A DNA stretch of 64,000 nt from Deltaproteobacteria bacterium (GTDB lineage: Bacteria; Myxococcota_A; Polyangia; HGW-17; SLPX01). Position 1 is the stretch's first letter; each line of letters opens with the position of its first letter. Under the pieces are notes generated by a model. The model worked only from the letters and a program-made list of their open reading frames with translations, searched no databases and was not told the origin of the DNA. The stretch spans positions 1 through 64,000 of the forward strand of contig JAGGXR010000014.1 of the NCBI GenBank assembly GCA_021162935.1, read 5' to 3'. The position numbers were made by a program, and so were the translations under genes. Below are positions 1 through 64,000 of this stretch, piece by piece.

Positions 1-234
1 ACCAAGAAACAACTGCCTGCTGATTGCGGGCTACAGCGTGCAAAACCCAAGAGGCTGCGCTTTGTCCTGCTCAATGTCGCAGCCAGAGTCGTGTCCCATG
101 CGCGACGTTTGGTCGTCAAACTCGACAACACGTCGGTCCTGGCAAAATACCTGCTCTCCATTCGCGCCCGCCTCAAGAAACTCACTGTTGTAGGCTCCCT
201 GTTGGCCAGGGCGCCCAACGCTCTTCGGGCCTAG
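1..234 (+). CDS. Transposase, C-terminal fragment (IS1380/IS4-like), cut by window edge
   Basis: Frame 1 is open from the first base to a TAG at 232-234 and encodes 78 residues. The stretch RFVLLNVAARVVSHARRLVV resembles the basic, arginine-rich C-terminal helix of IS1380/IS4-type DDE transposases, followed by a short polar tail. The catalytic core would lie left of the window, so it cannot be told whether the element is intact. I found no clear terminal inverted repeat downstream. Family assignment is from memory of the C-terminal pattern only. Confidence 0.5.
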   Translation, partial: TKKQLPADCGLQRAKPKRLRFVLLNVAARVVSHARRLVVKLDNTSVLAKYLLSIRARLKKLTVVGSLLARAPNALRA

Positions 235-727
235 ATCCGTCCCATCGCAACTCTTCAGCCAGCCAGCAGCCTTCTCGAAAGGGGCTGCAGGGCACAGATG
301 TGCCTTGCCCGGTCACGCAGCAACCAACGGACTCGGCAACTCGGCTATTTTTGGGCGCCTACGGCCCACTGACCCGCATTTTGGCCCGACAATCTCTGTC
401 CGTCTCCAGTATTTTCCCCACACATGGACACTTCTTGCTTCTTTGCCCCTTATCTGGTTACCCGATTACCCGACGACCCGACGATTGAGGTTTGACGAGA
501 CCCCGCAGGTTGGTTTCTTGGATCAGGTATGGCTCTGGGGTATGCAAGCTGGTTGACAGTTTTTGTTGTACCACTAGATTTGGAGGCGGCAGTTATATAT
601 ATTGAACCGATTGCTCGCACCCATGTGACCGAAGTGGGGCGCGCATGGGTCTATTCGGAATGAGGCGGCTGAGTCGTCCTGCGCGTTGCGCAGGGGATTG
701 GGGTTCTCGGTGGCAGAAGAGCATGAC
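235..727. other. Non-coding flank between transposase end and TPR gene
   Basis: No convincing gene is seen. Short open frames here lack ribosome-binding sites and protein-like composition. The first part probably holds the right end of the insertion sequence. Near 455-490 there is a run of short ACCCGA-type repeats. The last part holds the promoter at 553-580 and an AT-rich patch (TTATATATATT, about 592-602). Confidence 0.5.
553..580 (+). promoter_or_regulatory. Sigma-70-type promoter for the first TPR gene
   Basis: A perfect -35 box TTGACA (553-558) is followed after 16 bases by TAGATT (575-580) as the -10 box. It lies about 150 bases upstream of the ATG at 728 and is the best promoter match in this gap. 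Confidence 0.5.
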
Positions 728-3700
728 ATGGACAAGAAACGGACCTTTGGAGTCGAAGTAGACGCTGGGCAAGCGGGGGCGAACGGTGACTCAGAGGCCA
801 CGACGGGAACGATACCAGTCCGAGAGGTTGAGGACGCCGTGGATGCGCAAGGGCGCGAGAGCGGAGAATCGGCTACTGACGTTTCAGACGCTGGAGTTCC
901 TAGTGGGGGAGAAACGGGCGGATGGGCCGGTGGCTCCCCGACCGATGAGTCATCGACCGAGGACGCACCGGCGAGTGATCCATCGACCGAAGACGCACCG
1001 GCGAGTGATCCATCGACCGAGGACGCACCGGCGAGTGATCCATCGACCGAGGACGCATCGGCAAGTGATCCATCGACCGAGGACGCGTCGGCGAGTGATC
1101 CATCGACCGAGGACGCACCGGTAAGTGAGTCATCGACCGAGGACGCACCGGTAAGTGATCCATCGACCGAGGACGCACCGGTAAGTGAGATCCCGACCGG
1201 CGAAGTCTCGATGGATGAGATCCCGACCGGCGAAGTCTCGATGGATGAGATCCCGACCGGCGAAGTCTCGATCGGTGAACCCTCGACGGAGGAGTCCGGC
1301 AAACCAATGGCTGTGGGGCTGTTGGAGTCAGGTGCCGAGTCGCCCCCCGCCGAAGCTCCTGTGGCTTCGTTGGCCACTTGGGAGGCCGTGGAGTCTCAGG
1401 CGGTGACGTCAGATCTGTCGATTTCTGAGTCCGCGTCCCCGTCGGAGGGCGATGCCGGATCGTCTGCCGGGGCGCCACAGGAGGCCGGGGCGCCACAGGA
1501 GGCGGCGGCCGGAGGCCTATCGATCGCGGAGGAATTAGCTGAACCAGTGAAATCAGGAGGTGCCCCTCCCCCCATGCCAGCCACACCTCCGTTGCCCGGC
1601 GGTGCTGGACAGGTCGTCGAGGAGCAGATCGTGACCGACGTGCTTGCTGACGCGCGTGCACGATTCGATCGTTCAGGCCGGGCCTATGAGCAGGAACTGT
1701 TTCAGTCGGAGATCGACGCGGTCGAAGATCGGGCAAGCAAGGCGCTCTATTTTTATGAACTGGGCGAGATCAATGAGGTGGACCTGGATCAGGTGAACAA
1801 GGCGGCCAAGGCCTATCGTCAGGCGGTCAAGCTGGACGCGTCGTTGCTCGCAAACCTGTGGGCGGTCAGGCGGATCCTGCTGCCCAGGAAAAAGTGGTCG
1901 AATCTTGTGACCCTGGTCGATGCTGAGCTGAAGCTGGCCGCCAGTCCGGACCATCGCATTGCTTTGTTCTTGGAAAAGGGCGCTTACCAGGAGACGTATC
2001 TCGACGATCAGGCAGGAGCGGAGCTGTCCTATAAGAAGGCGCTCGAAGAGCGGCCCGACAGCCTCGTTCCACTGATGCGATTGGAAAAACTCTATGCTGC
2101 CATGGGCCGTGTGGACGACCTGGTGGCTGTGGCGAAGCGTCACGTGAACGTGGTCGCCAGTCCTGGGCGTAAGGCGGCGATTCTCCAGTCGCTTGCCAGG
2201 TCGCTCGGCAGGATCGACGGGGCATACGAGGATCGCAAGGCCTTGTTGGAGGAGGCCATCGAATTGGGTGAAGAACCCGATTCGCTTCTGTGGGACATGG
2301 AGCGCCTCGCCATCGAAGCGGGGCGGCAACAGGACTTGGTCGATGTGTTGGGGCGGACCGTTCAGCGAGCAATTGAACGGGGCGACGAGCCGTTCGCTGT
2401 GGCGACCGGTCGCCGTCGCGCGCGTATCGCAGGGGCGGTTCTTGGTGATTGGGACAGCGCCTGGGACATTCTGATTCAGCTTCGTGATCAGGCGGACAGC
2501 CATCCAATCTTGTACGAGGACCTGACGGCAGTGGGGCGCAGGCTCGGAAGATGGGACGAGTTGGCCGAACTGACAGGGGCACGTGTGGCGTCTCGCCAGG
2601 ACGGTGTTCCGTTGGAGTGGGTCCTGGCGCATGCCCAGGTCCTGGCGTTGATTGGCAGGGAAGATGAGGCGGCGGATGTGCTTGCCGCCTTGTGGAGCGA
2701 CACCAAGGATCCGGTTTTGCTCGCTTTGAGGGAGAGGCACGCCATTGCATCTGGGTCAATTTCCGAGTTTGTGGCGGCACTAGAGGCTTGGGACACGTTT
2801 TTGGCCGAGTCGGGAGTCGGTGAGGCGGACCCAGGTGATGTGGCTCGATACCGGGCGGGCCTCCTGTCGGTTCGGGCCCATTTTCTGTTGACGGAAATGG
2901 AGGATGACGACCAGGAGAAGCTGAGCGTCATCCTGGACCTTTGCCAGCGCGCCGTGGATCTGGATGCGGAATGCCTGTCGGCTGCTTATTTGGAAGAAGA
3001 GGCCTTGATGCGTCTGGGGCGGTGGCGCGAACTCGTGGACTTCCAAAAGTCTCGGGTGGAACATACCGACATCGTCGAGTCCGTCCGCCTGCTGGAGTCT
3101 ATTGCAGACGTCTGTTCGAACGAACTCGAGGATCAAAAGGAGGCACTATGGGCCCTGGGCCTTCTTGCAGAGCAGAGTCAGGAGCCGATTCTTGCATTGC
3201 TTCGGTTGGTTTCACATCTGGAGGCCTCGCAGAATTGGGAGCGGGTGGCGTCCGTCGTGGAGAAGCTGTCGGACACGATTGCTGCACCGCAGACTCAGGC
3301 TGAGCTGCTGGTTCGATCGGCAGACGTGGTTTGGAGCAAGAGGGGCGATGCGGACGAGGCGATTCGCTTGCTGAACCGAACGCTCGATCTGGTGCCGAAT
3401 CACGGTGCCGCCCTGTTTCTGCTGGAGCGTATCCTGTTTCAGGAGCATCGCTACGAGGACCTCCTCGAAGTGTTTCGGCGTGCCGCGGAGTTGGCTGAAG
3501 ACGACGATTCGGTCGAGCAGTATCTCCTCAAGGCGGGTGATGTCCTTGCGTCCCTGTTGGGGCGATCCGAAGACGCCATGGAGGTCTACGAGGATATTCT
3601 GGCCCGATATCCCCTGCGTGTATCGGCACCGTGGCTGCTCGTGCGCGCCTGGCGGCAGGCCGGGGTTCTGGACCGGTTGGCGGATTTTTTGGTGAAGGCT

Positions 3701-6433
3701 GCGGATGGACATCCTGGTGAAGCACATCGCTTCCTGCTGGACGCAGGTGAAATTTTAGAAGATGAGGCTGTGGACCTGGAACATGCAGAGGAGGTTTACT
3801 GGACGGCCTTCAACAAGGATCCTGCCGACCGAGAAGTGGCCGAACACCTTATCGGTGTTTTGAGAAGGGGAGACGACCGAGCGCGGGTGGCCGATGCGCT
3901 CGATGCCCACCTGACCGCCTTGCAGGAGACGGACGGCGCATCGAAAGATGACGATTGGGTTCGGGTCGTGATTGAGGAGTTGGCTCTCGTGACCGAGGTC
4001 GTGATTGGGGATCCGGCAGGTGCCTGGGCTCGCTGGAGCGACCTCCTCGATGGTGACGACGCCAGAGCACGGCGCGCCGTGTGGGCCGGATTGAGATGGG
4101 CTTTGCGTCAGGGGGATCGATCGGGGGCTGCCCTGTTCGCCGGTCGGCTCGCCGAGACCTATCCTGGATCGTTTGGTGCCGTCATGTCGTTACGGGCGGC
4201 GCTGTTTCCCACAACCAATGCCGATGGAGACCAGACGGACTGGGCCTCGTTGGGAGAACGGCTTGGAGATTTGGGGCTGACGGCGGGCGCTTTGTTGGGC
4301 CGCAGGCCTGAACAGGTGGCCGACGCCATGCTGTGGAGAGCAGGGCACCTTTCGAATCCTGCCGATGCTCAGGACGTTCGACAGGCTGCAGCGATTGCAT
4401 TGGCCAGGGTGGGACGACTGATCGATGCCGTCGATGTGGCGGGGCAGGTGGCTCAGGAATCCGACGGAGACATGGTCGTCGTGCATTTGTTGGCGACTTT
4501 GGCGTCATTGGCTGGAGACAGAGAGTCCGAGGCCGGTTTGCGGGCTCGTCTCGGGCAGCTACTGCGTGACGCGAATCGGGCTAGAGACGCCTTCGTTCGG
4601 GCTTCCGAAATCCTGGTGGGAATCGGGGCGACAGATCGTGCCCAATGGGCGCTCGAACAGGCACTGGCGCGTGTCCCCGATGATGATGATGCCTTCGAGC
4701 GGTTGTCTCGGCTTTTGTCCCAGACGGAGAAGTGGGAGGACCTGGTCCAGTTACTGAGCCATCGTCTCGCCGTTGTCCTCGACCAGGAGGAACGTGCCGA
4801 TTTGTATTTGAGGCGGGCGACTGTGTACGAGTCGAAGTTGGGCGATGAACTCAAGGCTGCCGTGGATCTGCATCGAGTTTTGAACCTACGAGCCCAGGAC
4901 AGTGTTGCGCTGCTTCGGTTGGGGCTGCTGTACGCCCGAGATGGTGACGATGACAGAGCGGAGGGCTTGCTGCGGCGGTGCATGGAAGCCGATGGTGATG
5001 GAGAGCGGTCCCAAAAGGCCGGTTTTTTCTTGGCGGAACTCTTGGAGGTTCGACTCGATCGCCGGGACGAAGCAGAGGAACTGCTTCGATCAGTGGCCGA
5101 AGCAGACAGGAACGAAGAAGCCTGGGAGCGGCTCCTTGGCCTGTATATTCGTGGCAAACAGTGGGAACAGGTCCAGTCTGTATTCGGCCGAATCGAAGAG
5201 ACGTTGGACTCCGACGGGGCGCGTGCCGATCTCCTCCTGCGCAAGGCCCGATTTTATTCTGAATTGATGGCGAATCGGGGCAAGACCATCGAGAGCCTGG
5301 AAATGGCGAGAACTCTGCTTCCTACGGATCTGCAACCGGTTCGTTTGCTGGTGCACGAGTACCGGGAAATGCATGATGATCGGGCTGTCGTGCAGGTGAT
5401 AGAATCGGCTGCCGCGACGCTCGTCCAGACGTTTGGCGACGATCCTGTGCGAGAGGGTGCATACAGAGGCCTGGCAGAACTCATGGACCTGGTCGGCCAG
5501 TCGGACCGGCGTTTTTTTGCCCTGGCGGCGCTGGAACTCCTTGGTCGGTCGTCAGAAGAAGAACATCGGTGGTACGTGGATCGGAGCAAGGATACCTTTC
5601 CTGCGACGAATCGAACCATCGACGAGCAGGACTGGCTCATCAAGGTGGTGCGGCGGGAGGTGCGCCAGAGTGGCGCCTGGGATCTGTGGCAGGCCGTTGC
5701 CTCGGGAGTGGCTCGTCTTCACGGGAAGAAGCCGTCGGATATCGGGCTGGGCCGTTCCGATCGATTGCCCATCAAGAGACTTGGAAAGGTGGGCCGACAG
5801 CTCGTTTTTCGGGCTGGGATTGTGGGCGTGACCATCGAGGACGTGTACAAGACGGGCAAGGTGGAGTGCGCCGACTTAATGGATTTTGGCGATGGTCCGG
5901 TTCTTTTGGTGGGGACGTCCGTGGAGTCCAAGGGCCTGGATGCGGCTGAATGGTTCCGTTTTGGGGGGCGGGTCGGAGCAGCCAGACTCGGAGCCCTCGA
6001 CCTGTTCGATATGGACCTCGATCGGGTGCGGTTTCTGCTGACCGCTGCAGCTCTCGAGAGTGTTCCCGATTTGGTTCATGACCTTCCGCCGGACGGCGTG
6101 GAAGCTGCGGGGCGGGAGTTGCGCAAGGCGATGACCCGGAAGGAACGCAAAGCATTGCCGGTCGCGTCGTTGAATTTTGTCCGTCGATCGTTCGATGCAG
6201 AGAAGTGGATTCAGGGGATGAAGCAGACCACACACAGAGTCGGGCTTCTGCTCTCCGGTGACCTCGAAGGAGGAGCAGGGAGTCTTTGCTCGAGTCTGGC
6301 CGGCAAGGAAGGAAACGAGCGATTGTCCGTCCTGGCGGGATGTGGTGATGCCGTGGAGTTGATGCTGTATGCTGTCTCAGCGGTCTTTGCCGAGTTGCGG
6401 AAGGACTTGGGTTTGAGTCGGGATCTCGACTAG
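728..6433 (+). CDS. Giant TPR-repeat protein with acidic repeat-rich N-terminus
   Basis: About 1901 aa. The first ~300 residues are Ser/Glu/Asp/Pro-rich and include eleven 10-residue tandem repeats (STEDAPASDP type, then IPTGEVSMDE type). Residues ~310-1650 are helical TPR-like repeats rich in paired Leu/Ala/Trp positions, suggesting a protein-binding scaffold. From residue ~1673 a non-TPR C-terminal domain starts (GLGRSDRLP) that resembles the end of the next gene. No signal peptide is seen, so it is probably cytoplasmic. The frame extends to a TTG at 686, but the ATG at 728 has AGAAGAG placed correctly and is preferred. The next gene starts 19 bases after the stop, so the two are probably cotranscribed. 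Partner and function are unknown. Confidence 0.85.
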   Translation: MDKKRTFGVEVDAGQAGANGDSEATTGTIPVREVEDAVDAQGRESGESATDVSDAGVPSGGETGGWAGGSPTDESSTEDAPASDPSTEDAPASDPSTEDAPASDPSTEDASASDPSTEDASASDPSTEDAPVSESSTEDAPVSDPSTEDAPVSEIPTGEVSMDEIPTGEVSMDEIPTGEVSIGEPSTEESGKPMAVGLLESGAESPPAEAPVASLATWEAVESQAVTSDLSISESASPSEGDAGSSAGAPQEAGAPQEAAAGGLSIAEELAEPVKSGGAPPPMPATPPLPGGAGQVVEEQIVTDVLADARARFDRSGRAYEQELFQSEIDAVEDRASKALYFYELGEINEVDLDQVNKAAKAYRQAVKLDASLLANLWAVRRILLPRKKWSNLVTLVDAELKLAASPDHRIALFLEKGAYQETYLDDQAGAELSYKKALEERPDSLVPLMRLEKLYAAMGRVDDLVAVAKRHVNVVASPGRKAAILQSLARSLGRIDGAYEDRKALLEEAIELGEEPDSLLWDMERLAIEAGRQQDLVDVLGRTVQRAIERGDEPFAVATGRRRARIAGAVLGDWDSAWDILIQLRDQADSHPILYEDLTAVGRRLGRWDELAELTGARVASRQDGVPLEWVLAHAQVLALIGREDEAADVLAALWSDTKDPVLLALRERHAIASGSISEFVAALEAWDTFLAESGVGEADPGDVARYRAGLLSVRAHFLLTEMEDDDQEKLSVILDLCQRAVDLDAECLSAAYLEEEALMRLGRWRELVDFQKSRVEHTDIVESVRLLESIADVCSNELEDQKEALWALGLLAEQSQEPILALLRLVSHLEASQNWERVASVVEKLSDTIAAPQTQAELLVRSADVVWSKRGDADEAIRLLNRTLDLVPNHGAALFLLERILFQEHRYEDLLEVFRRAAELAEDDDSVEQYLLKAGDVLASLLGRSEDAMEVYEDILARYPLRVSAPWLLVRAWRQAGVLDRLADFLVKAADGHPGEAHRFLLDAGEILEDEAVDLEHAEEVYWTAFNKDPADREVAEHLIGVLRRGDDRARVADALDAHLTALQETDGASKDDDWVRVVIEELALVTEVVIGDPAGAWARWSDLLDGDDARARRAVWAGLRWALRQGDRSGAALFAGRLAETYPGSFGAVMSLRAALFPTTNADGDQTDWASLGERLGDLGLTAGALLGRRPEQVADAMLWRAGHLSNPADAQDVRQAAAIALARVGRLIDAVDVAGQVAQESDGDMVVVHLLATLASLAGDRESEAGLRARLGQLLRDANRARDAFVRASEILVGIGATDRAQWALEQALARVPDDDDAFERLSRLLSQTEKWEDLVQLLSHRLAVVLDQEERADLYLRRATVYESKLGDELKAAVDLHRVLNLRAQDSVALLRLGLLYARDGDDDRAEGLLRRCMEADGDGERSQKAGFFLAELLEVRLDRRDEAEELLRSVAEADRNEEAWERLLGLYIRGKQWEQVQSVFGRIEETLDSDGARADLLLRKARFYSELMANRGKTIESLEMARTLLPTDLQPVRLLVHEYREMHDDRAVVQVIESAAATLVQTFGDDPVREGAYRGLAELMDLVGQSDRRFFALAALELLGRSSEEEHRWYVDRSKDTFPATNRTIDEQDWLIKVVRREVRQSGAWDLWQAVASGVARLHGKKPSDIGLGRSDRLPIKRLGKVGRQLVFRAGIVGVTIEDVYKTGKVECADLMDFGDGPVLLVGTSVESKGLDAAEWFRFGGRVGAARLGALDLFDMDLDRVRFLLTAAALESVPDLVHDLPPDGVEAAGRELRKAMTRKERKALPVASLNFVRRSFDAEKWIQGMKQTTHRVGLLLSGDLEGGAGSLCSSLAGKEGNERLSVLAGCGDAVELMLYAVSAVFAELRKDLGLSRDLD
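951..1280. repeat. Intragenic array of 11 x 30-bp tandem repeats
   Basis: Eight near-identical 30-bp units (951-1190) are followed by three units of a second 30-bp type (1191-1280). Each unit encodes 10 residues of the acidic N-terminus of the TPR protein. Few substitutions separate the units, which suggests recent expansion. Because of the repeat, several other frames also stay open across this stretch; those are not genes. Confidence 0.95.
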
Positions 6434-6452
6434 AAAGAAATGGGGGCAGGAA

Positions 6453-9400
6453 TTGTCCGACAAAGCTGGAAAAGGCAAGAACCGGGACGACAAGAAGGGG
6501 CGCGGCAAGGACGAGCGCGAGGGGGGCATCGGGGTCCAGGATTTCAGTGATGAGGAGTGGTCTTCTGCTCTCGACGACTGGGACAAGACCCTTGCGGGCC
6601 TCGTGGACGACGACAAGGACAACGCTGGAAAAGGGGCGTCGGATGCGGCGGCTGATTCTGCGGCAGCAGAATCAGGGCCTGAACAGGCCGAACAGGGAGA
6701 ACAATCCGAGACGGATGCCCCATCGGCACGAACAGAGGGAACGGAACGGTCCGAAGAAGCGCTGAAAGAAACAGCAACGCCTTTGGATTTCGATGAGACA
6801 GACGGCCTCGATCTGCCTGGCCTGGACGATGCACTGGACGCACTCGTGGGCGATTCCGTGGCGCTTGGCGGGCTTCTGGGCGGCACGATGGAGGGGCGTT
6901 CGTCAGAGCACGATGTCCAGGAGGAGGCCACCAGAATTGCGGACCTTTCCGAGGAGATCGTGTCTTTGAGCCGTCCGCAGGAGCGACTGGATCCGGAAAT
7001 GTTTTCGGACGAAGCCACCCGGCTCGCCGGTCCGGAACTTGGCATCGTCTTGGCTGAGGAGGAGGCCCAGAGACAGTCGGATGAATATGCTGAGGACGAA
7101 GAGGATTTCTATGACGTCATCGTGGTCGGGGACGAAGCGGAAGAGGGTCACGAGCAAGCATCAGGCAAGGGACAGCAGCCGGTCGTCGATGTCGAGGATG
7201 TCGTCGAGGAACGGGTCCCTGGACTTGACCAGGGAGACATCGACGAGGCCGTGGAGAACATCGAGGCCGAAGCGCCGGTTCTAAGTGCTCAGCTCGATTC
7301 GGGGTTCGAGCCGGAGCCGCGGGCCCCGGCTGCGGAGGCCGCGCCAGGTGCGGTTACGGAGATGGCGTCTGAGTCTGTGGGGGTCGGCGAAGAGGAAGAT
7401 ACGCAGGGGCCGCCGTCCGTGGAGATGATCGTGGAGCCAGCCAGCGAGGGAGAGGCTGGCGAAGAGGAAGATACGCAGGGGCCGCCGTCCGTGGAGATGG
7501 GCGTGGAGCCAGCCGGCGAGGAAGAGGCCGGCGAAGAGGAAGATACGCAGGGGCCGCGGTCCGTGGAGATGGGCGTGGAGCCAGCCGGCGAGGAAGATGC
7601 CGGCGAAGAGGAAGGTACGCAGGGGCCGCCGTCCGTGGAGATGAGTGTGGAGCCAGCCGGCGAGGGAGAGGCTGATCGTCCTTCTGGGGGCGAGTACGGG
7701 GTTGGAGTTCTGTCCGGGGCCGCATTTGGCGACCTGGACAATGGAGTGCTGGGTGTTGGGGAAGTTCCGTCTGTGGTGGAATCGGGCCTCGACAGCCTGC
7801 TGGGCCTTGGGGCCGAGGGAGGAGTTGGGATTGGTCCGGTCGGGGCTCTGAGCGATTCAGTTTTGATCGTACCATTGACCTTCACGGCCGAAGGTGGCCC
7901 AGGCGTTCTCTCGGAAGCCGAAACGTTGGCCCTGGTCTCCGAGGATGGAGAGCCCTTGTACCAGCGGGACGAGAACGTCGTGCAGTGGCAGAGCCCGAGT
8001 CACGAGGGTGACTGGAATGGCGAGGTCGAACTCCTGGTCTGGCGGGATCTTGGTGATACGCTCGCCGTGGAGGCTGCCCTTTGTGAAGAAGACCAGGAGG
8101 CTGCGCGTCTCGAGTTGGCTTGCGCTCAGGTCGCCGAATGGGCGGTGGGCGACGGTGAGGCTGCCATGGGACATTATCTGGACGCCTGCGCTCGCGAGCC
8201 GAATCTCCTGGATGCTCGTTGGGGGGCCGTGCGTGCCTATCTGATGTCGGGTGACCTGGGTGGCGTGGCGGAGCAATTGGAGTCGCTGTCGAATTCGGCA
8301 CATCCAGAGTCGTTCGAGCGAAGCTTTGTGACTGGCCTTCGTGCTGAGTTGTCTTTGCAGGATAGCGACCACGCCACCGCGCTGGAGTATCTCAGGGAAC
8401 TGGGAGGATCGCAGTCCGTTCAATTTTGGAAGCTGCTTGGTGAGCACGACGTGGCCGCTGCGTCTGGGGATCATTCCTTCGTGGCGGACCGTCTGGAGAC
8501 CATGGCGTTGCAGCAGTCCCTCGATGAGGGAGGTGCGGAACTCCTGTATCTGTCTGCGGAGTTGCGTCGTGTCTTGGGAGAAGGCGAGAAGGCCGTGGAC
8601 TGTTACGACAAGGTCCTGCAGGCGGAGTCTTCTCCTCGGCTCCGTCGAGATGCGCATCATGGAAAATTCGTGGTACTCGAGCGGCAGGAACGCTGGTCGG
8701 ACCTGGAAGAAGTGTTCGGACGTCTTGCCGACGTGGCCGAGGGTTCAGAGTCCGATTGGTGGCGGATACGGCGGACCAAGCTGTTGGCGCGGCTGGGTCG
8801 CGTATCGGAATCACTGGATGTGCTTTCGGGATTGCAGGAGCCGGATCGGTTCGTTTCGCTCCGGGCGAGGATGTACGAAGCCGCAGGGCGCGCGGACGAG
8901 GCAGTCGCATTGTTGAAGGAAGCAGCGGATCGGGAACAGGATTCCACGGAACGGGCACAGCTGCTGTTCCATGCAGGTCGTGTTGCCGAGGATGGCCTGG
9001 GAGCTGGGCCGGCTGCAGCGACCCTGTACCGCGAGGCTGCTCGGATGGATCCTGGGGTCCGGGCTGCGGATCTGGGCGTGTGTCGCTGTCTCATGGCCGT
9101 TGAATCGGATCGAGCACCTGGACTGGATTTGTTGGCCTGGGCAGCGGACAGGAGGGCTGCTTCCAAAGGAGGGGCTTTGTTCGATGCCTGGAGGGCCAGG
9201 GAGCTATGGGCGCTTGGGCGACTGGACGAGGCCTGGCAGACCATGGAGCAGGGAATCGATGGACAACCGAATTCCCTCGCTCTCGTCATCGAAGTGATTG
9301 CCCATGCCACGGGATCCGACGATGACAAGGCTATGGGGCTCCTGCGTCAGGTGGTCGAGCAGGGCCATGGGCCGACACAGTTGGTTGCAGAGTGGAAGCT

Positions 9401-12400
9401 GGCGGAGTTGCAGAGAGACTGGAGCCGTCTGTTGGATGATGTGACTGGTGTCTGGGCGGCGATCAGACGCGCAAGGAGACGCGAGGACCTGGAGGAGCTG
9501 TATCGGAAAGAGGCCGAGCATGCGCCCTTGCATCGATCAGCCTGGCTGGGACTGCGTTTGGACGACGATGATCGGGAGGCAGGCGAGTCCGTACTGATGG
9601 ATGCGGCTCAGTCGTCCGTCGCAGGCTGGCCGGCCACATGGAAGCTCCTGGTACGACTGGGTGCTCAGGGGCGTTGGAAGGAAATCATCGAGGCGGTTCA
9701 TTCCGGAGCCGTCGGGGGAACGAATGCGGCAGCCGAAATATTGGGCCTGTTGCGGAGTGCGGTCTTTGCTGCCTGGAGTCCTGAGCATCATCAGTGGTCG
9801 GCTGGGGCCGGCGAGACGATTCAGGGTGCGCCATGGCCGAGTTTTTTGTGGCTCGTGGCCACTGTTCATCAAATGCGCGGGGAGTTCGACGAAGCCGCCA
9901 CGATTTTGAGTGGCAGACGATCTTCGTTGGATGACTCTACAGAGGGGCACGAAGGCGACCTGGAGTTGGAATCAGCGATGGAGTGGGCGGGGCGGCTCGA
10001 TACGGCACTGGAACTGGTCGAGCGGTTCCGTGGTGGCGATGAGGCCACCATGTGGACGTCCGCGTGGGAGTTGATGCAGCAGGATTTGGGGAATTGGCCT
10101 GTTTTGGCCAGTGAAGCCATCAATCGCCTCCAGGATGCGGATGAGGGAGATACCCAGACCAGGGTGAATGCCTACGAGCAGCTCGTTCGTATCGATCGCG
10201 ATGGTCGAGGCGAAGAATCGAGTGCCGTGTTGGCCTTTGGGTCGATCCTCGAGGCCTTTCCTGGGCATTGGCAGGCGCAACGCGAGTTGGAACTCTATTT
10301 TGCGGCTGACAGGCGTTGGGGAGAACTCGCGTCCGTGTATCGAGCCATGGCAGAGGGGGTTTCGTCGAACGATGAGCGCGAGGCGGCCCTGATGGAGTTG
10401 GGTCGTTTGAGCCAGCAGTTGGCGGATGCGCAGAGTGCCAGGGACGCATACCTGGCCATTTTGGAGTTGCGTGCCGATTCCATCGCTGCGTTGAAGAATC
10501 TCGAGGCCGATGGAAGACAACGGCGTGACTTCGATCTCGTGGAGCGTTGTTGGGCCGGTCTAGCCGAGGTGGTTCCGACGCACGGCGTGACCGCAGCAGC
10601 CGCCTGGACCAGGGCTGCGGAGATGGCGGTCCGCAAGGAACATTTCGAAGTCGCCATGGAACGGTTCGAGGCGGCTCTGCTGAAGCACGGGTCGTATCTG
10701 CCCGCGGCTGTGGCGCAGGTGCGCACCGGCTTGCAGATCGAGTCCTGGAAGGACGTCATTTCCGGTTGTCAGAAGATCCTCGAATCATCCGAGGTGCAGC
10801 AGACCAGGGCGGACGCCGCATTGCTTGCGGGGGTCGTGGCCGAGACGCGGCTGGAGGACGATGCAATGGCGGTGGGGTTCTACCGGCATTGCCTGTCGGA
10901 GCGTTCGGAGGACTATGACGCGCATGTCCATGTGTGTGAAGCCTATCGTCGGATGCAGGATTGGCAGAACCTGGCAGAGCAGATCGAAGAGCGCCTTGCC
11001 GTGGAACATACGGCGCTTCGTAAGGTGGACCTACTTTGGGAGCTTGCCCTGGTTTGGCGGGATCATCTCGATGATACGCGTGGAGCTTTGGCTTGTGTGG
11101 AGCGACTCCTGGCCATCAAGCCGGATCATTTTGCCGCCTTGTCGTCATCGGTTGCGTTTTACGAAGAGTTTGGACAGTGGCAGCAGGCTGCCGATGCCAT
11201 GGTTCGGCTCGCCCGCCTCGAAAAGGACCGGGAGGTGCTCAAAGGGCTGCTCTTCCGTCTTGGGGGCGTTCTCGAGGAACACCTTTCGGATCCCCGCAAG
11301 GCGGCGTCGGTGTTGAACCAGGTGGTCTCGCTCGACCCGAATCACATCGAGGCGCTCGATCGTCTCGCCAGGATCCATGAAGATCTTGGGGAGTGGAAGG
11401 CGGCCATGGCCGCAAGTGGACGGATTTTGAACGTGGAGAAGGATGTCGAGCGCAAGGTGAATGAGTACGTCCGATTGGCCCGGATCCTGGAAAACGGCTA
11501 TCGGGACATGCAGCGCGCCCGAGAGGCCTTACGTCGGGCTGTTGACAGTGGACCGTCGAATCTGACCGCTATCGGAGAACTTGCAGCATTCTATGTCCGC
11601 CGTGGCGACACGAGCAGCCTTCTGGTTCATCTCGACCAGGCCGCAACGACAGTGCGTAAGGCACTCGACGCTCATGCTCTGGACGTGGATGCCTATCGGA
11701 GTCTTCAGAAGATCTTTGAATGGCGTCGTGCCGGAGACCGCGCCGCTAGGGCCATCGATGTCCTTCATGTCCTTGGATTGGCAGGCGGTGAGGACCTGGC
11801 GATGCTTCGTCAGCATCCGTTCGGCGCGGCGGATCCGGCTGTGTTGGTGGATTCGGATTTGGACGACGCGTTGTTCGGCTTGGCCGTGCCCAGTGGACTG
11901 CGGCAGGTCTTTCGGATTCTTGGTGGCTCGTTGCTTAAGTACTACAAGGCTGATCTTAAACAATACGGTTTGACTCGTTCCCACCGTTTGACCAATGAAG
12001 GGTCTCATCCGGCGGGACGGCTGGCCAAAGAATTGGCTGCATCTATGGGGGTGCGGCATTACGAACTGTACCATTGCGATGCGAGACCCGACATCTTCGT
12101 GGTGGAACCCGCCGATCCACCCATGATGATTATCGGCGATCGGATCATCGAAGGGGCGGAAGTGGCTGAGTTGCAGTTCATGCTCGTTCGCGGACTCAAA
12201 CTCATCCAGTCGAATATGGTCCTGCCCTCGTTCCTGTCCCCTTCGGACCTTGCGATCGTCGTGGCGGCCGTGGTGCAGCAGTACGTGACGGACTACGATG
12301 TCACCGGGCTGGATCCCAAGGTATTTTCGGAAACGAGTCGACAGGTTTCAAAAATCCTGTCTCGGCGTATGCGCGAGGAATTGATGCCCTTTGCCTACGA

Positions 12401-12662
12401 ATGCTCCAGCGAGGACATGAAGTTCGACGCCATCGGTCGCGCCGTGCGCAATGCCGGAAACTATGTGGGCTTGCTGTCGTGCGGTTCGTTGGAGGCTGCG
12501 CTTCGGGTTCTGTCTCAGTCATATGGGCTGGGTGCCTTGCCGGACAAGCCAGAGGCGAGGATCGTGTCGCTTCGAGGGGCGAAAGCCATCGAAGACCTGC
12601 TTCGATTCATGGTCAGTGACGAGCACTTCGCCTTGCGGAGGCGCCTCGACCTTGCGCGGTGA
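6453..12662 (+). CDS. Second giant TPR-repeat protein, paralogous in layout to the first
   Basis: 2069 aa, TTG start preceded by GGGGGCAGG. The first ~480 residues are very acidic and low-complexity, with lysine-rich patches at the very start and four 24-residue repeats at about residues 312-407. Residues ~520-1780 are TPR-like repeats (e.g. PDHFAALSSSVAFYEEFGQW). From about residue 1838 (GLTRSHRLTNEG) a conserved-looking domain follows, with PPMMIIGDRI, AELQFMLVRGLKL and a helical tail. It recalls zinc-less M48-like folds, but no HExxH motif is present. No signal peptide or membrane segment is seen. It sits 19 bases behind the first TPR gene. A scaffold or assembly role is likely; specific function unknown. 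Confidence 0.85.
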   Translation: MSDKAGKGKNRDDKKGRGKDEREGGIGVQDFSDEEWSSALDDWDKTLAGLVDDDKDNAGKGASDAAADSAAAESGPEQAEQGEQSETDAPSARTEGTERSEEALKETATPLDFDETDGLDLPGLDDALDALVGDSVALGGLLGGTMEGRSSEHDVQEEATRIADLSEEIVSLSRPQERLDPEMFSDEATRLAGPELGIVLAEEEAQRQSDEYAEDEEDFYDVIVVGDEAEEGHEQASGKGQQPVVDVEDVVEERVPGLDQGDIDEAVENIEAEAPVLSAQLDSGFEPEPRAPAAEAAPGAVTEMASESVGVGEEEDTQGPPSVEMIVEPASEGEAGEEEDTQGPPSVEMGVEPAGEEEAGEEEDTQGPRSVEMGVEPAGEEDAGEEEGTQGPPSVEMSVEPAGEGEADRPSGGEYGVGVLSGAAFGDLDNGVLGVGEVPSVVESGLDSLLGLGAEGGVGIGPVGALSDSVLIVPLTFTAEGGPGVLSEAETLALVSEDGEPLYQRDENVVQWQSPSHEGDWNGEVELLVWRDLGDTLAVEAALCEEDQEAARLELACAQVAEWAVGDGEAAMGHYLDACAREPNLLDARWGAVRAYLMSGDLGGVAEQLESLSNSAHPESFERSFVTGLRAELSLQDSDHATALEYLRELGGSQSVQFWKLLGEHDVAAASGDHSFVADRLETMALQQSLDEGGAELLYLSAELRRVLGEGEKAVDCYDKVLQAESSPRLRRDAHHGKFVVLERQERWSDLEEVFGRLADVAEGSESDWWRIRRTKLLARLGRVSESLDVLSGLQEPDRFVSLRARMYEAAGRADEAVALLKEAADREQDSTERAQLLFHAGRVAEDGLGAGPAAATLYREAARMDPGVRAADLGVCRCLMAVESDRAPGLDLLAWAADRRAASKGGALFDAWRARELWALGRLDEAWQTMEQGIDGQPNSLALVIEVIAHATGSDDDKAMGLLRQVVEQGHGPTQLVAEWKLAELQRDWSRLLDDVTGVWAAIRRARRREDLEELYRKEAEHAPLHRSAWLGLRLDDDDREAGESVLMDAAQSSVAGWPATWKLLVRLGAQGRWKEIIEAVHSGAVGGTNAAAEILGLLRSAVFAAWSPEHHQWSAGAGETIQGAPWPSFLWLVATVHQMRGEFDEAATILSGRRSSLDDSTEGHEGDLELESAMEWAGRLDTALELVERFRGGDEATMWTSAWELMQQDLGNWPVLASEAINRLQDADEGDTQTRVNAYEQLVRIDRDGRGEESSAVLAFGSILEAFPGHWQAQRELELYFAADRRWGELASVYRAMAEGVSSNDEREAALMELGRLSQQLADAQSARDAYLAILELRADSIAALKNLEADGRQRRDFDLVERCWAGLAEVVPTHGVTAAAAWTRAAEMAVRKEHFEVAMERFEAALLKHGSYLPAAVAQVRTGLQIESWKDVISGCQKILESSEVQQTRADAALLAGVVAETRLEDDAMAVGFYRHCLSERSEDYDAHVHVCEAYRRMQDWQNLAEQIEERLAVEHTALRKVDLLWELALVWRDHLDDTRGALACVERLLAIKPDHFAALSSSVAFYEEFGQWQQAADAMVRLARLEKDREVLKGLLFRLGGVLEEHLSDPRKAASVLNQVVSLDPNHIEALDRLARIHEDLGEWKAAMAASGRILNVEKDVERKVNEYVRLARILENGYRDMQRAREALRRAVDSGPSNLTAIGELAAFYVRRGDTSSLLVHLDQAATTVRKALDAHALDVDAYRSLQKIFEWRRAGDRAARAIDVLHVLGLAGGEDLAMLRQHPFGAADPAVLVDSDLDDALFGLAVPSGLRQVFRILGGSLLKYYKADLKQYGLTRSHRLTNEGSHPAGRLAKELAASMGVRHYELYHCDARPDIFVVEPADPPMMIIGDRIIEGAEVAELQFMLVRGLKLIQSNMVLPSFLSPSDLAIVVAAVVQQYVTDYDVTGLDPKVFSETSRQVSKILSRRMREELMPFAYECSSEDMKFDAIGRAVRNAGNYVGLLSCGSLEAALRVLSQSYGLGALPDKPEARIVSLRGAKAIEDLLRFMVSDEHFALRRRLDLAR
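7386..7673. repeat. Intragenic array of 4 x 72-bp tandem repeats
   Basis: Four 72-bp units starting at 7386, 7458, 7530 and 7602 each encode 24 residues that begin GEEEDTQGPPSVEM. They lie in the acidic N-terminal part of the second TPR protein and differ by a few substitutions each. Confidence 0.9.
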
Positions 12663-12699
12663 CGCTGGTATCCGGCAGAGCGATTCACCATTGGCAACC

Positions 12700-12722
12700 C
12701 TATTTTGAACAGCCTCCTTATG
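12700..12722 (-). repeat. Dispersed short element (copy 1 of 3)
   Basis: Read on the minus strand this gives AGGAGGCTGTTCAAAATAG. A similar string occurs at 21208-21242 and 42281-42315. All three lie just past a stop codon in the same orientation as the gene that ends there; here that is the response regulator ending at 12755. Confidence 0.45.
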
Positions 12723-12754
12723 TCATCCGGATGGGAGGAATCTTCGGGGGGATG

Positions 12755-13387
12755 TCAGGGCTTTTTCTTTTCCAGGTTTTCGGCTTCCTTGGCCGCTTCG
12801 GGGTCGGCATTTCTCTTGGGGGTGATTCCGAGGAGGTCTTCGACGTCCGACCAGTTGCCCAGATCGTCGTCCAATTCGTCGTCGGACAGGACGATGCGTC
12901 CCTGTCGGTCTCGGTTCACCTGGTCGATGCCCGGATGCTGTTTTTGCAGGGAGTCCATGGTGGTTTTGCGGATCCGAGCGTGATTGAGGTCCACGGGGGC
13001 AATATCGACGCCGGCAGCTTTGAGTTCCACGAGTTCTTGGACCGTTGCCACGATTTGGTCTCGTGAGTATGGCTTGAGGAGCAGACGATGGATCTCGACG
13101 CGGTTGATGGCATCCAGCGCGAGTTGAAGATCCGCAAAGCCCGTGAGCATCACGCGCAGCGTGTTTGGATACTTGTCTTTGACTGCTTCGAGAAGTTCGA
13201 GTCCGGTCATGCGCGGCATGCGATGATCGGATAGGACCAGATCGACAGCCTGTTGTTCCAAGATCTTGAGTGCGGCTTCACCCGAGTCCGCCATGAGGAC
13301 GGTGTGGTCCTCTGCCTCCATGATTCGCTTGAGGTTTACTCGAATCCATCGTTCGTCGTCGACTACGAGAATTCTTGCTTGCTCCAC
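12755..13387 (-). CDS. Stand-alone response regulator with acidic C-terminal tail
   Basis: About 210 aa. The N-terminal ~120 residues form a receiver domain: ILVVDDERWIRVNLKRIM with the acidic pocket, the phospho-acceptor Asp in LVLSDHRMPRMTG, the Thr in MLTGFADLQ and the Lys in LLKPYS. The remaining ~85 residues contain no recognisable DNA-binding or enzymatic domain and end in a charged stretch (LSDDELDDDLGNW, EAENLEKKKP). Output may therefore be by protein contact. The start is chosen at GTG 13387, six bases after a perfect AGGAGG (13394-13399); the ATG two codons upstream abuts that site. It is divergent from the histidine kinase at 13659, which is a plausible partner. Confidence 0.85.
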   Translation of the reverse strand: MEQARILVVDDERWIRVNLKRIMEAEDHTVLMADSGEAALKILEQQAVDLVLSDHRMPRMTGLELLEAVKDKYPNTLRVMLTGFADLQLALDAINRVEIHRLLLKPYSRDQIVATVQELVELKAAGVDIAPVDLNHARIRKTTMDSLQKQHPGIDQVNRDRQGRIVLSDDELDDDLGNWSDVEDLLGITPKRNADPEAAKEAENLEKKKP

Positions 13388-13536
13388 GTCCATCCTCCTT
13401 GCATCGCATGATCCACCACACAAGGCCACCTTATCGAGAGGTCGTGGTTCTGGCAAGTGAGAACGCCCCATGTGTGCGGGTTATGGGAGGGTATTTTTTG
13501 CAAGTGAGGATACCGACTCCGAATCGTCCATTGTTC

Positions 13537-13565
13537 GTGACAGGTCGACACGCTTGCGATAAAAT
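13537..13565 (+). promoter_or_regulatory. Sigma-70-type promoter for the histidine kinase
   Basis: GTGACA (13537-13542), a 17-base spacer, and TAAAAT (13560-13565) form a near-consensus promoter in the gap between the divergent regulator and kinase genes. It would give a leader of about 85 bases before the ATG at 13659. Confidence 0.55.
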
Positions 13566-13658
13566 ATACTTTTATGGCAGCGCGGCCTACGTGGTATGCG
13601 CGGCATACGGGGAGTAGAGGGTTTCGAAGCTTATGACATGCGATACGAGGTGACGTCC

Positions 13659-15044
13659 ATGTCTTCGGATTCGGACAGGTTGAAACGGGCGGTGCGAAAA
13701 ACTTGGCATGGGGCGGCGCGGCCGCAATGGGCCGGCACGAGGCTGCTCGAGTTTTTGTTGATGCTTTGGGACCGGGTGGGCAGTGAGGACAGCGCGAATT
13801 CGGTCGACGTGCGCCTTCAGGTCGAGGCGCGGACCGCAGCGGAGATCCTCGTCAGTGGACTGTCTGCGCTCGAAGCACGGCTTTACGACGTCTTGGAGGT
13901 TGGGGATCGGGAACTGCTCACCGCGGCAGTGAGCGTGATGCAGGGGCTGACGCGCAGCCTGGACGAGCCTCATGGCACGGCGCATCCCACGATGAAGAGT
14001 CAGGAGCCGCTGCGGATCGATCGGAATACCACGGAGCGCTCCGTACCCGCGGTGGAGCAGGAACATCGGACCGTGGATCGATGGCCGGCTCTCGACGATG
14101 TGTTCGAGGTTTCGTCCGGTGACGGGGAGGAGACGGTCGTGGTGTCGGAGACGGACCTGGTGGGGGCACCGCAGTCGATGTCCACCGATCTGGAGTCGGG
14201 GCCGAGTGGCGCCGTCGACGCGGGGTCTTTGTACGAACAACTCCTGAAATACGCCGAGGACGTGGCTCGGCTCTATCGAGCACAGCGTGAGCTTCACTCG
14301 CGGTTTTCCGGGATGGAGCAGACCATGCAGGTGACCGAGAAAGCGGCTGCGGCAGGTCTCATGTCCGGCGGCGTGTTGCATGACGTGAATCACTACTTGG
14401 CCGTGATTCGTTCCGCTGGTGAACTGCTCCAGACCGATGCGTCATCACTGACGGAGACGTCTCGCGAAGACCTTGGTGCCATCGTGGAGAGCGCCGGTCG
14501 GGCCGGCGCCTTGATCCATCGGTTTCAGGTGCTGGCTAGACCCGGTGCGGACGATGACGTGCTGGTCAGTCTGGTGGATGTGCTCCTGGAAGCTCGCACG
14601 TTGCTCAAACGCCAACTCACCAAGAGAGGTATTGCGTTGGTTTTGGAGGTGAACCCGGAGTTGCCGGCCGTGTCAGGAGACCCAGCCGCTCTCGAGGAGG
14701 TGGTGCTCAATCTACTGAGCAATGCCATGGAGGTGCTCAAGAGCGACGGACATATTCGTGTCGTGGCGGATACGGCCGCCGGACGTGAAGGTGGCCAGGA
14801 CGTGGTCCTCCTCGTGGAGGACGATGGACCTGGCATCAAGGACGAGATCAAGGAGCGGATTTTCGAACCGTTCGTGACGGGCCGTGAGGGCGGCACCGGC
14901 CTTGGACTGTACTTGGTCAAGAGGATCGTGGACCGACACAAGGGGTCCATCACCGTGTATTCTACTCCTGGCGATGGGGCCAAGTTTCTCATCCGTCTTC
15001 CTGTCGCGGAGGGCGGCGGGACGATGATGGGGCCAGATGGGTGA
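13659..15044 (+). CDS. Soluble sensor histidine kinase
   Basis: About 461 aa. The first ~215 residues are an unassigned sensory region with no membrane segment. The dimerisation/phospho-acceptor motif GGVLHDVNHYLAVI places the His near residue 241. The ATPase part has the N box VVLNLLSNAMEVL (~350), DDGPGIKD (~389) and the GTGLGLYLVKRI lid (~413). It is therefore a complete cytoplasmic kinase. The ATG at 13659 is preferred over upstream in-frame starts because GAGGTGA lies at the right distance. The phospho-acceptor motif is HDVNH rather than the usual HEhxxP form. Likely partner: the divergent receiver protein (12755-13387). Confidence 0.85.
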   Translation: MSSDSDRLKRAVRKTWHGAARPQWAGTRLLEFLLMLWDRVGSEDSANSVDVRLQVEARTAAEILVSGLSALEARLYDVLEVGDRELLTAAVSVMQGLTRSLDEPHGTAHPTMKSQEPLRIDRNTTERSVPAVEQEHRTVDRWPALDDVFEVSSGDGEETVVVSETDLVGAPQSMSTDLESGPSGAVDAGSLYEQLLKYAEDVARLYRAQRELHSRFSGMEQTMQVTEKAAAAGLMSGGVLHDVNHYLAVIRSAGELLQTDASSLTETSREDLGAIVESAGRAGALIHRFQVLARPGADDDVLVSLVDVLLEARTLLKRQLTKRGIALVLEVNPELPAVSGDPAALEEVVLNLLSNAMEVLKSDGHIRVVADTAAGREGGQDVVLLVEDDGPGIKDEIKERIFEPFVTGREGGTGLGLYLVKRIVDRHKGSITVYSTPGDGAKFLIRLPVAEGGGTMMGPDG

Positions 15045-15045
15045 T

Positions 15046-15942
15046 TCAAGGAGTCGGACTTCCCGCCAAGATGATTGCGCCGCCGCAGAAAGCCACCGCA
15101 GCGGCCAGAGCTTTCCTTTTCGTGATCGGCTCTGAGAGCCAGACGGCAGCCAGGATCAAGGTGAAGAAGGTGGAAAGTTGATTGAGGATGGCTGCGGCCG
15201 TTGCAGTGGTGTATTTCATGCCATAGAGCCAGGCGCAGGTCGCGAGGTATGTGCCCAGGACCGTGCCTGAGAGGACGGGGACCCACTGGTCGCGGCGGAT
15301 GCTCCATTTCTGTGGGTGTGTTCCGCGTGCGACGAGCCACACGGCCATCATCACGCCGCCCGCCACGGCCCGCCAGAAGATGACCCAGAGCACGTTGTGT
15401 CCCGCCAATACCGGCTTGATCATGACCACTCCGACGGCCATGGACAGCATGGAAAGGGTGCCCAGAATCATGCCGGCGACCATCTGTGCGCGGGTGATGG
15501 TTTTGGACTTGGATGGATCGGCAACGACGATGAGCCCGGTGACCACCAGGACCGTGCCGAATATGAGGCTCGCGGTGGCCGGCTCACCCAGAAAGGCGAC
15601 GGACAGGACGAAGACGAAGGGGCTGTAGAGGGACTCTACGATGGCGCTGAGGCCCGCCCCAAGACGGTTGAGGGCCGCAAAGAACAGGACGTCGCCCAGT
15701 CCGAGTCCAATGACGCCGCTTGCGATGGTGATGCCCCAAGTCCTCAGATCGGCCGGGCCGATCCAGGAGACGCCTGCGATGGGGAGCGTCAGTCCGAACA
15801 GCCCCACCGCGACCACGTTCTTGACGAGATTCAGTTGCACGGGAGGCGTGTGCTCGGCCCGTTTGAACGAGATGATGGCGCCTGTCCAGAGAAGGGCGCT
15901 GAGGGTGGACAGGAGTTTGCCGGCCAGGTCCTGTCCCATCAT
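15046..15942 (-). CDS. DMT-superfamily (EamA) membrane transporter
   Basis: 298 aa, almost entirely hydrophobic with about ten predicted membrane helices in two similar halves, as in EamA permeases. The first half begins LSTLSALLWTGAIISFKRAE; the second half contains the Trp/Gly-rich WVIFWRAVAGGVMMAVWL. Substrates of this family (amino acids, drugs, metabolites) cannot be told from sequence. Its ATG overlaps the stop of the upstream hybrid kinase gene (ATGA), so the two are translationally coupled. It ends two bases beyond the stop of the convergent kinase gene. Confidence 0.85.
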   Translation of the reverse strand: MMGQDLAGKLLSTLSALLWTGAIISFKRAEHTPPVQLNLVKNVVAVGLFGLTLPIAGVSWIGPADLRTWGITIASGVIGLGLGDVLFFAALNRLGAGLSAIVESLYSPFVFVLSVAFLGEPATASLIFGTVLVVTGLIVVADPSKSKTITRAQMVAGMILGTLSMLSMAVGVVMIKPVLAGHNVLWVIFWRAVAGGVMMAVWLVARGTHPQKWSIRRDQWVPVLSGTVLGTYLATCAWLYGMKYTTATAAAILNQLSTFFTLILAAVWLSEPITKRKALAAAVAFCGGAIILAGSPTP

Positions 15943-17813
15943 TGTTCTTTGGACGATCGGCGCTGGAATTCCTGCTCCACCAGGTGCTGGAGCGATGTGA
16001 GGTCAAAGGGCTTTGTGACGATTTTTGCCCCGAAATCGTTTCGGATCGACGGCAGGATGGGAGCGGTCGGGTCACCGGTGACGATGATGAACGAAACGTC
16101 TCCGTGATCCTGCGCTCTGGTGAATAGTTCGTAGACGTCCAGTCCGGGCACGGTGACATCGGACATGATCAGGTCGAACGGACCATGGTGCTCCACCATG
16201 CCATAGGCGACTGGTCCGCTGTTCGCCAGGATCACCTCATAGCCCATTCCTTCCATCAGGGCCTTGATGAGTTCGAGGATGGATGGTTCGTCCTCGACCA
16301 CGAGGATCCTCGGTGGGCTGGTCCGTTTCTCTCGTTCTTCGTCCGAGTCTCCGTCTGCGGGCAGGAGGATGCGGAAACGGCTTCCTCGGGGCAGCTTGTT
16401 TTCTGCAGTGACCGTGCCGCCGTGTGCGGCGACGATGGTGTAGACCACGCTCAGCCCCAGACCCGTGCCTTTGCCACTGGGCTTCGTGGTGAAAAATGGA
16501 TCGAAGATGCGGGGGATGTCTCTGGATTCGATGCCAGGGCCGGTGTCCTCGATGCACAGCTCCAAGGAGTCACCGCGTTGCCTCGTAATGATGGTGACCC
16601 TGCGTGGAGAGGCGACCTGCTTGACCGCGTATAGGCCGTTGTTGAAGAGATTGAGGAGAACCTGACGGAGTTGATTGGCGTCGCCCGAAACAGTGGGGAG
16701 ATGATCGTCTAGGTTCAACTCGATTTCCACGTCTTCGGAGGAGATGTGGTGGCGTTGGACTGCGAGAAGGTCCGTGATGATCCGGTTCATGTCCACGGCT
16801 TCGTGTTCCGTGGGCTGCCATCTCGTCAGGTCGAGCAGATTCATGACAATCTTTCGACTGCGTTCCGCTTCCGCGATGATGACTTCTTCGATGCGCCGAC
16901 GTTCCTCGGGCCGTTGTTCGACCTTGAGTAATTGGCTGTAGCCTAGGACCGACGTGAGCGGGTTGTTGAGCTCATGAGCCACGCTTGTCGCCAGTTCGCC
17001 TATGGCTGCCAATTTTTCGGTGACCTCCAGTTGGCTGGCGTGGGCCTGTTGGTCGTCGAGGTGCCGCATGATGAGGACTGTGTGTTCCGCCACAGGGGCG
17101 ACGATGGAACGGATCGGCGAACAGGTGAGCTTTACGTCCACGTTGGATGGATGCTGCCGGAACTCGAAGACCATGGTTTTTCGATGCTGCACAGCCTTTT
17201 CAATTTGGGTCTGCAGGGCATCGTTTTTCGGCAGGAACAGATCGTGGAAGCTTTTGCCGATGAGGTCGGAAAAGGGCATGCCCAGGTTGTCCGCGACGGC
17301 CCGGTTCGCCCGTACGACTTGGACGTTCTGATCCACGATGAGAACCATGTCTTGGATGGCGTCGAAGGCGCTTTCCCACTGCTCCTTGGCCGCAGCGACG
17401 GCCTCGGACCAACGGTGCATTTTCATGCTGGCCGTTGTGCTCTGTGGCTGGAGTTCGATGAGGAGCATCCAGTCGTCCTGGTCATGGATCCGGCGCATCC
17501 GCATCATCAGCGGTTGTTGGATGGCGAGAGCATGTCCATTTTCCATGGTTTCCTGGATCTGGATGACGCCCATCCCTTCCCAAGTGTCAGCGATGCTGTC
17601 GAGATCGTCCAGGTCCACGTGCCGACTGGTTTTGTGAAACAACTCCGTGACGCGTTTTCCCTCCAGGTGCTTCCTCCCTTCGGACAGGATGCGTCCCGCC
17701 CCTCTCGATGCGGTGAGGATCACACCCTTTCGGTCACAGAGAAGCACTGCGGATGTGAGTACTTCCACCACGGCACGCAGGATGGCTCGTTCGTCTTGTG
17801 TCGATTCATTCAT
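15939..17813 (-). CDS. Hybrid histidine kinase: PAS-PAS-HisKA-HATPase-receiver
   Basis: 624 aa. Residues ~5-125 and ~140-255 look like two PAS sensor domains (ILRAVVEVLTSAVLLCDRKG; AFDAIQDMVLIVDQNVQVVR). The phospho-acceptor His (~280) lies in ATSVAHELNNPLTSVLGYSQ. The ATPase domain has the N box LLNLFNNGLYAV, EDTGPGIE and GKGTGLGLSVVYTIV. A C-terminal receiver (~505-620) starts RILVVEDEPSILELI with phospho-acceptor Asp ~552 in LIMSDVTVPG. No membrane helices, so it senses a cytoplasmic signal. Phosphate may pass to its own receiver and on to other regulators. Overlap with the DMT transporter gene suggests the transporter responds to the same signal. Confidence 0.9.
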   Translation of the reverse strand: MNESTQDERAILRAVVEVLTSAVLLCDRKGVILTASRGAGRILSEGRKHLEGKRVTELFHKTSRHVDLDDLDSIADTWEGMGVIQIQETMENGHALAIQQPLMMRMRRIHDQDDWMLLIELQPQSTTASMKMHRWSEAVAAAKEQWESAFDAIQDMVLIVDQNVQVVRANRAVADNLGMPFSDLIGKSFHDLFLPKNDALQTQIEKAVQHRKTMVFEFRQHPSNVDVKLTCSPIRSIVAPVAEHTVLIMRHLDDQQAHASQLEVTEKLAAIGELATSVAHELNNPLTSVLGYSQLLKVEQRPEERRRIEEVIIAEAERSRKIVMNLLDLTRWQPTEHEAVDMNRIITDLLAVQRHHISSEDVEIELNLDDHLPTVSGDANQLRQVLLNLFNNGLYAVKQVASPRRVTIITRQRGDSLELCIEDTGPGIESRDIPRIFDPFFTTKPSGKGTGLGLSVVYTIVAAHGGTVTAENKLPRGSRFRILLPADGDSDEEREKRTSPPRILVVEDEPSILELIKALMEGMGYEVILANSGPVAYGMVEHHGPFDLIMSDVTVPGLDVYELFTRAQDHGDVSFIIVTGDPTAPILPSIRNDFGAKIVTKPFDLTSLQHLVEQEFQRRSSKEQ

Positions 17814-17863
17814 GACGACCTGCTTTTGGGGCTAGGTTCAGGACGATGTGCCCCCACGTTTTT

Positions 17864-17875
17864 GATGACGTCATC
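17864..17875. promoter_or_regulatory. Perfect 12-bp palindrome GATGACGTCATC
   Basis: A perfect dyad about 50 bases upstream of the hybrid kinase start. Its size and symmetry suit a dimeric repressor or activator site, but no regulator is identified. Confidence 0.35.
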
Positions 17876-17912
17876 GTATTCATGAGGACGTGACGCCGTG
17901 AGGACGTGCCGG

Positions 17913-17936
17913 CACGAGGTCACGAGGTCACGAGGT
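17913..17936. repeat. Three tandem copies of CACGAGGT
   Basis: Three exact 8-bp head-to-tail copies in the gap upstream of the barrel/Cys-rich operon. It could be a binding-site array or a slippage product. Confidence 0.8.
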
Positions 17937-18105
17937 CATGATACGGTTTTGCAGTATAGTTTAGTGGGGTGTTTTGGTCAAACCGTTGACAGGAAGTGAC
18001 GATCCGGGCCATTGTAGATCGATGGTTCATGATGTGCCCGCGCGGGCAGCCTGCAGCGGTGGTCGTCAGGCGGCCCGACGTGCAGAGTCTGGAGGAACAG
18101 GACTC

Positions 18106-19050
18106 ATGAAACGACTGGGTGTGGCTCGTGTGGCGTTTGCGATTTCGTTCGCGGTGGTAAGCTTTGGGGTCGGTGGTCGGGCCGAAGCCAAGATTCTCGA
18201 ATTGTGGTTGCAGGCCCAGGGAGGCGGGATGTACGGCATGTATGGGACCGAGAAGTACGATCCCGCATCCAGCATCAGTCCTGCTCAGGATGATTTTTTT
18301 CGGGCACACAGTGGCGGTCTGTTTGGCGCACAGGCGGGGATAGAACTGTTCTTCGTGGACGTGGTGGTGGATTTTGCCCAGTTCTACGACCACAACGGCC
18401 TGTCGGGGACGTTGACCAGCTTCATGCTCGGATTCGACTGGGATTTCGCTATTGGCCGTCGTTGGGAGGTGACGCCATTCGGCCTGGTGGGTTTTGGTCT
18501 GGCCACCTTCGACAACAGTTGGCTTCGGAAGGAGTATCCCCAGATCGACAAGGCGGATCTGTCGGCTCGCGCGGCTCTCGTCAGGGTGGGTGCCAGGTTG
18601 GAGTTCAAGATCGTGGAGATGTTACGGCTCGGGGTGGAAGCTGGAGTTGGTTACCATTATGAGATTGCGACGGACAAGGCCGCAAACGATCTGGAAGGAC
18701 ATTCCCATGGCTTTCATGGTTACGTCATGGGGCTCGTTCGTTTTCAGTGGGAACCGTTTCGCCACCGTCGGCATCGCAGACCGACGGGCGTGGTGGTGCC
18801 CGGTCCGCCTGCCCCAGTAGCATCGCCTCAACAGCCCGCTCCGGTTTCTGTTCAGACCGGAACGCGCCAGCCTCCGGCATCGGGACCCCGATCCAAGGTT
18901 CCTGCCAGTTCTGGGACGCAGGCGCCCGGGTCGAGTCGTGGACAGGCGCCGGGTACGGGTGGGGGGGCTTCACCCGGGTCGGATAGCGGCACGGGTGGCG
19001 GTACGACCCCGCGGCCAGGCGGATCGGGAGGAGGCGGGTCGTCGTTATGA
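18106..19050 (+). CDS. Secreted outer-membrane beta-barrel-like protein with Pro/Gly-rich tail
   Basis: 314 aa. The ATG at 18106 has GGAGGAACAGG upstream and gives a clear signal peptide (MKRLGVARVAFAISFAVVSF, cleavage after GRAEA). Residues ~30-220 alternate hydrophobic and polar residues with many Gly/aromatic positions and strands such as VTPFGLVGFGLATF, typical of small outer-membrane barrels (OmpW/opacity-like size). Residues ~230-314 are a Pro/Gly/Ser-rich low-complexity tail. Its TGA overlaps the ATG of the Cys-rich lipoprotein (ATGA), so the two are coupled and probably act together at the cell surface. Family is uncertain. Confidence 0.75.
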   Translation: MKRLGVARVAFAISFAVVSFGVGGRAEAKILELWLQAQGGGMYGMYGTEKYDPASSISPAQDDFFRAHSGGLFGAQAGIELFFVDVVVDFAQFYDHNGLSGTLTSFMLGFDWDFAIGRRWEVTPFGLVGFGLATFDNSWLRKEYPQIDKADLSARAALVRVGARLEFKIVEMLRLGVEAGVGYHYEIATDKAANDLEGHSHGFHGYVMGLVRFQWEPFRHRRHRRPTGVVVPGPPAPVASPQQPAPVSVQTGTRQPPASGPRSKVPASSGTQAPGSSRGQAPGTGGGASPGSDSGTGGGTTPRPGGSGGGGSSL

Positions 19051-21173
19051 GACGCTGGTTGGGCCATGTATTCCTGGCCTGTTTGGGCATGGGGGCGGTC
19101 GGCCTTCTGACCTCTTGTCCGTCTGTGCATTCCGAATCTCCCTGTCCAGGGGACTCGCGCTGTATCTGCGTGGATGGCGTGTGCGGCCTCTGCGGAGACG
19201 GAGTCTGTGACAGTCCTGAGGACTGCACGTCGTGCCCCCATGACTGCGGGGACTGCTCGGCGACCTGTGGCGACGGTACCTGCACGGTTCCCGATGAGAC
19301 CTGCCTGAATTGTAAACCGGACTGTGGGGAATGCCCCGTGGATTGCGGTGACGGATTGTGCGTGGCCCCGGATGAAACCTGTCGATTCTGTCCCGAGGAT
19401 TGCGGAATCTGTCCCTCTGGTTGCGGCGATGGATACTGTGCTTCGGACGAGAGCTGTCGGTCCTGTCCGGAGGACTGCGGTGCCTGTCCCAAGAACTGTG
19501 GAGACGGTTTTTGTCGGATCCAGGAAGGGGAGGACTGCACCACCTGTCCCGGAGACTGCGGCGTCTGTCCGCCCCATTGTGGGGATGGTCTCTGTCAGCC
19601 GGCCGAGGGCGAAACCTGTTCGAATTGCGACGCTGATTGTGGCTCCTGTGGTGGTGGGGACGGGTGCATGGTTGGATCCGAGCCCGGCTGCGACGGTTGT
19701 GACTGTCTGTCGTGCGTCTGTGCTCAGGACCCGTTTTGTTGCGTGACGTCCTGGGATGCAGCCTGTGTGGATCTTTGTCAATCCTGCGGTCAGTCCTGCA
19801 GCGCCGCCTGCGGCGATGGTCAGTGCAATGGGGACGAAGTCTGTTCGACCTGTCCTTCGGATTGCGGGGACTGCCCGGCCCAGTGCGGCGACGGCCGATG
19901 TCAGGCCAATGCAGGGGAGCAATGTGCCAATTGTCCTCATGACTGTGGCTCCTGTGGGAGCGGCGATGGCTGCAGCCCCGACTCGGAGCCTGGTTGCGAC
20001 GGCTGCGACTGTCTAACGTGCGTCTGTGCTCAGGATCCGTTTTGCTGCACTGTTGCCTGGGATCAAACCTGTGTGGATCGCTGCCAGGCCTGCGGGCAGA
20101 CCTGCCCGTCCGAATGCGGCAACGGGATCTGCGACGCGGGCGAGCATTGCGGAAATTGTTCGCAGGATTGTGGCGCGTGCGGCACCTGCGGGGACGGCCT
20201 CTGTCGGGTGGCGGACGGTGAGGATTGTTCGTCCTGTTCCCAAGACTGCGGCCCCTGTCCCCAGGCCTGCGGGGACGGGCAGTGTCAGGTCAATCAGGGC
20301 GAGAACTGCTCGTCCTGTGCCGCAGACTGTGGCGCATGCAGTGACGGGGATGGCTGCAGCCCGACGACGGATCCTGGTTGCAACGGCTGTGGTTGCCTGT
20401 CGTGCGTATGCGCCCTGGACCCGTTTTGTTGCATCGATGGTTGGGACATGGGCTGCGTCGAGGAGTGCAATGCTTGGTGTGGTGGAACCTGTGCTGGCCC
20501 TGATTGCGGGAACGGGACATGTGACCTGTCGGAAGGGGAAAACTGTGGCACATGTCCTCAGGACTGCGGTGCCTGCGGCACCTGTGGAGACGGTCGTTGT
20601 CGCCCTGAAGACGGGGAGGACTGTTCCAACTGCGCCACGGATTGCGATGTCTGCGGTCAGTGTGGCGACGGCGTTTGTGACCGGGATTTGGGGGAGACCT
20701 GCATGACCTGCATTGCCGATTGCGGGACTTGCTATCGCTGCGGCAACGGCAGGTGCGAATTGGAACAGGGAGAGACGCCGGCACTTTGCCCTCAGGACTG
20801 CTACTGTGGAGACGGTCGTTGCGACCGGAACTCGGGTGAGACGGCGCTTTCCTGTCCTTCGGACTGTTACTGCGGCAACGGTTCCTGTGAACTGCTCGAT
20901 GGCGAGTCGGAGCGAGTCTGCCCCGAGGACTGCAATTGCGGCGACGGGCTTTGCCGGTGGCACGAGGCGGGCGAACAGTGCCTCAGTTGTCCCGATGACT
21001 GTGGCCATTGTGACGGTGGAGACGGCTGCTCGGCCACGCCGGGAAAGAAGGGCTGTGATGGCTGCACGTGCCTGGAATGCGTGTGCAATCTCATGCCCGA
21101 GTGCTGTGCAGTGGAATGGACCGACGATTGCGTGACGGCCTGCACGCAATCCTGTGGACAGACCTGCCCCTGA
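19047..21173 (+). CDS. Cys-rich CGDG-repeat lipoprotein
   Basis: 708 aa, start overlapping the preceding stop. A lipobox LTSC (Cys 24) predicts a lipoprotein. Nearly all the mature protein consists of short Cys-rich units of the form CGDG-x-C followed by E-x-C/D and CxxDCGxC, about 20 in number. Four longer modules are interspersed, each starting GDGC and containing CVC, a CC pair, a WD-type step and paired Cys (e.g. CVCAQDPFCCTVAWDQTCVD). The Cys and Asp/Glu spacing suggests disulfide-stabilised or metal-binding repeats on the outer surface. The family is common in Myxococcota-type genomes but has no assigned role. Confidence 0.85.
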   Translation: MRRWLGHVFLACLGMGAVGLLTSCPSVHSESPCPGDSRCICVDGVCGLCGDGVCDSPEDCTSCPHDCGDCSATCGDGTCTVPDETCLNCKPDCGECPVDCGDGLCVAPDETCRFCPEDCGICPSGCGDGYCASDESCRSCPEDCGACPKNCGDGFCRIQEGEDCTTCPGDCGVCPPHCGDGLCQPAEGETCSNCDADCGSCGGGDGCMVGSEPGCDGCDCLSCVCAQDPFCCVTSWDAACVDLCQSCGQSCSAACGDGQCNGDEVCSTCPSDCGDCPAQCGDGRCQANAGEQCANCPHDCGSCGSGDGCSPDSEPGCDGCDCLTCVCAQDPFCCTVAWDQTCVDRCQACGQTCPSECGNGICDAGEHCGNCSQDCGACGTCGDGLCRVADGEDCSSCSQDCGPCPQACGDGQCQVNQGENCSSCAADCGACSDGDGCSPTTDPGCNGCGCLSCVCALDPFCCIDGWDMGCVEECNAWCGGTCAGPDCGNGTCDLSEGENCGTCPQDCGACGTCGDGRCRPEDGEDCSNCATDCDVCGQCGDGVCDRDLGETCMTCIADCGTCYRCGNGRCELEQGETPALCPQDCYCGDGRCDRNSGETALSCPSDCYCGNGSCELLDGESERVCPEDCNCGDGLCRWHEAGEQCLSCPDDCGHCDGGDGCSATPGKKGCDGCTCLECVCNLMPECCAVEWTDDCVTACTQSCGQTCP

Positions 21174-21207
21174 TACGTGACGGTTGCTCGCTCGTTCGCT
21201 GGTTTCT

Positions 21208-21242
21208 TAGGAGGCTGTTCCAGATGGCAGATTTGTTCTGAT
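21208..21242 (+). repeat. Dispersed short element (copy 2 of 3)
   Basis: Begins TAGGAGGCTGTTCCAGATGG and continues GCAGATTTG then TCTGA. It shares GGAGGCTGTTC with the copy at 12700-12722 and GCAGATTTG plus TCTGA with the copy at 42281-42315. It starts 35 bases after the stop of the Cys-rich lipoprotein gene. Confidence 0.45.
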
Positions 21243-21250
21243 CAGCTTCC

Positions 21251-22288
21251 TCAGAACCGCACTTCGAGTTTCGGCCCCTTGGTCCCCATTTCGGAAGGCT
21301 TGATCTTGACGCGTTTGTTGCGGACGAGCCACAAGACGATGCTGGCTATAGCGGCCGCTCCTGCCGCTCCCAGGAGAGCCTGACCGGTCACCTGCATGGT
21401 GACGGAGCGATTTTCCTTGTTCGTGTCATAGGTGAAAGGAATGGACTTGCTGCCGCTATCGGTCTGCTGACGCTTGATGTCCGCATTGATGTCGTCGATG
21501 TCCGCTCGGCCCTTGAGGAGCAGTCCGAGTCCGGCACCAGCGAGGGCGACGGCTGTGGCCGTGACGGTTGCCGGCACCATCCAGTGGTATCGCTTGACGG
21601 TCCGCCATTGGACGAGCACGTCGAAGGGCTGGAGCACGACCTTGACTCGGGCTCGGTGTCCTGGGTTTAGGCTCACTTGCCTCGTGAAGGGGACCCGTCC
21701 CGGTTTGTTCGCGGAGACGAGGTGCATTCCAGGGCCGGTGGTGACGGGTTTGTGCATAGGGCCGGTTCCGACGGGACGACCGTCTACGAAAATTTTGGCA
21801 CCGGCTTGGTTGCATTCAATGACGATCTGGGCGAGCTGGCCGACGAGTTCCGTGTAACGCTCGATGGCCTGTTTGTATCGTTCTGGGGTGATGGGGTCGG
21901 GTCCATAGGCGAGGACTTTTTTGAAGGTCTCTGCAGATTCGAGGGGACGAGCCAGAAAACCGAGGCTGACGGCGATGTTGAAGAGGATTCTCGGGTGCGG
22001 CCAAAGGCGGTACGCCTTGCGATAGAGCTTGACGGCCTCGTCGACGCGACGCTTCTCGAAGAGTTCATTGGCCTGCCGAAACAGCGCTCTGGCGGTTTCT
22101 TGTTTGTCTGTGGACGTACGTTCCCGGTAGGTGGTCGTCTGTTTCGGTATTTCGACCTTGATTCGTTCCTTGCCGGATTCGATCCCCAGAGCCTGGGTCT
22201 TCGTCGGACTCGGCTTGGCCGTGGCCGCGATTGGGGCAGCAACGAGAATCAGGGTCTGGATGAGCATGATCGGTCCGCGTCTCTTCAT
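21251..22288 (-). CDS. TPR/PEGA-like membrane-associated protein
   Basis: About 345 aa. The ATG at 22288 follows GAGG and starts a signal peptide (MKRRGPIMLIQTLILVAAPI). Residues ~60-130 are TPR-like (ALFRQANELFEKRRVDEAVK, RILFNIAVSLGFL). A PEGA-like beta domain follows (CNQAGAKIFVDGRPVGTGPM, GMHLVSANKPG). Two hydrophobic helices come next (VPATVTATAVALAGAGLGLL and ALLGAAGAAAIASIVLWLV), and a short basic tail ends the protein. It lies 66 bases downstream of the kinase-STAND gene, in the same direction. TPR-PEGA proteins often sit beside Ser/Thr kinases in this phylum and may be envelope partners or substrates. Confidence 0.75.
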   Translation of the reverse strand: MKRRGPIMLIQTLILVAAPIAATAKPSPTKTQALGIESGKERIKVEIPKQTTTYRERTSTDKQETARALFRQANELFEKRRVDEAVKLYRKAYRLWPHPRILFNIAVSLGFLARPLESAETFKKVLAYGPDPITPERYKQAIERYTELVGQLAQIVIECNQAGAKIFVDGRPVGTGPMHKPVTTGPGMHLVSANKPGRVPFTRQVSLNPGHRARVKVVLQPFDVLVQWRTVKRYHWMVPATVTATAVALAGAGLGLLLKGRADIDDINADIKRQQTDSGSKSIPFTYDTNKENRSVTMQVTGQALLGAAGAAAIASIVLWLVRNKRVKIKPSEMGTKGPKLEVRF

Positions 22289-22354
22289 CACTTCAGCCTC
22301 GTGTTCGCCGTTGATATTCAGCAAGGCGTTTCCATGATCGGAGCATGGTCGCAT

Positions 22355-25300
22355 TTACTGCCTGCTGTGGCTGAACGGCAATTTTTGAATCACCTTGCTT
22401 CTCAGGGCCATCAAGTTTTTGACCCGTTCGCGTTCTCGTTCGAGGAGTCGGGCGAGCCGCTTCTGCGCATTTTCGGCCAGGAGACGCGCCTTTCGTTCGG
22501 CGGTGGCCGCCTGCCTGAATCGACTATTGGCCTTCCTGGCTCGGCTTCCTGCAGCCAACGCCTTGAGCTGCGCCTTTCTTGCTTGGTCCAGGGCCACCTT
22601 GAGTTGTTCGTAACTGTGTTGGAGGTCCTGCTGTGCTTTTTGTTCGCGGTTTCTAGCCGCCACGGCCTGGGCGAGGCTGACCTTTGCCTGAGCCTCTGCC
22701 TTTTTGGCGCGCTCGGTCTCGATCTTGAGTTGCGACATCTGCTCGCGCACCCGGGCCTCTGCCTTGGATGCACGACTTGCCTCCTTCTTGGCCACGACGG
22801 CCTGCTTCTTGGCCTTCTGCTCGGCGTGCCTGATGGCGAGCAGGGAGACGATGGCACCCACCGTTACCAGAGCCATGATGATGATGGCTGCGCCAGCCAG
22901 CAGACGTCGTCGTCTGGCAGCCCGGTCGTCGAGACGGAAGGCTGCTTGGAGAAAGTCGTCTTCCATAGGGGTTAAGACCGCTTGGGAGCGTTTTCTCCAC
23001 AGCCGGGCTTCGGCCACGGCGTCGCCTGTCCACAACAGGCCGGTCGGGCGTCCCCGGCCGTCCCACTGCCTTGCCGCATCGCGCAACTGCGCCAGCATGG
23101 AGGAGTCTTCGTGACCTTCTTCCAACCAGCGTTTGAGGGTCTGCCACCTGGTGATCAAGGATTCGTGGACGATTTCGATTCGAGCCTCTTCGACCTCCTC
23201 GCCCAGAGACTGAACTACCAGGAGCCGCGCCTCGGTCAGGATGCCGAGGATTCGATCGGCGTCTGCCCGTCTCGGAAACAGACCGCGGATCTCCGCGACC
23301 GATAGCACCTCTCTGGTTCCGTCCGGGGTCACGAGTCGTTGGAACAGGTGCTTGGTTGCCACCCGGTCCGATGACGACATGGCTTGGACCACCGCGTCCG
23401 CGTGTCGGACCAGGGCGCCTTCGACACCGCCCATGGCCTCGTAGGAGGCACGGGTCATCAATTTGCGCTGTTTGTCGCGTTGCTCCCACAATTTCTGGGC
23501 GGCGAACTGGAGCAGCGGCAGGGCAGCGGTCTCACCTTCCAGGCTTTTGACCATTTCGTCCACGAGAGACTCGTCGTCGAAGGCGTAGCCGGCGAGTTCG
23601 GCAGGTCTGATGATGGCTTCGCGCAATCCTTCGGACGTGGGTTGCTGCAAAATGGTCAGGTCACGGGTTACGGCCTCCATCAGGGGGCGGTTCTCCGCGA
23701 CTCGGTCCAGAAAGTCGGACCGCATGGACAGGATGACACGTACCGGTGAGGAAGCATCAACGGCGATGCCTGCCACGGCGGTTGCAAACCGGTCCCTGTT
23801 TTCGGGGTCGTCCACTAACGTATAGAGTTCCTCGAACTGGTCGATGTAGAGCATGACCGGGCGCCCGTGGGAGCGGGCGCGGGCTCGCAGGATGGCTCCC
23901 AGGCGCCCCGGTGCCTCCTTGAGCTGGGCGGCCAGGGTGGATTCTTCTTTGGCCGCCTCGACCACTGAGGTGATGGCGGAGTTGCCGGTGGATGCGCCCA
24001 TGAGCATGGCGCCAGCAACGGCGGAGAACGGTTCGCGTCCTGGTCGGCAGGTGATCACGTCCCATTCAGTGCTGCCTGCGGCACGCAGAGTTGGGATGAC
24101 TCCTGCTCGGGCGAAGGATGACTTTCCTGCTCCGGACGGACCGATGACTGCGAGGGTGGGGCGGTCCTTCAATTTGCCGATGAACTGCGCGATTTCCGAG
24201 TCCCGTCCAAAGAAACGGTTTGCGTCGCGTTCGGTGAAGGGAGCCAGACCAGGATACGGACTCTGGTCTTCGGTGAGAAACGCCTTCCTGGACGGCGCTT
24301 CGGTGAGCAACTCCAGGTCAGCGAGCAGTTCCTTGGCGCTGTGGTATCTGTTGGTCTTCTTTTTCTGCAGACACTTGGTGATGACCTTGTCGAGGGCGTC
24401 CGGAACCGTTGGGATCACCAGCCTGACCGAACGAACGGGTTCGTTCAGCCTGGCGATGTTGTGCATGATGACTTCGGTGGATCGACTGCCGAAGGGGTGT
24501 TCACCTGTGAGCATTTCGAACAGAATGACACCCGCCGCCCAGATGTCCGACTGGTGGTCCACGTGGCCCAGTCCCCACTGCTCGGGGGACATGTAGGCGT
24601 ATGTGCCCATGATCATGCCGGCCTTGGTGAGTTCCTTCTGGTCACCCCGAAGATTCGGTCTGCCCGATCCCGATTGGGAGATGCCCGAGGTGCCTTGTTC
24701 AGCCTGAGCCACCTTGGCCTGCATGGCGACCAGGTCCGCTTTTTGGACACCGCCTTTGTCCAGGGAGGCTTCGGTGTCGAACAACTTGGCGAGGCCGAAG
24801 TCGAGCACCTTGACGCCGCCGCTCTTGAGCAAAAAGACGTTGTCGGGTTTCAGGTCTCGGTGGATGATGCCCACTTTGTGGGCCTCGACGAGGGCCTTGA
24901 CCACGGGCAACATGATTTGGAGCGCCTGGGGATAGGTTAGACGACGTTGCTTCAGTTTTGTGGAGAGGGGTTCACCGTCGAGGTACTCCAGAACCAGGTA
25001 ATTGGTCCCGTCCAGGTCGCCGGCGTCATGGATGGTAACGATGTTTTCGTGGTTGAACTGAGCCGTGGCGCGGGCTTCTGCCAGGAACCGGGTCTTGAAT
25101 TCGGCCTGGCGGGTTCCCTTCCTGTGCATGAACTTGATGGCCACTCGTCGGCCCAGACTCGTATCGTAGGCCTCCCAAACCGTGCCCATGCCGCCGCGAC
25201 CCAGGCGGCGGATCAACTCGTATTTGAGGACGATGGTGCCTGGCTGGAATTCGTCGGCCTTCATGGGAGGGGGTTGGCCACCCATGTCGGGCGCGGTCCT

Positions 25301-25597
25301 GGATCGGGACGCGAGCGGGAGGGTCTTTTTGCCCATGTCCGCCACTTCTTCCATGTCCGCCACGTCGAGCGTCACGGTTCCCCCTGGGACCTCGGGTTGA
25401 GGCACGGCATCCAGCAATCCGTCGATGGTCCGCCCCGCGGTCCCCATGGGTTTTGTCCGTCTGGGGGCCCCTGGTTTGGAACCGACTATGCTGTGCTGGA
25501 ATTGGATGACCCATTCCTCGTCGGTTTTTTTCGGGGGCTTGGGTAGCTTGGGGGCCTTGGGGCCTGAGGTCGGTTTTCCTTTACCGTCCGCGCTCAT
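22355..25597 (-). CDS. Ser/Thr protein kinase fused to STAND-type ATPase with C-terminal coiled coil
   Basis: 1080 aa. After a Pro/Lys-rich N-terminus, a Hanks-type kinase spans ~115-430: glycine loop RRLGRGGMGTVWEAYD, VAIKFM, catalytic HRDLKPDN (Asp ~248), DFGLAKLF and MSPEQW. Next is a nucleotide-binding module: YPGLAPFTERDANRFFGRDS and the P-loop GPSGAGKSS (Lys ~492), followed by MLYIDQFEELYT. This matches nSTAND ATPases linked to kinases. No WD40 repeats follow; instead there is one membrane helix (LLAGAAIIIMALVTVGAIVS) and a long Lys/Ala/Glu/Arg-rich coiled coil. All key catalytic residues are present. The ATG at 25597 follows GAGAGG. Confidence 0.9.
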   Translation of the reverse strand: MSADGKGKPTSGPKAPKLPKPPKKTDEEWVIQFQHSIVGSKPGAPRRTKPMGTAGRTIDGLLDAVPQPEVPGGTVTLDVADMEEVADMGKKTLPLASRSRTAPDMGGQPPPMKADEFQPGTIVLKYELIRRLGRGGMGTVWEAYDTSLGRRVAIKFMHRKGTRQAEFKTRFLAEARATAQFNHENIVTIHDAGDLDGTNYLVLEYLDGEPLSTKLKQRRLTYPQALQIMLPVVKALVEAHKVGIIHRDLKPDNVFLLKSGGVKVLDFGLAKLFDTEASLDKGGVQKADLVAMQAKVAQAEQGTSGISQSGSGRPNLRGDQKELTKAGMIMGTYAYMSPEQWGLGHVDHQSDIWAAGVILFEMLTGEHPFGSRSTEVIMHNIARLNEPVRSVRLVIPTVPDALDKVITKCLQKKKTNRYHSAKELLADLELLTEAPSRKAFLTEDQSPYPGLAPFTERDANRFFGRDSEIAQFIGKLKDRPTLAVIGPSGAGKSSFARAGVIPTLRAAGSTEWDVITCRPGREPFSAVAGAMLMGASTGNSAITSVVEAAKEESTLAAQLKEAPGRLGAILRARARSHGRPVMLYIDQFEELYTLVDDPENRDRFATAVAGIAVDASSPVRVILSMRSDFLDRVAENRPLMEAVTRDLTILQQPTSEGLREAIIRPAELAGYAFDDESLVDEMVKSLEGETAALPLLQFAAQKLWEQRDKQRKLMTRASYEAMGGVEGALVRHADAVVQAMSSSDRVATKHLFQRLVTPDGTREVLSVAEIRGLFPRRADADRILGILTEARLLVVQSLGEEVEEARIEIVHESLITRWQTLKRWLEEGHEDSSMLAQLRDAARQWDGRGRPTGLLWTGDAVAEARLWRKRSQAVLTPMEDDFLQAAFRLDDRAARRRRLLAGAAIIIMALVTVGAIVSLLAIRHAEQKAKKQAVVAKKEASRASKAEARVREQMSQLKIETERAKKAEAQAKVSLAQAVAARNREQKAQQDLQHSYEQLKVALDQARKAQLKALAAGSRARKANSRFRQAATAERKARLLAENAQKRLARLLERERERVKNLMALRSKVIQKLPFSHSRQ

Positions 25598-25679
25598 CGT
25601 TTGATACCTCTCGTTTGGATCCACCCGGCAGTCGTTTTTACACGCTTTCTGTCGGCTTGTCCCCTCCACTCGGAAGTTC

Positions 25680-25696
25680 GCTCCGCCGGGCGGAGC
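25680..25696. promoter_or_regulatory. 17-bp GC-rich palindrome
   Basis: GCTCCGCC, a central G, GGCGGAGC: a perfect dyad 83 bases upstream of the kinase start. It may be an operator or a short hairpin. Confidence 0.35.
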
Positions 25697-25725
25697 ATCC
25701 CATCAAAACGGTCGAACCAACGAAT

Positions 25726-25766
25726 GACTCTGGTCACCGTCCATCAGTCTTCCCGTCACCAGAGTC
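25726..25766 (+). promoter_or_regulatory. Long-loop inverted repeat
   Basis: GACTCTGGT (25726-25734) and ACCAGAGTC (25758-25766) form a perfect 9-bp stem. The pairing extends further with one mismatch. It lies in the long leader upstream of the ECF transporter genes. Confidence 0.4.
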
Positions 25767-25887
25767 TGGATATGCCCGTGCAGGACACCACACACCTATC
25801 GTATTGGGCATTGGCCTCCTTGGCGCATGGGCACCCTGAGCGCTTCAAATGTGTGTCTGCACGATTCCATGAATAGGCTCCATAATA

Positions 25888-25928
25888 CAGGAAGTGATTT
25901 ACGTGCGCAATGTTCCTGACTTTTTTTT
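25888..25928 (+). terminator. Possible intrinsic terminator or attenuator
   Basis: CAGGAA (25888-25893) pairs with TTCCTG (25913-25918), followed by eight T residues at 25921-25928. The stem is short and the loop long (19 bases), so it is a weak match. It lies upstream of the transporter genes, where it could act as an attenuator. Confidence 0.3.
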
Positions 25929-25936
25929 CATGCGGG

Positions 25937-25965
25937 TGAAAAAGGGCCATGGACGGGCCTTTTCA
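25937..25965 (+). promoter_or_regulatory. Bulged hairpin in ECF transporter leader
   Basis: TGAAAA (25937-25942) pairs with TTTTCA (25960-25965) and GGCC with GGCC inside it, leaving a small bulge. It lies just upstream of the AGGAGG at 26009-26014 and may shape the leader RNA. Confidence 0.35.
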
Positions 25966-26024
25966 TGACATCGATTGGACTCGGCAGAGCATCGGTTCAT
26001 CATGTTTTAGGAGGATTTCAAACA

Positions 26025-26141
26025 TTGCGGCCTGTCGTCGTTGATGGCATGTTCCCCCTGGTCATCTTTCCGGGAATCGCAGTGGCGACTCCATCCGGGT
26101 GGGCGTTGGCCCATGTTCGTTGGATGGACGATGCTTCATGA
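26025..26141 (+). CDS. Possible 38-aa leader peptide upstream of ECF S component
   Basis: A TTG at 26025 lies ten bases after a perfect AGGAGG (26009-26014). The frame encodes 38 residues (starting MRPVVVDGMFPLVIFPGIAV) and ends in a TGA that overlaps an ATG (ATGA at 26138). That ATG opens only 11 codons. The peptide is moderately hydrophobic with no known family. It could be a regulatory leader, a small membrane peptide, or chance. The strong ribosome site is the main support. Confidence 0.3.
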   Translation: MRPVVVDGMFPLVIFPGIAVATPSGWALAHVRWMDDAS

Positions 26142-26159
26142 GTGTGATTTCGTCTGTCG

Positions 26160-26705
26160 ATGGCAGCGCGTGAGGTGGTTGATTCGACGATGCAATATGA
26201 CCCCAAAGAGCTTGCCTACGGCGGTTTGTTCGGCGCCGCAGCACTGACCCTGCCCATCGTGTTTCACGCGGTGCATCTCGGACATGTGTTCATGCCCATG
26301 TACTTTCCCCTGATGACGCTGCCGTTTCTCGTGGGGCCGAAGATTGCGGCGACCACGGCGCTGGTCATCCCTATTTTTTCCGGGTTGGTCACTGGTATGC
26401 CGCCCTTCTATCCTCCGATCGCTTTGTTTATGTCGGCGGAGCTGACCATGATGGCCGCCGTGGCGTCCTGGTGGTACCATCGTCGGGAGACGAAGGTGAT
26501 CGTGGTCCTGGTTTCCGTGCTTTTGTTGGGGCGGGTCATGTCCGCCGTGACGGGATACCTGCTTGGACTCGTCCTGGATCTGCCTGCCAAGTTCACGTCC
26601 GTCATGTCCGTGGTGAGTGGCTGGCCGGGCGTCGTTTTGATGGTAGTGGGTATTCCGCCCCTTTTGCGGTTGATGAGCGAAGGTCGAACCGGAGAGCCGG
26701 ACTGA
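26160..26705 (+). CDS. ECF transporter S (substrate-binding) component, unknown substrate
   Basis: 181 aa with about five to six membrane helices. The pattern FHAVHLGHVFMPMYFP, then GPKIAATTALVIPIFSGLVT and GMPPFYPP followed by an acidic helix (MSAELTMM) is like S components of energy-coupling-factor vitamin/metal transporters. It is not CbiM-like (no MHI start). Downstream are the T and A components, giving a complete transporter. The true start may be the GTG at 26175 or ATG at 26190 (GAGGTG upstream) rather than 26160, which has no ribosome site. The His-rich first loop could bind a metal complex, but substrate is not known. Confidence 0.65.
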   Translation: MAAREVVDSTMQYDPKELAYGGLFGAAALTLPIVFHAVHLGHVFMPMYFPLMTLPFLVGPKIAATTALVIPIFSGLVTGMPPFYPPIALFMSAELTMMAAVASWWYHRRETKVIVVLVSVLLLGRVMSAVTGYLLGLVLDLPAKFTSVMSVVSGWPGVVLMVVGIPPLLRLMSEGRTGEPD

Positions 26706-26798
26706 AATGGTCACGGTCGCCTGTTGCAAAGGGCTCCATGACCGCGGACGCCTCGGGTAATCGAAAATCTGGTGATCGCTTTTGGAGTGGAGCAGATT

Positions 26799-27401
26799 AT
26801 GGAACGGAGAGCCTATTTCAACTCTGTGTCGGACCAATGGGACGACTGGAACCGGGAGGCGGACATGCTGCCGCGTCTCGAACGGGACCTCCATGGTTTC
26901 GGGATCAGGCGCGGCGAACGGGTCCTCGATCTCGGCTGCGGCACGGGGATTCTTTTTGAACCGTTGCTTGATCGCGTCGGCCCGGAAGGCATGGTCGAAG
27001 GAGTGGACTACGCCCGTTTTATGGTCGAACGCGCTGCGGGTAAACATTCGGATGCCCGTCTGGCCGGTCACGTGGCAGATGCCGCATTTTTGCCCTTTCG
27101 AGATGGATCCGTCGATCGGATCGTGTGTTTTTCCACCTGGCCGCATTTCCCCGATCCACAAGCGGTCTTGGTCGAGGCGCATCGGGTGCTGCGTCCTGCT
27201 GGTATTTTGCATGTGTGGCACGTGGATGGCCGGGATCGGATCAATGCGATTCATCGGGACCTCGGCGGCGCAGTGGGAACAGACCTGTTGGTTCCAGCCG
27301 CCCTGTTGGCGGCGAAAGCGACTCGGGTTGGTTTCGAGCCGCTGGTCGTGCTCGACGAAGACGATAGGTATCTGGTGTCCCTTCGGCGATCACGAATGTG
27401 A
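26799..27401 (+). CDS. Class I SAM-dependent methyltransferase
   Basis: About 200 aa. Residues ~35-150 show the Rossmann-fold methyltransferase motifs: motif I VLDLGCGTGILFEPL, acidic motif II VEGVDYA, and the post-motif AAFLPFRDGSVDRIVC, then EAHRVLRPAGILHVWH. It resembles COG2226-type enzymes (quinone, sterol and metalloid methylases), whose substrates vary. The ATG at 26799 has GGAG six bases upstream and is preferred to GTG 26772. It lies between the S and T genes of the ECF transporter, so its substrate is probably linked to the imported compound. That link is an inference. Confidence 0.8.
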   Translation: MERRAYFNSVSDQWDDWNREADMLPRLERDLHGFGIRRGERVLDLGCGTGILFEPLLDRVGPEGMVEGVDYARFMVERAAGKHSDARLAGHVADAAFLPFRDGSVDRIVCFSTWPHFPDPQAVLVEAHRVLRPAGILHVWHVDGRDRINAIHRDLGGAVGTDLLVPAALLAAKATRVGFEPLVVLDEDDRYLVSLRRSRM

Positions 27402-27476
27402 TGGGTTAGAAGTTCCTGTCGGGACCGTTGAAGATGTTTCTTACGCCGTGGTTCGGCGGACGGAAGGATGCTGCTC

Positions 27477-28244
27477 ATGCGAGGCCATGGTGCCTGGATG
27501 CAATGGGGGATGACCGACGGGTTTCTGTCTCGACTGGACCCGACGGTTCGGATGCTCTGCATTCTGTCGTTTCTTTCTGCCGCCTTGATCGTGCGCCCGA
27601 TACACCTGGCCGGCGGCTGCTTCGTGGCCGGTCTCTCCATCGTCGCAGCGGTGGCATCGGGGATGTCCCTTCGGCGTTTCATGCAGATCTTGGCCGTCGG
27701 AGCCGTGGTTTTTGCACCCGCCTTTTTGCTCACGCCCTGGTTGACGGGGGGAGCGCCGCTTTTCGAGATTCCCGTCCTGGGCTGGGTGACCAGTCGTGGC
27801 CTGGATATCGCCGCCACGATTGTGGTGCGCGGCCAGGTCGCCCTGTTGCTCGGATCGGTGCTCGCCGCCTCTTTGGATGCCACGGATTTGGCCCTTGGTC
27901 TGAAACGGCTGCCCATTCCCCATATCGTCGTGGTCATGGTGCTGCAGGTGGGGCGCTGGGTGGCCGTGTTGCTGGCCGAGACGCGCGGGATCAGTCAGGC
28001 CATTGCCCTGCGTGGGGCGGGCCGTGGATTGTCGGGTGGTTGGCTCGTGCTGGCGAATGTGCCCCTGGTCTGGGTGCCGAGGGTGACCGCGCGGGCGCGC
28101 CGCGTCGCTTCAGCCATGGAGGTTCGCGGCTACGGCGGGGAGCTGCCAAGGGCATCGCTTGCCAGACCGGGCCTCGTCGATGCGAGTTCCGTGGCCGTTG
28201 CCCTTTTGGTTTTGGCGGGAGCCATTGTGATACGGATGCGGTGA
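27477..28244 (+). CDS. ECF transporter T component (CbiQ/EcfT family)
   Basis: About 255 aa, start chosen at ATG 27477 nine bases after GGAAGG; an in-frame ATG at 27468 abuts that site. It has about five membrane helices and, in the cytoplasmic part, the two paired Ala-x-x-x-Arg-Gly coupling motifs (AIALRGAG and AMEVRGYG) that contact the ATPase grooves in EcfT/CbiQ proteins. The order S, methyltransferase, T, A and the single direction support one operon. Overall length matches the family. Confidence 0.85.
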   Translation: MRGHGAWMQWGMTDGFLSRLDPTVRMLCILSFLSAALIVRPIHLAGGCFVAGLSIVAAVASGMSLRRFMQILAVGAVVFAPAFLLTPWLTGGAPLFEIPVLGWVTSRGLDIAATIVVRGQVALLLGSVLAASLDATDLALGLKRLPIPHIVVVMVLQVGRWVAVLLAETRGISQAIALRGAGRGLSGGWLVLANVPLVWVPRVTARARRVASAMEVRGYGGELPRASLARPGLVDASSVAVALLVLAGAIVIRMR

Positions 28245-28275
28245 TGCTCGGTCGTGCGGCCGTCGTGCTGAACAG

Positions 28276-28330
28276 GCGGCCATTGCAGTGATCACGCGAC
28301 CATTGCCGTGACGTGCGACCGTCGCAATCG
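28276..28330. repeat. Imperfect ~20-bp tandem repeats between T and A genes
   Basis: GCGGCCATTGCAGTGATCAC is followed by a 19-bp and a 16-bp imperfect copy (starts 28276, 28296 and 28315). It lies in the short gap before the ATPase gene and seems non-coding. Confidence 0.55.
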
Positions 28331-28341
28331 AGGACGTGGTG

Positions 28342-29079
28342 ATGTCTGTGCTCGAAGTGGAAAACCTGTTGGTTCGGTATCCTGGCGCCGATCGCCCCGC
28401 CCTGGATGGGGTGCAACTCGACGTGGCGCCCAACGAGCGGGTGGCCCTCGTGGGACCCAACGCGAGTGGCAAGACGACCCTGCTGCACGCCCTGGTTGGG
28501 CTCGTTCCCTTGGAGGGACGGGTGACCATCGACGGCGTTGCCTTGAGTAAGGCCTCGCGGGCACAGGTGCGCAGCCGCGTCGGTTTCCTTTTTGCTGTGG
28601 CCGACGATCAGATCCTTTTTCCCCGCGTGATCGACGATGTCCTGTTCGCCCTGCGTCGACTGGATCACGGCGACGCGGAACGCAAGGCCAGACACGTGCT
28701 GGCTCGATTGGGCGTGTCCGACCTGGAGGAGCGTTCCCCTCATCATCTCAGCCTGGGACAGCGCAAGCGAGTGGCCCTGGCCGGTGCTCTGGTTGCCGAG
28801 CCGCCCCTGCTCCTTCTCGACGAACCCAGCGGTGGGCTCGACCCAAGGGGCACGGCGGACCTTGCCTCCCTCCTCGCCGAGGTGCCCTGTGCCATGCTCA
28901 TGGCGAGTCACAATTTGGATTTCGTCTGCCGCGTGTGCAGTCGGGTGCTCCTGATTGACCAAGGCCGTGTCGTCGGACAAGAAGTCGTGGGGCGGTCCGA
29001 GGTGGACCAGGAGGCTGCCAAGGATCGCCTCCTCCAATGGATGCTCGGCTCGGGGCCGACGCCAGGTCGAATTGCGTGA
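28342..29079 (+). CDS. ECF transporter A component (CbiO/EcfA-type ATPase)
   Basis: About 245 aa. The ABC ATPase motifs are complete: Walker A GPNASGKTT (~40-48), Q loop FAVADDQILFP, signature LSLGQRKRVALAGAL, Walker B LLLLDEPSGGLDP and switch His ASHNLDF. Only one ATPase is encoded here, so it probably forms a homodimer as in CbiO systems. The ATG at 28342 follows AGGA (28331-28334). It is the last gene of the transporter operon and faces the convergent TonB-receptor operon across 26 bases. Confidence 0.9.
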   Translation: MSVLEVENLLVRYPGADRPALDGVQLDVAPNERVALVGPNASGKTTLLHALVGLVPLEGRVTIDGVALSKASRAQVRSRVGFLFAVADDQILFPRVIDDVLFALRRLDHGDAERKARHVLARLGVSDLEERSPHHLSLGQRKRVALAGALVAEPPLLLLDEPSGGLDPRGTADLASLLAEVPCAMLMASHNLDFVCRVCSRVLLIDQGRVVGQEVVGRSEVDQEAAKDRLLQWMLGSGPTPGRIA

Positions 29080-29084
29080 TCACA

Positions 29085-29098
29085 GGTCCGTTCGGACC
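29085..29098. terminator. Short perfect hairpin between convergent operons
   Basis: GGTCCG, TT, CGGACC form a perfect 6-bp stem in the 26-bp gap between the CbiO-type ATPase and the TonB receptor stops. No T tract follows on either strand, so a bidirectional terminator role is only suggested by position. Confidence 0.35.
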
Positions 29099-29105
29099 GT
29101 GGATG

Positions 29106-31178
29106 TTATTCAAACCGGAGGGCCAGACCCGCCAGAATCGTGATTCCGGGAATGGGGTAGTCTTTGATGTAGGCGTTCTTTCGGTTCAGGAGATTCTGGA
29201 TGACGAGGTAGGGCTCGAAGCTGTATGTGGCTCCGTCGGGTCGATAGCGGTCCGAGATCCTCATGTTCAGGAAGAACACGTCCGGAATGGGGTCTCGATG
29301 GTAGTTGGACATGTAGAGTCCGTGGACCCATTCTCCCGACAGGGATCCTGCAATTTGGTGGGAGCCAAAGCCGTGGTGGGCCTGCAGACTGAAGTTCAAT
29401 TTAGCGTCAGGGTTCTGTTTCGTATATCGGCCCAGGTTCTGCCAGTTTCCCGTGACGAAGCAGCGCATGGGGCCGAGCCCATCGAGTACGAGCTTTGCCT
29501 CCACACCCCAGATGACCATCTGATCGATGTTGACCACTTCGGCGGTGGGCCAGGATCCGAAATATTTGATCATGTTTGTGATGTCGCTTCGATATCCGGT
29601 TACCGAGAATAGGACGTGGGGTAGGATGACCGTGGCCCCCGCATCCCAGTTGAGGGCGTATTCGGGTTTGAGGTCCGGATTTGCCGTGGGGAAAGGGAGG
29701 TACAGTTCTCGGATGGTGGGCTGCCGGAAGTTTTTGGTCACGCGCGATCGAAGACGCAGCCATCGAAGGACCCGCCAGGTGATGCCTCCTTTGAACAGGA
29801 ACACGAACCCGTATCGGCTGCTGAGCAGTTCTCTGGACCCGGCCACGAGATCGAGGCTGGGGTGAGGGTGCCAGGTGAGTTGATGGTAGAACGAAAACGT
29901 CGCCACCCCAGGGATCATCTGGTTGGTGCGATCGATGCGGTTTTCCACCTGGCCGTCTCCCCATTCCACGGCCGCTCCAGTGATGGCGTGCAGGCCGTGG
30001 GGCAGCCTCACCGATGCGTTGGCATCGTGCCCCAGGACGTAGTCCGTGGAGTAGAATCCGTCGTAGAGGCGATGGACGCCCACGTTGAGATATGGGGTGA
30101 AGGTGAGGCGCCAGCGATGCACATCCAGGACGAATCGTAACGAACTCGTGTTGCGCCACACATCGTACCAGTGATTGAGGTACGGATGGCTCGCCGGGCC
30201 GGGGTCTCCTCCCTTGAGATGGACGATCCGGTCCCGGGTCGTCAGTGACATGGTCGAGCCGAATCGGTAGCGCCCCGCCACCTGGGAGACGAAGTTTTTG
30301 CCTCCGGCACCGGCCCGATGGCCGTCCGTGCCAAGGAAGCTCACCGAAGTGGCCAGGTCCCATCGATTCCAATGTCCGAGCAGAGCAGCGGCTTCACGCA
30401 TGGTTTGGAAGCTTCCGTAGGACGCATCATTGAAGAGTTCGAGCCCATTGTGATTGCGCCAACGATTTCGGATGACGATCACGCCGCCCATGGCGTTCGT
30501 GCCGTACAGGACCGAGTCGCCTCCCTTGACCACCGTGACGTCGCGGACCAGCAATGGAACGTACGCGTCGGGAATGGGGTGACCGAAGATTCCTTGGTAG
30601 TCCGGTACCCCGTCTTCGACCACCAGCACCTGCGCGTTCGGACTTCCTCCGAATCCCCGGATATGGATGGCGCCCGATGCGCCGTTCGCGATACCGTGGA
30701 TCCCCATTCCCCGACTGTTCACGTACACATCGCCGGCCTGACCGGCCAGGGCTTCTAGCATGCTCGACCGGGCGCTGTGTCGCAGAGTTTTGCCCTGCAC
30801 GTAAGTCTGGTCCGACGTGCGATCCTCTTTGGTGGCTTCAGCGTTCGCCACCACGACCGATTCGTAATGGGGACAGGCTCTATGGTGGTCGCAACGGCTC
30901 GATTTCGGTTTCGTCGATCGACCTTGATTCTGCTTTCGGCTCGCGTGAGCCTTTCGGCTCGTGAGGCGTTTGCGGTTCGTTGCCTGCTTGCCCGGTTGCT
31001 CGGACCCGGTTTCGGATCTGCTCGGGGCTCGTTCTGCCGCCTCCGCATGTCCGGCTGCGATGAGGTACAGGAAGGCGATACAAACCATGTGTCTTCGTGT
31101 CGATGTTTTCAGGACGAGCCACGGCTCCTCGACACGCTCAGACGACCAGGGATACGATTGAGACGCATGGGGCATCAT
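29106..31178 (-). CDS. TonB-dependent outer-membrane receptor
   Basis: About 690 aa. A hydrophobic signal segment (VCIAFLYLIAAGHAEA) is followed by a Ser/Arg/Lys-rich linker. The plug domain comes next (TLRHSARSSMLEALAGQAGD, GIHGIANGASGAIHIRGFGG, QVLVVEDGVPDYQGIFGHPI, GGDSVLYGTNAMGGVIVIRN). A ~450-residue barrel ends in AGLALRFE. The layout matches TonB-dependent importers for siderophores, cobalamin or other metal complexes; BtuB-like size. The start is uncertain: ATG 31178 lies four bases after the stop of the upstream lipoprotein gene, while ATG 31088 would give a shorter signal peptide. It is convergent with the ECF transporter and probably supplies the same compound (inference). Confidence 0.85.
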   Translation of the reverse strand: MMPHASQSYPWSSERVEEPWLVLKTSTRRHMVCIAFLYLIAAGHAEAAERAPSRSETGSEQPGKQATNRKRLTSRKAHASRKQNQGRSTKPKSSRCDHHRACPHYESVVVANAEATKEDRTSDQTYVQGKTLRHSARSSMLEALAGQAGDVYVNSRGMGIHGIANGASGAIHIRGFGGSPNAQVLVVEDGVPDYQGIFGHPIPDAYVPLLVRDVTVVKGGDSVLYGTNAMGGVIVIRNRWRNHNGLELFNDASYGSFQTMREAAALLGHWNRWDLATSVSFLGTDGHRAGAGGKNFVSQVAGRYRFGSTMSLTTRDRIVHLKGGDPGPASHPYLNHWYDVWRNTSSLRFVLDVHRWRLTFTPYLNVGVHRLYDGFYSTDYVLGHDANASVRLPHGLHAITGAAVEWGDGQVENRIDRTNQMIPGVATFSFYHQLTWHPHPSLDLVAGSRELLSSRYGFVFLFKGGITWRVLRWLRLRSRVTKNFRQPTIRELYLPFPTANPDLKPEYALNWDAGATVILPHVLFSVTGYRSDITNMIKYFGSWPTAEVVNIDQMVIWGVEAKLVLDGLGPMRCFVTGNWQNLGRYTKQNPDAKLNFSLQAHHGFGSHQIAGSLSGEWVHGLYMSNYHRDPIPDVFFLNMRISDRYRPDGATYSFEPYLVIQNLLNRKNAYIKDYPIPGITILAGLALRFE

Positions 31179-31182
31179 GGTC

Positions 31183-31698
31183 TCAATGGCCGTAGGGTCC
31201 TGGGACACCGAAGTCCTGCTCCATGTCGTCCGAAACGATTTCGAATCGATAGAAGCCGGGGCCCTCGGCGCGTTTGATAGAAATGGATTGATAGTTGAAC
31301 CATAGGGGCGTCTCGTCGATGAGACCATCGTCCACGGGGCTGCGGGCGATCGGCTTTCCGCCGTCACAGAGGCAGAGCCCGTCGAGCGTGCCATCGGCTG
31401 CCTGTTCCTTACAATATTCCTCGACGTCGAACTTCTTGAAATGCACGTGGTCCGAACCAGGGATGCAGCGCTGCGGAGAAGTGGCCTCGCCATAGGCGAG
31501 CACCTGGTCCCACCTGCAGCCCTGGAAGCTGATACCTCGGATCAGGATCCGTTCGCCGGTCATGTTGACCACGACCACCTCGGGTTCGATCTCTTCGCAG
31601 CTCGTTATGGCCGGTGCGGACGCGGCGACGAGGATGAGCAGTGCGAGGCTGATGCGTGAAGGCCAGCCGGCAGCTCGTCCCATGGTTTTTGCGATCAC
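31183..31698 (-). CDS. Lipoprotein of unknown function
   Basis: About 171 aa. GTG start at 31698 with AAAGGA nine bases upstream. A hydrophobic stretch (ISLALLILVAASAPA) precedes the lipobox ITSC, so it is membrane-anchored. The mature part has several Cys (e.g. CKEQAADGTLDGLCLCDGG) and beta-rich stretches. No family is recognised. The stop lies four bases before the TonB receptor ATG, and the preceding gene is another small lipoprotein, so all three form one operon. A surface or periplasmic helper for receptor-mediated uptake is a reasonable guess. Confidence 0.7.
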   Translation of the reverse strand: MIAKTMGRAAGWPSRISLALLILVAASAPAITSCEEIEPEVVVVNMTGERILIRGISFQGCRWDQVLAYGEATSPQRCIPGSDHVHFKKFDVEEYCKEQAADGTLDGLCLCDGGKPIARSPVDDGLIDETPLWFNYQSISIKRAEGPGFYRFEIVSDDMEQDFGVPGPYGH

Positions 31699-31760
31699 GG
31701 GGCGGTCCTTTCGTTTGCTGCCGAGAGGCAGTGACCAGGCCCGAAAGGTTTCGTTTCGGA

Positions 31761-32276
31761 TCAGTTGGACTGGCATTGCGGGTTTTGGGTGCGCTGGTCG
31801 TATGGTTTGAACCCATATTCGGGCCAGAGCTGACGGATGCGCTCATATTGTTCTTCTGGAATCGGAGGCACGCCCTCGGGCGGACAGGGACCCTGATGGT
31901 TCGCCAGGTTGATGGCAATGGTCCGGTGCTGGCCGTCTACCACTTCCTCTTCGTTTTTGGACGCGATGGGCAGACAATGTTCGGGATGGCAGTCCGGATC
32001 GTCCCAGGCCGCCACCATCAGGACGTAGTCCAGGCCTGGTTCCACTTCCATTTCCTCGCTCGTGTCCCCGATGGCGATGGGGCCGAAATTGACCCCCATG
32101 TACGACACCTTGCAGATGGTCCAGGGAGGCTGGAAGTTCATCTCGGGGTTGTTGAAGTCGTTCTTGATCGACACGTATGCAGTTCCGATGTTGCTGTCGT
32201 CGCCGCAGGCTTGAACCGTGAGTCCGAGAGCGAGGGCCCATATCAACGTGACTGTTCTCAGAGCAGCTTGTCTCAT
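31761..32276 (-). CDS. Lipoprotein of unknown function
   Basis: About 171 aa. The ATG at 32276 follows AGGAGACAACCGA. The signal peptide (MRQAALRTVTLIWALALGLT) ends in the lipobox VQAC, giving a lipid-anchored protein. The mature part has a beta-rich middle with paired Cys and His (DDPDCHPEHCLP) that could bind a metal. No family recognised. It heads the operon with the next lipoprotein and the TonB receptor. Its promoter should lie in the divergent gap 32277-32478, but none is clear. Confidence 0.7.
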   Translation of the reverse strand: MRQAALRTVTLIWALALGLTVQACGDDSNIGTAYVSIKNDFNNPEMNFQPPWTICKVSYMGVNFGPIAIGDTSEEMEVEPGLDYVLMVAAWDDPDCHPEHCLPIASKNEEEVVDGQHRTIAINLANHQGPCPPEGVPPIPEEQYERIRQLWPEYGFKPYDQRTQNPQCQSN

Positions 32277-32478
32277 TCGGTTGTCTCCTTTTTCCGAAGC
32301 GTACGACCAAAATTTTGTATCGGATGGCGGTATTACGTTTTGACGGATTCGTACTATTCTGGCCATGCTGAGTCAATGATTATGTGTGTGTTGCGGCTGA
32401 TTGAAGAAAGGAGGGATTGTGCTCCTGTTGAGCCGCGTCGTGGGTTGTGGTATGGCACGGACCTGTCAGGAGGTGGAC

Positions 32479-32907
32479 ATGTCGCACAAGACGGTGAGGA
32501 TCTTCGGTGGCCTGGACTTTCTGTTCGGTTGGCTTTACCTGCTCATTTTCATTTACGCGGTGCCTTCGTTCGACCCGACGGTCAGGATTTTGACCTACGT
32601 GGGCTCCATTGCGATTATCGTGGCGGGAGCAGTCATGCTGGCCGGCGGTCGCGTCGGTTACTGGGTGGGCGTGGGGGTTGCTGGGTTTCTGCTTCTTCTT
32701 TGCTTCGCGTTGGTGGCGATGCTCGTGGCGGCAGCGGCCTATTTGTACGGGCTCTACGGCGCATTCGGCAAGGGAGCCACCTACGTGACCCTGTTCGGGA
32801 TTTCTTTGGTGGTGGCCTATATCGGGCTGCTGCCCATTTTTCAGATGGCCTACTTGCTCCGGCGTGAGGTGCGAACCTCGTATCGCCGTGCGACCGGGGA
32901 GGCCTGA
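32479..32907 (+). CDS. Small integral membrane protein
   Basis: About 142 aa. The ATG at 32479 follows AGGAGG. Four hydrophobic helices fill most of the length (e.g. LYLLIFIYAVPSF, AIIVAGAVMLAGG, VAGFLLLLCFALVAMLVAAA, LFGISLVVAYIGLL). It ends in a basic tail (RREVRTSYRRATGEA). No family is recognised. Three bases separate it from the large barrel-type protein downstream, so they are probably coupled. Confidence 0.7.
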   Translation: MSHKTVRIFGGLDFLFGWLYLLIFIYAVPSFDPTVRILTYVGSIAIIVAGAVMLAGGRVGYWVGVGVAGFLLLLCFALVAMLVAAAAYLYGLYGAFGKGATYVTLFGISLVVAYIGLLPIFQMAYLLRREVRTSYRRATGEA

Positions 32908-32910
32908 CCC

Positions 32911-35100
32911 ATGGCTGCGAGGATGCCGCTGCGGTGGAAGGTGACCCTGGCCGTCGGGATTCCGGGCGTCCTGCTTTGGGTCCTCTGGTCGGCGGTGGTC
33001 GGATGGGTGGCCCTCGACCCGGTGCAAGGGATTGGGCCTGGCGCACGGTATTGGGTGATCGAGAGCCTGCGCGCCACGTCGGAGGGCCGGACTCGGCCTT
33101 CTGTGCCGGCCGGAACGGTGGGCAGGGATCTTGCCCGGCGGTTTCCCGGCCCGGTGTTCGTGACGCTCTACCTGAGAGGCCGAGTGATTTTTCGGTTCGT
33201 GTCCAAGCCGCGACAGCCTTTGTCTCGCGTGGTGGCCGATGCCTGTCGGTCGCTTGGCGCCGATGCATCGGTCCGTTCTCTGTCGACCGAGGACCGACGG
33301 GCGAGTCGCTTCAAGGTGGACCTGACCTTGGCCCAGGGGCCGATCCTGACGAAACCGCGTTTGCTGCTGGCCCTGTCCGTGGTGCCCGGGTTGGACGGCA
33401 TCGGACTCAGAACCGCATCCGGGCGGGTCGCGTACATGGCTCCCGACGAGTTGCTTCGGCGGAACTTGGTGACTGGCTATCGGCCCTTCAAGTTCGTCAA
33501 GGAGTTCAAGGCAGGCCTGCATGTGGGGGCCGTGGCCGGAATTTTGGCGCGCAGGGCCCAGGTGGAGCGGTCGGGCAAAGACGCGTTGCCGCCCGGTCGG
33601 CTTTTTCGTTTTCGGACTCAAGGTTTCGTCGAGGCGCCCTGGGTCGAGACGGGCAAGGGGAGCATCCTCATTGCGTCGGGCCGGGAGCAGGAAGGCGCGG
33701 ACGCCGGCAGTGGCGCCTCCGATGTGGCAATCGGTCAGGGAGGGGGGGCAGGCGGCGTCCGGGATGACACTGCGTCGCGGAATGAGGAGGGCCGAAGGGG
33801 TTTGCGGCCCGGAGGTCGGAAGGGGCCGATGGTCGTGGTTCGGGGCAACACGCCGCCGCCGCGGTTCAACCGGAGGTCAGTGCTTGCGGCCTGCGTTCGA
33901 GGCGGCCGTTACATGCTGCGCATGTTGGCGAAAAAGCCGGTGGTGCTCGACACGCACCTGATTCGAGAGCCAAATGGGAGGCTCCGTCCGTACACGGAGC
34001 AGGAGTTGCTCCCTGGCGAACGTCTGGTCCGCAGGCCGTCGAGGCTCCTGCGCGGACAGTTCGGGTACATCTACTATCCATTGACGAACGATTACACGAC
34101 CGGCGGGTACAGCCTGCCCAGGCATGCGGGCGCCGCCTACGGTTTGGCTGTCTTGGCCGGGCTGCTGCGGCCTTTCCCGTCGGTGCCTCGCTGGCAGGTT
34201 GAGGCGTTTCGCAAGGGCGCGGCTTTGTCCATCGAATACCTGGCGGAACGGGTGCGCAAAGGGCGTTGCCGTGGTCCGGACTTTACCTGCGTGTCTTTCG
34301 GGAGCGTGACGGACTTGGGGTCCACGGCTCTGCCCGTGGTCGCCATCATGGAGTATGTGCGGATGACGGGCGACCGTCGGTTCTTGGATCTGGGCCGCCG
34401 GATGTCGAACTTCTTGTTGTTCATGCAGCGAGGCGATGGCGAGTTTTGTCACATCTACGACGTGGCGCACAATCGCAAGGACTGCAAGACCACCCTCCTG
34501 TACTATTCGGGCGAGGCGACCCTGGCCCTGGCGCTTGCCTACAAGGTGTTCAAGGACCCGAGGTATCTCAAGGCGGCCGAAGCCGGACTCGACTATCAGA
34601 CAGGGCAGTACCTGGCTCCGTTGACCATGAAGTTTTTGTACGGCGAGGATCACTGGACCGCGATCGCAGCGCACGAGGTTTGGCCCTTCCTCAAGAAGAA
34701 ACGCTACGCTCAGTTCGCTTATGGATTTGCGGATTTTCAGCAGCGACAGCAGTTCGTCCAGGGCGAGGCATTCGACGACTACGTGGGAGGGTACGGGATC
34801 ACCCCGTTTTTCCCACCCCACCTGACCCCAGCCGGATCTCGAACCGAGGCGGCCGTGGCGGCCTATCGCCTCAGCGTGGCCAGGGGCGAGCGTCGGAGAG
34901 ACATTCTGCATCAGATCAGGCGGGCGTTCAGTTACATCGTTCGGCATCAGGTTCGGCCGGAGAACAGCTACATGTTCGTCGATCCGGCCATGGCGGACGG
35001 AGCGGTGCGAAAGAGCCCTGTCAAATTCGACGTGCGGATCGATTACGTGCAGCACACGGTCGTGGCCATGTTGCGTGGCCTGGACCTGGTACCGAAATAG
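32911..35100 (+). CDS. Membrane-anchored protein: AMMECR1-like region plus (alpha/alpha)-barrel domain
   Basis: 729 aa. A single N-terminal helix (VTLAVGIPGVLLWVLWSAVV) anchors it. Residues ~60-210 contain FVTLYLRGRVIFRFV, PLSRVVADACRSLG and VPGLDGIGLRT, spaced as in AMMECR1-fold domains, though similarity is distant. A Gly/Arg-rich linker follows (~240-300). Residues ~370-729 have repeated helical pairs, EYVRMTGDRRFLDLGRRMSN, GEFCHIYDVAHNRKDC, YYSGEATLALALAY and a final HTVVAMLRGLDL, as in glycan-processing (alpha/alpha)6 barrels. No exact family is assigned. The enzyme or carbohydrate role is inference. The gene follows the small membrane protein and precedes purD by 57 bases. Confidence 0.65.
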   Translation: MAARMPLRWKVTLAVGIPGVLLWVLWSAVVGWVALDPVQGIGPGARYWVIESLRATSEGRTRPSVPAGTVGRDLARRFPGPVFVTLYLRGRVIFRFVSKPRQPLSRVVADACRSLGADASVRSLSTEDRRASRFKVDLTLAQGPILTKPRLLLALSVVPGLDGIGLRTASGRVAYMAPDELLRRNLVTGYRPFKFVKEFKAGLHVGAVAGILARRAQVERSGKDALPPGRLFRFRTQGFVEAPWVETGKGSILIASGREQEGADAGSGASDVAIGQGGGAGGVRDDTASRNEEGRRGLRPGGRKGPMVVVRGNTPPPRFNRRSVLAACVRGGRYMLRMLAKKPVVLDTHLIREPNGRLRPYTEQELLPGERLVRRPSRLLRGQFGYIYYPLTNDYTTGGYSLPRHAGAAYGLAVLAGLLRPFPSVPRWQVEAFRKGAALSIEYLAERVRKGRCRGPDFTCVSFGSVTDLGSTALPVVAIMEYVRMTGDRRFLDLGRRMSNFLLFMQRGDGEFCHIYDVAHNRKDCKTTLLYYSGEATLALALAYKVFKDPRYLKAAEAGLDYQTGQYLAPLTMKFLYGEDHWTAIAAHEVWPFLKKKRYAQFAYGFADFQQRQQFVQGEAFDDYVGGYGITPFFPPHLTPAGSRTEAAVAAYRLSVARGERRRDILHQIRRAFSYIVRHQVRPENSYMFVDPAMADGAVRKSPVKFDVRIDYVQHTVVAMLRGLDLVPK

Positions 35101-35157
35101 CAGAGCATCGAGGGAGAGGAACCGTTGGTTCCACGGGCGGCATCAGGAGGTGAGGAC

Positions 35158-36474
35158 ATGAACATCTTGGTCATCGGTTCGGGCGGACGCGAGCACGCAC
35201 TGAGTTGGGCGCTGACCCGGAGCGAAGGGGTCGATGTGGTCTATTGCGTTCCGGGAAATCCCGGCATTCCTCCCGATGGGGAGCCGATCGGGGGCAGGGT
35301 GGACGACTTCGACGGTTTGGTGGACCTCGTGCGTCGAATCGACGCGGGGCTGACCGTCGTGGGCCCGGAGGCGCCTCTATGCGACGGCATCGTGGATCGG
35401 TTCGAGGCCGAGGGCCTTGCCGTGGTGGGGCCCACCAAGGCGGCAGCGCGCTTGGAAGGTTCCAAAGTGTTCGCCAAGGAGTTCATGTCCCGTCATGTCA
35501 TCCCCACGGCGGCGTTCGGCTGGTTCGACGACCGACAGGCCGCACTCGACTATGCCAAAGAACGTCAGGGGCGCGTGGTGGTCAAGGCGGACGGGTTGGC
35601 TGCGGGTAAGGGCGTGACCGTCTGTCACTCCATGATCGAGGTGGAAGCGGCGCTCGAGGAAACCATGGGCCGGCACCGGTTTGGAGCTGCAGGCGACCGG
35701 GTGGTGATCGAAGAACTCCTCGAGGGCCAGGAGGCCTCGTTCATGGTCCTGTGCGACGGCGAGCGGGTCGTGCCGTTAGCGTCCGCCCAGGATCATAAGC
35801 CTCTGCTCGATGGCGACCAGGGACCGAATACAGGCGGGATGGGCGCCTACAGCCCTGCACCGGTGCTCACAGCCGATCTGGAACAGCAGGTGCTCGACAC
35901 CATCGTCTGGCCCACGGTGCGCGGCATGGCCAAAGAGGGGTGGCCCTATCACGGGGTCCTGTACGTCGGCCTCATGCTCACCGAATTTGGGCCCAAGGTG
36001 CTTGAATACAACTGTCGGTTCGGAGACCCGGAAACCCAGCCCGTGTTGATGCGACTCGACCAGGATCTGTTGCCGTTGCTCGAAGGCACCAGGACGGGGC
36101 TTTCCACCCAGCCGGTCCTGTGGAAACCGCAGACCGCTATCTGTGTGGTCATGGCGTCCAAGGGGTATCCCGGTGCCTACGATAAGGGATTGCCAATCGC
36201 AGGAATCGAAGAGGCCGATGGCATGGACGATGTGAAAGTTTTTCGTGCAGGAGTCGCCCTCGACGATGGAGCCTCGATCTCGTCACGAAAGATCGCGGCC
36301 GCATCCGGCACGAGGTCGCTCGTCACGGCCGGAGGCAGGGTGCTCGGGGTGACGGCTCTTGGCAGGGACGTGGCCGCCGCCCGTGACCTTGCTTATGCAG
36401 CGGTGGCGAAGATCCATTGGACCGGCGCGCAGTACCGTCGGGACATCGCCGCCAAGGCGCTGCCCAAAGACTGA
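35158..36474 (+). CDS. purD: Phosphoribosylamine-glycine ligase
   Basis: 438 aa, the usual length. It makes glycinamide ribonucleotide from phosphoribosylamine, glycine and ATP in purine synthesis. Visible motifs: N-terminal GSGGREHALSWAL, EAPLCDGI, the ATP-grasp VVKADGLAAGKGVTVC, GPNTGGMGAYSPAPV and EYNCRFGDPETQPV. The ATG at 35158 has AGGAGG upstream; longer in-frame starts lack one. purE follows after 115 bases, supporting a purine operon. Confidence 0.97.
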   Translation: MNILVIGSGGREHALSWALTRSEGVDVVYCVPGNPGIPPDGEPIGGRVDDFDGLVDLVRRIDAGLTVVGPEAPLCDGIVDRFEAEGLAVVGPTKAAARLEGSKVFAKEFMSRHVIPTAAFGWFDDRQAALDYAKERQGRVVVKADGLAAGKGVTVCHSMIEVEAALEETMGRHRFGAAGDRVVIEELLEGQEASFMVLCDGERVVPLASAQDHKPLLDGDQGPNTGGMGAYSPAPVLTADLEQQVLDTIVWPTVRGMAKEGWPYHGVLYVGLMLTEFGPKVLEYNCRFGDPETQPVLMRLDQDLLPLLEGTRTGLSTQPVLWKPQTAICVVMASKGYPGAYDKGLPIAGIEEADGMDDVKVFRAGVALDDGASISSRKIAAASGTRSLVTAGGRVLGVTALGRDVAAARDLAYAAVAKIHWTGAQYRRDIAAKALPKD

Positions 36475-36589
36475 ATGGGGTCGGTCGATCGAAGATCGGG
36501 CTCTACCTGATTCGACGGGCCTCGGGCTTCTCGGCATTGCCACCATATCGCTCCATCGAAGGGGCGTGCCAGCACAGGGAGAGAGCAAC

Positions 36590-37138
36590 ATGGACGAGAC
36601 GAAGAAGAGCGCGAAGGTCCTGGTCGTCATGGGATCCGACAGCGACCTGAAGGTGACCGAGCCCGCCTCCGCCATTCTGGATCGACTTGGTATCCCCTAT
36701 GAATTTCGGGTGGCGTCCGCCCATCGGACTCCAGAGATGGCTGTGGCGCTGGCTCGCGAGGCCGCTCGAAGTGGCGTGGCAGTCATCATTGCCGTGGCCG
36801 GCGGCGCCGCCCACCTGGCGGGTGTGATGGCGAGTCAGACCCTCCTTCCCGTCCTCGGGGTCCCAGTGGCGGCTACGCCGCTGGGCGGTATCGATGCTAT
36901 GTTTGCCACGGCCCAGATGCCGAAGGGGATTCCCGTGGGCTGCATGGCGGTGGGAGGCACTGCCAACGCGGCGCTGCTTGCCGCCAGAATCATTGCGATC
37001 AATGACGAGAACGTACGCAATCGATTGGAACAGTGGCAAAAAGAACTGCGCCAAAAGGTTCGGGACGCGGACGTCCGGGTCCAGGCCCTGTTCAACAACA
37101 GCGCAGAATCGGACCCTGGTGGGGCGGGAGCCGACTGA
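36590..37138 (+). CDS. purE: N5-carboxyaminoimidazole ribonucleotide mutase
   Basis: 182 aa. Catalyses the carboxyl transfer N5-CAIR to CAIR in purine synthesis (class I PurE). Motifs: VMGSDSDL near the N-terminus, SAHRTPEM, IAVAGGAAHLAGVMASQT, and VGCMAVGGTANAALLAARI. GGGAGAGAG precedes the ATG at 36590. No purK is seen in this window. The stop TGA overlaps the ATG of the next gene (TGATG), so the Sua5-methyltransferase fusion is coupled to it. Confidence 0.95.
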   Translation: MDETKKSAKVLVVMGSDSDLKVTEPASAILDRLGIPYEFRVASAHRTPEMAVALAREAARSGVAVIIAVAGGAAHLAGVMASQTLLPVLGVPVAATPLGGIDAMFATAQMPKGIPVGCMAVGGTANAALLAARIIAINDENVRNRLEQWQKELRQKVRDADVRVQALFNNSAESDPGGAGAD

Positions 37139-38808
37139 TGACTCGTGAATTGCATGGGGGCCGAGGCGCGGATCCTCGGGCGGAGTCGGACCTCCCGATC
37201 GTTTTGGCCGCCGATCCGTCCGGGATCCGTCGCGCCGCCGACATCCTCGTCGCGGGCGGGATCGTTGCTTTCCCCACGGAGAGTTCGTTTGGCCTCGCCG
37301 CACGATTCGATGCACCACGGGCCCTGGAACGATTGGCCGCGATCAAGGGGCGAGGGAGCCACATGCCGTTTCCCCTAATCGTGTCGGATCGACAGGAGGC
37401 GGATCGTTTGGTGGGTGGTCTGAGCGGCGCTGCTGCGGACTTGGCTCAGGATCATTGGCCCGGTCCCCTGACCCTCGTGGTTCGTCCCCGCGTCGAGTGG
37501 CCGCTGCACAGTCTGCTTTCGTCCCGTCTCGGCATTGGGATCCGTTGGTCCTCACATCCAGTGGCGACCGCTCTGGTCGGGGCAGTTGGTCGGCCGATCA
37601 CCGCCACGAGCGCCAATCGTACCGGTCGGCCTGCTGCCATGACGGCTGAGCAGGTGCGCGAAATCTTCGGCAGTGATGTGGATGCCGTGCTCGCCGCGGA
37701 TTCATGGAGACAGGCCCCTTCCACTGTGGCCGTGGTCTGGGCCTGGGGGGTCGAGGTGCTGCGAGAGGGGCCCATCGTGGTTTCCATGGAACAGCGTGTG
37801 TCCAGGGACCAAATCCTGCGCGGCCGCCTGGAACTCATCCAGCCAGTTCGTGGGTATCGATTTTCGGTGGATGCGCTCCTGTTGGCCCACTTCGGAGCCG
37901 GCATCCTTCCGCCTGCGCATGAACCGGCCTTCGTGGTGGACCTCGGCGCCGGATGTGGGGTCGTGGGGTTGGCCCTGACACGCCATCCCCTCCACTCGTC
38001 AATGCTGCACAGTCACCAGGAGTTGGTGTCGTCGTCCAAGGCGATTCGGTCGAACCGGACGGTTGAGCCGGACGAGACGAGTCGGTCACAGGGGAGCGTT
38101 GGGCCGGATGAGACGAATCGATCACAGGGGAGCGTTGAGCCGGACGAGACGAATCGATCACAGGGGAGCGTTGAGCCGGACGAGACGAGTCGGTCGGACT
38201 TTCGGATGTGGGCCCTGGAGATCCAGCCGCGGTTGGCGGCTCTGGCCCGCCTCAACGGTCCGCTCAACGACCTGGACGCGGAACGATATCAGGTGATAGA
38301 AGGGGATCTCCGCCAGCCAGGCGATCTGTCCGCCGTCCCTGCCGGACAGGTGGACCTCGTCCTTTCGAATCCTCCGTATCAGCCGGTGGGGCGGGGGAGG
38401 CCGAGTCCGAACGCAGAGCGGGACCGGGCGACGAGGCAGACCCTTGCCACCATCGATGAGGTCGCTCGTGCCGCGGCGAGGCTCCTGCGGCCCAATGGGC
38501 GATTCGCCGTGGTGCTACCAGCGGAGCGATTGGCGGACCTGTTTGCCGCCTGTACTGCTGCGGGCCTTGCCCCGACCATTCTACGTCCGGTCCATGCCTT
38601 TCGGGAACAATCGGCCCGTCGAATTCTCGTGGCCGCAACCAAGACGAGCAAGCGGCTCGACGTCCGCATCGCGTCGCCGCTCGTGCTCCATGAGGCTCCC
38701 GACCAGAACAGTGAGGAACTGGCCGCGATTTTGGGTGAGGGCACCGGTGGTTTTGCCTCTTCGATGGAAGGGCATGACGTCGAGATTTCGACAGGGAGTG
38801 ATGCTTGA
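37138..38808 (+). CDS. Fusion of Sua5/YrdC threonylcarbamoyl-AMP synthase and TrmN6-like methyltransferase
   Basis: About 556 aa, starting at ATG 37138 inside the purE stop. Residues ~20-215 are a Sua5/YrdC/YciO domain (AFPTESSFGLAARF, PFPLIVSD, ITATSANRTG) that would make threonylcarbamoyl-AMP for tRNA t6A. Residues ~235-540 are an N6-adenine-type methyltransferase close to TrmN6/YfiC: motif I VVDLGAGCGVVGLAL, motif II ALEIQPRLAALA, and NPPYQPVGRGRPSPNAERDR with the NPPY catalytic motif. Between motifs I and II lies a ~60-residue insert rich in Ser/Asp/Arg, encoded largely by 36-bp tandem repeats. Two tRNA-modifying activities on one chain are plausible. Whether the insert harms activity is unknown. 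Confidence 0.85.
   Translation: MTRELHGGRGADPRAESDLPIVLAADPSGIRRAADILVAGGIVAFPTESSFGLAARFDAPRALERLAAIKGRGSHMPFPLIVSDRQEADRLVGGLSGAAADLAQDHWPGPLTLVVRPRVEWPLHSLLSSRLGIGIRWSSHPVATALVGAVGRPITATSANRTGRPAAMTAEQVREIFGSDVDAVLAADSWRQAPSTVAVVWAWGVEVLREGPIVVSMEQRVSRDQILRGRLELIQPVRGYRFSVDALLLAHFGAGILPPAHEPAFVVDLGAGCGVVGLALTRHPLHSSMLHSHQELVSSSKAIRSNRTVEPDETSRSQGSVGPDETNRSQGSVEPDETNRSQGSVEPDETSRSDFRMWALEIQPRLAALARLNGPLNDLDAERYQVIEGDLRQPGDLSAVPAGQVDLVLSNPPYQPVGRGRPSPNAERDRATRQTLATIDEVARAAARLLRPNGRFAVVLPAERLADLFAACTAAGLAPTILRPVHAFREQSARRILVAATKTSKRLDVRIASPLVLHEAPDQNSEELAAILGEGTGGFASSMEGHDVEISTGSDA
38065..38195. repeat. 36-bp tandem repeats inside methyltransferase domain (about 3.6 copies)
   Basis: Units start at 38065, 38101, 38137 and 38173 (the last partial). 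Each full unit encodes 12 residues of the type EPDETNRSQGSV. The array keeps the reading frame and lies between methyltransferase motifs I and II. Confidence 0.9.
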
Positions 38809-38858
38809 CACCCGAGCCGGCACGGGGACTGAGCGCGAACGGGGAAGACGGAGATTAC

Positions 38859-39137
38859 ATGGAGACCCAATGGATTCTGTCGCCATTTTTCATCGGCGAG
38901 CCGCTTCCTGGTCTGGAATCCCTGGCTGGTTTTGACTGGATCCTGAATCGACCCACATTGATGCCTGGAACCAAACAGGAGCGGATGTCCGTTCACCGTC
39001 CGAGGTCCGAGTCGACATTCGATCTGACGTCCGAGTCGACGCTCGATCCGACGTCCGAGTCGACATTCGATCCGAGGTTCAAACGGATGTCTCCTCGTCG
39101 GCAGGTGCCAGCCGGATTTGCGTATTCGGCAGGTTGA
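38859..39137 (+). pseudogene. Truncated gene, possibly arginase-family N-terminus
   Basis: An ATG at 38859 with GGAG upstream opens 92 codons. An in-frame TTG at 38805 overlaps the preceding stop and could extend it. The first ~45 residues look like real protein (ETQWILSPFFIGEPLPGLES, FDWILNRPTLMPG). The rest is three 8-residue repeats and a short tail that runs into the convergent DUF1285 gene, overlapping its 3' end. I recall similar N-termini in myxobacterial arginase-family proteins but could not check. It is best read as a gene that lost its 3' part. Confidence 0.35.
39005..39076. repeat. Three 24-bp tandem repeats
   Basis: Units start at 39005, 39029 and 39053; each encodes 8 residues (SESTFDLT type) in the frame of the truncated gene. 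They lie immediately before the end of the convergent DUF1285 gene. Confidence 0.85.
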
Positions 39138-39645
39138 GCACGATCCAGCCGTCCAGTTCATCCATGTGTTCGGCCAGACCATGATAGGCGTTCCAGGTGA
39201 ACCGCGCTGGTGTGGTGCCGTCTTTGACGAGGCAATAGAGCCGGCCTACTGGTTTGTAGCGGATCGTCTCAGGGACCAGGATTTCTGCGGTGCCATCGTT
39301 GAGGAATACGATGGGGTTCTCCCCTTCCAGGTCCATGCGTTCCACGAAATAGGGCGTATCCTCGATGATGATGGGATGGATGTCTTTGCCCACGTGCAGG
39401 ACCCAGTCGCCTTCTGTGGTGCGCCGGATACTGCGGTTGAACAGGTCCACCACCTTCTTGTTGGTCACCGGAGCGCCGCGGTAGGTCCAGCGGCCTTCGC
39501 GGTCGAGTCGAATTTCGTGGTTTCGGGCGCGGTCCTCGAAGATGGCCTTCATCTCTTCGGGAATGACGACCGCCTCGTTTTTGGTCTCGATGTCGTCGTG
39601 GGTCGTGGTTTCGTCGTGATGTTCTTGATGTGTCATGGCTGCCAT
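39079..39645 (-). CDS. DUF1285 family protein
   Basis: 188 aa. After a His/Asp/Glu-rich N-terminus, the core fits the DUF1285 family: EIRLDREGRWTYRGAPVTNK, GDWVLHVGKDIHPIIIEDTP, YFVERMDLEG and VFLNDGTAEILVP. The family is small, cytosolic and of unknown role. A second ATG lies nine bases inside the first; neither has a strong ribosome site. Confidence 0.8.
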   Translation of the reverse strand: MAAMTHQEHHDETTTHDDIETKNEAVVIPEEMKAIFEDRARNHEIRLDREGRWTYRGAPVTNKKVVDLFNRSIRRTTEGDWVLHVGKDIHPIIIEDTPYFVERMDLEGENPIVFLNDGTAEILVPETIRYKPVGRLYCLVKDGTTPARFTWNAYHGLAEHMDELDGWIVLNLPNTQIRLAPADEETSV

Positions 39646-39770
39646 GGGTCGCCGGCTGCATTTGGCCGGTGGTTTGCAATCGTCCAGGTGCGGCCGATCA
39701 TCGCGGGTCGATCGTCGCCGGCTGCTGCTTCATGGTCGCCGCGATTGTCTTGTTCACCCAGGAGGTTAGA

Positions 39771-39854
39771 ATGGGCATGGGGTTCTGTCCAGCCTTGTTC
39801 CAGGATTGCGAAGAAGCCCCTTTCGTTTTGACAAGGCGCGCTGCCGAGTCGTAA
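39771..39854 (+). CDS. Possible 27-aa small ORF
   Basis: An ATG at 39771 lies five bases after a perfect AGGAGG (39760-39765) and encodes 27 residues (starting MGMGFCPALFQDCEEAPFVL). Its TAA overlaps the -10 box of the next gene's promoter. No family. The ribosome site is the only real support. Confidence 0.22.
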   Translation: MGMGFCPALFQDCEEAPFVLTRRAAES

Positions 39855-39857
39855 AAT
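39828..39857 (+). promoter_or_regulatory. Near-consensus sigma-70-type promoter
   Basis: TTGACA (39828-39833), an 18-base spacer and TAAAAT (39852-39857). It lies about 70 bases upstream of the DUF4855 lipoprotein ATG (39926) and is one of the best promoter matches in the window. Confidence 0.6.
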
Positions 39858-39925
39858 CGAACGGGTGCAAAAAGGCTCTGAACGGGAACACAAGCGCTGG
39901 CGCGGTGAGACAGGGAGGTCGAAGA

Positions 39926-42283
39926 ATGAGAGGGATGGCGAGTCTGTTGGCGGTCGCCGTGGCCATGATGGCCGGCTGTGCCCATGGTTCCGGGGGAACG
40001 AGCGATGCGGACGCGTCGAATTTTGACGCGGTCGCGGCAGATGCGGGGGCGGATGCGCATCGAGACGCGGGATTGGGCGATGGCCAGGCGCAGCGCGACG
40101 GACAGGTCGCTGACGGTGCCTCGGTCGATGCCTTCGTTCCTACGGTTTCGGTGCCGATGAGCGAGGCGTTGCTCGTCTACGCGCGTAACCATTACGATGC
40201 GGATACGGACGAATCGGCGTTGGCTCCCTACCTTGCCTACGTGGACCAGCAGGGTCACGTGCTCGAGTCTTACTTGTATGACACCTTCGTGTATCTGGAC
40301 ATCGACCTGATCGTCGCCGAGGACCCGACGGTGGAGGCATGGCGGCATTTCCTGGACACCTTCTTCGACTCGGATCCTCCCGCCGGGTACAACGTCCGAC
40401 CGGAGACGACGCAGCGGTCCGGTGTGCAGGGAGCGCTGCTCGACGACAGTCATCTGTCCGTTACACAGACTGCGATTCCGGTCAGCGGGGGCGGAACCTA
40501 TTCCTGGGAGGTGTTCACGCGCTGTTCGGCCGAAGTGACCGGTCGGGAGGCGCTCATCGGGGTCGTGGTGCGCGATGCGCAACAGAATCCGATCACGACT
40601 GGCGTCACCGGGTTGACCTGGAGTGACTACGTGAGCGAGTGGTACCACTATCTCCCATCGACGGCCCGTTGGAGTCGGCATCGTGGAACGTTCACGTTAC
40701 CGGCCAATGCCGTCAGCCTGGACGTGCAGTTTCGAAAATTTACGGCCCAAGGCGAGCAGGTCTCGGTGGATCGCGCACAGCTCGTGGCCGGCTCGTCCGT
40801 GCTGCCGTTCGAAAGCGCCGTGGCTGCCGACTACGACACCCTGTTTGCAGACGGCGACTTCAACGACGGAGCAGCCTGGCAGGGCCTCGTGGCCGGAGAC
40901 GGGCTGGAACGGGCCTTTCACGTGGCCGAATCCAAGCAGGCCGTGGCTCAGGGACCGATTGCCGTTTCCGGTGGAGCGACATACACCCTGGCGGCAGCGT
41001 TGCGCAGGGACCAGAGCGGGAGCTCCCATGCGGCGCTGCTCGGTATCCGCATTTTCGACAGCGTGGGCGCCGAGATCACAACGGGCGTTACCGGGATGTC
41101 CTACAGCACCGCCGCGCGACCCAACATGTTCTACGCGTACGGCGAGGCCACCACGTCCTGGGGGACGGCTCAGGCGACGTTCACCCTACCGGTTCAGGCC
41201 GCCAGCCTCGACGTGTATTTGGTGAACTGGGCGGGAGACGGGGTCTGGTTCGATCAGGTCCAGCTCGTCACTGGGGCGGCTCCTTGGTCGCAGAGCCATT
41301 TGAAGTCGGCAGGATACGAGACTCTGATCAAGGACGGCAGCGCGGAACGGTGGGATGCGGCCGACTGGTGGATGCCGGGCAACCAGGTCCTTCCAAGCGG
41401 CAGCGGACTCCTTCCGGCTTTGAGTCGCGTGGCCTCCGGGCTCCACGATCGGCGCAAGAGGAACGTGATTCTGGGGCTGCCCGTCGGGATGGGGTTCGAC
41501 ACGCAGACCGACTTCGGCGAGGTCAATGGCCAGCCGGTCGACCTGACCCAGCCGGCCGGTCGGCAGGCAGCTCTTTCCTGGTTCATCGACGAGGCTGCTT
41601 CACGATGGAATGCGTCGCCCGTTCCAGGCATCGACTTTGTCGGGTTCTACTGGATGCATGAGTCTCGAAATCAGGATGCAACGCTTGCGGCCTATATCCA
41701 GGGGCTGGTGGAGAGCCGGGGTCTGATACTGACCGGTTCTCCGTATCGCGCGTTCATGGGCGGGTCTTCCTGCTTCGGGTCCAGTTTTTCGCCCGAGTTC
41801 GCCTCGCACTTCCATCGCGTCTGGCAGCAGCCCAACGTGTGGCCGCCTGGTCGTTGGTCGATGACCGAGGCCGTGTGGAACAACGTGCATGGTTGTCTGT
41901 GCGACTCGGTGACCCTGGACGAGTTCTTGAACCAGGTTGGCTATCCTCCTTGCGAACTGGCGGTTGTGGGCCATTTCATCGACCAGATGCAGACGGACTG
42001 CAACACGTTTTCATCCACGGCCCATGTGCACGTCAACATCGAGTGGGTGTCGGGACTGGAGGCGACGCAGGGCTATGGCCGCGTCTTGGACTACATGAAC
42101 ACGAAAGGCACCTTGGCTCATGATTTCGGCCGATTTGCCGATCGGATGTGGTACGAGGACGCAGGCTTTGGTCGGCAATGTGCCTTGAGTTCGGATTCGG
42201 TTTTTCGGGCGGAGTACGACGCTGTGCATGATTTTATCGAGGCCAATCATGCCCGGCATGGCTTTCCCGGCCCCACGCTGTAA
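39926..42283 (+). CDS. DUF4855 lipoprotein with two inserted carbohydrate-binding-like modules
   Basis: 785 aa. GGAGG lies upstream of the ATG (39926); the signal peptide ends in the lipobox MAGC. A Ala/Asp-rich linker (~25-70) follows. Residues ~75-150 (LVYARNHYDADTDESALAPY, LYDTFVYLDIDLI) match the start of DUF4855. Two related ~140-residue beta modules follow at ~155-297 and ~307-452; both contain ITTGVTG and end in a Val-Asp/Phe-Asp-x-x-Gln-Leu-Val strand. Residues ~490-785 continue DUF4855 (RNVILGLPVGMGFDTQ, GIDFVGFYWMHESR, VHVNIEWVSGLEA). It is a surface protein, probably glycan-directed; catalytic role unproven. Confidence 0.75.
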   Translation: MRGMASLLAVAVAMMAGCAHGSGGTSDADASNFDAVAADAGADAHRDAGLGDGQAQRDGQVADGASVDAFVPTVSVPMSEALLVYARNHYDADTDESALAPYLAYVDQQGHVLESYLYDTFVYLDIDLIVAEDPTVEAWRHFLDTFFDSDPPAGYNVRPETTQRSGVQGALLDDSHLSVTQTAIPVSGGGTYSWEVFTRCSAEVTGREALIGVVVRDAQQNPITTGVTGLTWSDYVSEWYHYLPSTARWSRHRGTFTLPANAVSLDVQFRKFTAQGEQVSVDRAQLVAGSSVLPFESAVAADYDTLFADGDFNDGAAWQGLVAGDGLERAFHVAESKQAVAQGPIAVSGGATYTLAAALRRDQSGSSHAALLGIRIFDSVGAEITTGVTGMSYSTAARPNMFYAYGEATTSWGTAQATFTLPVQAASLDVYLVNWAGDGVWFDQVQLVTGAAPWSQSHLKSAGYETLIKDGSAERWDAADWWMPGNQVLPSGSGLLPALSRVASGLHDRRKRNVILGLPVGMGFDTQTDFGEVNGQPVDLTQPAGRQAALSWFIDEAASRWNASPVPGIDFVGFYWMHESRNQDATLAAYIQGLVESRGLILTGSPYRAFMGGSSCFGSSFSPEFASHFHRVWQQPNVWPPGRWSMTEAVWNNVHGCLCDSVTLDEFLNQVGYPPCELAVVGHFIDQMQTDCNTFSSTAHVHVNIEWVSGLEATQGYGRVLDYMNTKGTLAHDFGRFADRMWYEDAGFGRQCALSSDSVFRAEYDAVHDFIEANHARHGFPGPTL

Positions 42284-42315
42284 GAACGCTGTTGAAAATA
42301 GCAGATTTGCTCTGA
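42281..42315 (+). repeat. Dispersed short element (copy 3 of 3)
   Basis: Begins at the DUF4855 gene stop; contains GCTGTTGAAAATAGCAG and then ATTTG and TCTGA. It shares the GCTGTT core with both other copies and the second half with 21208-21242. CTGTT and AGCAG at its ends form an imperfect inverted repeat. Confidence 0.45.
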
Positions 42316-42501
42316 GCCGTCGTTCGAGTCGAAGAATCGAAGATTGCGTCGAACCTTGAGACATCATACACTGAAAAAATAGCAGGCAGTGTCGGCCTGG
42401 CGATCGAGCGATGACCATGACGTTGGTTTTCGTCCAAGGACTGCCAGGGACACCGGAGTCTCGTGATCACGGATCGAAGTCCTTCTGCCGAGGAGTGTGT
42501 G

Positions 42502-44721
42502 ATGAAATCGAAGCGATGGTTTTGGCTGGTGGTTGAGTGCAGCGCAGCGCTCGTTCTTTCCGTTGCTGGGCCGTCCTGTGGGCCGAGTTCGAGTTCGGGC
42601 GGTGGCAGCGGTGATGGTGGTGCGGACGGGTCGAAGGCCGACGGCCAGGGGCAGACCGTGGATGCCTTTGTGACGGACCCGAATGTGGATGACGACGGCG
42701 ACGGCTACACGGAGAACCAGGGTGACTGTGACGACAACAACCCTGCGGTGCATCCGGCGACCACTGAGATTTGCGATGACGGATTGGACAATGATTGCGA
42801 TGGCCACACAGATGGCGATCAGCCCGACGCGGACGGTGACGGCTACGGGCCCTGCCGTGGCGACTGCGATGACAGTGACCCAGACGTGCATCCAGGTCGA
42901 GACGAGGTGGCGGGGAACGGCAAGGATGACAATTGCGACGGCGTGGTGGACGCCGACTTCGACGGGGATGGCTACACCGAGGCCCAGGGGGACTGCGATG
43001 ACAGTGATCCGCTCATCAATCCCGGCATGGTTGAGAATTGCTTCGACGGAATCGACAACAACTGCAATGGAGGCACGGACCTGGACGAACCGGATGCGGA
43101 CAGTGACGGCTATGGGCCCTGCCAGGGAGACTGTGACGATACGGATCCGAATGTGAATCCGGGTCAGTCCGAAATCGCAGGGGACGGCATCGACAACAAC
43201 TGCGACTTTTTGGTGGACGAGGACATCGATGGAGATGGTTGGACGGCGGCGAATGGGGACTGCGACGACGCCGATCCGAATGTGAATCCAGCCCAGCCTG
43301 AAGACTGCAGCGACGGGATCGACAACGACTGCGACGGGACCACGGATCAGAATTGTCTTAATCCTTGCGACCTGGCGGCGCTCATGCGCTCTTCGGTTGG
43401 CTGCGTGTACTATGCCGTGGACACGAACCCCATCCACTCGTTTGTGCCTGGGGACTACGCCATCGCCGTGTCGAACATTGACGATACCGCCACGGCCAAC
43501 GTGGTGGTGGAGGTGAAGAACAACGGCACCTGGTCCACGGTCAGCGGCGGAAGTTTCACCGTCGCTCCTTTGAGCCTCAAGACTTTGGTGCTGCCGCATC
43601 GATACACGAATGACAGCGCGCTCTATGCTGGCGGGGCCTATCGGGTCACGTCGGACCTACCGGTCATCGCGTACCAGTTCAATCCTCTCGACGGGTCGTC
43701 ATCGTACCTGAGTGATGCGTCGCTGCTCCTACCGGTTTCAGCCTACGATCGGTACTTCCGTGTGCCCGCCTGGCCGTATGGACCGGCAGACGGATCCAAT
43801 TCGGGCCATCCGGCGCACATTCAGATCGTGGCCGCCGAGCACACGACGGTCCAGGTCACGTCTCCCATCTTGACCAAGGCGTCCAACGGTATTCCAGCAC
43901 TGCAGCCCAACGTGGTCCATTCGTTCACCATGGAGCAGGGCGACTACCTGCAATTGACGGTGCAGAACTACATGGACAGCTTCACCGGAACGTACGTCGA
44001 GGCCGACAAGCCGGTCGCGGTTTTTACCTCGAACGACTGCGCGAATGTGCCGGCGAGTTCCTCGTATTGTTGTTGTGAGCACCTCGAAGAGCAGGTGTTT
44101 GGGCTGCAGACCTGGGGCAACCATTACGTGGCGTCACGGGTTCCGCAGCGCGGGGCGGAGCCGGCCATCTGGCAGATTCTGGCGTCCGAGGACAACACGA
44201 CAGTCACGTTCAATGCGGCGGCCCAGGTGACGGGCCTGCCACCGTCGGTGACCCTCGGTGCAGGCGAGTCGATGGAGTATCAGGTGGGAGGCCCCAGTGC
44301 TCAGCCGGGCGATTTTTTCGTGTCATCGGACAAGCCGATCCTGGTGACGCAGTTCATGGTGGCTGCCTACATGGTCCAGCAGGGCGGATCGAACGGCGAC
44401 CCGTCCGAGGTGCAGGCGGTTCCGGCCGAGCAGTATCTCAAGCAGTACGTCATTTTGGTGCCCAACACCTGGCAGACGGATTACGTGGTCCTGACGAGGC
44501 AGCAGGGCGCCACGGTGGACATCGACGGCAATCCCGTGACCACCGGTTGGACGCCCGTCGGGACGAGCGGCTACGAGGTCGCAAGGGTCGGAGTCGCAGA
44601 CGGGGTGCACGAGATCCACGGATCGCAGCCCCTTGGGGTCATCGTAGTTGGGTGGGATGCGTATGATTCGTACGCCTATCCTGGTGGCCTAAACCAGGCG
44701 CTCATCAATCCCATCAACTGA
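42502..44721 (+). CDS. Secreted protein: five Asp-rich MopE-like repeats plus IgGFc-binding domain
   Basis: 739 aa. AGGAG precedes ATG 42502. A signal peptide (FWLVVECSAALVLSVAG) ends near PSC, a weak lipobox. Residues ~60-285 hold five metal-binding repeats with DGDGY, GDCDD and NPG-type turns, as in MopE/thrombospondin-3-like calcium repeats. Residues ~290-739 match the IgGFc-binding N-terminal domain family (YAIAVSNIDDTATANVVVEV, VIAYQFNPLDGSSSYLSDAS, HYVASRVPQRG, QFMVAAYMVQQGG, GVIVVGWDAYDSYAYPGGLN). The Asp-rich part would be a calcium-stiffened stalk presenting an adhesive domain. The second IgGFc protein is at 53572-55548. Confidence 0.85.
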   Translation: MKSKRWFWLVVECSAALVLSVAGPSCGPSSSSGGGSGDGGADGSKADGQGQTVDAFVTDPNVDDDGDGYTENQGDCDDNNPAVHPATTEICDDGLDNDCDGHTDGDQPDADGDGYGPCRGDCDDSDPDVHPGRDEVAGNGKDDNCDGVVDADFDGDGYTEAQGDCDDSDPLINPGMVENCFDGIDNNCNGGTDLDEPDADSDGYGPCQGDCDDTDPNVNPGQSEIAGDGIDNNCDFLVDEDIDGDGWTAANGDCDDADPNVNPAQPEDCSDGIDNDCDGTTDQNCLNPCDLAALMRSSVGCVYYAVDTNPIHSFVPGDYAIAVSNIDDTATANVVVEVKNNGTWSTVSGGSFTVAPLSLKTLVLPHRYTNDSALYAGGAYRVTSDLPVIAYQFNPLDGSSSYLSDASLLLPVSAYDRYFRVPAWPYGPADGSNSGHPAHIQIVAAEHTTVQVTSPILTKASNGIPALQPNVVHSFTMEQGDYLQLTVQNYMDSFTGTYVEADKPVAVFTSNDCANVPASSSYCCCEHLEEQVFGLQTWGNHYVASRVPQRGAEPAIWQILASEDNTTVTFNAAAQVTGLPPSVTLGAGESMEYQVGGPSAQPGDFFVSSDKPILVTQFMVAAYMVQQGGSNGDPSEVQAVPAEQYLKQYVILVPNTWQTDYVVLTRQQGATVDIDGNPVTTGWTPVGTSGYEVARVGVADGVHEIHGSQPLGVIVVGWDAYDSYAYPGGLNQALINPIN

Positions 44722-44790
44722 TTCGCCAGAACTCATGCCAGAACTCGTGCACGAACGGAAATCGGACTGACGTCCAGACGGAATCTCCGG

Positions 44791-44924
44791 CTACCAGACT
44801 ACCTGGACCGGGACGTTTCGATCGTTGGAGGTCCCGTCTCCGACCTCGGCGGGTTTGCACAAGCCATCGCCGCACATGGTGCAGACTTCATCTGACACGT
44901 GACGCTGCAGCCGCTACATATCCT
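44791..44924 (-). pseudogene. Possible remnant of a CGDG-repeat gene
   Basis: On the minus strand 44892-44791 encodes DEVCTMCGDGLCKPAEVGDG and ends at a TAG. Upstream, in another frame, 44921-44892 gives ICSGCSVTC. Joined by a frameshift these resemble one unit of the Cys-rich lipoprotein at 19047-21173. It lies in a 286-bp gap between convergent genes in which I see nothing else apart from a 12-bp direct repeat (GCCAGAACTC) near 44726-44750. Support is weak because it is short. Confidence 0.3.
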
Positions 44925-45007
44925 TTGGTTCTGAATGGACCCTGCAACGGCGCTTCAAGGACCATCCACCGTTGGTCCGGAAAGGGACGGTCATGTCTTG
45001 TGGCTGT

Positions 45008-46654
45008 TCAGCGGTCTATGGAGCCTCGGCGCCTGACGAACAGTATGCCGATCAAGACGGTGAGCAACAAGGGAGCAGTGGGGTCGGGAATGCCGCTCGT
45101 GTGACATCCACATCCGCTCGACGAGCCAGACTTTTTCGTTGGGCTTCCGTCAACGCTCCCTGCGTCGATGCCTCCGTCGTTGGGCGGATTGACGGATCCG
45201 TCTCCAGAGCCGCCTGCGTCATCCGATACGCCGCCGTCCGGGTAGACGATGGACCCTTCGTGGTACTCGTAACACCCCAGGTCCACGGCGTCACCCTGAG
45301 GCCTCGGCACACCGTCTTTGTCCTGGGCCGGGGCAAGGTCCGAACTGCCCGTGTCGATGGCTTCGGTTCCTGGGTTGAGATGGAAGTCGAAGTTCGCCGG
45401 GTCCACAAAGAGGGCGGTGGCATCGGTGATGGTCAGGTTATGGTCGGACGTGACCCCCGATGAATCCGCGCTGTTGAAGGCGGTGGCCAGGTTGTTGCGC
45501 ACGATACAGTCCTCGGGCGGCGTTCCGTCCTTGTCGTTGCCGATGCGGATCCAAGGCGGGCCGGGCCTTTCATTGTTCAGATCCAGGACCGTATTGTTCA
45601 CAATCCGGCAGCCGCGGGCGCCGAGCAGGGTGATGCCGTGCCAGTGGTCCACGAGGATCAGGTTGTTCTCCACGACCCAGTCCACGAACATGCCGTCGAA
45701 ACAGCCGATACCCTGGAGGGTGCCTCGAAACGGCTGGTTCGGGTCTTCGTAGTTGATGATCGTGTTGCCGCGAAGCTCCACGCCCACCACCTCTCCGGTG
45801 CCCACGCCATCTTGCCCCACGGACCAGCTCTGGAATCCATCGTCGTGGTTCGCGTTCACGTCGTAGCAGTTCTTGACCGTGTTGTACTGGAACACGTCGT
45901 AGTCGCCCAGCCCGCGCATCCCGTCGCCAGCGAAGTTCTCGACCAGGTTGTGCTCGACCAATGCGTGTGGGCCCGACATGGAGATGCCGAAGTTGACGTT
46001 GCGCAGCGTGTTGCTGCGGATCACCACGCGCTCTCCGTCGCTGGAGATCCCATTGGCCGACTTATTGTTCCAGTCGTCGATGGTCCAATTCGACGTGTCC
46101 TCCACTGAGAAGAGTGTGCAGTCTTCGACCCGTACATCCGACACGGGGCCACGGAAATTGTGGTTGCGGATGCTGATGAGTTCAGTCGGATCGTAGGGCG
46201 ACACAAAGCTCGGACTCACGTGCAGTTTCTTGAGCACCCAGAACGCGCCGCCCTGGAACTTGATTGAATGGAACTTGGGCGTTGCGTTGGGGGCGGCTTC
46301 GATGGTGATCCAGTCCTCATTATAGAGCCCTTGGATGGACAGGTCTCCATAGGTACCGTCCAGAAGCAGGATCCGGTCACCCGGCTGAACAGGCGCGCCA
46401 GGATTGACCGCCACGAGGGTCGCCGTATCGTCGTAGGGTAAATGGTCCCAGGTCTGGGTCTGGACCTGGTTGTCGACGACATCCTGCAGGTCCTGCCAGG
46501 GGTCGGCAGAGGATCCGTCCCCCGTGGCGCTGCCATTTTGTGGGTCCACGTAAAAGTCGGTCGCTCGGGCCCGCCCGGATGCAAAGAGCAGCAACATGGG
46601 GGCGAGAAGCATGCCGATCGGCCGACGAATCCTTGAGATCTTGTCCGAGGTCAT
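45008..46654 (-). CDS. Secreted right-handed beta-helix protein with MYXO-CTERM-like sorting signal
   Basis: 548 aa. AGGAGG lies before ATG 46654. A signal peptide (RPIGMLLAPMLLLFASGRAR) precedes DFYVDPQNGSATGDGSSADP, typical of DUF1565/pectate-lyase-like beta-helix proteins. Repeated strands such as VEDCTLFSV, VIRSNTLRNVNFGISM and IVNNTVLDLNN form the solenoid to ~residue 430. A Gly/Asp/Ser-rich linker leads to SGCGCHTSG, a hydrophobic helix (APLLLTVLIGILFV) and RRRG, the layout of MYXO-CTERM. This domain marks surface sorting in Myxococcota. Glycan binding or cleavage is possible; no catalytic residues are clear. Confidence 0.8.
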   Translation of the reverse strand: MTSDKISRIRRPIGMLLAPMLLLFASGRARATDFYVDPQNGSATGDGSSADPWQDLQDVVDNQVQTQTWDHLPYDDTATLVAVNPGAPVQPGDRILLLDGTYGDLSIQGLYNEDWITIEAAPNATPKFHSIKFQGGAFWVLKKLHVSPSFVSPYDPTELISIRNHNFRGPVSDVRVEDCTLFSVEDTSNWTIDDWNNKSANGISSDGERVVIRSNTLRNVNFGISMSGPHALVEHNLVENFAGDGMRGLGDYDVFQYNTVKNCYDVNANHDDGFQSWSVGQDGVGTGEVVGVELRGNTIINYEDPNQPFRGTLQGIGCFDGMFVDWVVENNLILVDHWHGITLLGARGCRIVNNTVLDLNNERPGPPWIRIGNDKDGTPPEDCIVRNNLATAFNSADSSGVTSDHNLTITDATALFVDPANFDFHLNPGTEAIDTGSSDLAPAQDKDGVPRPQGDAVDLGCYEYHEGSIVYPDGGVSDDAGGSGDGSVNPPNDGGIDAGSVDGSPTKKSGSSSGCGCHTSGIPDPTAPLLLTVLIGILFVRRRGSIDR

Positions 46655-46696
46655 GGGCAGCCTCCTTTGCGATCGAATCGTGATCCCCATGCGGAG

Positions 46697-46724
46697 ATTA
46701 TGATCATTTCGACGATACGACCAA
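46697..46724 (-). promoter_or_regulatory. Sigma-70-type promoter for beta-helix gene
   Basis: On the minus strand TTGGTC (46724-46719), a 16-base spacer and CATAAT (46702-46697). It lies about 45 bases upstream of the ATG at 46654. Confidence 0.45.
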
Positions 46725-46831
46725 AAGCGGTGGAAAGCAACGTACAGCCGGACTCGGCACGAATCAGGGGAAGCGCACATCATCTGATGGCTCATCGGCA
46801 AACGAGGCGGATGGAACCGGAAAGAGAGAAA

Positions 46832-47428
46832 TCAGCCCTGGGTTTGGGCGAAGCCGCGGTCAAAGGCGACCTGGTTGGCGTCCTTGAAGCGGGAGGGCAC
46901 CCGGTCCATCAGCGCGGACAGCCAGATTTCCTTCGAGATAGGCAGCCGGTCCAGGCCGGCCAGCGCGCCGAGCATCACGGCGCCCAGCGCCTTGGATGTG
47001 CCTGCCTCGCTCGCAATGGCCACGCCGTCGAAGGAATGCACCTGCTTCATTCCTTCTGCCACGAGACTTTGTATGTCTTTGAGCGCAGGGTAGGCCTCGC
47101 GTCCCAGGCTTACCCAGATGGGCACGATGGGATGTTCGTTCATGATGAGGGTGGTGCGGTCCTTGGATGCCTTTTTGAGAAACCGCACTGCCTCGGCGGG
47201 CTCGAAGGCGATGAGGATGTCGGCACCGCCGTCGGGAATCATGGCGCCGTGGAGGTCGCCGATCAGGACGGTGGTCTGCACGATTCCGCCTCGCTGCGCC
47301 ATGCCGTGGATTTCGCTGGCCACCACGTTCAGGCCGGCCTTTGCCGCTGCCTCGCCGATGATCAGTGTCGTGGTGATGGAACCCTGGCCACCCACGCCTG
47401 AGATGAAAATCTTGGTTTTGTCAGCCAT
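46832..47428 (-). CDS. iorB: Indolepyruvate ferredoxin oxidoreductase beta subunit
   Basis: 198 aa, the usual size. The N-terminus KIFISGVGGQGSITTTLIIG and HGMAQRGGIVQTTVLIG are typical of IorB/gamma-type 2-oxoacid oxidoreductase subunits. With IorA it oxidises aryl or branched 2-oxoacids to acyl-CoA and reduces ferredoxin. It follows the iorA fusion by 15 bases, in the same direction. Confidence 0.92.
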   Translation of the reverse strand: MADKTKIFISGVGGQGSITTTLIIGEAAAKAGLNVVASEIHGMAQRGGIVQTTVLIGDLHGAMIPDGGADILIAFEPAEAVRFLKKASKDRTTLIMNEHPIVPIWVSLGREAYPALKDIQSLVAEGMKQVHSFDGVAIASEAGTSKALGAVMLGALAGLDRLPISKEIWLSALMDRVPSRFKDANQVAFDRGFAQTQG

Positions 47429-47443
47429 GAGAAACCTCCATCC

Positions 47444-50400
47444 CTACACGTTCTTCGGCAGGATTGCGTCGTTGGGGCACAACTGAGCACAGACGCCGCA
47501 GCCCACGCACAGGGTGTCGTCGATGTTGATGAAGCCGTTTTCGATATAGAAGGCCGGGCAGGCGAACGTGTCCACGCAGATCCGGCACTTGGCGCAGGAT
47601 CCGCAGGCAGTGCAGCGAGCCGCTTCGGTCAATGCGTCCCGTTCGCTGAGCCCGAGTTCCACCTCCCGGAAATCCAGGACCCGATCCTTGGCCGGCGCTT
47701 CCGGCATGGGCGTTCGCGGCCTTTCGATGAGGCCCGACGGCTCGTAGAGGAACTTGACCACGGATGCTTCATCGTCGAGGTGCCGTCCGATGTTCGGTCT
47801 GACCTCCCATAAGCCCGATGACAGGTACGCGTCGATTCCGGCGGCGGCATCCTGGCCCGCTGCAATGGCGGCGATGACCGTGTCCGGGCCCGTTGCCACG
47901 TCTCCTGCGGCGAACACGCCTTCGAGGCTGGTCGCGGCGGTCTTTTTGTCCGTGGCGATGGTGCCCCACTTGGTGCGTTCCACTTCGGCGGGCAGGTAAT
48001 CCACCTGGGCGCGTTGGCCCACGGCCACGATGACCGTGTCACAGGCCATCTCGAATTCGCTTCCCTCGACCGGGATGGGCCGCTTGCGTCCGCTCGCATC
48101 CTTTTCGCCCAGTTCATTGCGGACGAGCTTGAGGCCGGACACCTTCCCGTCGCGGCCAAGTACTTCGACCGGGGACGCAAGGAATTCGAAGGTCACGCCC
48201 TCGTCGGTCGCTGCCACGATTTCGTCCTTGGCAGCCGGCATCTCCCGTTCGCTGCGTCGGTATGCGATGGTGACCTGGCTGGCGCCCAGGCGTCGCGCCA
48301 CGCGTGCCGCATCCATGGCCGCGTCGCCGGCACCCACCACCACGACCCGCTTGCCGATCTCGACCTTTTCGTCCAGGTTGACCGCCTTGAGGAAGCCGAG
48401 CGCGTCGAACACGCCCTGTGCATCCTCACCGGCCACGCCGAGCCGCGATCCCTTCCATGTGCCGCAGGCAGCAACGATGGCGTTGAAGCGTCGTTGGATA
48501 TCTGCGAAGGCGACGTCCGTTCCGACCCGCGTGTTCAGGTGCAAGGTGATGCCCAAGGAGAGGATCAGGTCGATTTCCTTCTTGAGCACGTCTCTTGGCA
48601 GACGGTAGGCCGGGATTCCGAGGGCGAGTAGCCCACCTGGAACCGGGGCAGCCTCGAACAGCTCCACGTCGTAGCCGCGCAGCCTCAGGTCATGGGCCGC
48701 GGTGAGTCCGGCAGGGCCCGCTCCGATCACGGCGACGGTTTTTCCCCGCTTGGGCATCTCGGCGACCGCCTTGCGCAGCTCCGTGGCCACCTCTTCAGTG
48801 TCCTCGTGCTCCATGGCGAAGCGTTTGAGCGCGTTGATGGCCACGGGGCGATCGTATCTGGTCCTGGTGCAAGCCTGCTCACAGGGACGATGGCAGACTC
48901 GGGCGATGACCGCTGGGAGGGGGATTCGGTCTCGGACCGCCTTGGCAGCCTCGCTGTACTTCCCGGCTCGAATCAACGTGATGTACGACTGCACGCAGAG
49001 ATGGGCGGGACATCGCCAGGTGCAGGGCGCCACCTCAGGTTTTGGCGGCAAGGGTTCTTTGGCTGCGTCCGACCCGAGTTTGAGCGCGTCGATGCGCACG
49101 ATGGCCCTGGTCATCTGCGTGGGCCGATTGATGGTCTCGGTGCAGCCCTCGTGGTTCTGGTACAGACCGCAGAACATGCACTTATCGTGGTCCACCTCGA
49201 ACGCGGGCCGCTTCTCCAGCCTGGGTCGATCCACGAAGATGCAGGCGCCCCGACTGATGATCACCGAAACGCCGTCCTGTTCGAGGGCGCTGCGGAAGGC
49301 CGCCATGCCCGCCTTCAGCTCGAAGGCGTTGATGGTTTGCACCGAGTTCACGCCCGCGGCCTTACACATGGCCTCGATGGAGATCGAGGGCGCAGGCTGC
49401 TGCATCCCGTCGATGGGATTTCCTGGGTGGGGCTGGTGGCCCGTCATGGCGGTGGTGGAGTTGTCCAGGATGACGAGCACCATCCTGTGTTTGTTGTGCA
49501 CCGCGTTGATGAGCCCGGGGATGCCCGAATGGAAGAAGGTGCTGTCGCCGATGAACGCGATGGCAGGCCGCTCTTCGACCACGGACATGCCCGACGCCAT
49601 GTTCACCGAAGCGCCCATGGACATGACGAGGTCGGCCATTTCCAGGGGCGGCAGGACTCCCAACGTGTAGCAGCCGATGTCCGAGTTGTAGATGGCGTTG
49701 CCCCTGGTGACCAGGCGCGACGCATAGTAGGTGGACCGGTGCGGGCAGCCGGGACAGAGGTTCGGGGGGCGGCTGGGCAGGGTCATGTCCGCGTCGGACG
49801 GCCTGGGCGCCTCGTAGGGGACATCGGCCAGACGGGCCACGGCGGCCGTCACCTGTTCCGGGGTGAACTCGCCCTGACGGGACAACCACCCCTGTGCCTT
49901 GCCCACTAGGTCCACCGAGACACCGGAGCGCTGAGTCAGGGCCGCCACGTCGTTCTCCACGACCGGCTCCACTTCTTCGACCACGAGGCAGCGCTTCACC
50001 TTGCCCAAAAACGCCACGATTTTGTTTTCAGGAAGCGGGAAGGAGAAGCCCAGCTTGAGCACGCGGATGCGGTCCGATACCCCCAATTCCGACAACGCGT
50101 CCATCACGTAATTATAGGCCACACCGCTCGTGATGATTCCGAGATCGCCGCTTCCCGTCTCCGGGTTCATGGGGGACGCATCGCTCAGCTCGATGCCCTT
50201 GGACAGTTTTCCGAGGAGCACGTTCCGCCTCGCTCTGGCCACCGCCGGCACGATGACGAACCGCTTCGAGTCTTTGTCGAAGTGGCCCGTCTTTTTCACC
50301 GTCTTGGGCAGGTCTCCGAACGGCACGATGCCCCGCATGTGGTTCACCCTGGTCGTGGTGCGGAGCAGCACCGGCAGTTCCAACTCTTCAGACAGGTCGA

Positions 50401-50872
50401 AGGCCTCACGAACCATCCGATGCGCCTCTTGCGGTGTGGTCGGTTCGAGCATGGGCATGAGCGCCAGCCTGGCGTACTCCCTGTTGTCCTGCTCGTTCTG
50501 GCTGGAGTGACAGCCTGGATCATCGGCCGTCACGATCACCATGCCCGCCTTGACTCCCAGGTACGCCATGGACATAAACGAATCTGCCGCTACGTTCACG
50601 CCCACGTGCTTCATGAAGCACAGCGTGCGCACACCGGACACTGCTGCAGCACCAGATACCTCCAGGGCCACCTTTTCGTTCGTGGAGAACTCGAAGTAGT
50701 AGCGGTCGGTCTGCTTGGCCAGCTTGTGCAGCGTGTTTCCGATCTCCGACGACGGTGTGCCGGGATAGGTGGTTGCGAGCCCCACGCCCGCTTCGAGAGC
50801 ACCCCGCACGATTGCCTCGTTGCCGAGTAGAAAATGGCTCTCTCCTCCGTGTTCCGTCAGCAGCTTGTCCAT
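47444..50872 (-). CDS. iorA: IorA alpha subunit with inserted GltD-like flavoprotein module
   Basis: 1142 aa, versus about 600-650 for usual IorA. Residues ~1-590 are a 2-oxoacid oxidoreductase with TPP domain (HFLLGNEAIVRGALEAG, CPGCPHRSTYYASRLV, FIGDSTFFHSGIPGL, DNSTTAMTGHQPHPG). The expected ferredoxin here is reduced (CMFCGLYQNHEGC). Residues ~620-1040 are a GltD-like module: Cys-rich entry CTWRCPAHLCVQSYI and CHRPCEQAC, FAD loop VAVIGAGPAGLTAAHDL, NADPH fold VVVGAGDAAMDAARVARRLG and AAGDVATGPD. A C-terminal two-cluster ferredoxin follows (CTACGSCAKCRIC; CVGCGVCAQLCP). This suggests electrons pass to or from NAD(P)H within one chain. AGGAG precedes the ATG. It is followed by iorB. Confidence 0.9.
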   Translation of the reverse strand: MDKLLTEHGGESHFLLGNEAIVRGALEAGVGLATTYPGTPSSEIGNTLHKLAKQTDRYYFEFSTNEKVALEVSGAAAVSGVRTLCFMKHVGVNVAADSFMSMAYLGVKAGMVIVTADDPGCHSSQNEQDNREYARLALMPMLEPTTPQEAHRMVREAFDLSEELELPVLLRTTTRVNHMRGIVPFGDLPKTVKKTGHFDKDSKRFVIVPAVARARRNVLLGKLSKGIELSDASPMNPETGSGDLGIITSGVAYNYVMDALSELGVSDRIRVLKLGFSFPLPENKIVAFLGKVKRCLVVEEVEPVVENDVAALTQRSGVSVDLVGKAQGWLSRQGEFTPEQVTAAVARLADVPYEAPRPSDADMTLPSRPPNLCPGCPHRSTYYASRLVTRGNAIYNSDIGCYTLGVLPPLEMADLVMSMGASVNMASGMSVVEERPAIAFIGDSTFFHSGIPGLINAVHNKHRMVLVILDNSTTAMTGHQPHPGNPIDGMQQPAPSISIEAMCKAAGVNSVQTINAFELKAGMAAFRSALEQDGVSVIISRGACIFVDRPRLEKRPAFEVDHDKCMFCGLYQNHEGCTETINRPTQMTRAIVRIDALKLGSDAAKEPLPPKPEVAPCTWRCPAHLCVQSYITLIRAGKYSEAAKAVRDRIPLPAVIARVCHRPCEQACTRTRYDRPVAINALKRFAMEHEDTEEVATELRKAVAEMPKRGKTVAVIGAGPAGLTAAHDLRLRGYDVELFEAAPVPGGLLALGIPAYRLPRDVLKKEIDLILSLGITLHLNTRVGTDVAFADIQRRFNAIVAACGTWKGSRLGVAGEDAQGVFDALGFLKAVNLDEKVEIGKRVVVVGAGDAAMDAARVARRLGASQVTIAYRRSEREMPAAKDEIVAATDEGVTFEFLASPVEVLGRDGKVSGLKLVRNELGEKDASGRKRPIPVEGSEFEMACDTVIVAVGQRAQVDYLPAEVERTKWGTIATDKKTAATSLEGVFAAGDVATGPDTVIAAIAAGQDAAAGIDAYLSSGLWEVRPNIGRHLDDEASVVKFLYEPSGLIERPRTPMPEAPAKDRVLDFREVELGLSERDALTEAARCTACGSCAKCRICVDTFACPAFYIENGFINIDDTLCVGCGVCAQLCPNDAILPKNV

Positions 50873-50895
50873 GAAGGCTCCTTTTTTCTTCGCTC

Positions 50896-50977
50896 GTCTT
50901 TGCCTACTGTTCGATTCTTTTCGCCTACCGTATATTTGCTTGTCTTTACCTACTGTTCGATTCTTTTCGCCTATCGT
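50896..50977. repeat. Two 36-bp direct repeats (period 46) between buk and iorA
   Basis: Copies at 50896-50931 and 50942-50977, two mismatches apart, include CCTACTGTTCGATTCTTTTC. They fill most of the 117-bp gap between buk (upstream) and the iorA fusion (downstream), both on the minus strand. Confidence 0.85.
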
Positions 50978-50989
50978 GTCTTCGTGACC

Positions 50990-52141
50990 CTACGTTGTCT
51001 CAGCCTCTTGGTTTGCCGGAAAGTGCTTCGCCTCCTCTTCGCCCGACAGCACGCGGAGCGCGCCGTCCGCCAGGGCCTGCATTTCGTCCTCGCCTGGGTA
51101 CACGAACAGGGGCGCCAGGAACGACACGTGCTCGCGGATCAGCGCCACCAGCCGTTCCGAATGGGCCATGCCGCCCGTCAAAATGATCGCTTCCGCTGCG
51201 CCATCCAGCACCACCGCCATCTGTGCAATGGCTTTTGCCGCTTGAAGGGCCAGGGCATCGAACAGCACACGAGCCTGCGCCTCGCCCCTGTCCATGCGCG
51301 CCTCCACTTCGCGCAGATCCCTCGTGCCCAGATAGGCGTGCATCCCACCTCGGCCGAACAGCTCCTTCTTGAGCTGTGCCGGGTCCACCTGTTCGCGCCT
51401 CATGTAGTCGAGTAGCGCCACCACCGGCACCGATCCGGCCCGGTCCATGGCCAGCGGCCCTTCATCGCGCGGATTCACCACATCCACCGCCTGGCCGCGG
51501 CGTAGTGCCGCCAGAGAAATGCCCGTCCCGAGATGACACACCACCAGGTTCATGCGGGAGAGCGCCTTGCCCTGGGACGCAGCGTGTCGCCTCGCCACCG
51601 CCCGGATATTGAGCGCATGGAACAGCGACTCACGCTCCAGGGGGGGAAACCCGGACACCCTGGCCACATCTTCCATCTCGTCCACGCTCACCGGATCGGT
51701 CACGTACACCGGCACGTTGCGGCCAGTCGTTGCGTCCGACGGCGCAGCCTGCACCCTCTTCGCCAGATCGAACCCCACGATGGCCCCGAGATTGCTCGCG
51801 TGTTCGCCTCTGGACGCCCGCTTCAAGTACGCCACCATCGCCTCGTCCACCAGGTACGTTCCCCCTGGCAGGCTCGGCAGCAACCCACCTCGCACCGCAA
51901 TTGCATCCAGGTCCGACAGCCCGTGTCCGGCCGCCGCCACCGCCGCGAGCACCGCGTCCGTACGATAGCCCTTCTGGTCCGCCAGGCGCTCGAACCGATC
52001 GAGGTCGGTGTCCTCGTGTCTCAAATTTTGGGTGAATGCAGCGTGGGAACCGGAAAACCACGCAATTTTCGTCGAAGTCGCTCCAGGGTTGATCACGAGA
52101 ATCTCGTGACTCCTGCTCGTCGCGTCGTGCTCGCTGTTCAT
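50990..52141 (-). CDS. buk: Butyrate/branched-chain acid kinase
   Basis: 383 aa. An ASKHA-type kinase that converts acyl phosphate plus ADP to acid plus ATP. Motifs: ILVINPGATSTKIAWFSG at the N-terminus, AIAVRGGLLPSLPGGTY, SRMNLVVCHLGTGISLAALR, NPRDEGPLAMDRAGSVPV and AIILTGGMAHSERLV. Length and motifs fit the butyrate kinase family. GAGG precedes the ATG. It lies upstream of iorA-iorB in the same direction. Together they suggest fermentation of amino-acid-derived 2-oxoacids with ATP gain; no phosphotransacylase is seen in the window. Confidence 0.93.
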   Translation of the reverse strand: MNSEHDATSRSHEILVINPGATSTKIAWFSGSHAAFTQNLRHEDTDLDRFERLADQKGYRTDAVLAAVAAAGHGLSDLDAIAVRGGLLPSLPGGTYLVDEAMVAYLKRASRGEHASNLGAIVGFDLAKRVQAAPSDATTGRNVPVYVTDPVSVDEMEDVARVSGFPPLERESLFHALNIRAVARRHAASQGKALSRMNLVVCHLGTGISLAALRRGQAVDVVNPRDEGPLAMDRAGSVPVVALLDYMRREQVDPAQLKKELFGRGGMHAYLGTRDLREVEARMDRGEAQARVLFDALALQAAKAIAQMAVVLDGAAEAIILTGGMAHSERLVALIREHVSFLAPLFVYPGEDEMQALADGALRVLSGEEEAKHFPANQEAETT

Positions 52142-52556
52142 GAAACCTCAATCACGGGTGCTCTGTGTTGCTTGCAGCCACTGCTCGCAACCACCCATGT
52201 CGATTCGTTCATCCCAGTCCGGCGCGCCCTATTCGGCCGCAACCCCAAAACCTCTACCTCCACCTTGCGGTTGGTAGGGTATTCAATTGATTGGCAAAAG
52301 CAAGAGGCAGATTGCATAGACATGTCATGGCCATATACGGGCTCCAGGATTCGTCGTCGGTCAACGTGGGCCGGCTCGAGAAGATCCTCGAGCGGGGTTT
52401 CCCATGGGTGCGCTGGTCGATTGGCACGAAGACCGTGGACTGCGACGAACGGGATTGCTGCGTCCAGTCTTGTGGTTGTTTGCTGCCCGGCGAACATCCG
52501 GTTCGTTCCATTTCAAAGAATCCCAGCAGCTTCAAGGAATCCCGGCAGCATTTCGA
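52142..52556. other. Intergenic region upstream of butyrate kinase
   Basis: 415 bases with no supportable gene. Short open frames on both strands lack ribosome sites. It contains the probable buk promoter (52276-52303). It also separates the minus-strand TSUP permease from buk. Confidence 0.5.
52276..52303 (-). promoter_or_regulatory. Possible promoter for buk-iorA-iorB
   Basis: On the minus strand TTGCTT (52303-52298), a 16-base spacer and TACCCT (52281-52276). It lies about 135 bases upstream of the buk ATG. The match is moderate. Confidence 0.35.
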
Positions 52557-53339
52557 TTACCACAGGGCCAGGATCAGGATCCGCAGGCCCACGAGTGCGA
52601 GCAGACCGGCGAACACGAGCCGGAGGGTGGCACCGTTTACTTTGTTGACGAGGCGGCTTCCGAGTTGACCTCCCAGGATCACTGCAATCGCCAGCGGGAT
52701 CAACACGAGCCAGTTGACGGTTTCCTGGGTGACGTGTCCTGCCAGGCCTCCCAAGGCAGTGAAAACCACCATGACCGTGGATGTGGCCACGGCGGTGTGC
52801 ATGGGCACGGCGCAGAGGAGGACGAGGATAGGGACCTTGAGGAATCCGCCGGTTACACCGACGAGGCCGGAGAGAAGGCCGACCGCGGCCACGGCGGGGA
52901 GCACGGCGGGCAGCCAGACGTGGTACGTGGCGGCGCCGCGTACTCTGGTCCAGGTGCCCCATCTGTGCGTTCCGTCCTTGCTGGTCAGGAGGCGCTTCTT
53001 TTTCCACATGGCATAGGAGCCGCCCAGGACCACCGAGCCCAGGATGGCTTGGAGGAAGGTCGACGAGACGTGGGCGCTCAGCAGGCCGCCCAGGAACGAC
53101 ATGAGCATGGTGGGCGGTTCCAGCATGAGCGCCAGGGGGAGGTCTGCTTCCTTGCGCAGGAGGTAGACCGAGGCAGCCGAACTGCTTCCTGCCAGGATGG
53201 TCGCGAGGCTCGCGGTGACGGACCAGTGCATGTCGTGGCCCGTGAGGAGGAGGGTGGGCACGTACACGATGCCACCACCCACGCCGAGCATGGCGCAGAC
53301 GGCGGCCAATAGGAAAAACACGACGGACAGAACGACCAT
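52557..53339 (-). CDS. TSUP-family (TauE/SafE) membrane permease
   Basis: 260 aa with about eight membrane helices in two halves. The first half starts SVVFFLLAAVCAMLGVGGGI and the second contains GLLSGLVGVTGGFLKVPILV; these Gly-rich motifs are typical of the sulfite/sulfonate/organic-acid exporter family. GAGAGG precedes the ATG at 53339. Substrate is unknown; nearby genes do not point to sulfur metabolism. Confidence 0.88.
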   Translation of the reverse strand: MVVLSVVFFLLAAVCAMLGVGGGIVYVPTLLLTGHDMHWSVTASLATILAGSSSAASVYLLRKEADLPLALMLEPPTMLMSFLGGLLSAHVSSTFLQAILGSVVLGGSYAMWKKKRLLTSKDGTHRWGTWTRVRGAATYHVWLPAVLPAVAAVGLLSGLVGVTGGFLKVPILVLLCAVPMHTAVATSTVMVVFTALGGLAGHVTQETVNWLVLIPLAIAVILGGQLGSRLVNKVNGATLRLVFAGLLALVGLRILILALW

Positions 53340-53447
53340 GGATGCCTCTCATTTTCATACGGCCATCTCGTTGCCTACTCGCAGTGCTGCCTCCTTGCAA
53401 CAGACAATTCATGTGGGTGGGGTGGCTTTTGGTCGGGCCGGGCCGAA

Positions 53448-53508
53448 CACCACAGAACCACGGAACGCCACAGCACCACAGAACCACAGAGCACCACAGC
53501 CACAGAAC
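53448..53508. repeat. CCACAGAA-type simple repeat
   Basis: About 60 bases made of imperfect repeats of ACCACAGA and CACAGC. It lies between the TSUP permease and the second IgGFc protein, just upstream of the latter's promoter. Confidence 0.75.
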
Positions 53509-53514
53509 CCGTGC

Positions 53515-53543
53515 TTGCGCCGTAGGGCCGACGGTCGCATAAT
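53515..53543 (+). promoter_or_regulatory. Sigma-70-type promoter for second IgGFc protein
   Basis: TTGCGC (53515-53520), a 17-base spacer and CATAAT (53538-53543), about 30 bases upstream of ATG 53572. Confidence 0.45.
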
Positions 53544-53571
53544 GGGTTGGTCATGGTGTTTGGAGTATCAT

Positions 53572-55548
53572 ATGATGAAGAAACATCGGAAGCTTCCCGT
53601 CCTGCTGTTTGCAGCATTTTCGAGCTGGTCATTTGGCTTGTCCCTGCATAGGACGTTGCAGGTGCTGTCGGCGGTGTGTTTTGGTGTGATTCTTCCTGTG
53701 GCATTGCTGCTCGGCGGGTGCGAGCAGAAGGTGCGCCAGGGGATTTGCCAACCGGGTGTCGTGTACTGTGAATCCGGGGTCGCGCAGACCTGCAAGGACG
53801 ACGCAATGTCCTACGACCAGGAGGACTGCGTGGCTAAGGGGAACGTGTGTGTGGCAGGAAGGGGGTGTCTGGTCTGTCATCCCGGGACGTATGTGTGTGT
53901 GGACCAGTCGGTGGCGAAATGCCGGATGGACGGGAGCGGGGGAGATCCGATTCATGACTGCGACGTGGCGAACGGCCAGGTCTGCTACCTGGGACAATGC
54001 GTGGACGCCTGCGATGCTGCGGCGAAGCAGCGTAGCTACATCGGGTGCGAGTACTGGGCGGTGGACCTGGACAATGCGACCATTTCGCAGAGTTTCTGCG
54101 CGGCCAAGCAGCAGTACGCGGTGGCGATTTCGAACGTGGGCCTCATCGATGCGCACGTGCAGGTGTTCCAAAATGATGCGCCTCCTCGTTGGCCCGTGGA
54201 TGAGCACCTGGTGGATGAAGTGACCGTTCATCCCGACGGGCTGCACGTGTTCCTGCTCCCGCCTCGCGAGGTGGATGGCAGTCACGACGGGGTTTATGAC
54301 AACGGGACGCACACGGCCTATTCGTCGAATGCCTACCACATCGTGTCGAACACACCCATCGTGGCCTATCAGTTCAATCCTTTGGCGAACGTGCAGGTTT
54401 TTTCGAACGATGCTTCCATCCTGGTGCCCTCGTCGGCCTTGGATCCGAACTATCTGGTCATGGGTTGGCCGCAAACCATCGCGGACACCGATGATCCGAA
54501 GACCGATTTCAACGAGAACCTGCGTGCGTTTCTGACCATCGTGGGCACTGAGCCCTCCACGCACGTGACCGTGACTCTGAGCACGGACATCGTGGGCAGT
54601 CCGGACATTCCCGTCACCGTGGCGGGCAATACCGTGACCATGGAGATTGGCCCATACGACGTCATCAACCTGGAGACCGGCGACTTCAATGCCGACTTTA
54701 CGGGCAGCCTCGTGCGGTCGGACAAGCCGGTGGCGGTCTTTTCAGGGTCCGAGGCTTCGGATGTGCCCTTCTTCGACGACCTGACCACGAGGCAATGCTG
54801 CGCCGACCATCTCGAACATCAACTCCTGCCCGATTCGGCTGCGGGGAACCATTACGTGGCCGTCCGTATGCCTCCCAGGACGCCTGCTGTGGCCGCAGCG
54901 GGCGGCGCCGTCTCCATCGTAGACGAGCCCGAGTACTTCCGTATCCTGGCGTTGCGGGACGACACGCTCGTGCAGACCGACCTTGCGTCTCCAAACGACC
55001 TCATTCAGTTGGACCGCGGGCAGTACGTGACCATCGAGGCGCATTGTGACTTCCCCATCACCGCGTCGAAGCCCATCGTGGTGGGCCAATTCATCGCCGG
55101 CCAGGGGGCCACGGGCATTGCATCGAATCTGCCGGGCGGGGATCCGTCGTTTTTCATTTTGCCGCCCGTGGAGCAGTGGCGCTCGCGCTACGTGTTCCTG
55201 ACGCCGGACAAGTATGCTTTTGATTTTATGACCGTGGTGGCGCCCGAGGGTACGGACCTGAAGTTCGACCTCGGACCCATGCCGGTGAGTTGCGAAAAAT
55301 CCATTCCGGAATGCTCGCCGCATCCGGATACGAGCACGAATCTGGTCGTGTGGCGTTGTCAGCTTTCGTTTCCCAAGATCATTCCGAACCTGCCTCCGCC
55401 CGACAACATCGATCCGAACAACCAGAACGACGGGTACCATATTTTGGAGGCCAGCGAGCCCGTGGAACTCATCGTGTACGGATTCGATAAGCACGTGTCC
55501 TACGCCTATATGGGCGGCACCGACGTGAGTCAGATCAACGTAGAGTAG
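53572..55548 (+). CDS. Lipoprotein with Cys-rich N-terminus and IgGFc-binding domain
   Basis: 658 aa. GGAG precedes the ATG pair at 53572/53575. A long signal region (LQVLSAVCFGVILPVALLLG) ends in the lipobox LGGC. Residues ~45-150 are Cys-rich (CQPGVVYCESGVAQTC; CHPGTYVCVDQSVAKC), resembling paired-Cys units of other myxobacterial surface proteins. Residues ~155-658 match the IgGFc-binding domain of the protein at 42502-44721: IGCEYWAVDLDNATISQSFC, YAVAISNVGLIDAHVQVF, PIVAYQFNPLANVQVFSNDA, HYVAVRMPPRTP and ELIVYGFDKHVSYAYMGG. It has no Asp-rich stalk. Adhesion or surface display is likely; the partner is unknown. Confidence 0.85.
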   Translation: MMKKHRKLPVLLFAAFSSWSFGLSLHRTLQVLSAVCFGVILPVALLLGGCEQKVRQGICQPGVVYCESGVAQTCKDDAMSYDQEDCVAKGNVCVAGRGCLVCHPGTYVCVDQSVAKCRMDGSGGDPIHDCDVANGQVCYLGQCVDACDAAAKQRSYIGCEYWAVDLDNATISQSFCAAKQQYAVAISNVGLIDAHVQVFQNDAPPRWPVDEHLVDEVTVHPDGLHVFLLPPREVDGSHDGVYDNGTHTAYSSNAYHIVSNTPIVAYQFNPLANVQVFSNDASILVPSSALDPNYLVMGWPQTIADTDDPKTDFNENLRAFLTIVGTEPSTHVTVTLSTDIVGSPDIPVTVAGNTVTMEIGPYDVINLETGDFNADFTGSLVRSDKPVAVFSGSEASDVPFFDDLTTRQCCADHLEHQLLPDSAAGNHYVAVRMPPRTPAVAAAGGAVSIVDEPEYFRILALRDDTLVQTDLASPNDLIQLDRGQYVTIEAHCDFPITASKPIVVGQFIAGQGATGIASNLPGGDPSFFILPPVEQWRSRYVFLTPDKYAFDFMTVVAPEGTDLKFDLGPMPVSCEKSIPECSPHPDTSTNLVVWRCQLSFPKIIPNLPPPDNIDPNNQNDGYHILEASEPVELIVYGFDKHVSYAYMGGTDVSQINVE

Positions 55549-55608
55549 AGATCCGGTTGGTGAGAAAGTCAGTGGGTCACAATGGTACAGGGGGCGTCGA
55601 GGCGATGG

Positions 55609-56136
55609 TCATGGGGTCGTTCCGCCCTGTAACATGATTTGCTTATATCCACCTGACTTTACGCAGTCTGGTTTGGCGCCTGCGGCTTTGCAGGCCTTGT
55701 CCTGAGCCAACTTGCACGCCTTGTCCGTGTCGTTGGCGCCGGCCTGACCCTTGAAGGTGGGCAGGACGCGGATCAGGGTGAGGTTGGCGTTCATGGTGGT
55801 CGTCTTCTTGTGGGTCTTGTTGTCCGTCATGCTGGCGGTGACCATGTTTATGGACTGCTTCCATTTGGCTTTGTCCTTGAGGTTCGCCTTGTCGGCCGGA
55901 AGGGCGGCTTTTGCTGCCTTTTCCCAGGCGTCCTTGACCGCGATCAGCTTGTCGGAGCCCATGCCATTGACCTTGATCCGGTCGGTGGGCTTGGGTGCCT
56001 TTTGGATCTCGACCATACAGGTGTTTGTGGGTTTTTCAGGCTTTGCGCTCGACTTCGTTGCGCTCTTGTCCTCCTTCTTGCCGCAGGCCGTGGTGCTCAG
56101 GGCGAGAGCCAGGACCATAATGCCGGTGAGTCGCAT
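55609..56136 (-). CDS. Lysine/alanine-rich small lipoprotein
   Basis: About 175 aa. AGGAGG precedes ATG 56136. The signal peptide ends in the lipobox TTAC and Gly-Lys-Lys-Glu follows. The mature protein is rich in Lys/Ala/Thr with four further Cys. No family recognised. It starts four bases after the TPR-like lipoprotein stop and ends the epimerase-yicC-gmk run. Confidence 0.7.
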   Translation of the reverse strand: MRLTGIMVLALALSTTACGKKEDKSATKSSAKPEKPTNTCMVEIQKAPKPTDRIKVNGMGSDKLIAVKDAWEKAAKAALPADKANLKDKAKWKQSINMVTASMTDNKTHKKTTTMNANLTLIRVLPTFKGQAGANDTDKACKLAQDKACKAAGAKPDCVKSGGYKQIMLQGGTTP

Positions 56137-56140
56137 GATG

Positions 56141-57736
56141 CTACCTCCTTGTTTGTTGTCTGGTTGTTTGCTGTCTGGTTGCCTCGCCTTTGGTGATTTC
56201 GTGACCGGCTGCTCGGTTTCTGGTTGGTCCCCAAATTCGGAGGCGATATCGGGCACAGGTGTCGGGAACATGGAAGGGAGGATGACAGACGCATTGCTGG
56301 AGCGGAGAGTGGAAGACTCCGATCCCGCAGCAGTCCCCGCGTTCTGTATCGATCATCAGGTCGAGTCGAGGTGGGATCCGTTTTGGATCCGTACGATAGC
56401 GCAGCAGGCAGAAGCCGATCCAGGCTGCGAATTTTTTTCGTTGGGCCGGTTTCGTGTCCTGTCGTTTCGTGGTGGCCAGGACGTGGCCATAGGCCTTCTG
56501 CGTCAAGCCTGTCGCATCGTTTTTCCGGCCAAGCCGGATCAGCTCGCCGACGGCCTCGTTGAGGAGTCGGGCTGCCACGCTGGAGCTGGCAAAGGGGCCC
56601 TTCGAGGCGGCGCTTGGACCGCGAGGCTTGGCGGCCCTGATTCTTTTCCACCAGGTCAGGCGGCGCCAGTCATTGAATCGCCAGACCGGATGCTTCGTCA
56701 TGGCGATGGCGGCGGGCCAGGCGCTCGCCACGAGATGAGACAGCCTCGTGATTGCGCCATGGGTCGCGTGATTGTCGCGAGACGGCAGGGCCTTGGCCGC
56801 GGCAAGCAGGTTGTCCATGGCCCGGTCGAAGTGATGGAGCTGCCACTGAGCCACGAAGCGCAAGTAAGCCTTCCGGGCCTTCATTGGAGCGGGTGCGGCC
56901 AACGGTTGCGCGGCTGCGGCCGATGTCGTTGGGCCATTCGTCCTGCCAATGGATGCAAGCTGGTTCAAGGCGGCCGCAGGTCGCCTAAGTTGGAGCAGGA
57001 GCTGGGCCAGGGCCAATCGATGGATGGGGCGGGTGGCGGTTGGGCTCCAGTCTTGTTGAGTGTCTTGTGGTTGCGCGTTCGCCGACAGAGCGAGGAGCTG
57101 GCGGAATTGGAACACGGCGTCCGCGGGACGGACCTCGCGCAGATAATAGGCGAGGCGCAGTCTGGCCAGGGCGAAGGTTGCGTCCTCGTGGAGCACCTGC
57201 TCCAGGAGGGCCACGGCTTCACGCAGGTGGGCATGGATGTCTCGTTTCAGGAGGACGGCCCTCCGACCGGTTTTTCCAAGGAGCTGACTTGCCTTTTCGA
57301 TGCTCATGCGCCACAGGAGGGCTGCGAGTTGGGCCATGTGTTTTCGCCGCGAACGGGTCTGGTGTCGGCTCGCCAACTTGCGGAGCATCCGCAGGGAACG
57401 AGTCGGCGGCTTCGGATCCGTCCATGGAATCGGGACGGGAAGTGGCATCGGGCGAAGCTCGGGAATGCGGATCTCGATCGTGAGGATTTGATGATGAGGA
57501 TTGCAACTCGATTCGGTTCTGGCGTTCGGCATTGGCTGCGGATGCTTGGGGGCTGCAGTGCTGGCTCGCTTGGGGCCACATGCGACGACGAGGCAGGACA
57601 GGAGGAGCGACAGGAGAACCGACGGGACGACTGACGGGAGGACCGACGGGAGGACCGACCGAAGGCTTGTCGCAGGCCATGGGCCAACAGCCCGGTGGAT
57701 GCCGAGGTCCCGGTGGGGGGAGGCATCGACGGTCAC
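56141..57736 (-). CDS. Large lipoprotein with TPR-like helical core
   Basis: About 531 aa. A GTG at 57736 overlaps the gmk stop (GTGA) with AGGAGG upstream. The N-terminus has a repetitive hydrophobic stretch (VLPSVLPSVVPSVLLSLLLS) ending in the lipobox VVAC. Residues ~140-400 are helical, with TPR-like periodicity (LREAVALLEQVLHEDATFAL, RLRLAYYLREVRPADAVFQF). The C-terminal ~150 residues lose clear structure, with a Gln/Thr/Arg-rich end made by a short DNA repeat. It is coupled to gmk, an unusual place for a lipoprotein. Confidence 0.6.
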   Translation of the reverse strand: MTVDASPHRDLGIHRAVGPWPATSLRSVLPSVLPSVVPSVLLSLLLSCLVVACGPKRASTAAPKHPQPMPNARTESSCNPHHQILTIEIRIPELRPMPLPVPIPWTDPKPPTRSLRMLRKLASRHQTRSRRKHMAQLAALLWRMSIEKASQLLGKTGRRAVLLKRDIHAHLREAVALLEQVLHEDATFALARLRLAYYLREVRPADAVFQFRQLLALSANAQPQDTQQDWSPTATRPIHRLALAQLLLQLRRPAAALNQLASIGRTNGPTTSAAAAQPLAAPAPMKARKAYLRFVAQWQLHHFDRAMDNLLAAAKALPSRDNHATHGAITRLSHLVASAWPAAIAMTKHPVWRFNDWRRLTWWKRIRAAKPRGPSAASKGPFASSSVAARLLNEAVGELIRLGRKNDATGLTQKAYGHVLATTKRQDTKPAQRKKFAAWIGFCLLRYRTDPKRIPPRLDLMIDTERGDCCGIGVFHSPLQQCVCHPPFHVPDTCARYRLRIWGPTRNRAAGHEITKGEATRQQTTRQQTRR

Positions 57737-58380
57737 GGTTCCTGCCTCCTGGCCTCGGTGACGAGTTGTTCTGCGAAGTGCGCTCTGAGTCGCCAGTTGC
57801 ATCGCGACGCGACGTACACGGCTCTCAGTTCGTCGTAGGCTCGATCCAGGTTTTCGTTGACCACGAGATACTCATAGGCGTCGTAATGGTTCAATTCTTC
57901 GACGGCTCCATGGAGGCGCTTTTCGATGCTCGCCTTGGAGTCGGTGGCGCGGCCCCTGAGTCTGCGCGCCAACTCGTCCACCGAAGGGGGGAGTACGAAC
58001 ACCATGACTGCGTCGGGGAAACGACTCTTGATTTGGCGTCCTCCCTGGTAGTCGATGTCGAAGAGCATGTCCGTGCCCGACTTAAGGGCTTGGTCGATGG
58101 CTTCGTATGCCGTGCCGTAGCTGTGACCGTGCACATGCGCCCACTCGGCGAAGCGGCCTTCGCCGACCATGCGGTCGAACGTCTCCTGGGTGACGAAGTG
58201 GTAGTCCACGCCATCCTGCTCGCCGGTTCTGGGTGGCCGTGTCGTGTAGGAAACGGAAAAGCCGAGGCCGGAAAAATCGTCCCTCAGTCGCCGGGCCAGA
58301 GTGGTCTTGCCTGCACCCGACGGGGACGAGACCACGAGCAGCAGGCCCACGTCCTGTCTCCTTGCGTGCCTATTCGACAT
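57733..58380 (-). CDS. gmk: Guanylate kinase
   Basis: 215 aa. Phosphorylates GMP to GDP. Motifs: P-loop VVSSPSGAGKTTLARRL, YTTRPPRTGEQDGVDYHFV (GMP-binding Tyr/Ser region), FDIDYQGGRQIKSRFPDAV and RRLRGRATDS lid. The ATG at 58380 lies inside the end of yicC (11-base overlap) with GAGGGAG upstream. It is followed by overlapping lipoprotein gene rather than the frequent rpoZ. Confidence 0.97.
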   Translation of the reverse strand: MSNRHARRQDVGLLLVVSSPSGAGKTTLARRLRDDFSGLGFSVSYTTRPPRTGEQDGVDYHFVTQETFDRMVGEGRFAEWAHVHGHSYGTAYEAIDQALKSGTDMLFDIDYQGGRQIKSRFPDAVMVFVLPPSVDELARRLRGRATDSKASIEKRLHGAVEELNHYDAYEYLVVNENLDRAYDELRAVYVASRCNWRLRAHFAEQLVTEARRQEP

Positions 58381-59266
58381 TGCGGACAAGCTCCCTCATT
58401 TTTTCGATTTCGGTCTTGATCTCGACCGCCGCCCGCGCGATGCGCACATCCGGGGTCTTTGCGCCCACGGTGTTCGTCTCGCGGTGGATTTCCTGGAGCA
58501 GGAATTCGAGCTTGCGACCATGGGGGGCCTGGGCGTTCCTGGTCTGCCGGAACTGATCCATGTGGCTGTGGATTCGAACGAGCTCTTCGGTGATGTCTGC
58601 CTTGTCGGCCAGCATGGCGATTTCCTGCGCCACCCTGATGGGATCCACTTCGTCTTTGCCCTTGGTCAGGCTTTCGAGGCGTTCTTCGAGCTTTTGCTTG
58701 ATGGTCTTCGGGACGTCACGGGCCAGGGTCTCGATGCTCTGCACGAGTACATTGATCGCCTCGATGGATTCCACCATGGAACGGTCCATGGCTGTTCCCT
58801 CATTGGCTCGCATCTTGAGCAGGGCATCGAAGACCTCGCTGATGCCCTGGAGCGCCGTTTTGCGGAACTCGATGGGATTCGCGATGGGCATGGAGCCCGA
58901 CGCGACCAATTCATACGCCTTGAGCACGTCGGAGATGGTGATCTGGTCGTCGATGTCCAACTCCTTGCGGACGCGTCCGAGGAAATCGCAGACCCGCTTG
59001 AGTTCCGTGGCGAGCAGTTCCTCGCCTAGGTCACCCGTGTCCACGCCGCCGCCTTCCTTGATGACGAGTTCCACCCGGCCCCGGTAGAGCTTGGAGCGGA
59101 TCATGTGGACCACTTCGTTTTCGAACTCGGGAAGCGAGCCAGGCAGATGCAGACGGATGTCCAGGAAGCGGTTGTTTGTGGTGCGGAGTTCGACTCCGTA
59201 AGGGGTCCCTTCGTAGACGAAGGACGACCGACCAAAGGCGGTCATACTCTTAATTTTTCCAGGCAC
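58370..59266 (-). CDS. yicC: YicC family protein (endoribonuclease-like)
   Basis: 298 aa. The N-terminal SMTAFGRSSFVYEG and the C-terminal motif HGRKLEFLLQEIHRETNTVG with AVEIKTEIEKMRELVRNVE are hallmarks of YicC, a family implicated in RNA turnover. AGGAGG precedes the GTG start at 59266. It lies 16 bases after the epimerase and overlaps gmk, the usual yicC-gmk pairing. Confidence 0.95.
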   Translation of the reverse strand: MPGKIKSMTAFGRSSFVYEGTPYGVELRTTNNRFLDIRLHLPGSLPEFENEVVHMIRSKLYRGRVELVIKEGGGVDTGDLGEELLATELKRVCDFLGRVRKELDIDDQITISDVLKAYELVASGSMPIANPIEFRKTALQGISEVFDALLKMRANEGTAMDRSMVESIEAINVLVQSIETLARDVPKTIKQKLEERLESLTKGKDEVDPIRVAQEIAMLADKADITEELVRIHSHMDQFRQTRNAQAPHGRKLEFLLQEIHRETNTVGAKTPDVRIARAAVEIKTEIEKMRELVRNVE

Positions 59267-59282
59267 TGGATCCTCCTGCCGG

Positions 59283-60239
59283 TCAGTTGTTTGGAATGGG
59301 CTGTGTCTGATACCACTCGACGGTCTGCTTCAGACCTTCGGCAAAGTCGGTGGTGACTTCGTATCCAATCAGGGATTTGGCGGCCGAGATGTCCGCCATG
59401 GAATGTCGGACGTCGCCTGGTCGCTCGGGTTCAAAAATTGGTTGGATGTCCTGGCGGTCGAACAGGACCTTGAGCTGGTCCAGGAGGTCGAGCAGGGTAT
59501 AGCTCGTGCCGCAGGCCACGTTGACCGCCCTGCCTTTGGTATCCTGGGTCTTGGCGGCCGCCAGGTTCGCTGCCACCACGTTTTCGACGAAGGTGAAATC
59601 GCGACTCTGCTTGCCGTCGCCGAACACGGTGGGTCGGACCTTGCGCATCAAGGCGGAGATGAACTTGGGAATCACGGCCCCGTAGGGCGAATTCGGGTCC
59701 TGCCTCGGGCCGAACACGTTGAAATAGCGCAGGGCGACCGTTTCGAGTCCATAACATTCCCAGAAGGCGCGGCAGAGGTGCTCGCCTGCCAATTTGCCGA
59801 CTGCGTATGGCGACAAGGGATCGGGGCGCTGGCCCTCGTGTTTGGGCAGGTCCGATTGGTTCCCGTAGGCGGATGAGGATGCTGCATAGACCACCTTGGA
59901 TACGCCCGCGTCCCTGGCTGCTTCGAGGACCGATACGGTTCCATCGGCTGCCACCGAGATCGCCTCCGATGGGTTCTCCACCGAGCGGGGCACCGATGGA
60001 ACCGCTGCCTCGTGGAACACGTACGTGGCGCCCTGGAAGGCGCGATGCATGAGGTCGTTGTCGCGGATGTCGCCTTCGATGAGCGTGATGGCTGCTGCGA
60101 TTTCTTCGATGTTCTCCCTGCGGCCCGTCGAGAAGTTGTCCACGACTCGAACCACGGCCCCTTCGGCGAGGAGCTTTCGTACCAAGTTCGAGCCGATGAA
60201 ACCGCTGCCGCCAGTCACAACGCAGATTGCATTCTTCAT
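59283..60239 (-). CDS. NAD-dependent sugar-nucleotide epimerase (GalE/WbpP-like SDR)
   Basis: 318 aa. Rossmann fold VVTGGSGFIGSNLVRKLLAE, FHEAAVPSVPRSVENP, the catalytic Ser and Tyr-x-x-x-Lys (AASSSAYG; SPYAVGKLAGEHLC), and RYFNVFGPRQDPNSPYGAVI. These fit extended SDR enzymes acting on UDP-hexoses or UDP-HexNAc (UDP-glucose or UDP-GlcNAc 4-epimerase, for example WbpP). It could supply sugars for surface glycans. The start chosen at 60239 lacks a good ribosome site; an upstream in-frame start at 60332 is less plausible. It heads the yicC-gmk run. Confidence 0.88.
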   Translation of the reverse strand: MKNAICVVTGGSGFIGSNLVRKLLAEGAVVRVVDNFSTGRRENIEEIAAAITLIEGDIRDNDLMHRAFQGATYVFHEAAVPSVPRSVENPSEAISVAADGTVSVLEAARDAGVSKVVYAASSSAYGNQSDLPKHEGQRPDPLSPYAVGKLAGEHLCRAFWECYGLETVALRYFNVFGPRQDPNSPYGAVIPKFISALMRKVRPTVFGDGKQSRDFTFVENVVAANLAAAKTQDTKGRAVNVACGTSYTLLDLLDQLKVLFDRQDIQPIFEPERPGDVRHSMADISAAKSLIGYEVTTDFAEGLKQTVEWYQTQPIPNN

Positions 60240-60639
60240 GACGGAGGTGTTACCTGATGGTTCTGGGCCTGTCAACGTGACGTCAATCTCTACAGAACCA
60301 ACACAAAAACTTGGGGTCGCAAACAAACGCAAGGTCGCAGGCTGGAGGCGTGACTATTGTTTGGACGTACTGATTGGATCCGTCATGATCGGGCGTGTGG
60401 CTCGACATTGGCAGGAGGTCGGTCGCAAGGCGAAGAAGAGGCAAACAAAGGGAGAGCAGTGGGAGCAAGAAAGGGAAGTCGAAAAACTGGAGCGGTTTGT
60501 GGTAGCACTGGGTTTTCTGCCCGAGGCGCGCAGGAAGTTTTCTGCCCGGAGCGCGCAGGGCAGGAAGGACATGTGGTATGCACTGGATGCAGTGGTGGTT
60601 ACGGCGGTGATGGCGATGGTATGCGGGGCTGATGGAATC
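60240..60639. other. Intergenic region with 25-bp direct repeats
   Basis: About 400 bases between the divergent epimerase and the lipoprotein. Near 60513-60567 two imperfect copies of TTTTCTGCCCGAGGCGCGCA follow each other (starts 60513 and 60538). Several purine-rich stretches are present. Open frames continue upstream in the lipoprotein frame but lack protein-like features. No clear promoter found. Confidence 0.45.
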
Positions 60640-61632
60640 ATGGGATCGAATCTGCATCAAAGCGCAATTTCCGGTTTTCGTTCGGCTTCGCTGCCGTTGA
60701 CCGTCGGCGCTGTCTTATTTTTTGGCTGCCTGTGCGTCTCGTCTGGATGTCATGTGTCTGCCAGTCCCTGTGCAGGGGGGGGCTGGCCCGGTGTGGACGG
60801 CGGATTGCAATGCGGGCTGCCCTTTTCCGTGGAGTCTCACGATGGGAATCCCGGTCGGTTCGGGGTTCGGGCCTTCGCCTATGTGACCGTGGACTTGGCT
60901 GGCGTGGTTCGGACGGATGCAGAGGCCAGGATTTTGGTCCTGCTTGGGGCCACGAAGAAGACAACCCAAGGGGGGAGCGGAATTCCGCTGTCTCTGTCGG
61001 TCCAGATATGCGACGTGCGTTTTCCCGAAATCCCCATTCCGGGACAGGCCAATCCGACCACCATCGACCTGTCGGACCAGGTCTATGTCCAATTGTCCGA
61101 GCAACGGGTCGGGGCCCTGCTGGACGACGAGTCCACCTGCTCCAATCTGGGAACGAACCGAGCGACGTTTCTTTTCGGGGTGCGTCTCGACGATCCGACT
61201 GGAGACGTGCTTCCCGTATGGCCGGAGGCGAGGACCTGCGTGGACGATCAGGACACGAATTGTCTGTTCGACGGGGATGGCGACGGGGAACCAGGGGTGA
61301 CATTACACACACAGGACATGCCGCTGCTGAACGTGACGGAACTCCACGTGGCCATGAGGACCAGCGTCGGCCTCCAGGGGATGGTGTCTTCGCCCGATCG
61401 GCTGCTGGGAGGTATCGACCTGACCATGGATCTGTCCATCGTCGGTTGTCGTATCCTCGACCAAGGCACCTTGAAGGACTGCAGCCCGGACGAAGTCGAT
61501 GTCATGGCTGGGTTGCATCCCACGATCGTGCAGTTGGCGGAGCCCGAAAGTCCCTATGCTGGCATCAGGGTGGCCGATGACGTGGATTGTGTCGACCTCG
61601 TGGCTCGAGAAGCGGCGTTGTTCGGGCATTGA
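60640..61632 (+). CDS. Lipoprotein of unknown function
   Basis: About 330 aa. A hydrophobic region (LPLTVGAVLFFGCLCVSSGC) ends in a lipobox SSGC. The mature part is beta-rich with several Cys (CAGGGWPGVDGGLQCGLPFS), a Ca-type loop (DGDGDGEPG) and no clear family. The start at ATG 60640 is tentative; ATG 60610 and 60616 are also in frame and none has a strong ribosome site. It ends before a repeat-rich gap. Confidence 0.65.
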   Translation: MGSNLHQSAISGFRSASLPLTVGAVLFFGCLCVSSGCHVSASPCAGGGWPGVDGGLQCGLPFSVESHDGNPGRFGVRAFAYVTVDLAGVVRTDAEARILVLLGATKKTTQGGSGIPLSLSVQICDVRFPEIPIPGQANPTTIDLSDQVYVQLSEQRVGALLDDESTCSNLGTNRATFLFGVRLDDPTGDVLPVWPEARTCVDDQDTNCLFDGDGDGEPGVTLHTQDMPLLNVTELHVAMRTSVGLQGMVSSPDRLLGGIDLTMDLSIVGCRILDQGTLKDCSPDEVDVMAGLHPTIVQLAEPESPYAGIRVADDVDCVDLVAREAALFGH

Positions 61633-61646
61633 CTCGACCAGCGGGC

Positions 61647-61752
61647 ATTGGTGTGACATTGGTGTGACATTAATGTGACCCAAGCCCTTCTCGATTTCTT
61701 TGCGCGGTTACGATTTTTGAGAAGGCGGCGTTACGATTCTTGAGAAGGCGGC
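61647..61752. repeat. Tandem 11-bp and 23-bp repeats downstream of lipoprotein
   Basis: Three 11-bp units (ATTGGTGTGAC type; starts 61647, 61658 and 61669), then two 23-bp units (starts 61707 and 61730) that contain TTGAGAAGGCGGC. CCTTCTC at 61685-61691 can pair with GAGAAGG in either 23-bp unit, giving two alternative hairpins. It lies between the lipoprotein stop and the convergent anti-sigma gene. Confidence 0.8.
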
Positions 61753-61867
61753 GTTGACGGGAAATGCGATGCTCAACCCAGAGCATCGGGAAATGTATCG
61801 GAATGCCGGGTGGACGGATCGGGCACACGATGGGTGGAGGAGATGGGGTGGGTGGGGCGCCGGATCT

Positions 61868-62590
61868 TCAACGGTCCAGAAGCGACCTCACAATTTCGGC
61901 GAGTTCTTCCTGGGGTACGTCGGCGCTGACTGCATATCCGACGCCATTGTATTCGAACAGGGCCACGTTCCGTCCACCCTGCATTCCGAAATAGACCTTG
62001 CGACCGTTGACCCATCGACTCATGAGGCCGTCGGTGGATACGCGTTTCGGGGCGATGACCCGCACGGACACCCGAGGCCGTGATGGGCGACGCATCATAC
62101 CATCGAAGGACGCCTGCTGCACCGCGTAGCCCGATCCCGTCGTGCTCCGTGACGGGACATAGGCGACGGGGTGGTACGCCGTCGGGCTATCGGGCACGGG
62201 GCGAATCACCCCGGCCGCCATGGTTGCCTGATCGGGCATGTTCGATGGCTGCTGGACTCGGTGATGGGCCGTGGGCCAGGCGAGAAACAGAAGGAGCCCG
62301 GCTGCGAGCCCCACTGGGGCCAGACGCAGACCCCATGTCCACCACTTGGATGCCTCGGTCGATTCCGATTCGCCTTGCAGAGCCGCATGGATTCGTTCCT
62401 CCAGTCCCGCTGGAAGCGGCGGATCGGTGACGGCCGTCTTGATGGCAGCCTTGAATCTCTTTTCGAATTGCACCATGGCCTGGCAGTCATCGCACCGGCT
62501 CAGGTGTTCCTCGAAGGCATCTCGGTCCTCTTCGGCGAATTCGCCGTCCAAGTAGACATGGACGAACTTCTGTGCATCTTCGCAGTTCAT
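61868..62590 (-). CDS. Zinc-type anti-sigma factor
   Basis: About 240 aa. The N-terminus has an anti-sigma ZAS motif: MNCEDAQKFVHVYLDGEFAE and EEHLSRCDDC (His-x3-Cys-x2-Cys). One membrane helix (WGLRLAPVGLAAGLLLFLAW) lies at ~90-110, followed by a periplasmic part of ~130 residues with a beta-rich end (GRKVYFGMQGGRNVALFEYN). AGGA precedes ATG 62590. It follows the sigma factor gene in the same direction and probably holds it inactive until an envelope or redox signal. Confidence 0.85.
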   Translation of the reverse strand: MNCEDAQKFVHVYLDGEFAEEDRDAFEEHLSRCDDCQAMVQFEKRFKAAIKTAVTDPPLPAGLEERIHAALQGESESTEASKWWTWGLRLAPVGLAAGLLLFLAWPTAHHRVQQPSNMPDQATMAAGVIRPVPDSPTAYHPVAYVPSRSTTGSGYAVQQASFDGMMRRPSRPRVSVRVIAPKRVSTDGLMSRWVNGRKVYFGMQGGRNVALFEYNGVGYAVSADVPQEELAEIVRSLLDR

Positions 62591-62769
62591 CTTCGCTGCG
62601 TCCTTCCGGGGTTCGACTCGTCGTTTTTCCCATGAACCACCATGGGGCCGACGGGTCATCTGAGCCTAGATGCCGTTTCTGGGAACCAAGCCCTTTCAGC
62701 CAAAGGCCCTGCGTTTCGTCTTTGTCGAAGCGGCCCGTATCGTTTCGCCGCATCGTCGTTCCATCCTGG

Positions 62770-63411
62770 TCAACGGCGCTTGTGGCGAAATTCTTCCAGG
62801 TTCGTCACTTTTTTTTTGTCATCGTCTAAAGTCGACGTCTTTTTGGGGATAATGCCTCTCTCCAAGGCATGCTCGTAGAGCAGGTTCTGCATTGTGCGAC
62901 GACCTCGGTACAGACGGCTCATCACCGTGCCCACAGGGCAGTCCATGATCTCGGCGATCTCTCGGTACGAGAATCCTTGGATGTCCGACAGCACCACGGC
63001 GGTCCTGAATTCGTCGTGGAGTTGATCCAAGGCGGCGATGATGTCCCGGTCGGTCAACCGGTCCATCACATCGTCTTCCGTGTTTCTGGCGTTCCGCCAG
63101 GTGCTGTTGCCCACGATTCGTTGGTAATGCTCTGGGGCTTCGAGGTCGGTTTCCGCCTGGATGCGACGGTTCTTCCGATGATAGTTCGTGATGAACAGGT
63201 TGACCAGGATCCGAAAGGTCCAGGCCCGAAAGTTGGTCCCAGGCTGGAACGTATGGAACCAGCGAAAGGCCCGGAGTGTGGCTTCCTGGACCAGGTCCTG
63301 TGCATCGTTTTCGTCGGTGGTCAGTCTGAGCGCCATGCCATACAAAGAAGGCAGGATCGGGTAGAGCAGCCCCTCGAATTCCTTCCGGCTATGGGCTTTG
63401 TCTCGTGCCAT
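62770..63411 (-). CDS. ECF-subfamily RNA polymerase sigma factor
   Basis: About 213 aa. Region 2 has DLVQEATLRAFRWFHTF and AWTFRILVNLFITNYHRKNR; region 4 has LSDIQGFSYREIAEIMDCPV and GTVMSRLYRGRRTMQN. It lacks regions 1 and 3, as in ECF sigma factors. A charged C-terminal tail follows (KKTSTLDDDKKKVTNLEEFR). The ATG at 63411 has AGGCGAGG upstream. The anti-sigma factor follows after 179 bases. Confidence 0.92.
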   Translation of the reverse strand: MARDKAHSRKEFEGLLYPILPSLYGMALRLTTDENDAQDLVQEATLRAFRWFHTFQPGTNFRAWTFRILVNLFITNYHRKNRRIQAETDLEAPEHYQRIVGNSTWRNARNTEDDVMDRLTDRDIIAALDQLHDEFRTAVVLSDIQGFSYREIAEIMDCPVGTVMSRLYRGRRTMQNLLYEHALERGIIPKKTSTLDDDKKKVTNLEEFRHKRR

Positions 63412-63508
63412 GCTCTTTGCCTCGCCTTTGGACCGCATTCAGTTCCTCAAACAAGGGGGATGGGTGAGCTATTCCCGAGTTTTGAAAAGAAATGGACCAG
63501 AGGTAGGG

Positions 63509-64000
63509 CTAGAGCAGCTTTTCGTACGGCACGAACTCGGTGCCCACTGCCTTGGCCACGGCCTCGTAGGTGATGTGGCCCTTGTAGGTGTTCAGGCCGC
63601 GGGCTAGTGCCGGTTCTCTGATGGCTTCGGCAAAGCCCTTGTCGGCCAGCTTGAGCACGTACGGGATGGTGGCGTTGTTCAGAGCGAACGTGGACGTTCT
63701 GGCCACGGCGCCCGGCATGTTCGTCACGCAATAATGAATGACGCCGTCCACCTTGTAGGTGGGGTCGTCGTGCGTGGTGGGCCGGCAGGTGGCGATGCAC
63801 CCGCCCTGGTCCACGGACACGTCCACGACCACCGATCCTGGCTCCATGGAGGCAATCATCTCTTTAGTCACCAGGTGGGGCGCCCTGGCGCCAGCGATGA
63901 GCACGGCGCCCACCACGAGGTCAGCCGAGGCCACTTCATCCGCCACGTTGTGGGGGTCGGAATAGAGCGTCTGGATGCGACCGAAGAACACGTCGTCCAG
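63509..64000 (-). CDS. ald: Alanine dehydrogenase, C-terminal part (cut by window edge)
   Basis: 164 codons to the TAG at 63509; the N-terminal half lies beyond 64000. It shows the NAD-binding and catalytic end of alanine dehydrogenase: [35 protein letters not shown] and [18 protein letters not shown]. It oxidises L-alanine to pyruvate and ammonia (or the reverse). It precedes the sigma factor gene in the same direction. Confidence 0.9.

Follow-up and report, generated by a model that had tools for sequence, protein, structure and literature searches.

The gene set described here most probably forms a NikR-controlled nickel importer that reaches across both membranes, with an inferred chelate route. 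Its link to nickel is well supported by the gene context, namely nikR, the NikR operator and LarC; that the locus acts in transport, and carries Ni(II) as a chelate and not in bare form, we infer. The initial annotation had proposed a joint uptake locus for one metal complex or cofactor precursor. The first part of this proposal is supported and can be narrowed to nickel by nikR, the operator and LarC, and neither a riboswitch nor a biosynthesis gene speaks for a cofactor precursor.

In the window, i.e. the whole analysed stretch of 64,000 nucleotides, all seven genes are present and intact between 26160 and 32276:

26190-26705, plus strand, S component of the energy-coupling factor (ECF) transporter; the reading frame is open from 26160, relatives favour the start at 26190 as the likelier one
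26799-27401, plus strand, class I SAM methyltransferase (MTase), UbiE/RebM-like (domain search, model, invariant residues)
27468-28244, plus strand, ECF T component, CbiQ family (Pfam CbiQ, 73 bits)
28342-29079, plus strand, ECF A component, a CbiO-like ATPase encoded by a single gene (Pfam ABC_tran, 101 bits)
29080-29105, intergenic gap of exactly 26 bases between the A gene and the stop codon of the receptor gene
29106-31088, minus strand, TonB-dependent outer-membrane receptor (plug and barrel domain matches)
31183-31683, minus strand, lipoprotein 2 (ITSC lipobox, by eye)
31761-32276, minus strand, lipoprotein 1 (VQAC lipobox, by eye)
32330-32357, weak NikR-box candidate GTATTAC-N14-GTACTAT, 54 bp before lipoprotein 1 (10/14 positions)

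The genes for S, MTase, T and A thus stand together on the plus strand as first described, and the S, T and A components are encoded together, T and A being recognised by Pfam and S by its fold. The 26-base gap between the two facing blocks was confirmed as well. The face-to-face arrangement itself is limited to a few spirochaetes and the window, other loci having their genes in one operon. The window contains a rearranged copy, in which the receptor block has the opposite orientation to the usual one. Beyond lipoprotein 1, a gene for a small membrane protein (32401-32907) adjoins one for a 729-residue protein (32911-35100) with at most a weak C5-epimerase-like match and no named family.

The same gene order was looked for with the S sequence in related genomes and 84,980 species, which gave 36 loci besides the window (two pairs are duplicates). 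A profile search added loci in Spirochaetota and Acidobacteriota, and after removal of duplicates 56 distinct loci, the window counted in, were compared. They span Myxococcota, Acidobacteriota/Aminicenantes, Spirochaetota, Verrucomicrobiota, Bacteroidota and Ignavibacteria, and the gene set recurs in several of these phyla with a co-occurrence far beyond chance. In Myxococcota (e.g. L012, L014, L020, L021, L062) a single co-directional operon has the order lipoprotein 1-lipoprotein 2-receptor-S-MTase-T-A; in Aminicenantes/Acidobacteria, Akkermansiaceae, Ignavibacteria and Bacteroidota the order is receptor-S-MTase-T-A. The spirochaete T gene is too divergent for the T profile, and a membrane protein of about 220 residues is found in its place. 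A locus from the window's own family (L165) runs from lipoprotein 1 and lipoprotein 2 to the receptor and then directly to the MTase before the contig ends. The window copy is orthologous to the other loci, as its sequence and its genes show. No S relative was found in the plasmid collection.

It had been reasoned that a wide occurrence of S without its partners would speak against a joint locus. The MTase is present in 55 of the 56 loci, adjoining S in 54 and lying 5 kb off in L060; the only locus without it is L016, where S sits at the contig edge. The receptor is the less constant partner, being absent from several loci (L118, L124-L129, L137, L138, L142), and the core is therefore S-MTase-T-A, to which the receptor and the lipoproteins are optional additions. 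The gene set may be previously undescribed: no description was found in the literature searched, and subscription papers lay mostly outside it, so that an earlier account is possible. Beside four operons of different phyla (L026 4050-6985, L012 2190-5323, L034 3048-5987, L137 3709-5801) a barrel-like protein without a Pfam match is encoded, which ends in GAHxAH in L012 and L026; a ZnuA-like gene occurs in all four of these loci and an ABC-3 gene in L026, L012 and L034.

The assignment to nickel comes from the surroundings of these operons. In 12 loci from Verrucomicrobiota, Myxococcota, Bacteroidota and Acidobacteriota/Aminicenantes (L013, L014, L017, L022, L023, L031, L032, L035, L137, L138, L143, L144) nikR lies within 10 kb of the operon. 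NikR was found in 47 of 51 genomes with S (10/11, 16/17 and 21/23) versus 49 of 173 without it (Fisher p=7e-17, the genomes being related and their independence thus overstated); no NikR was found in the genome of L012. The delta-proteobacterial consensus of the NikR operator, GTGTTAC-[N13/14]-GTAACAC, is known from upstream of nickel transporter operons (PMC545781), and the dyad GTGTTAC-N13-GTAACAC upstream of our loci equals it. When 45 loci (667 kb) were scanned for sites with at least 12 of 14 matches, 16 of the 20 sites fell into the 300 bp upstream of operon genes, a zone of 25.6 kb or 3.8% (p=9e-20). Two of the four remaining sites (L013, L025) also lie at a receptor start, and in total 16 to 18 loci have an operator in front. 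The match is perfect (14/14) in L025, L026, L028, L031, L032, L033 and L035. Boxes with GTAGCAC or GTGGCAC halves occur in the Myxococcota loci L012, L020 and L062, which suggests that the operator drifts there. A perfect NikR box was also seen at 17562-17588 in the spirochaete contig L147, about 8 kb from a weak relative of S.

Nickel-related genes point in the same direction. CbiM/NikM is absent from 28 of 32 carriers tested (8/11 Myxococcota, 20/21 others), so that the S component looks like a replacement of NikM. A NiFe-hydrogenase family was found in 10 of 11 carriers versus 56 of 133, matches that can include fragments. LarC is the nickel-inserting enzyme of the nickel-pincer cofactor. 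In L060 it is encoded directly upstream of the MTase gene (TIGR00299, 214 bits, cut-off 90), in an insertion between S and MTase (4686-9379) that also holds an NADH-dependent [FeFe] hydrogenase (group A6) with NuoE/NuoF-like partners. LarC and the [FeFe] hydrogenase were found in the operon of L060 only and are not general members of it. L060 thus has a nickel-free hydrogenase inside a probable nickel-starvation operon; NikR control of an Fe-only hydrogenase was predicted earlier (PMC545781).

The upstream operator of NikR-regulated nickel uptake systems is present for the family; in the window copy itself, the box at 32330-32357, with its 10 of 14 positions, has about ten equally good matches in the 64 kb and is weak alone; its position is similar to that of the boxes in L061 (13/14) and L021 (12/14). 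No NikR box was found before the window S. The genome encodes NikR and a hydrogenase-family match; nikR is located on another contig, and no nickel genes were seen next to it. This genome is an exception among the carriers since it keeps a second, NikM-type ECF operon (contig C140, L072 6866-11215) composed of a NicO-family gene, CbiM with a PDGLE domain, CbiQ and CbiO, with GTAACAC-N14-GTAACAC upstream at 11209.

The view that the S component is not CbiM-like was borne out: neither the window S nor any of the 35 members matches Pfam CbiM (PF01891), the N-termini differ in having no N-terminal Met-His, and a CbiM/NikM-like S was therefore rejected. Comparison with the known S families in Pfam and NCBIfam placed it in none that is named. 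PF12822 is matched by 23 of the 35 members (best E 3.9e-8), the window S remaining below threshold with 15.9 bits against a cut-off of 30.7. The only NCBIfam model to appear, TIGR04518 (folate family), did so in three members (best E 0.0015), and none exceeded the curated cut-off of a named vitamin family (FolT, ThiT and others in NCBIfam). On these sequence grounds the S component is a new ECF S family. Its sequence hit no solved structure at E 1; the closest solved folds to its AlphaFold model (pLDDT 89.8) are TmRibU, ThiT and FolT with TM about 0.65 and E values of 1e-3 and weaker.

A His-containing first loop, FHAVHLGHVF, had been pointed out in S. It is present at residues 35-44 (counted from the 26160 start), and of its histidines only the first, H36, is invariant in 35 relatives. 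The invariant residues of this loop are F35, H36, P46, M47 and P50, and a second cluster reads TGMPP-x2-PP (78-86, including T78-G-M-P-P82). The invariant His and Met residues might contact the metal or the chelate, which is only a suggestion. TGMP is also kept in L147, a weak S relative without nickel context, and is therefore not a nickel signature; such weak relatives (44-74 bits) lack an MTase and were left out of the comparison as members of other S families.

On the side of the outer membrane, a putative TonB box (ESVVVA) precedes the plug of the receptor. Both lipoproteins show a signal peptide with a lipobox Cys by eye. In Myxococcota lipoprotein 1 conserves four further Cys and an NHQG motif. 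Lipoprotein 2 ends with EQDF-x2-PGP(Y/F)GH, i.e. with a C-terminal His, in the window (31183-31200) and all relatives seen.

In its fold, the MTase model (pLDDT 93.9) is close to UbiE/UbiG, RebM and other small-molecule enzymes of this kind. Its SAM motif, D-x-G-C-G-x-G, is intact with D44, G46, C47, G48 and G50 invariant, as are H116, H141, H152 and D162 in 33 members. When the MTase is aligned with RebM, H116 falls on the second His of LHHMPD and H141 on D166, positions which we take to be catalytic; together with the invariant SAM motif this points to an active enzyme. The closest NCBIfam model, NF045667 (DVU_1556 family), gave 69 bits for the window MTase, below the cut-off of 155 bits, and membership in that family was rejected. 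Relatives of the MTase also occur without S beside importers of other classes. In L164 one is accompanied by a FecCD-like permease (by eye), an ATPase and a Peripla_BP_2 binding protein, hence a FecBCD-type system. ZnuABC-type genes surround it in L186 (receptor, ZnuA-like protein, ATPase, ABC-3-like permease, MTase, TonB-like protein, nikR) and L187 (ZnuA-like, ABC-3-like, ATPase, MTase), several of these names being given by eye. At the start of the operon, both L164 and L186 carry a NikR box with 11/14 matches. The importers that the MTase accompanies are of three unrelated classes, and its target should therefore be the cargo and not the transporter. The limits of the family are soft: most operon members score higher than the 129-185 bits of these outside relatives, and in one Bacteroidota genome a relative with 150 bits stands beside no metal-transport gene.

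For the NikR-controlled importer the following route may be proposed. The two lipoproteins and the receptor would bring a nickel chelate across the outer membrane, S would bind nickel or the chelate, and the T/A module would drive the passage through the inner membrane. In the cytoplasm, the MTase would then transfer a methyl group to the carrier, an organic molecule, or to some other small compound of the pathway. Ni(II), unlike iron, cannot be freed by reduction. Methylation of the carrier would most plausibly lower its affinity and release the redox-inert Ni(II), as alkylation of a donor atom of the chelator would free the metal. That a Ni(II) chelate is opened by methylation after import, and that one MTase family serves ECF, FecBCD-type and ZnuABC-type importers in this way, is a tentative proposal that is less likely than not. 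If true, methyl-driven release would be the counterpart, for a redox-inert metal, of the reductive release of iron from siderophores. Apart from this, the gene set provides an unnamed ECF S family with a predicted substrate, indicates a likely replacement of NikM across several phyla and suggests that the MTase regularly accompanies nickel import. With this enzyme the release of chelated nickel in the cytoplasm would become testable.

A second, rather unlikely possibility is that the importer is still specific for nickel but that the MTase helps to make a nickelophore which the cell itself secretes, or a nickel cofactor close to, for instance, the nickel-pincer nucleotide. Metallophore loci often carry tailoring enzymes, and LarC stands directly upstream of the MTase gene in L060. 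However, LarC is found in one locus only, and the annotated operon neighbours include no recognisable LarB, LarE, exporter or enzyme of chelator synthesis. Less likely than such a biosynthetic step is a cytoplasmic nickel acceptor or chaperone that uses the invariant His and Asp, with methylation secondary or lost. The invariance of H116, H141, H152 and D162 would fit this improbable role, but the SAM motif is invariant too, H116 and H141 align with presumably catalytic RebM positions, and the relatives in L164, L186 and L187 lack D162.

As to the metal, an importer for zinc or divalent metals in general under NikR-like proteins has a small probability. It would be in line with ZnuA/ABC-3 genes near L012, L026, L034 and L137, with the MTase relatives beside ZnuABC-type genes in L186 and L187, and with a case discussed earlier (PMC3087415), in which the NikR homologue encoded beside a ZnuABC cluster may respond to zinc. 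Against zinc stand LarC in the operon of L060, the apparent replacement of NikM and an operator that is the one published upstream of nickel transporter operons (PMC545781). Import of cobalt, cobalamin or another vitamin is very unlikely, although it would agree with the CbiQ/CbiO-like T and A components, with a fold that S shares with vitamin-binding S components such as RibU, and with weak matches of the receptor to those for heme and B12. The association with NikR argues against it. Rfam matched no riboswitch, whether for cobalamin, another vitamin or other ligands, in the window or beside the operons of the 17 loci examined; riboswitch control was rejected. SAM riboswitches were seen in L030 (3044-3160) and L037 (4060-4176), in each case roughly 3 kb ahead of the receptor gene and on the other strand.

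Among known systems, the nickel importer proposed here is similar to NikMNQO/NikKMLQO in its ECF architecture, its CbiQ- and CbiO-like T and A components and the NikR operator upstream (PMC545781, PMC2667541). It differs in an S component that is not CbiM/NikM, has a RibU/ThiT-like fold and lacks the N-terminal Met-His motif, in the absence of NikN, NikK and NikL, and in the addition of the MTase and usually a TonB receptor. With FrpB4, FecA3, NikH and CntO it has in common a TonB receptor in a NikR-linked uptake locus; here the receptor comes with an ECF transporter and, in Myxococcota, with two unique lipoproteins as well. We know of no methyltransferase in the Niu system. The MTase relative of L164 neighbours an importer of the same FecBCD-type class as NiuBDE of H. 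pylori, a proven nickel importer (PMC5140060). For the ECF transporter LhaSTA, uptake of a metal complex has likewise been reported, but its substrate is heme and its host Gram-positive (PMC7299338). Finally, the MTase shares with RebM/UbiE-type enzymes the fold, the SAM motif and H116 and H141 at the presumed active-site positions of RebM, and is set apart from them by the family-specific H152 in an H-x3-R-x6-H stretch and by its linkage to metal importers.
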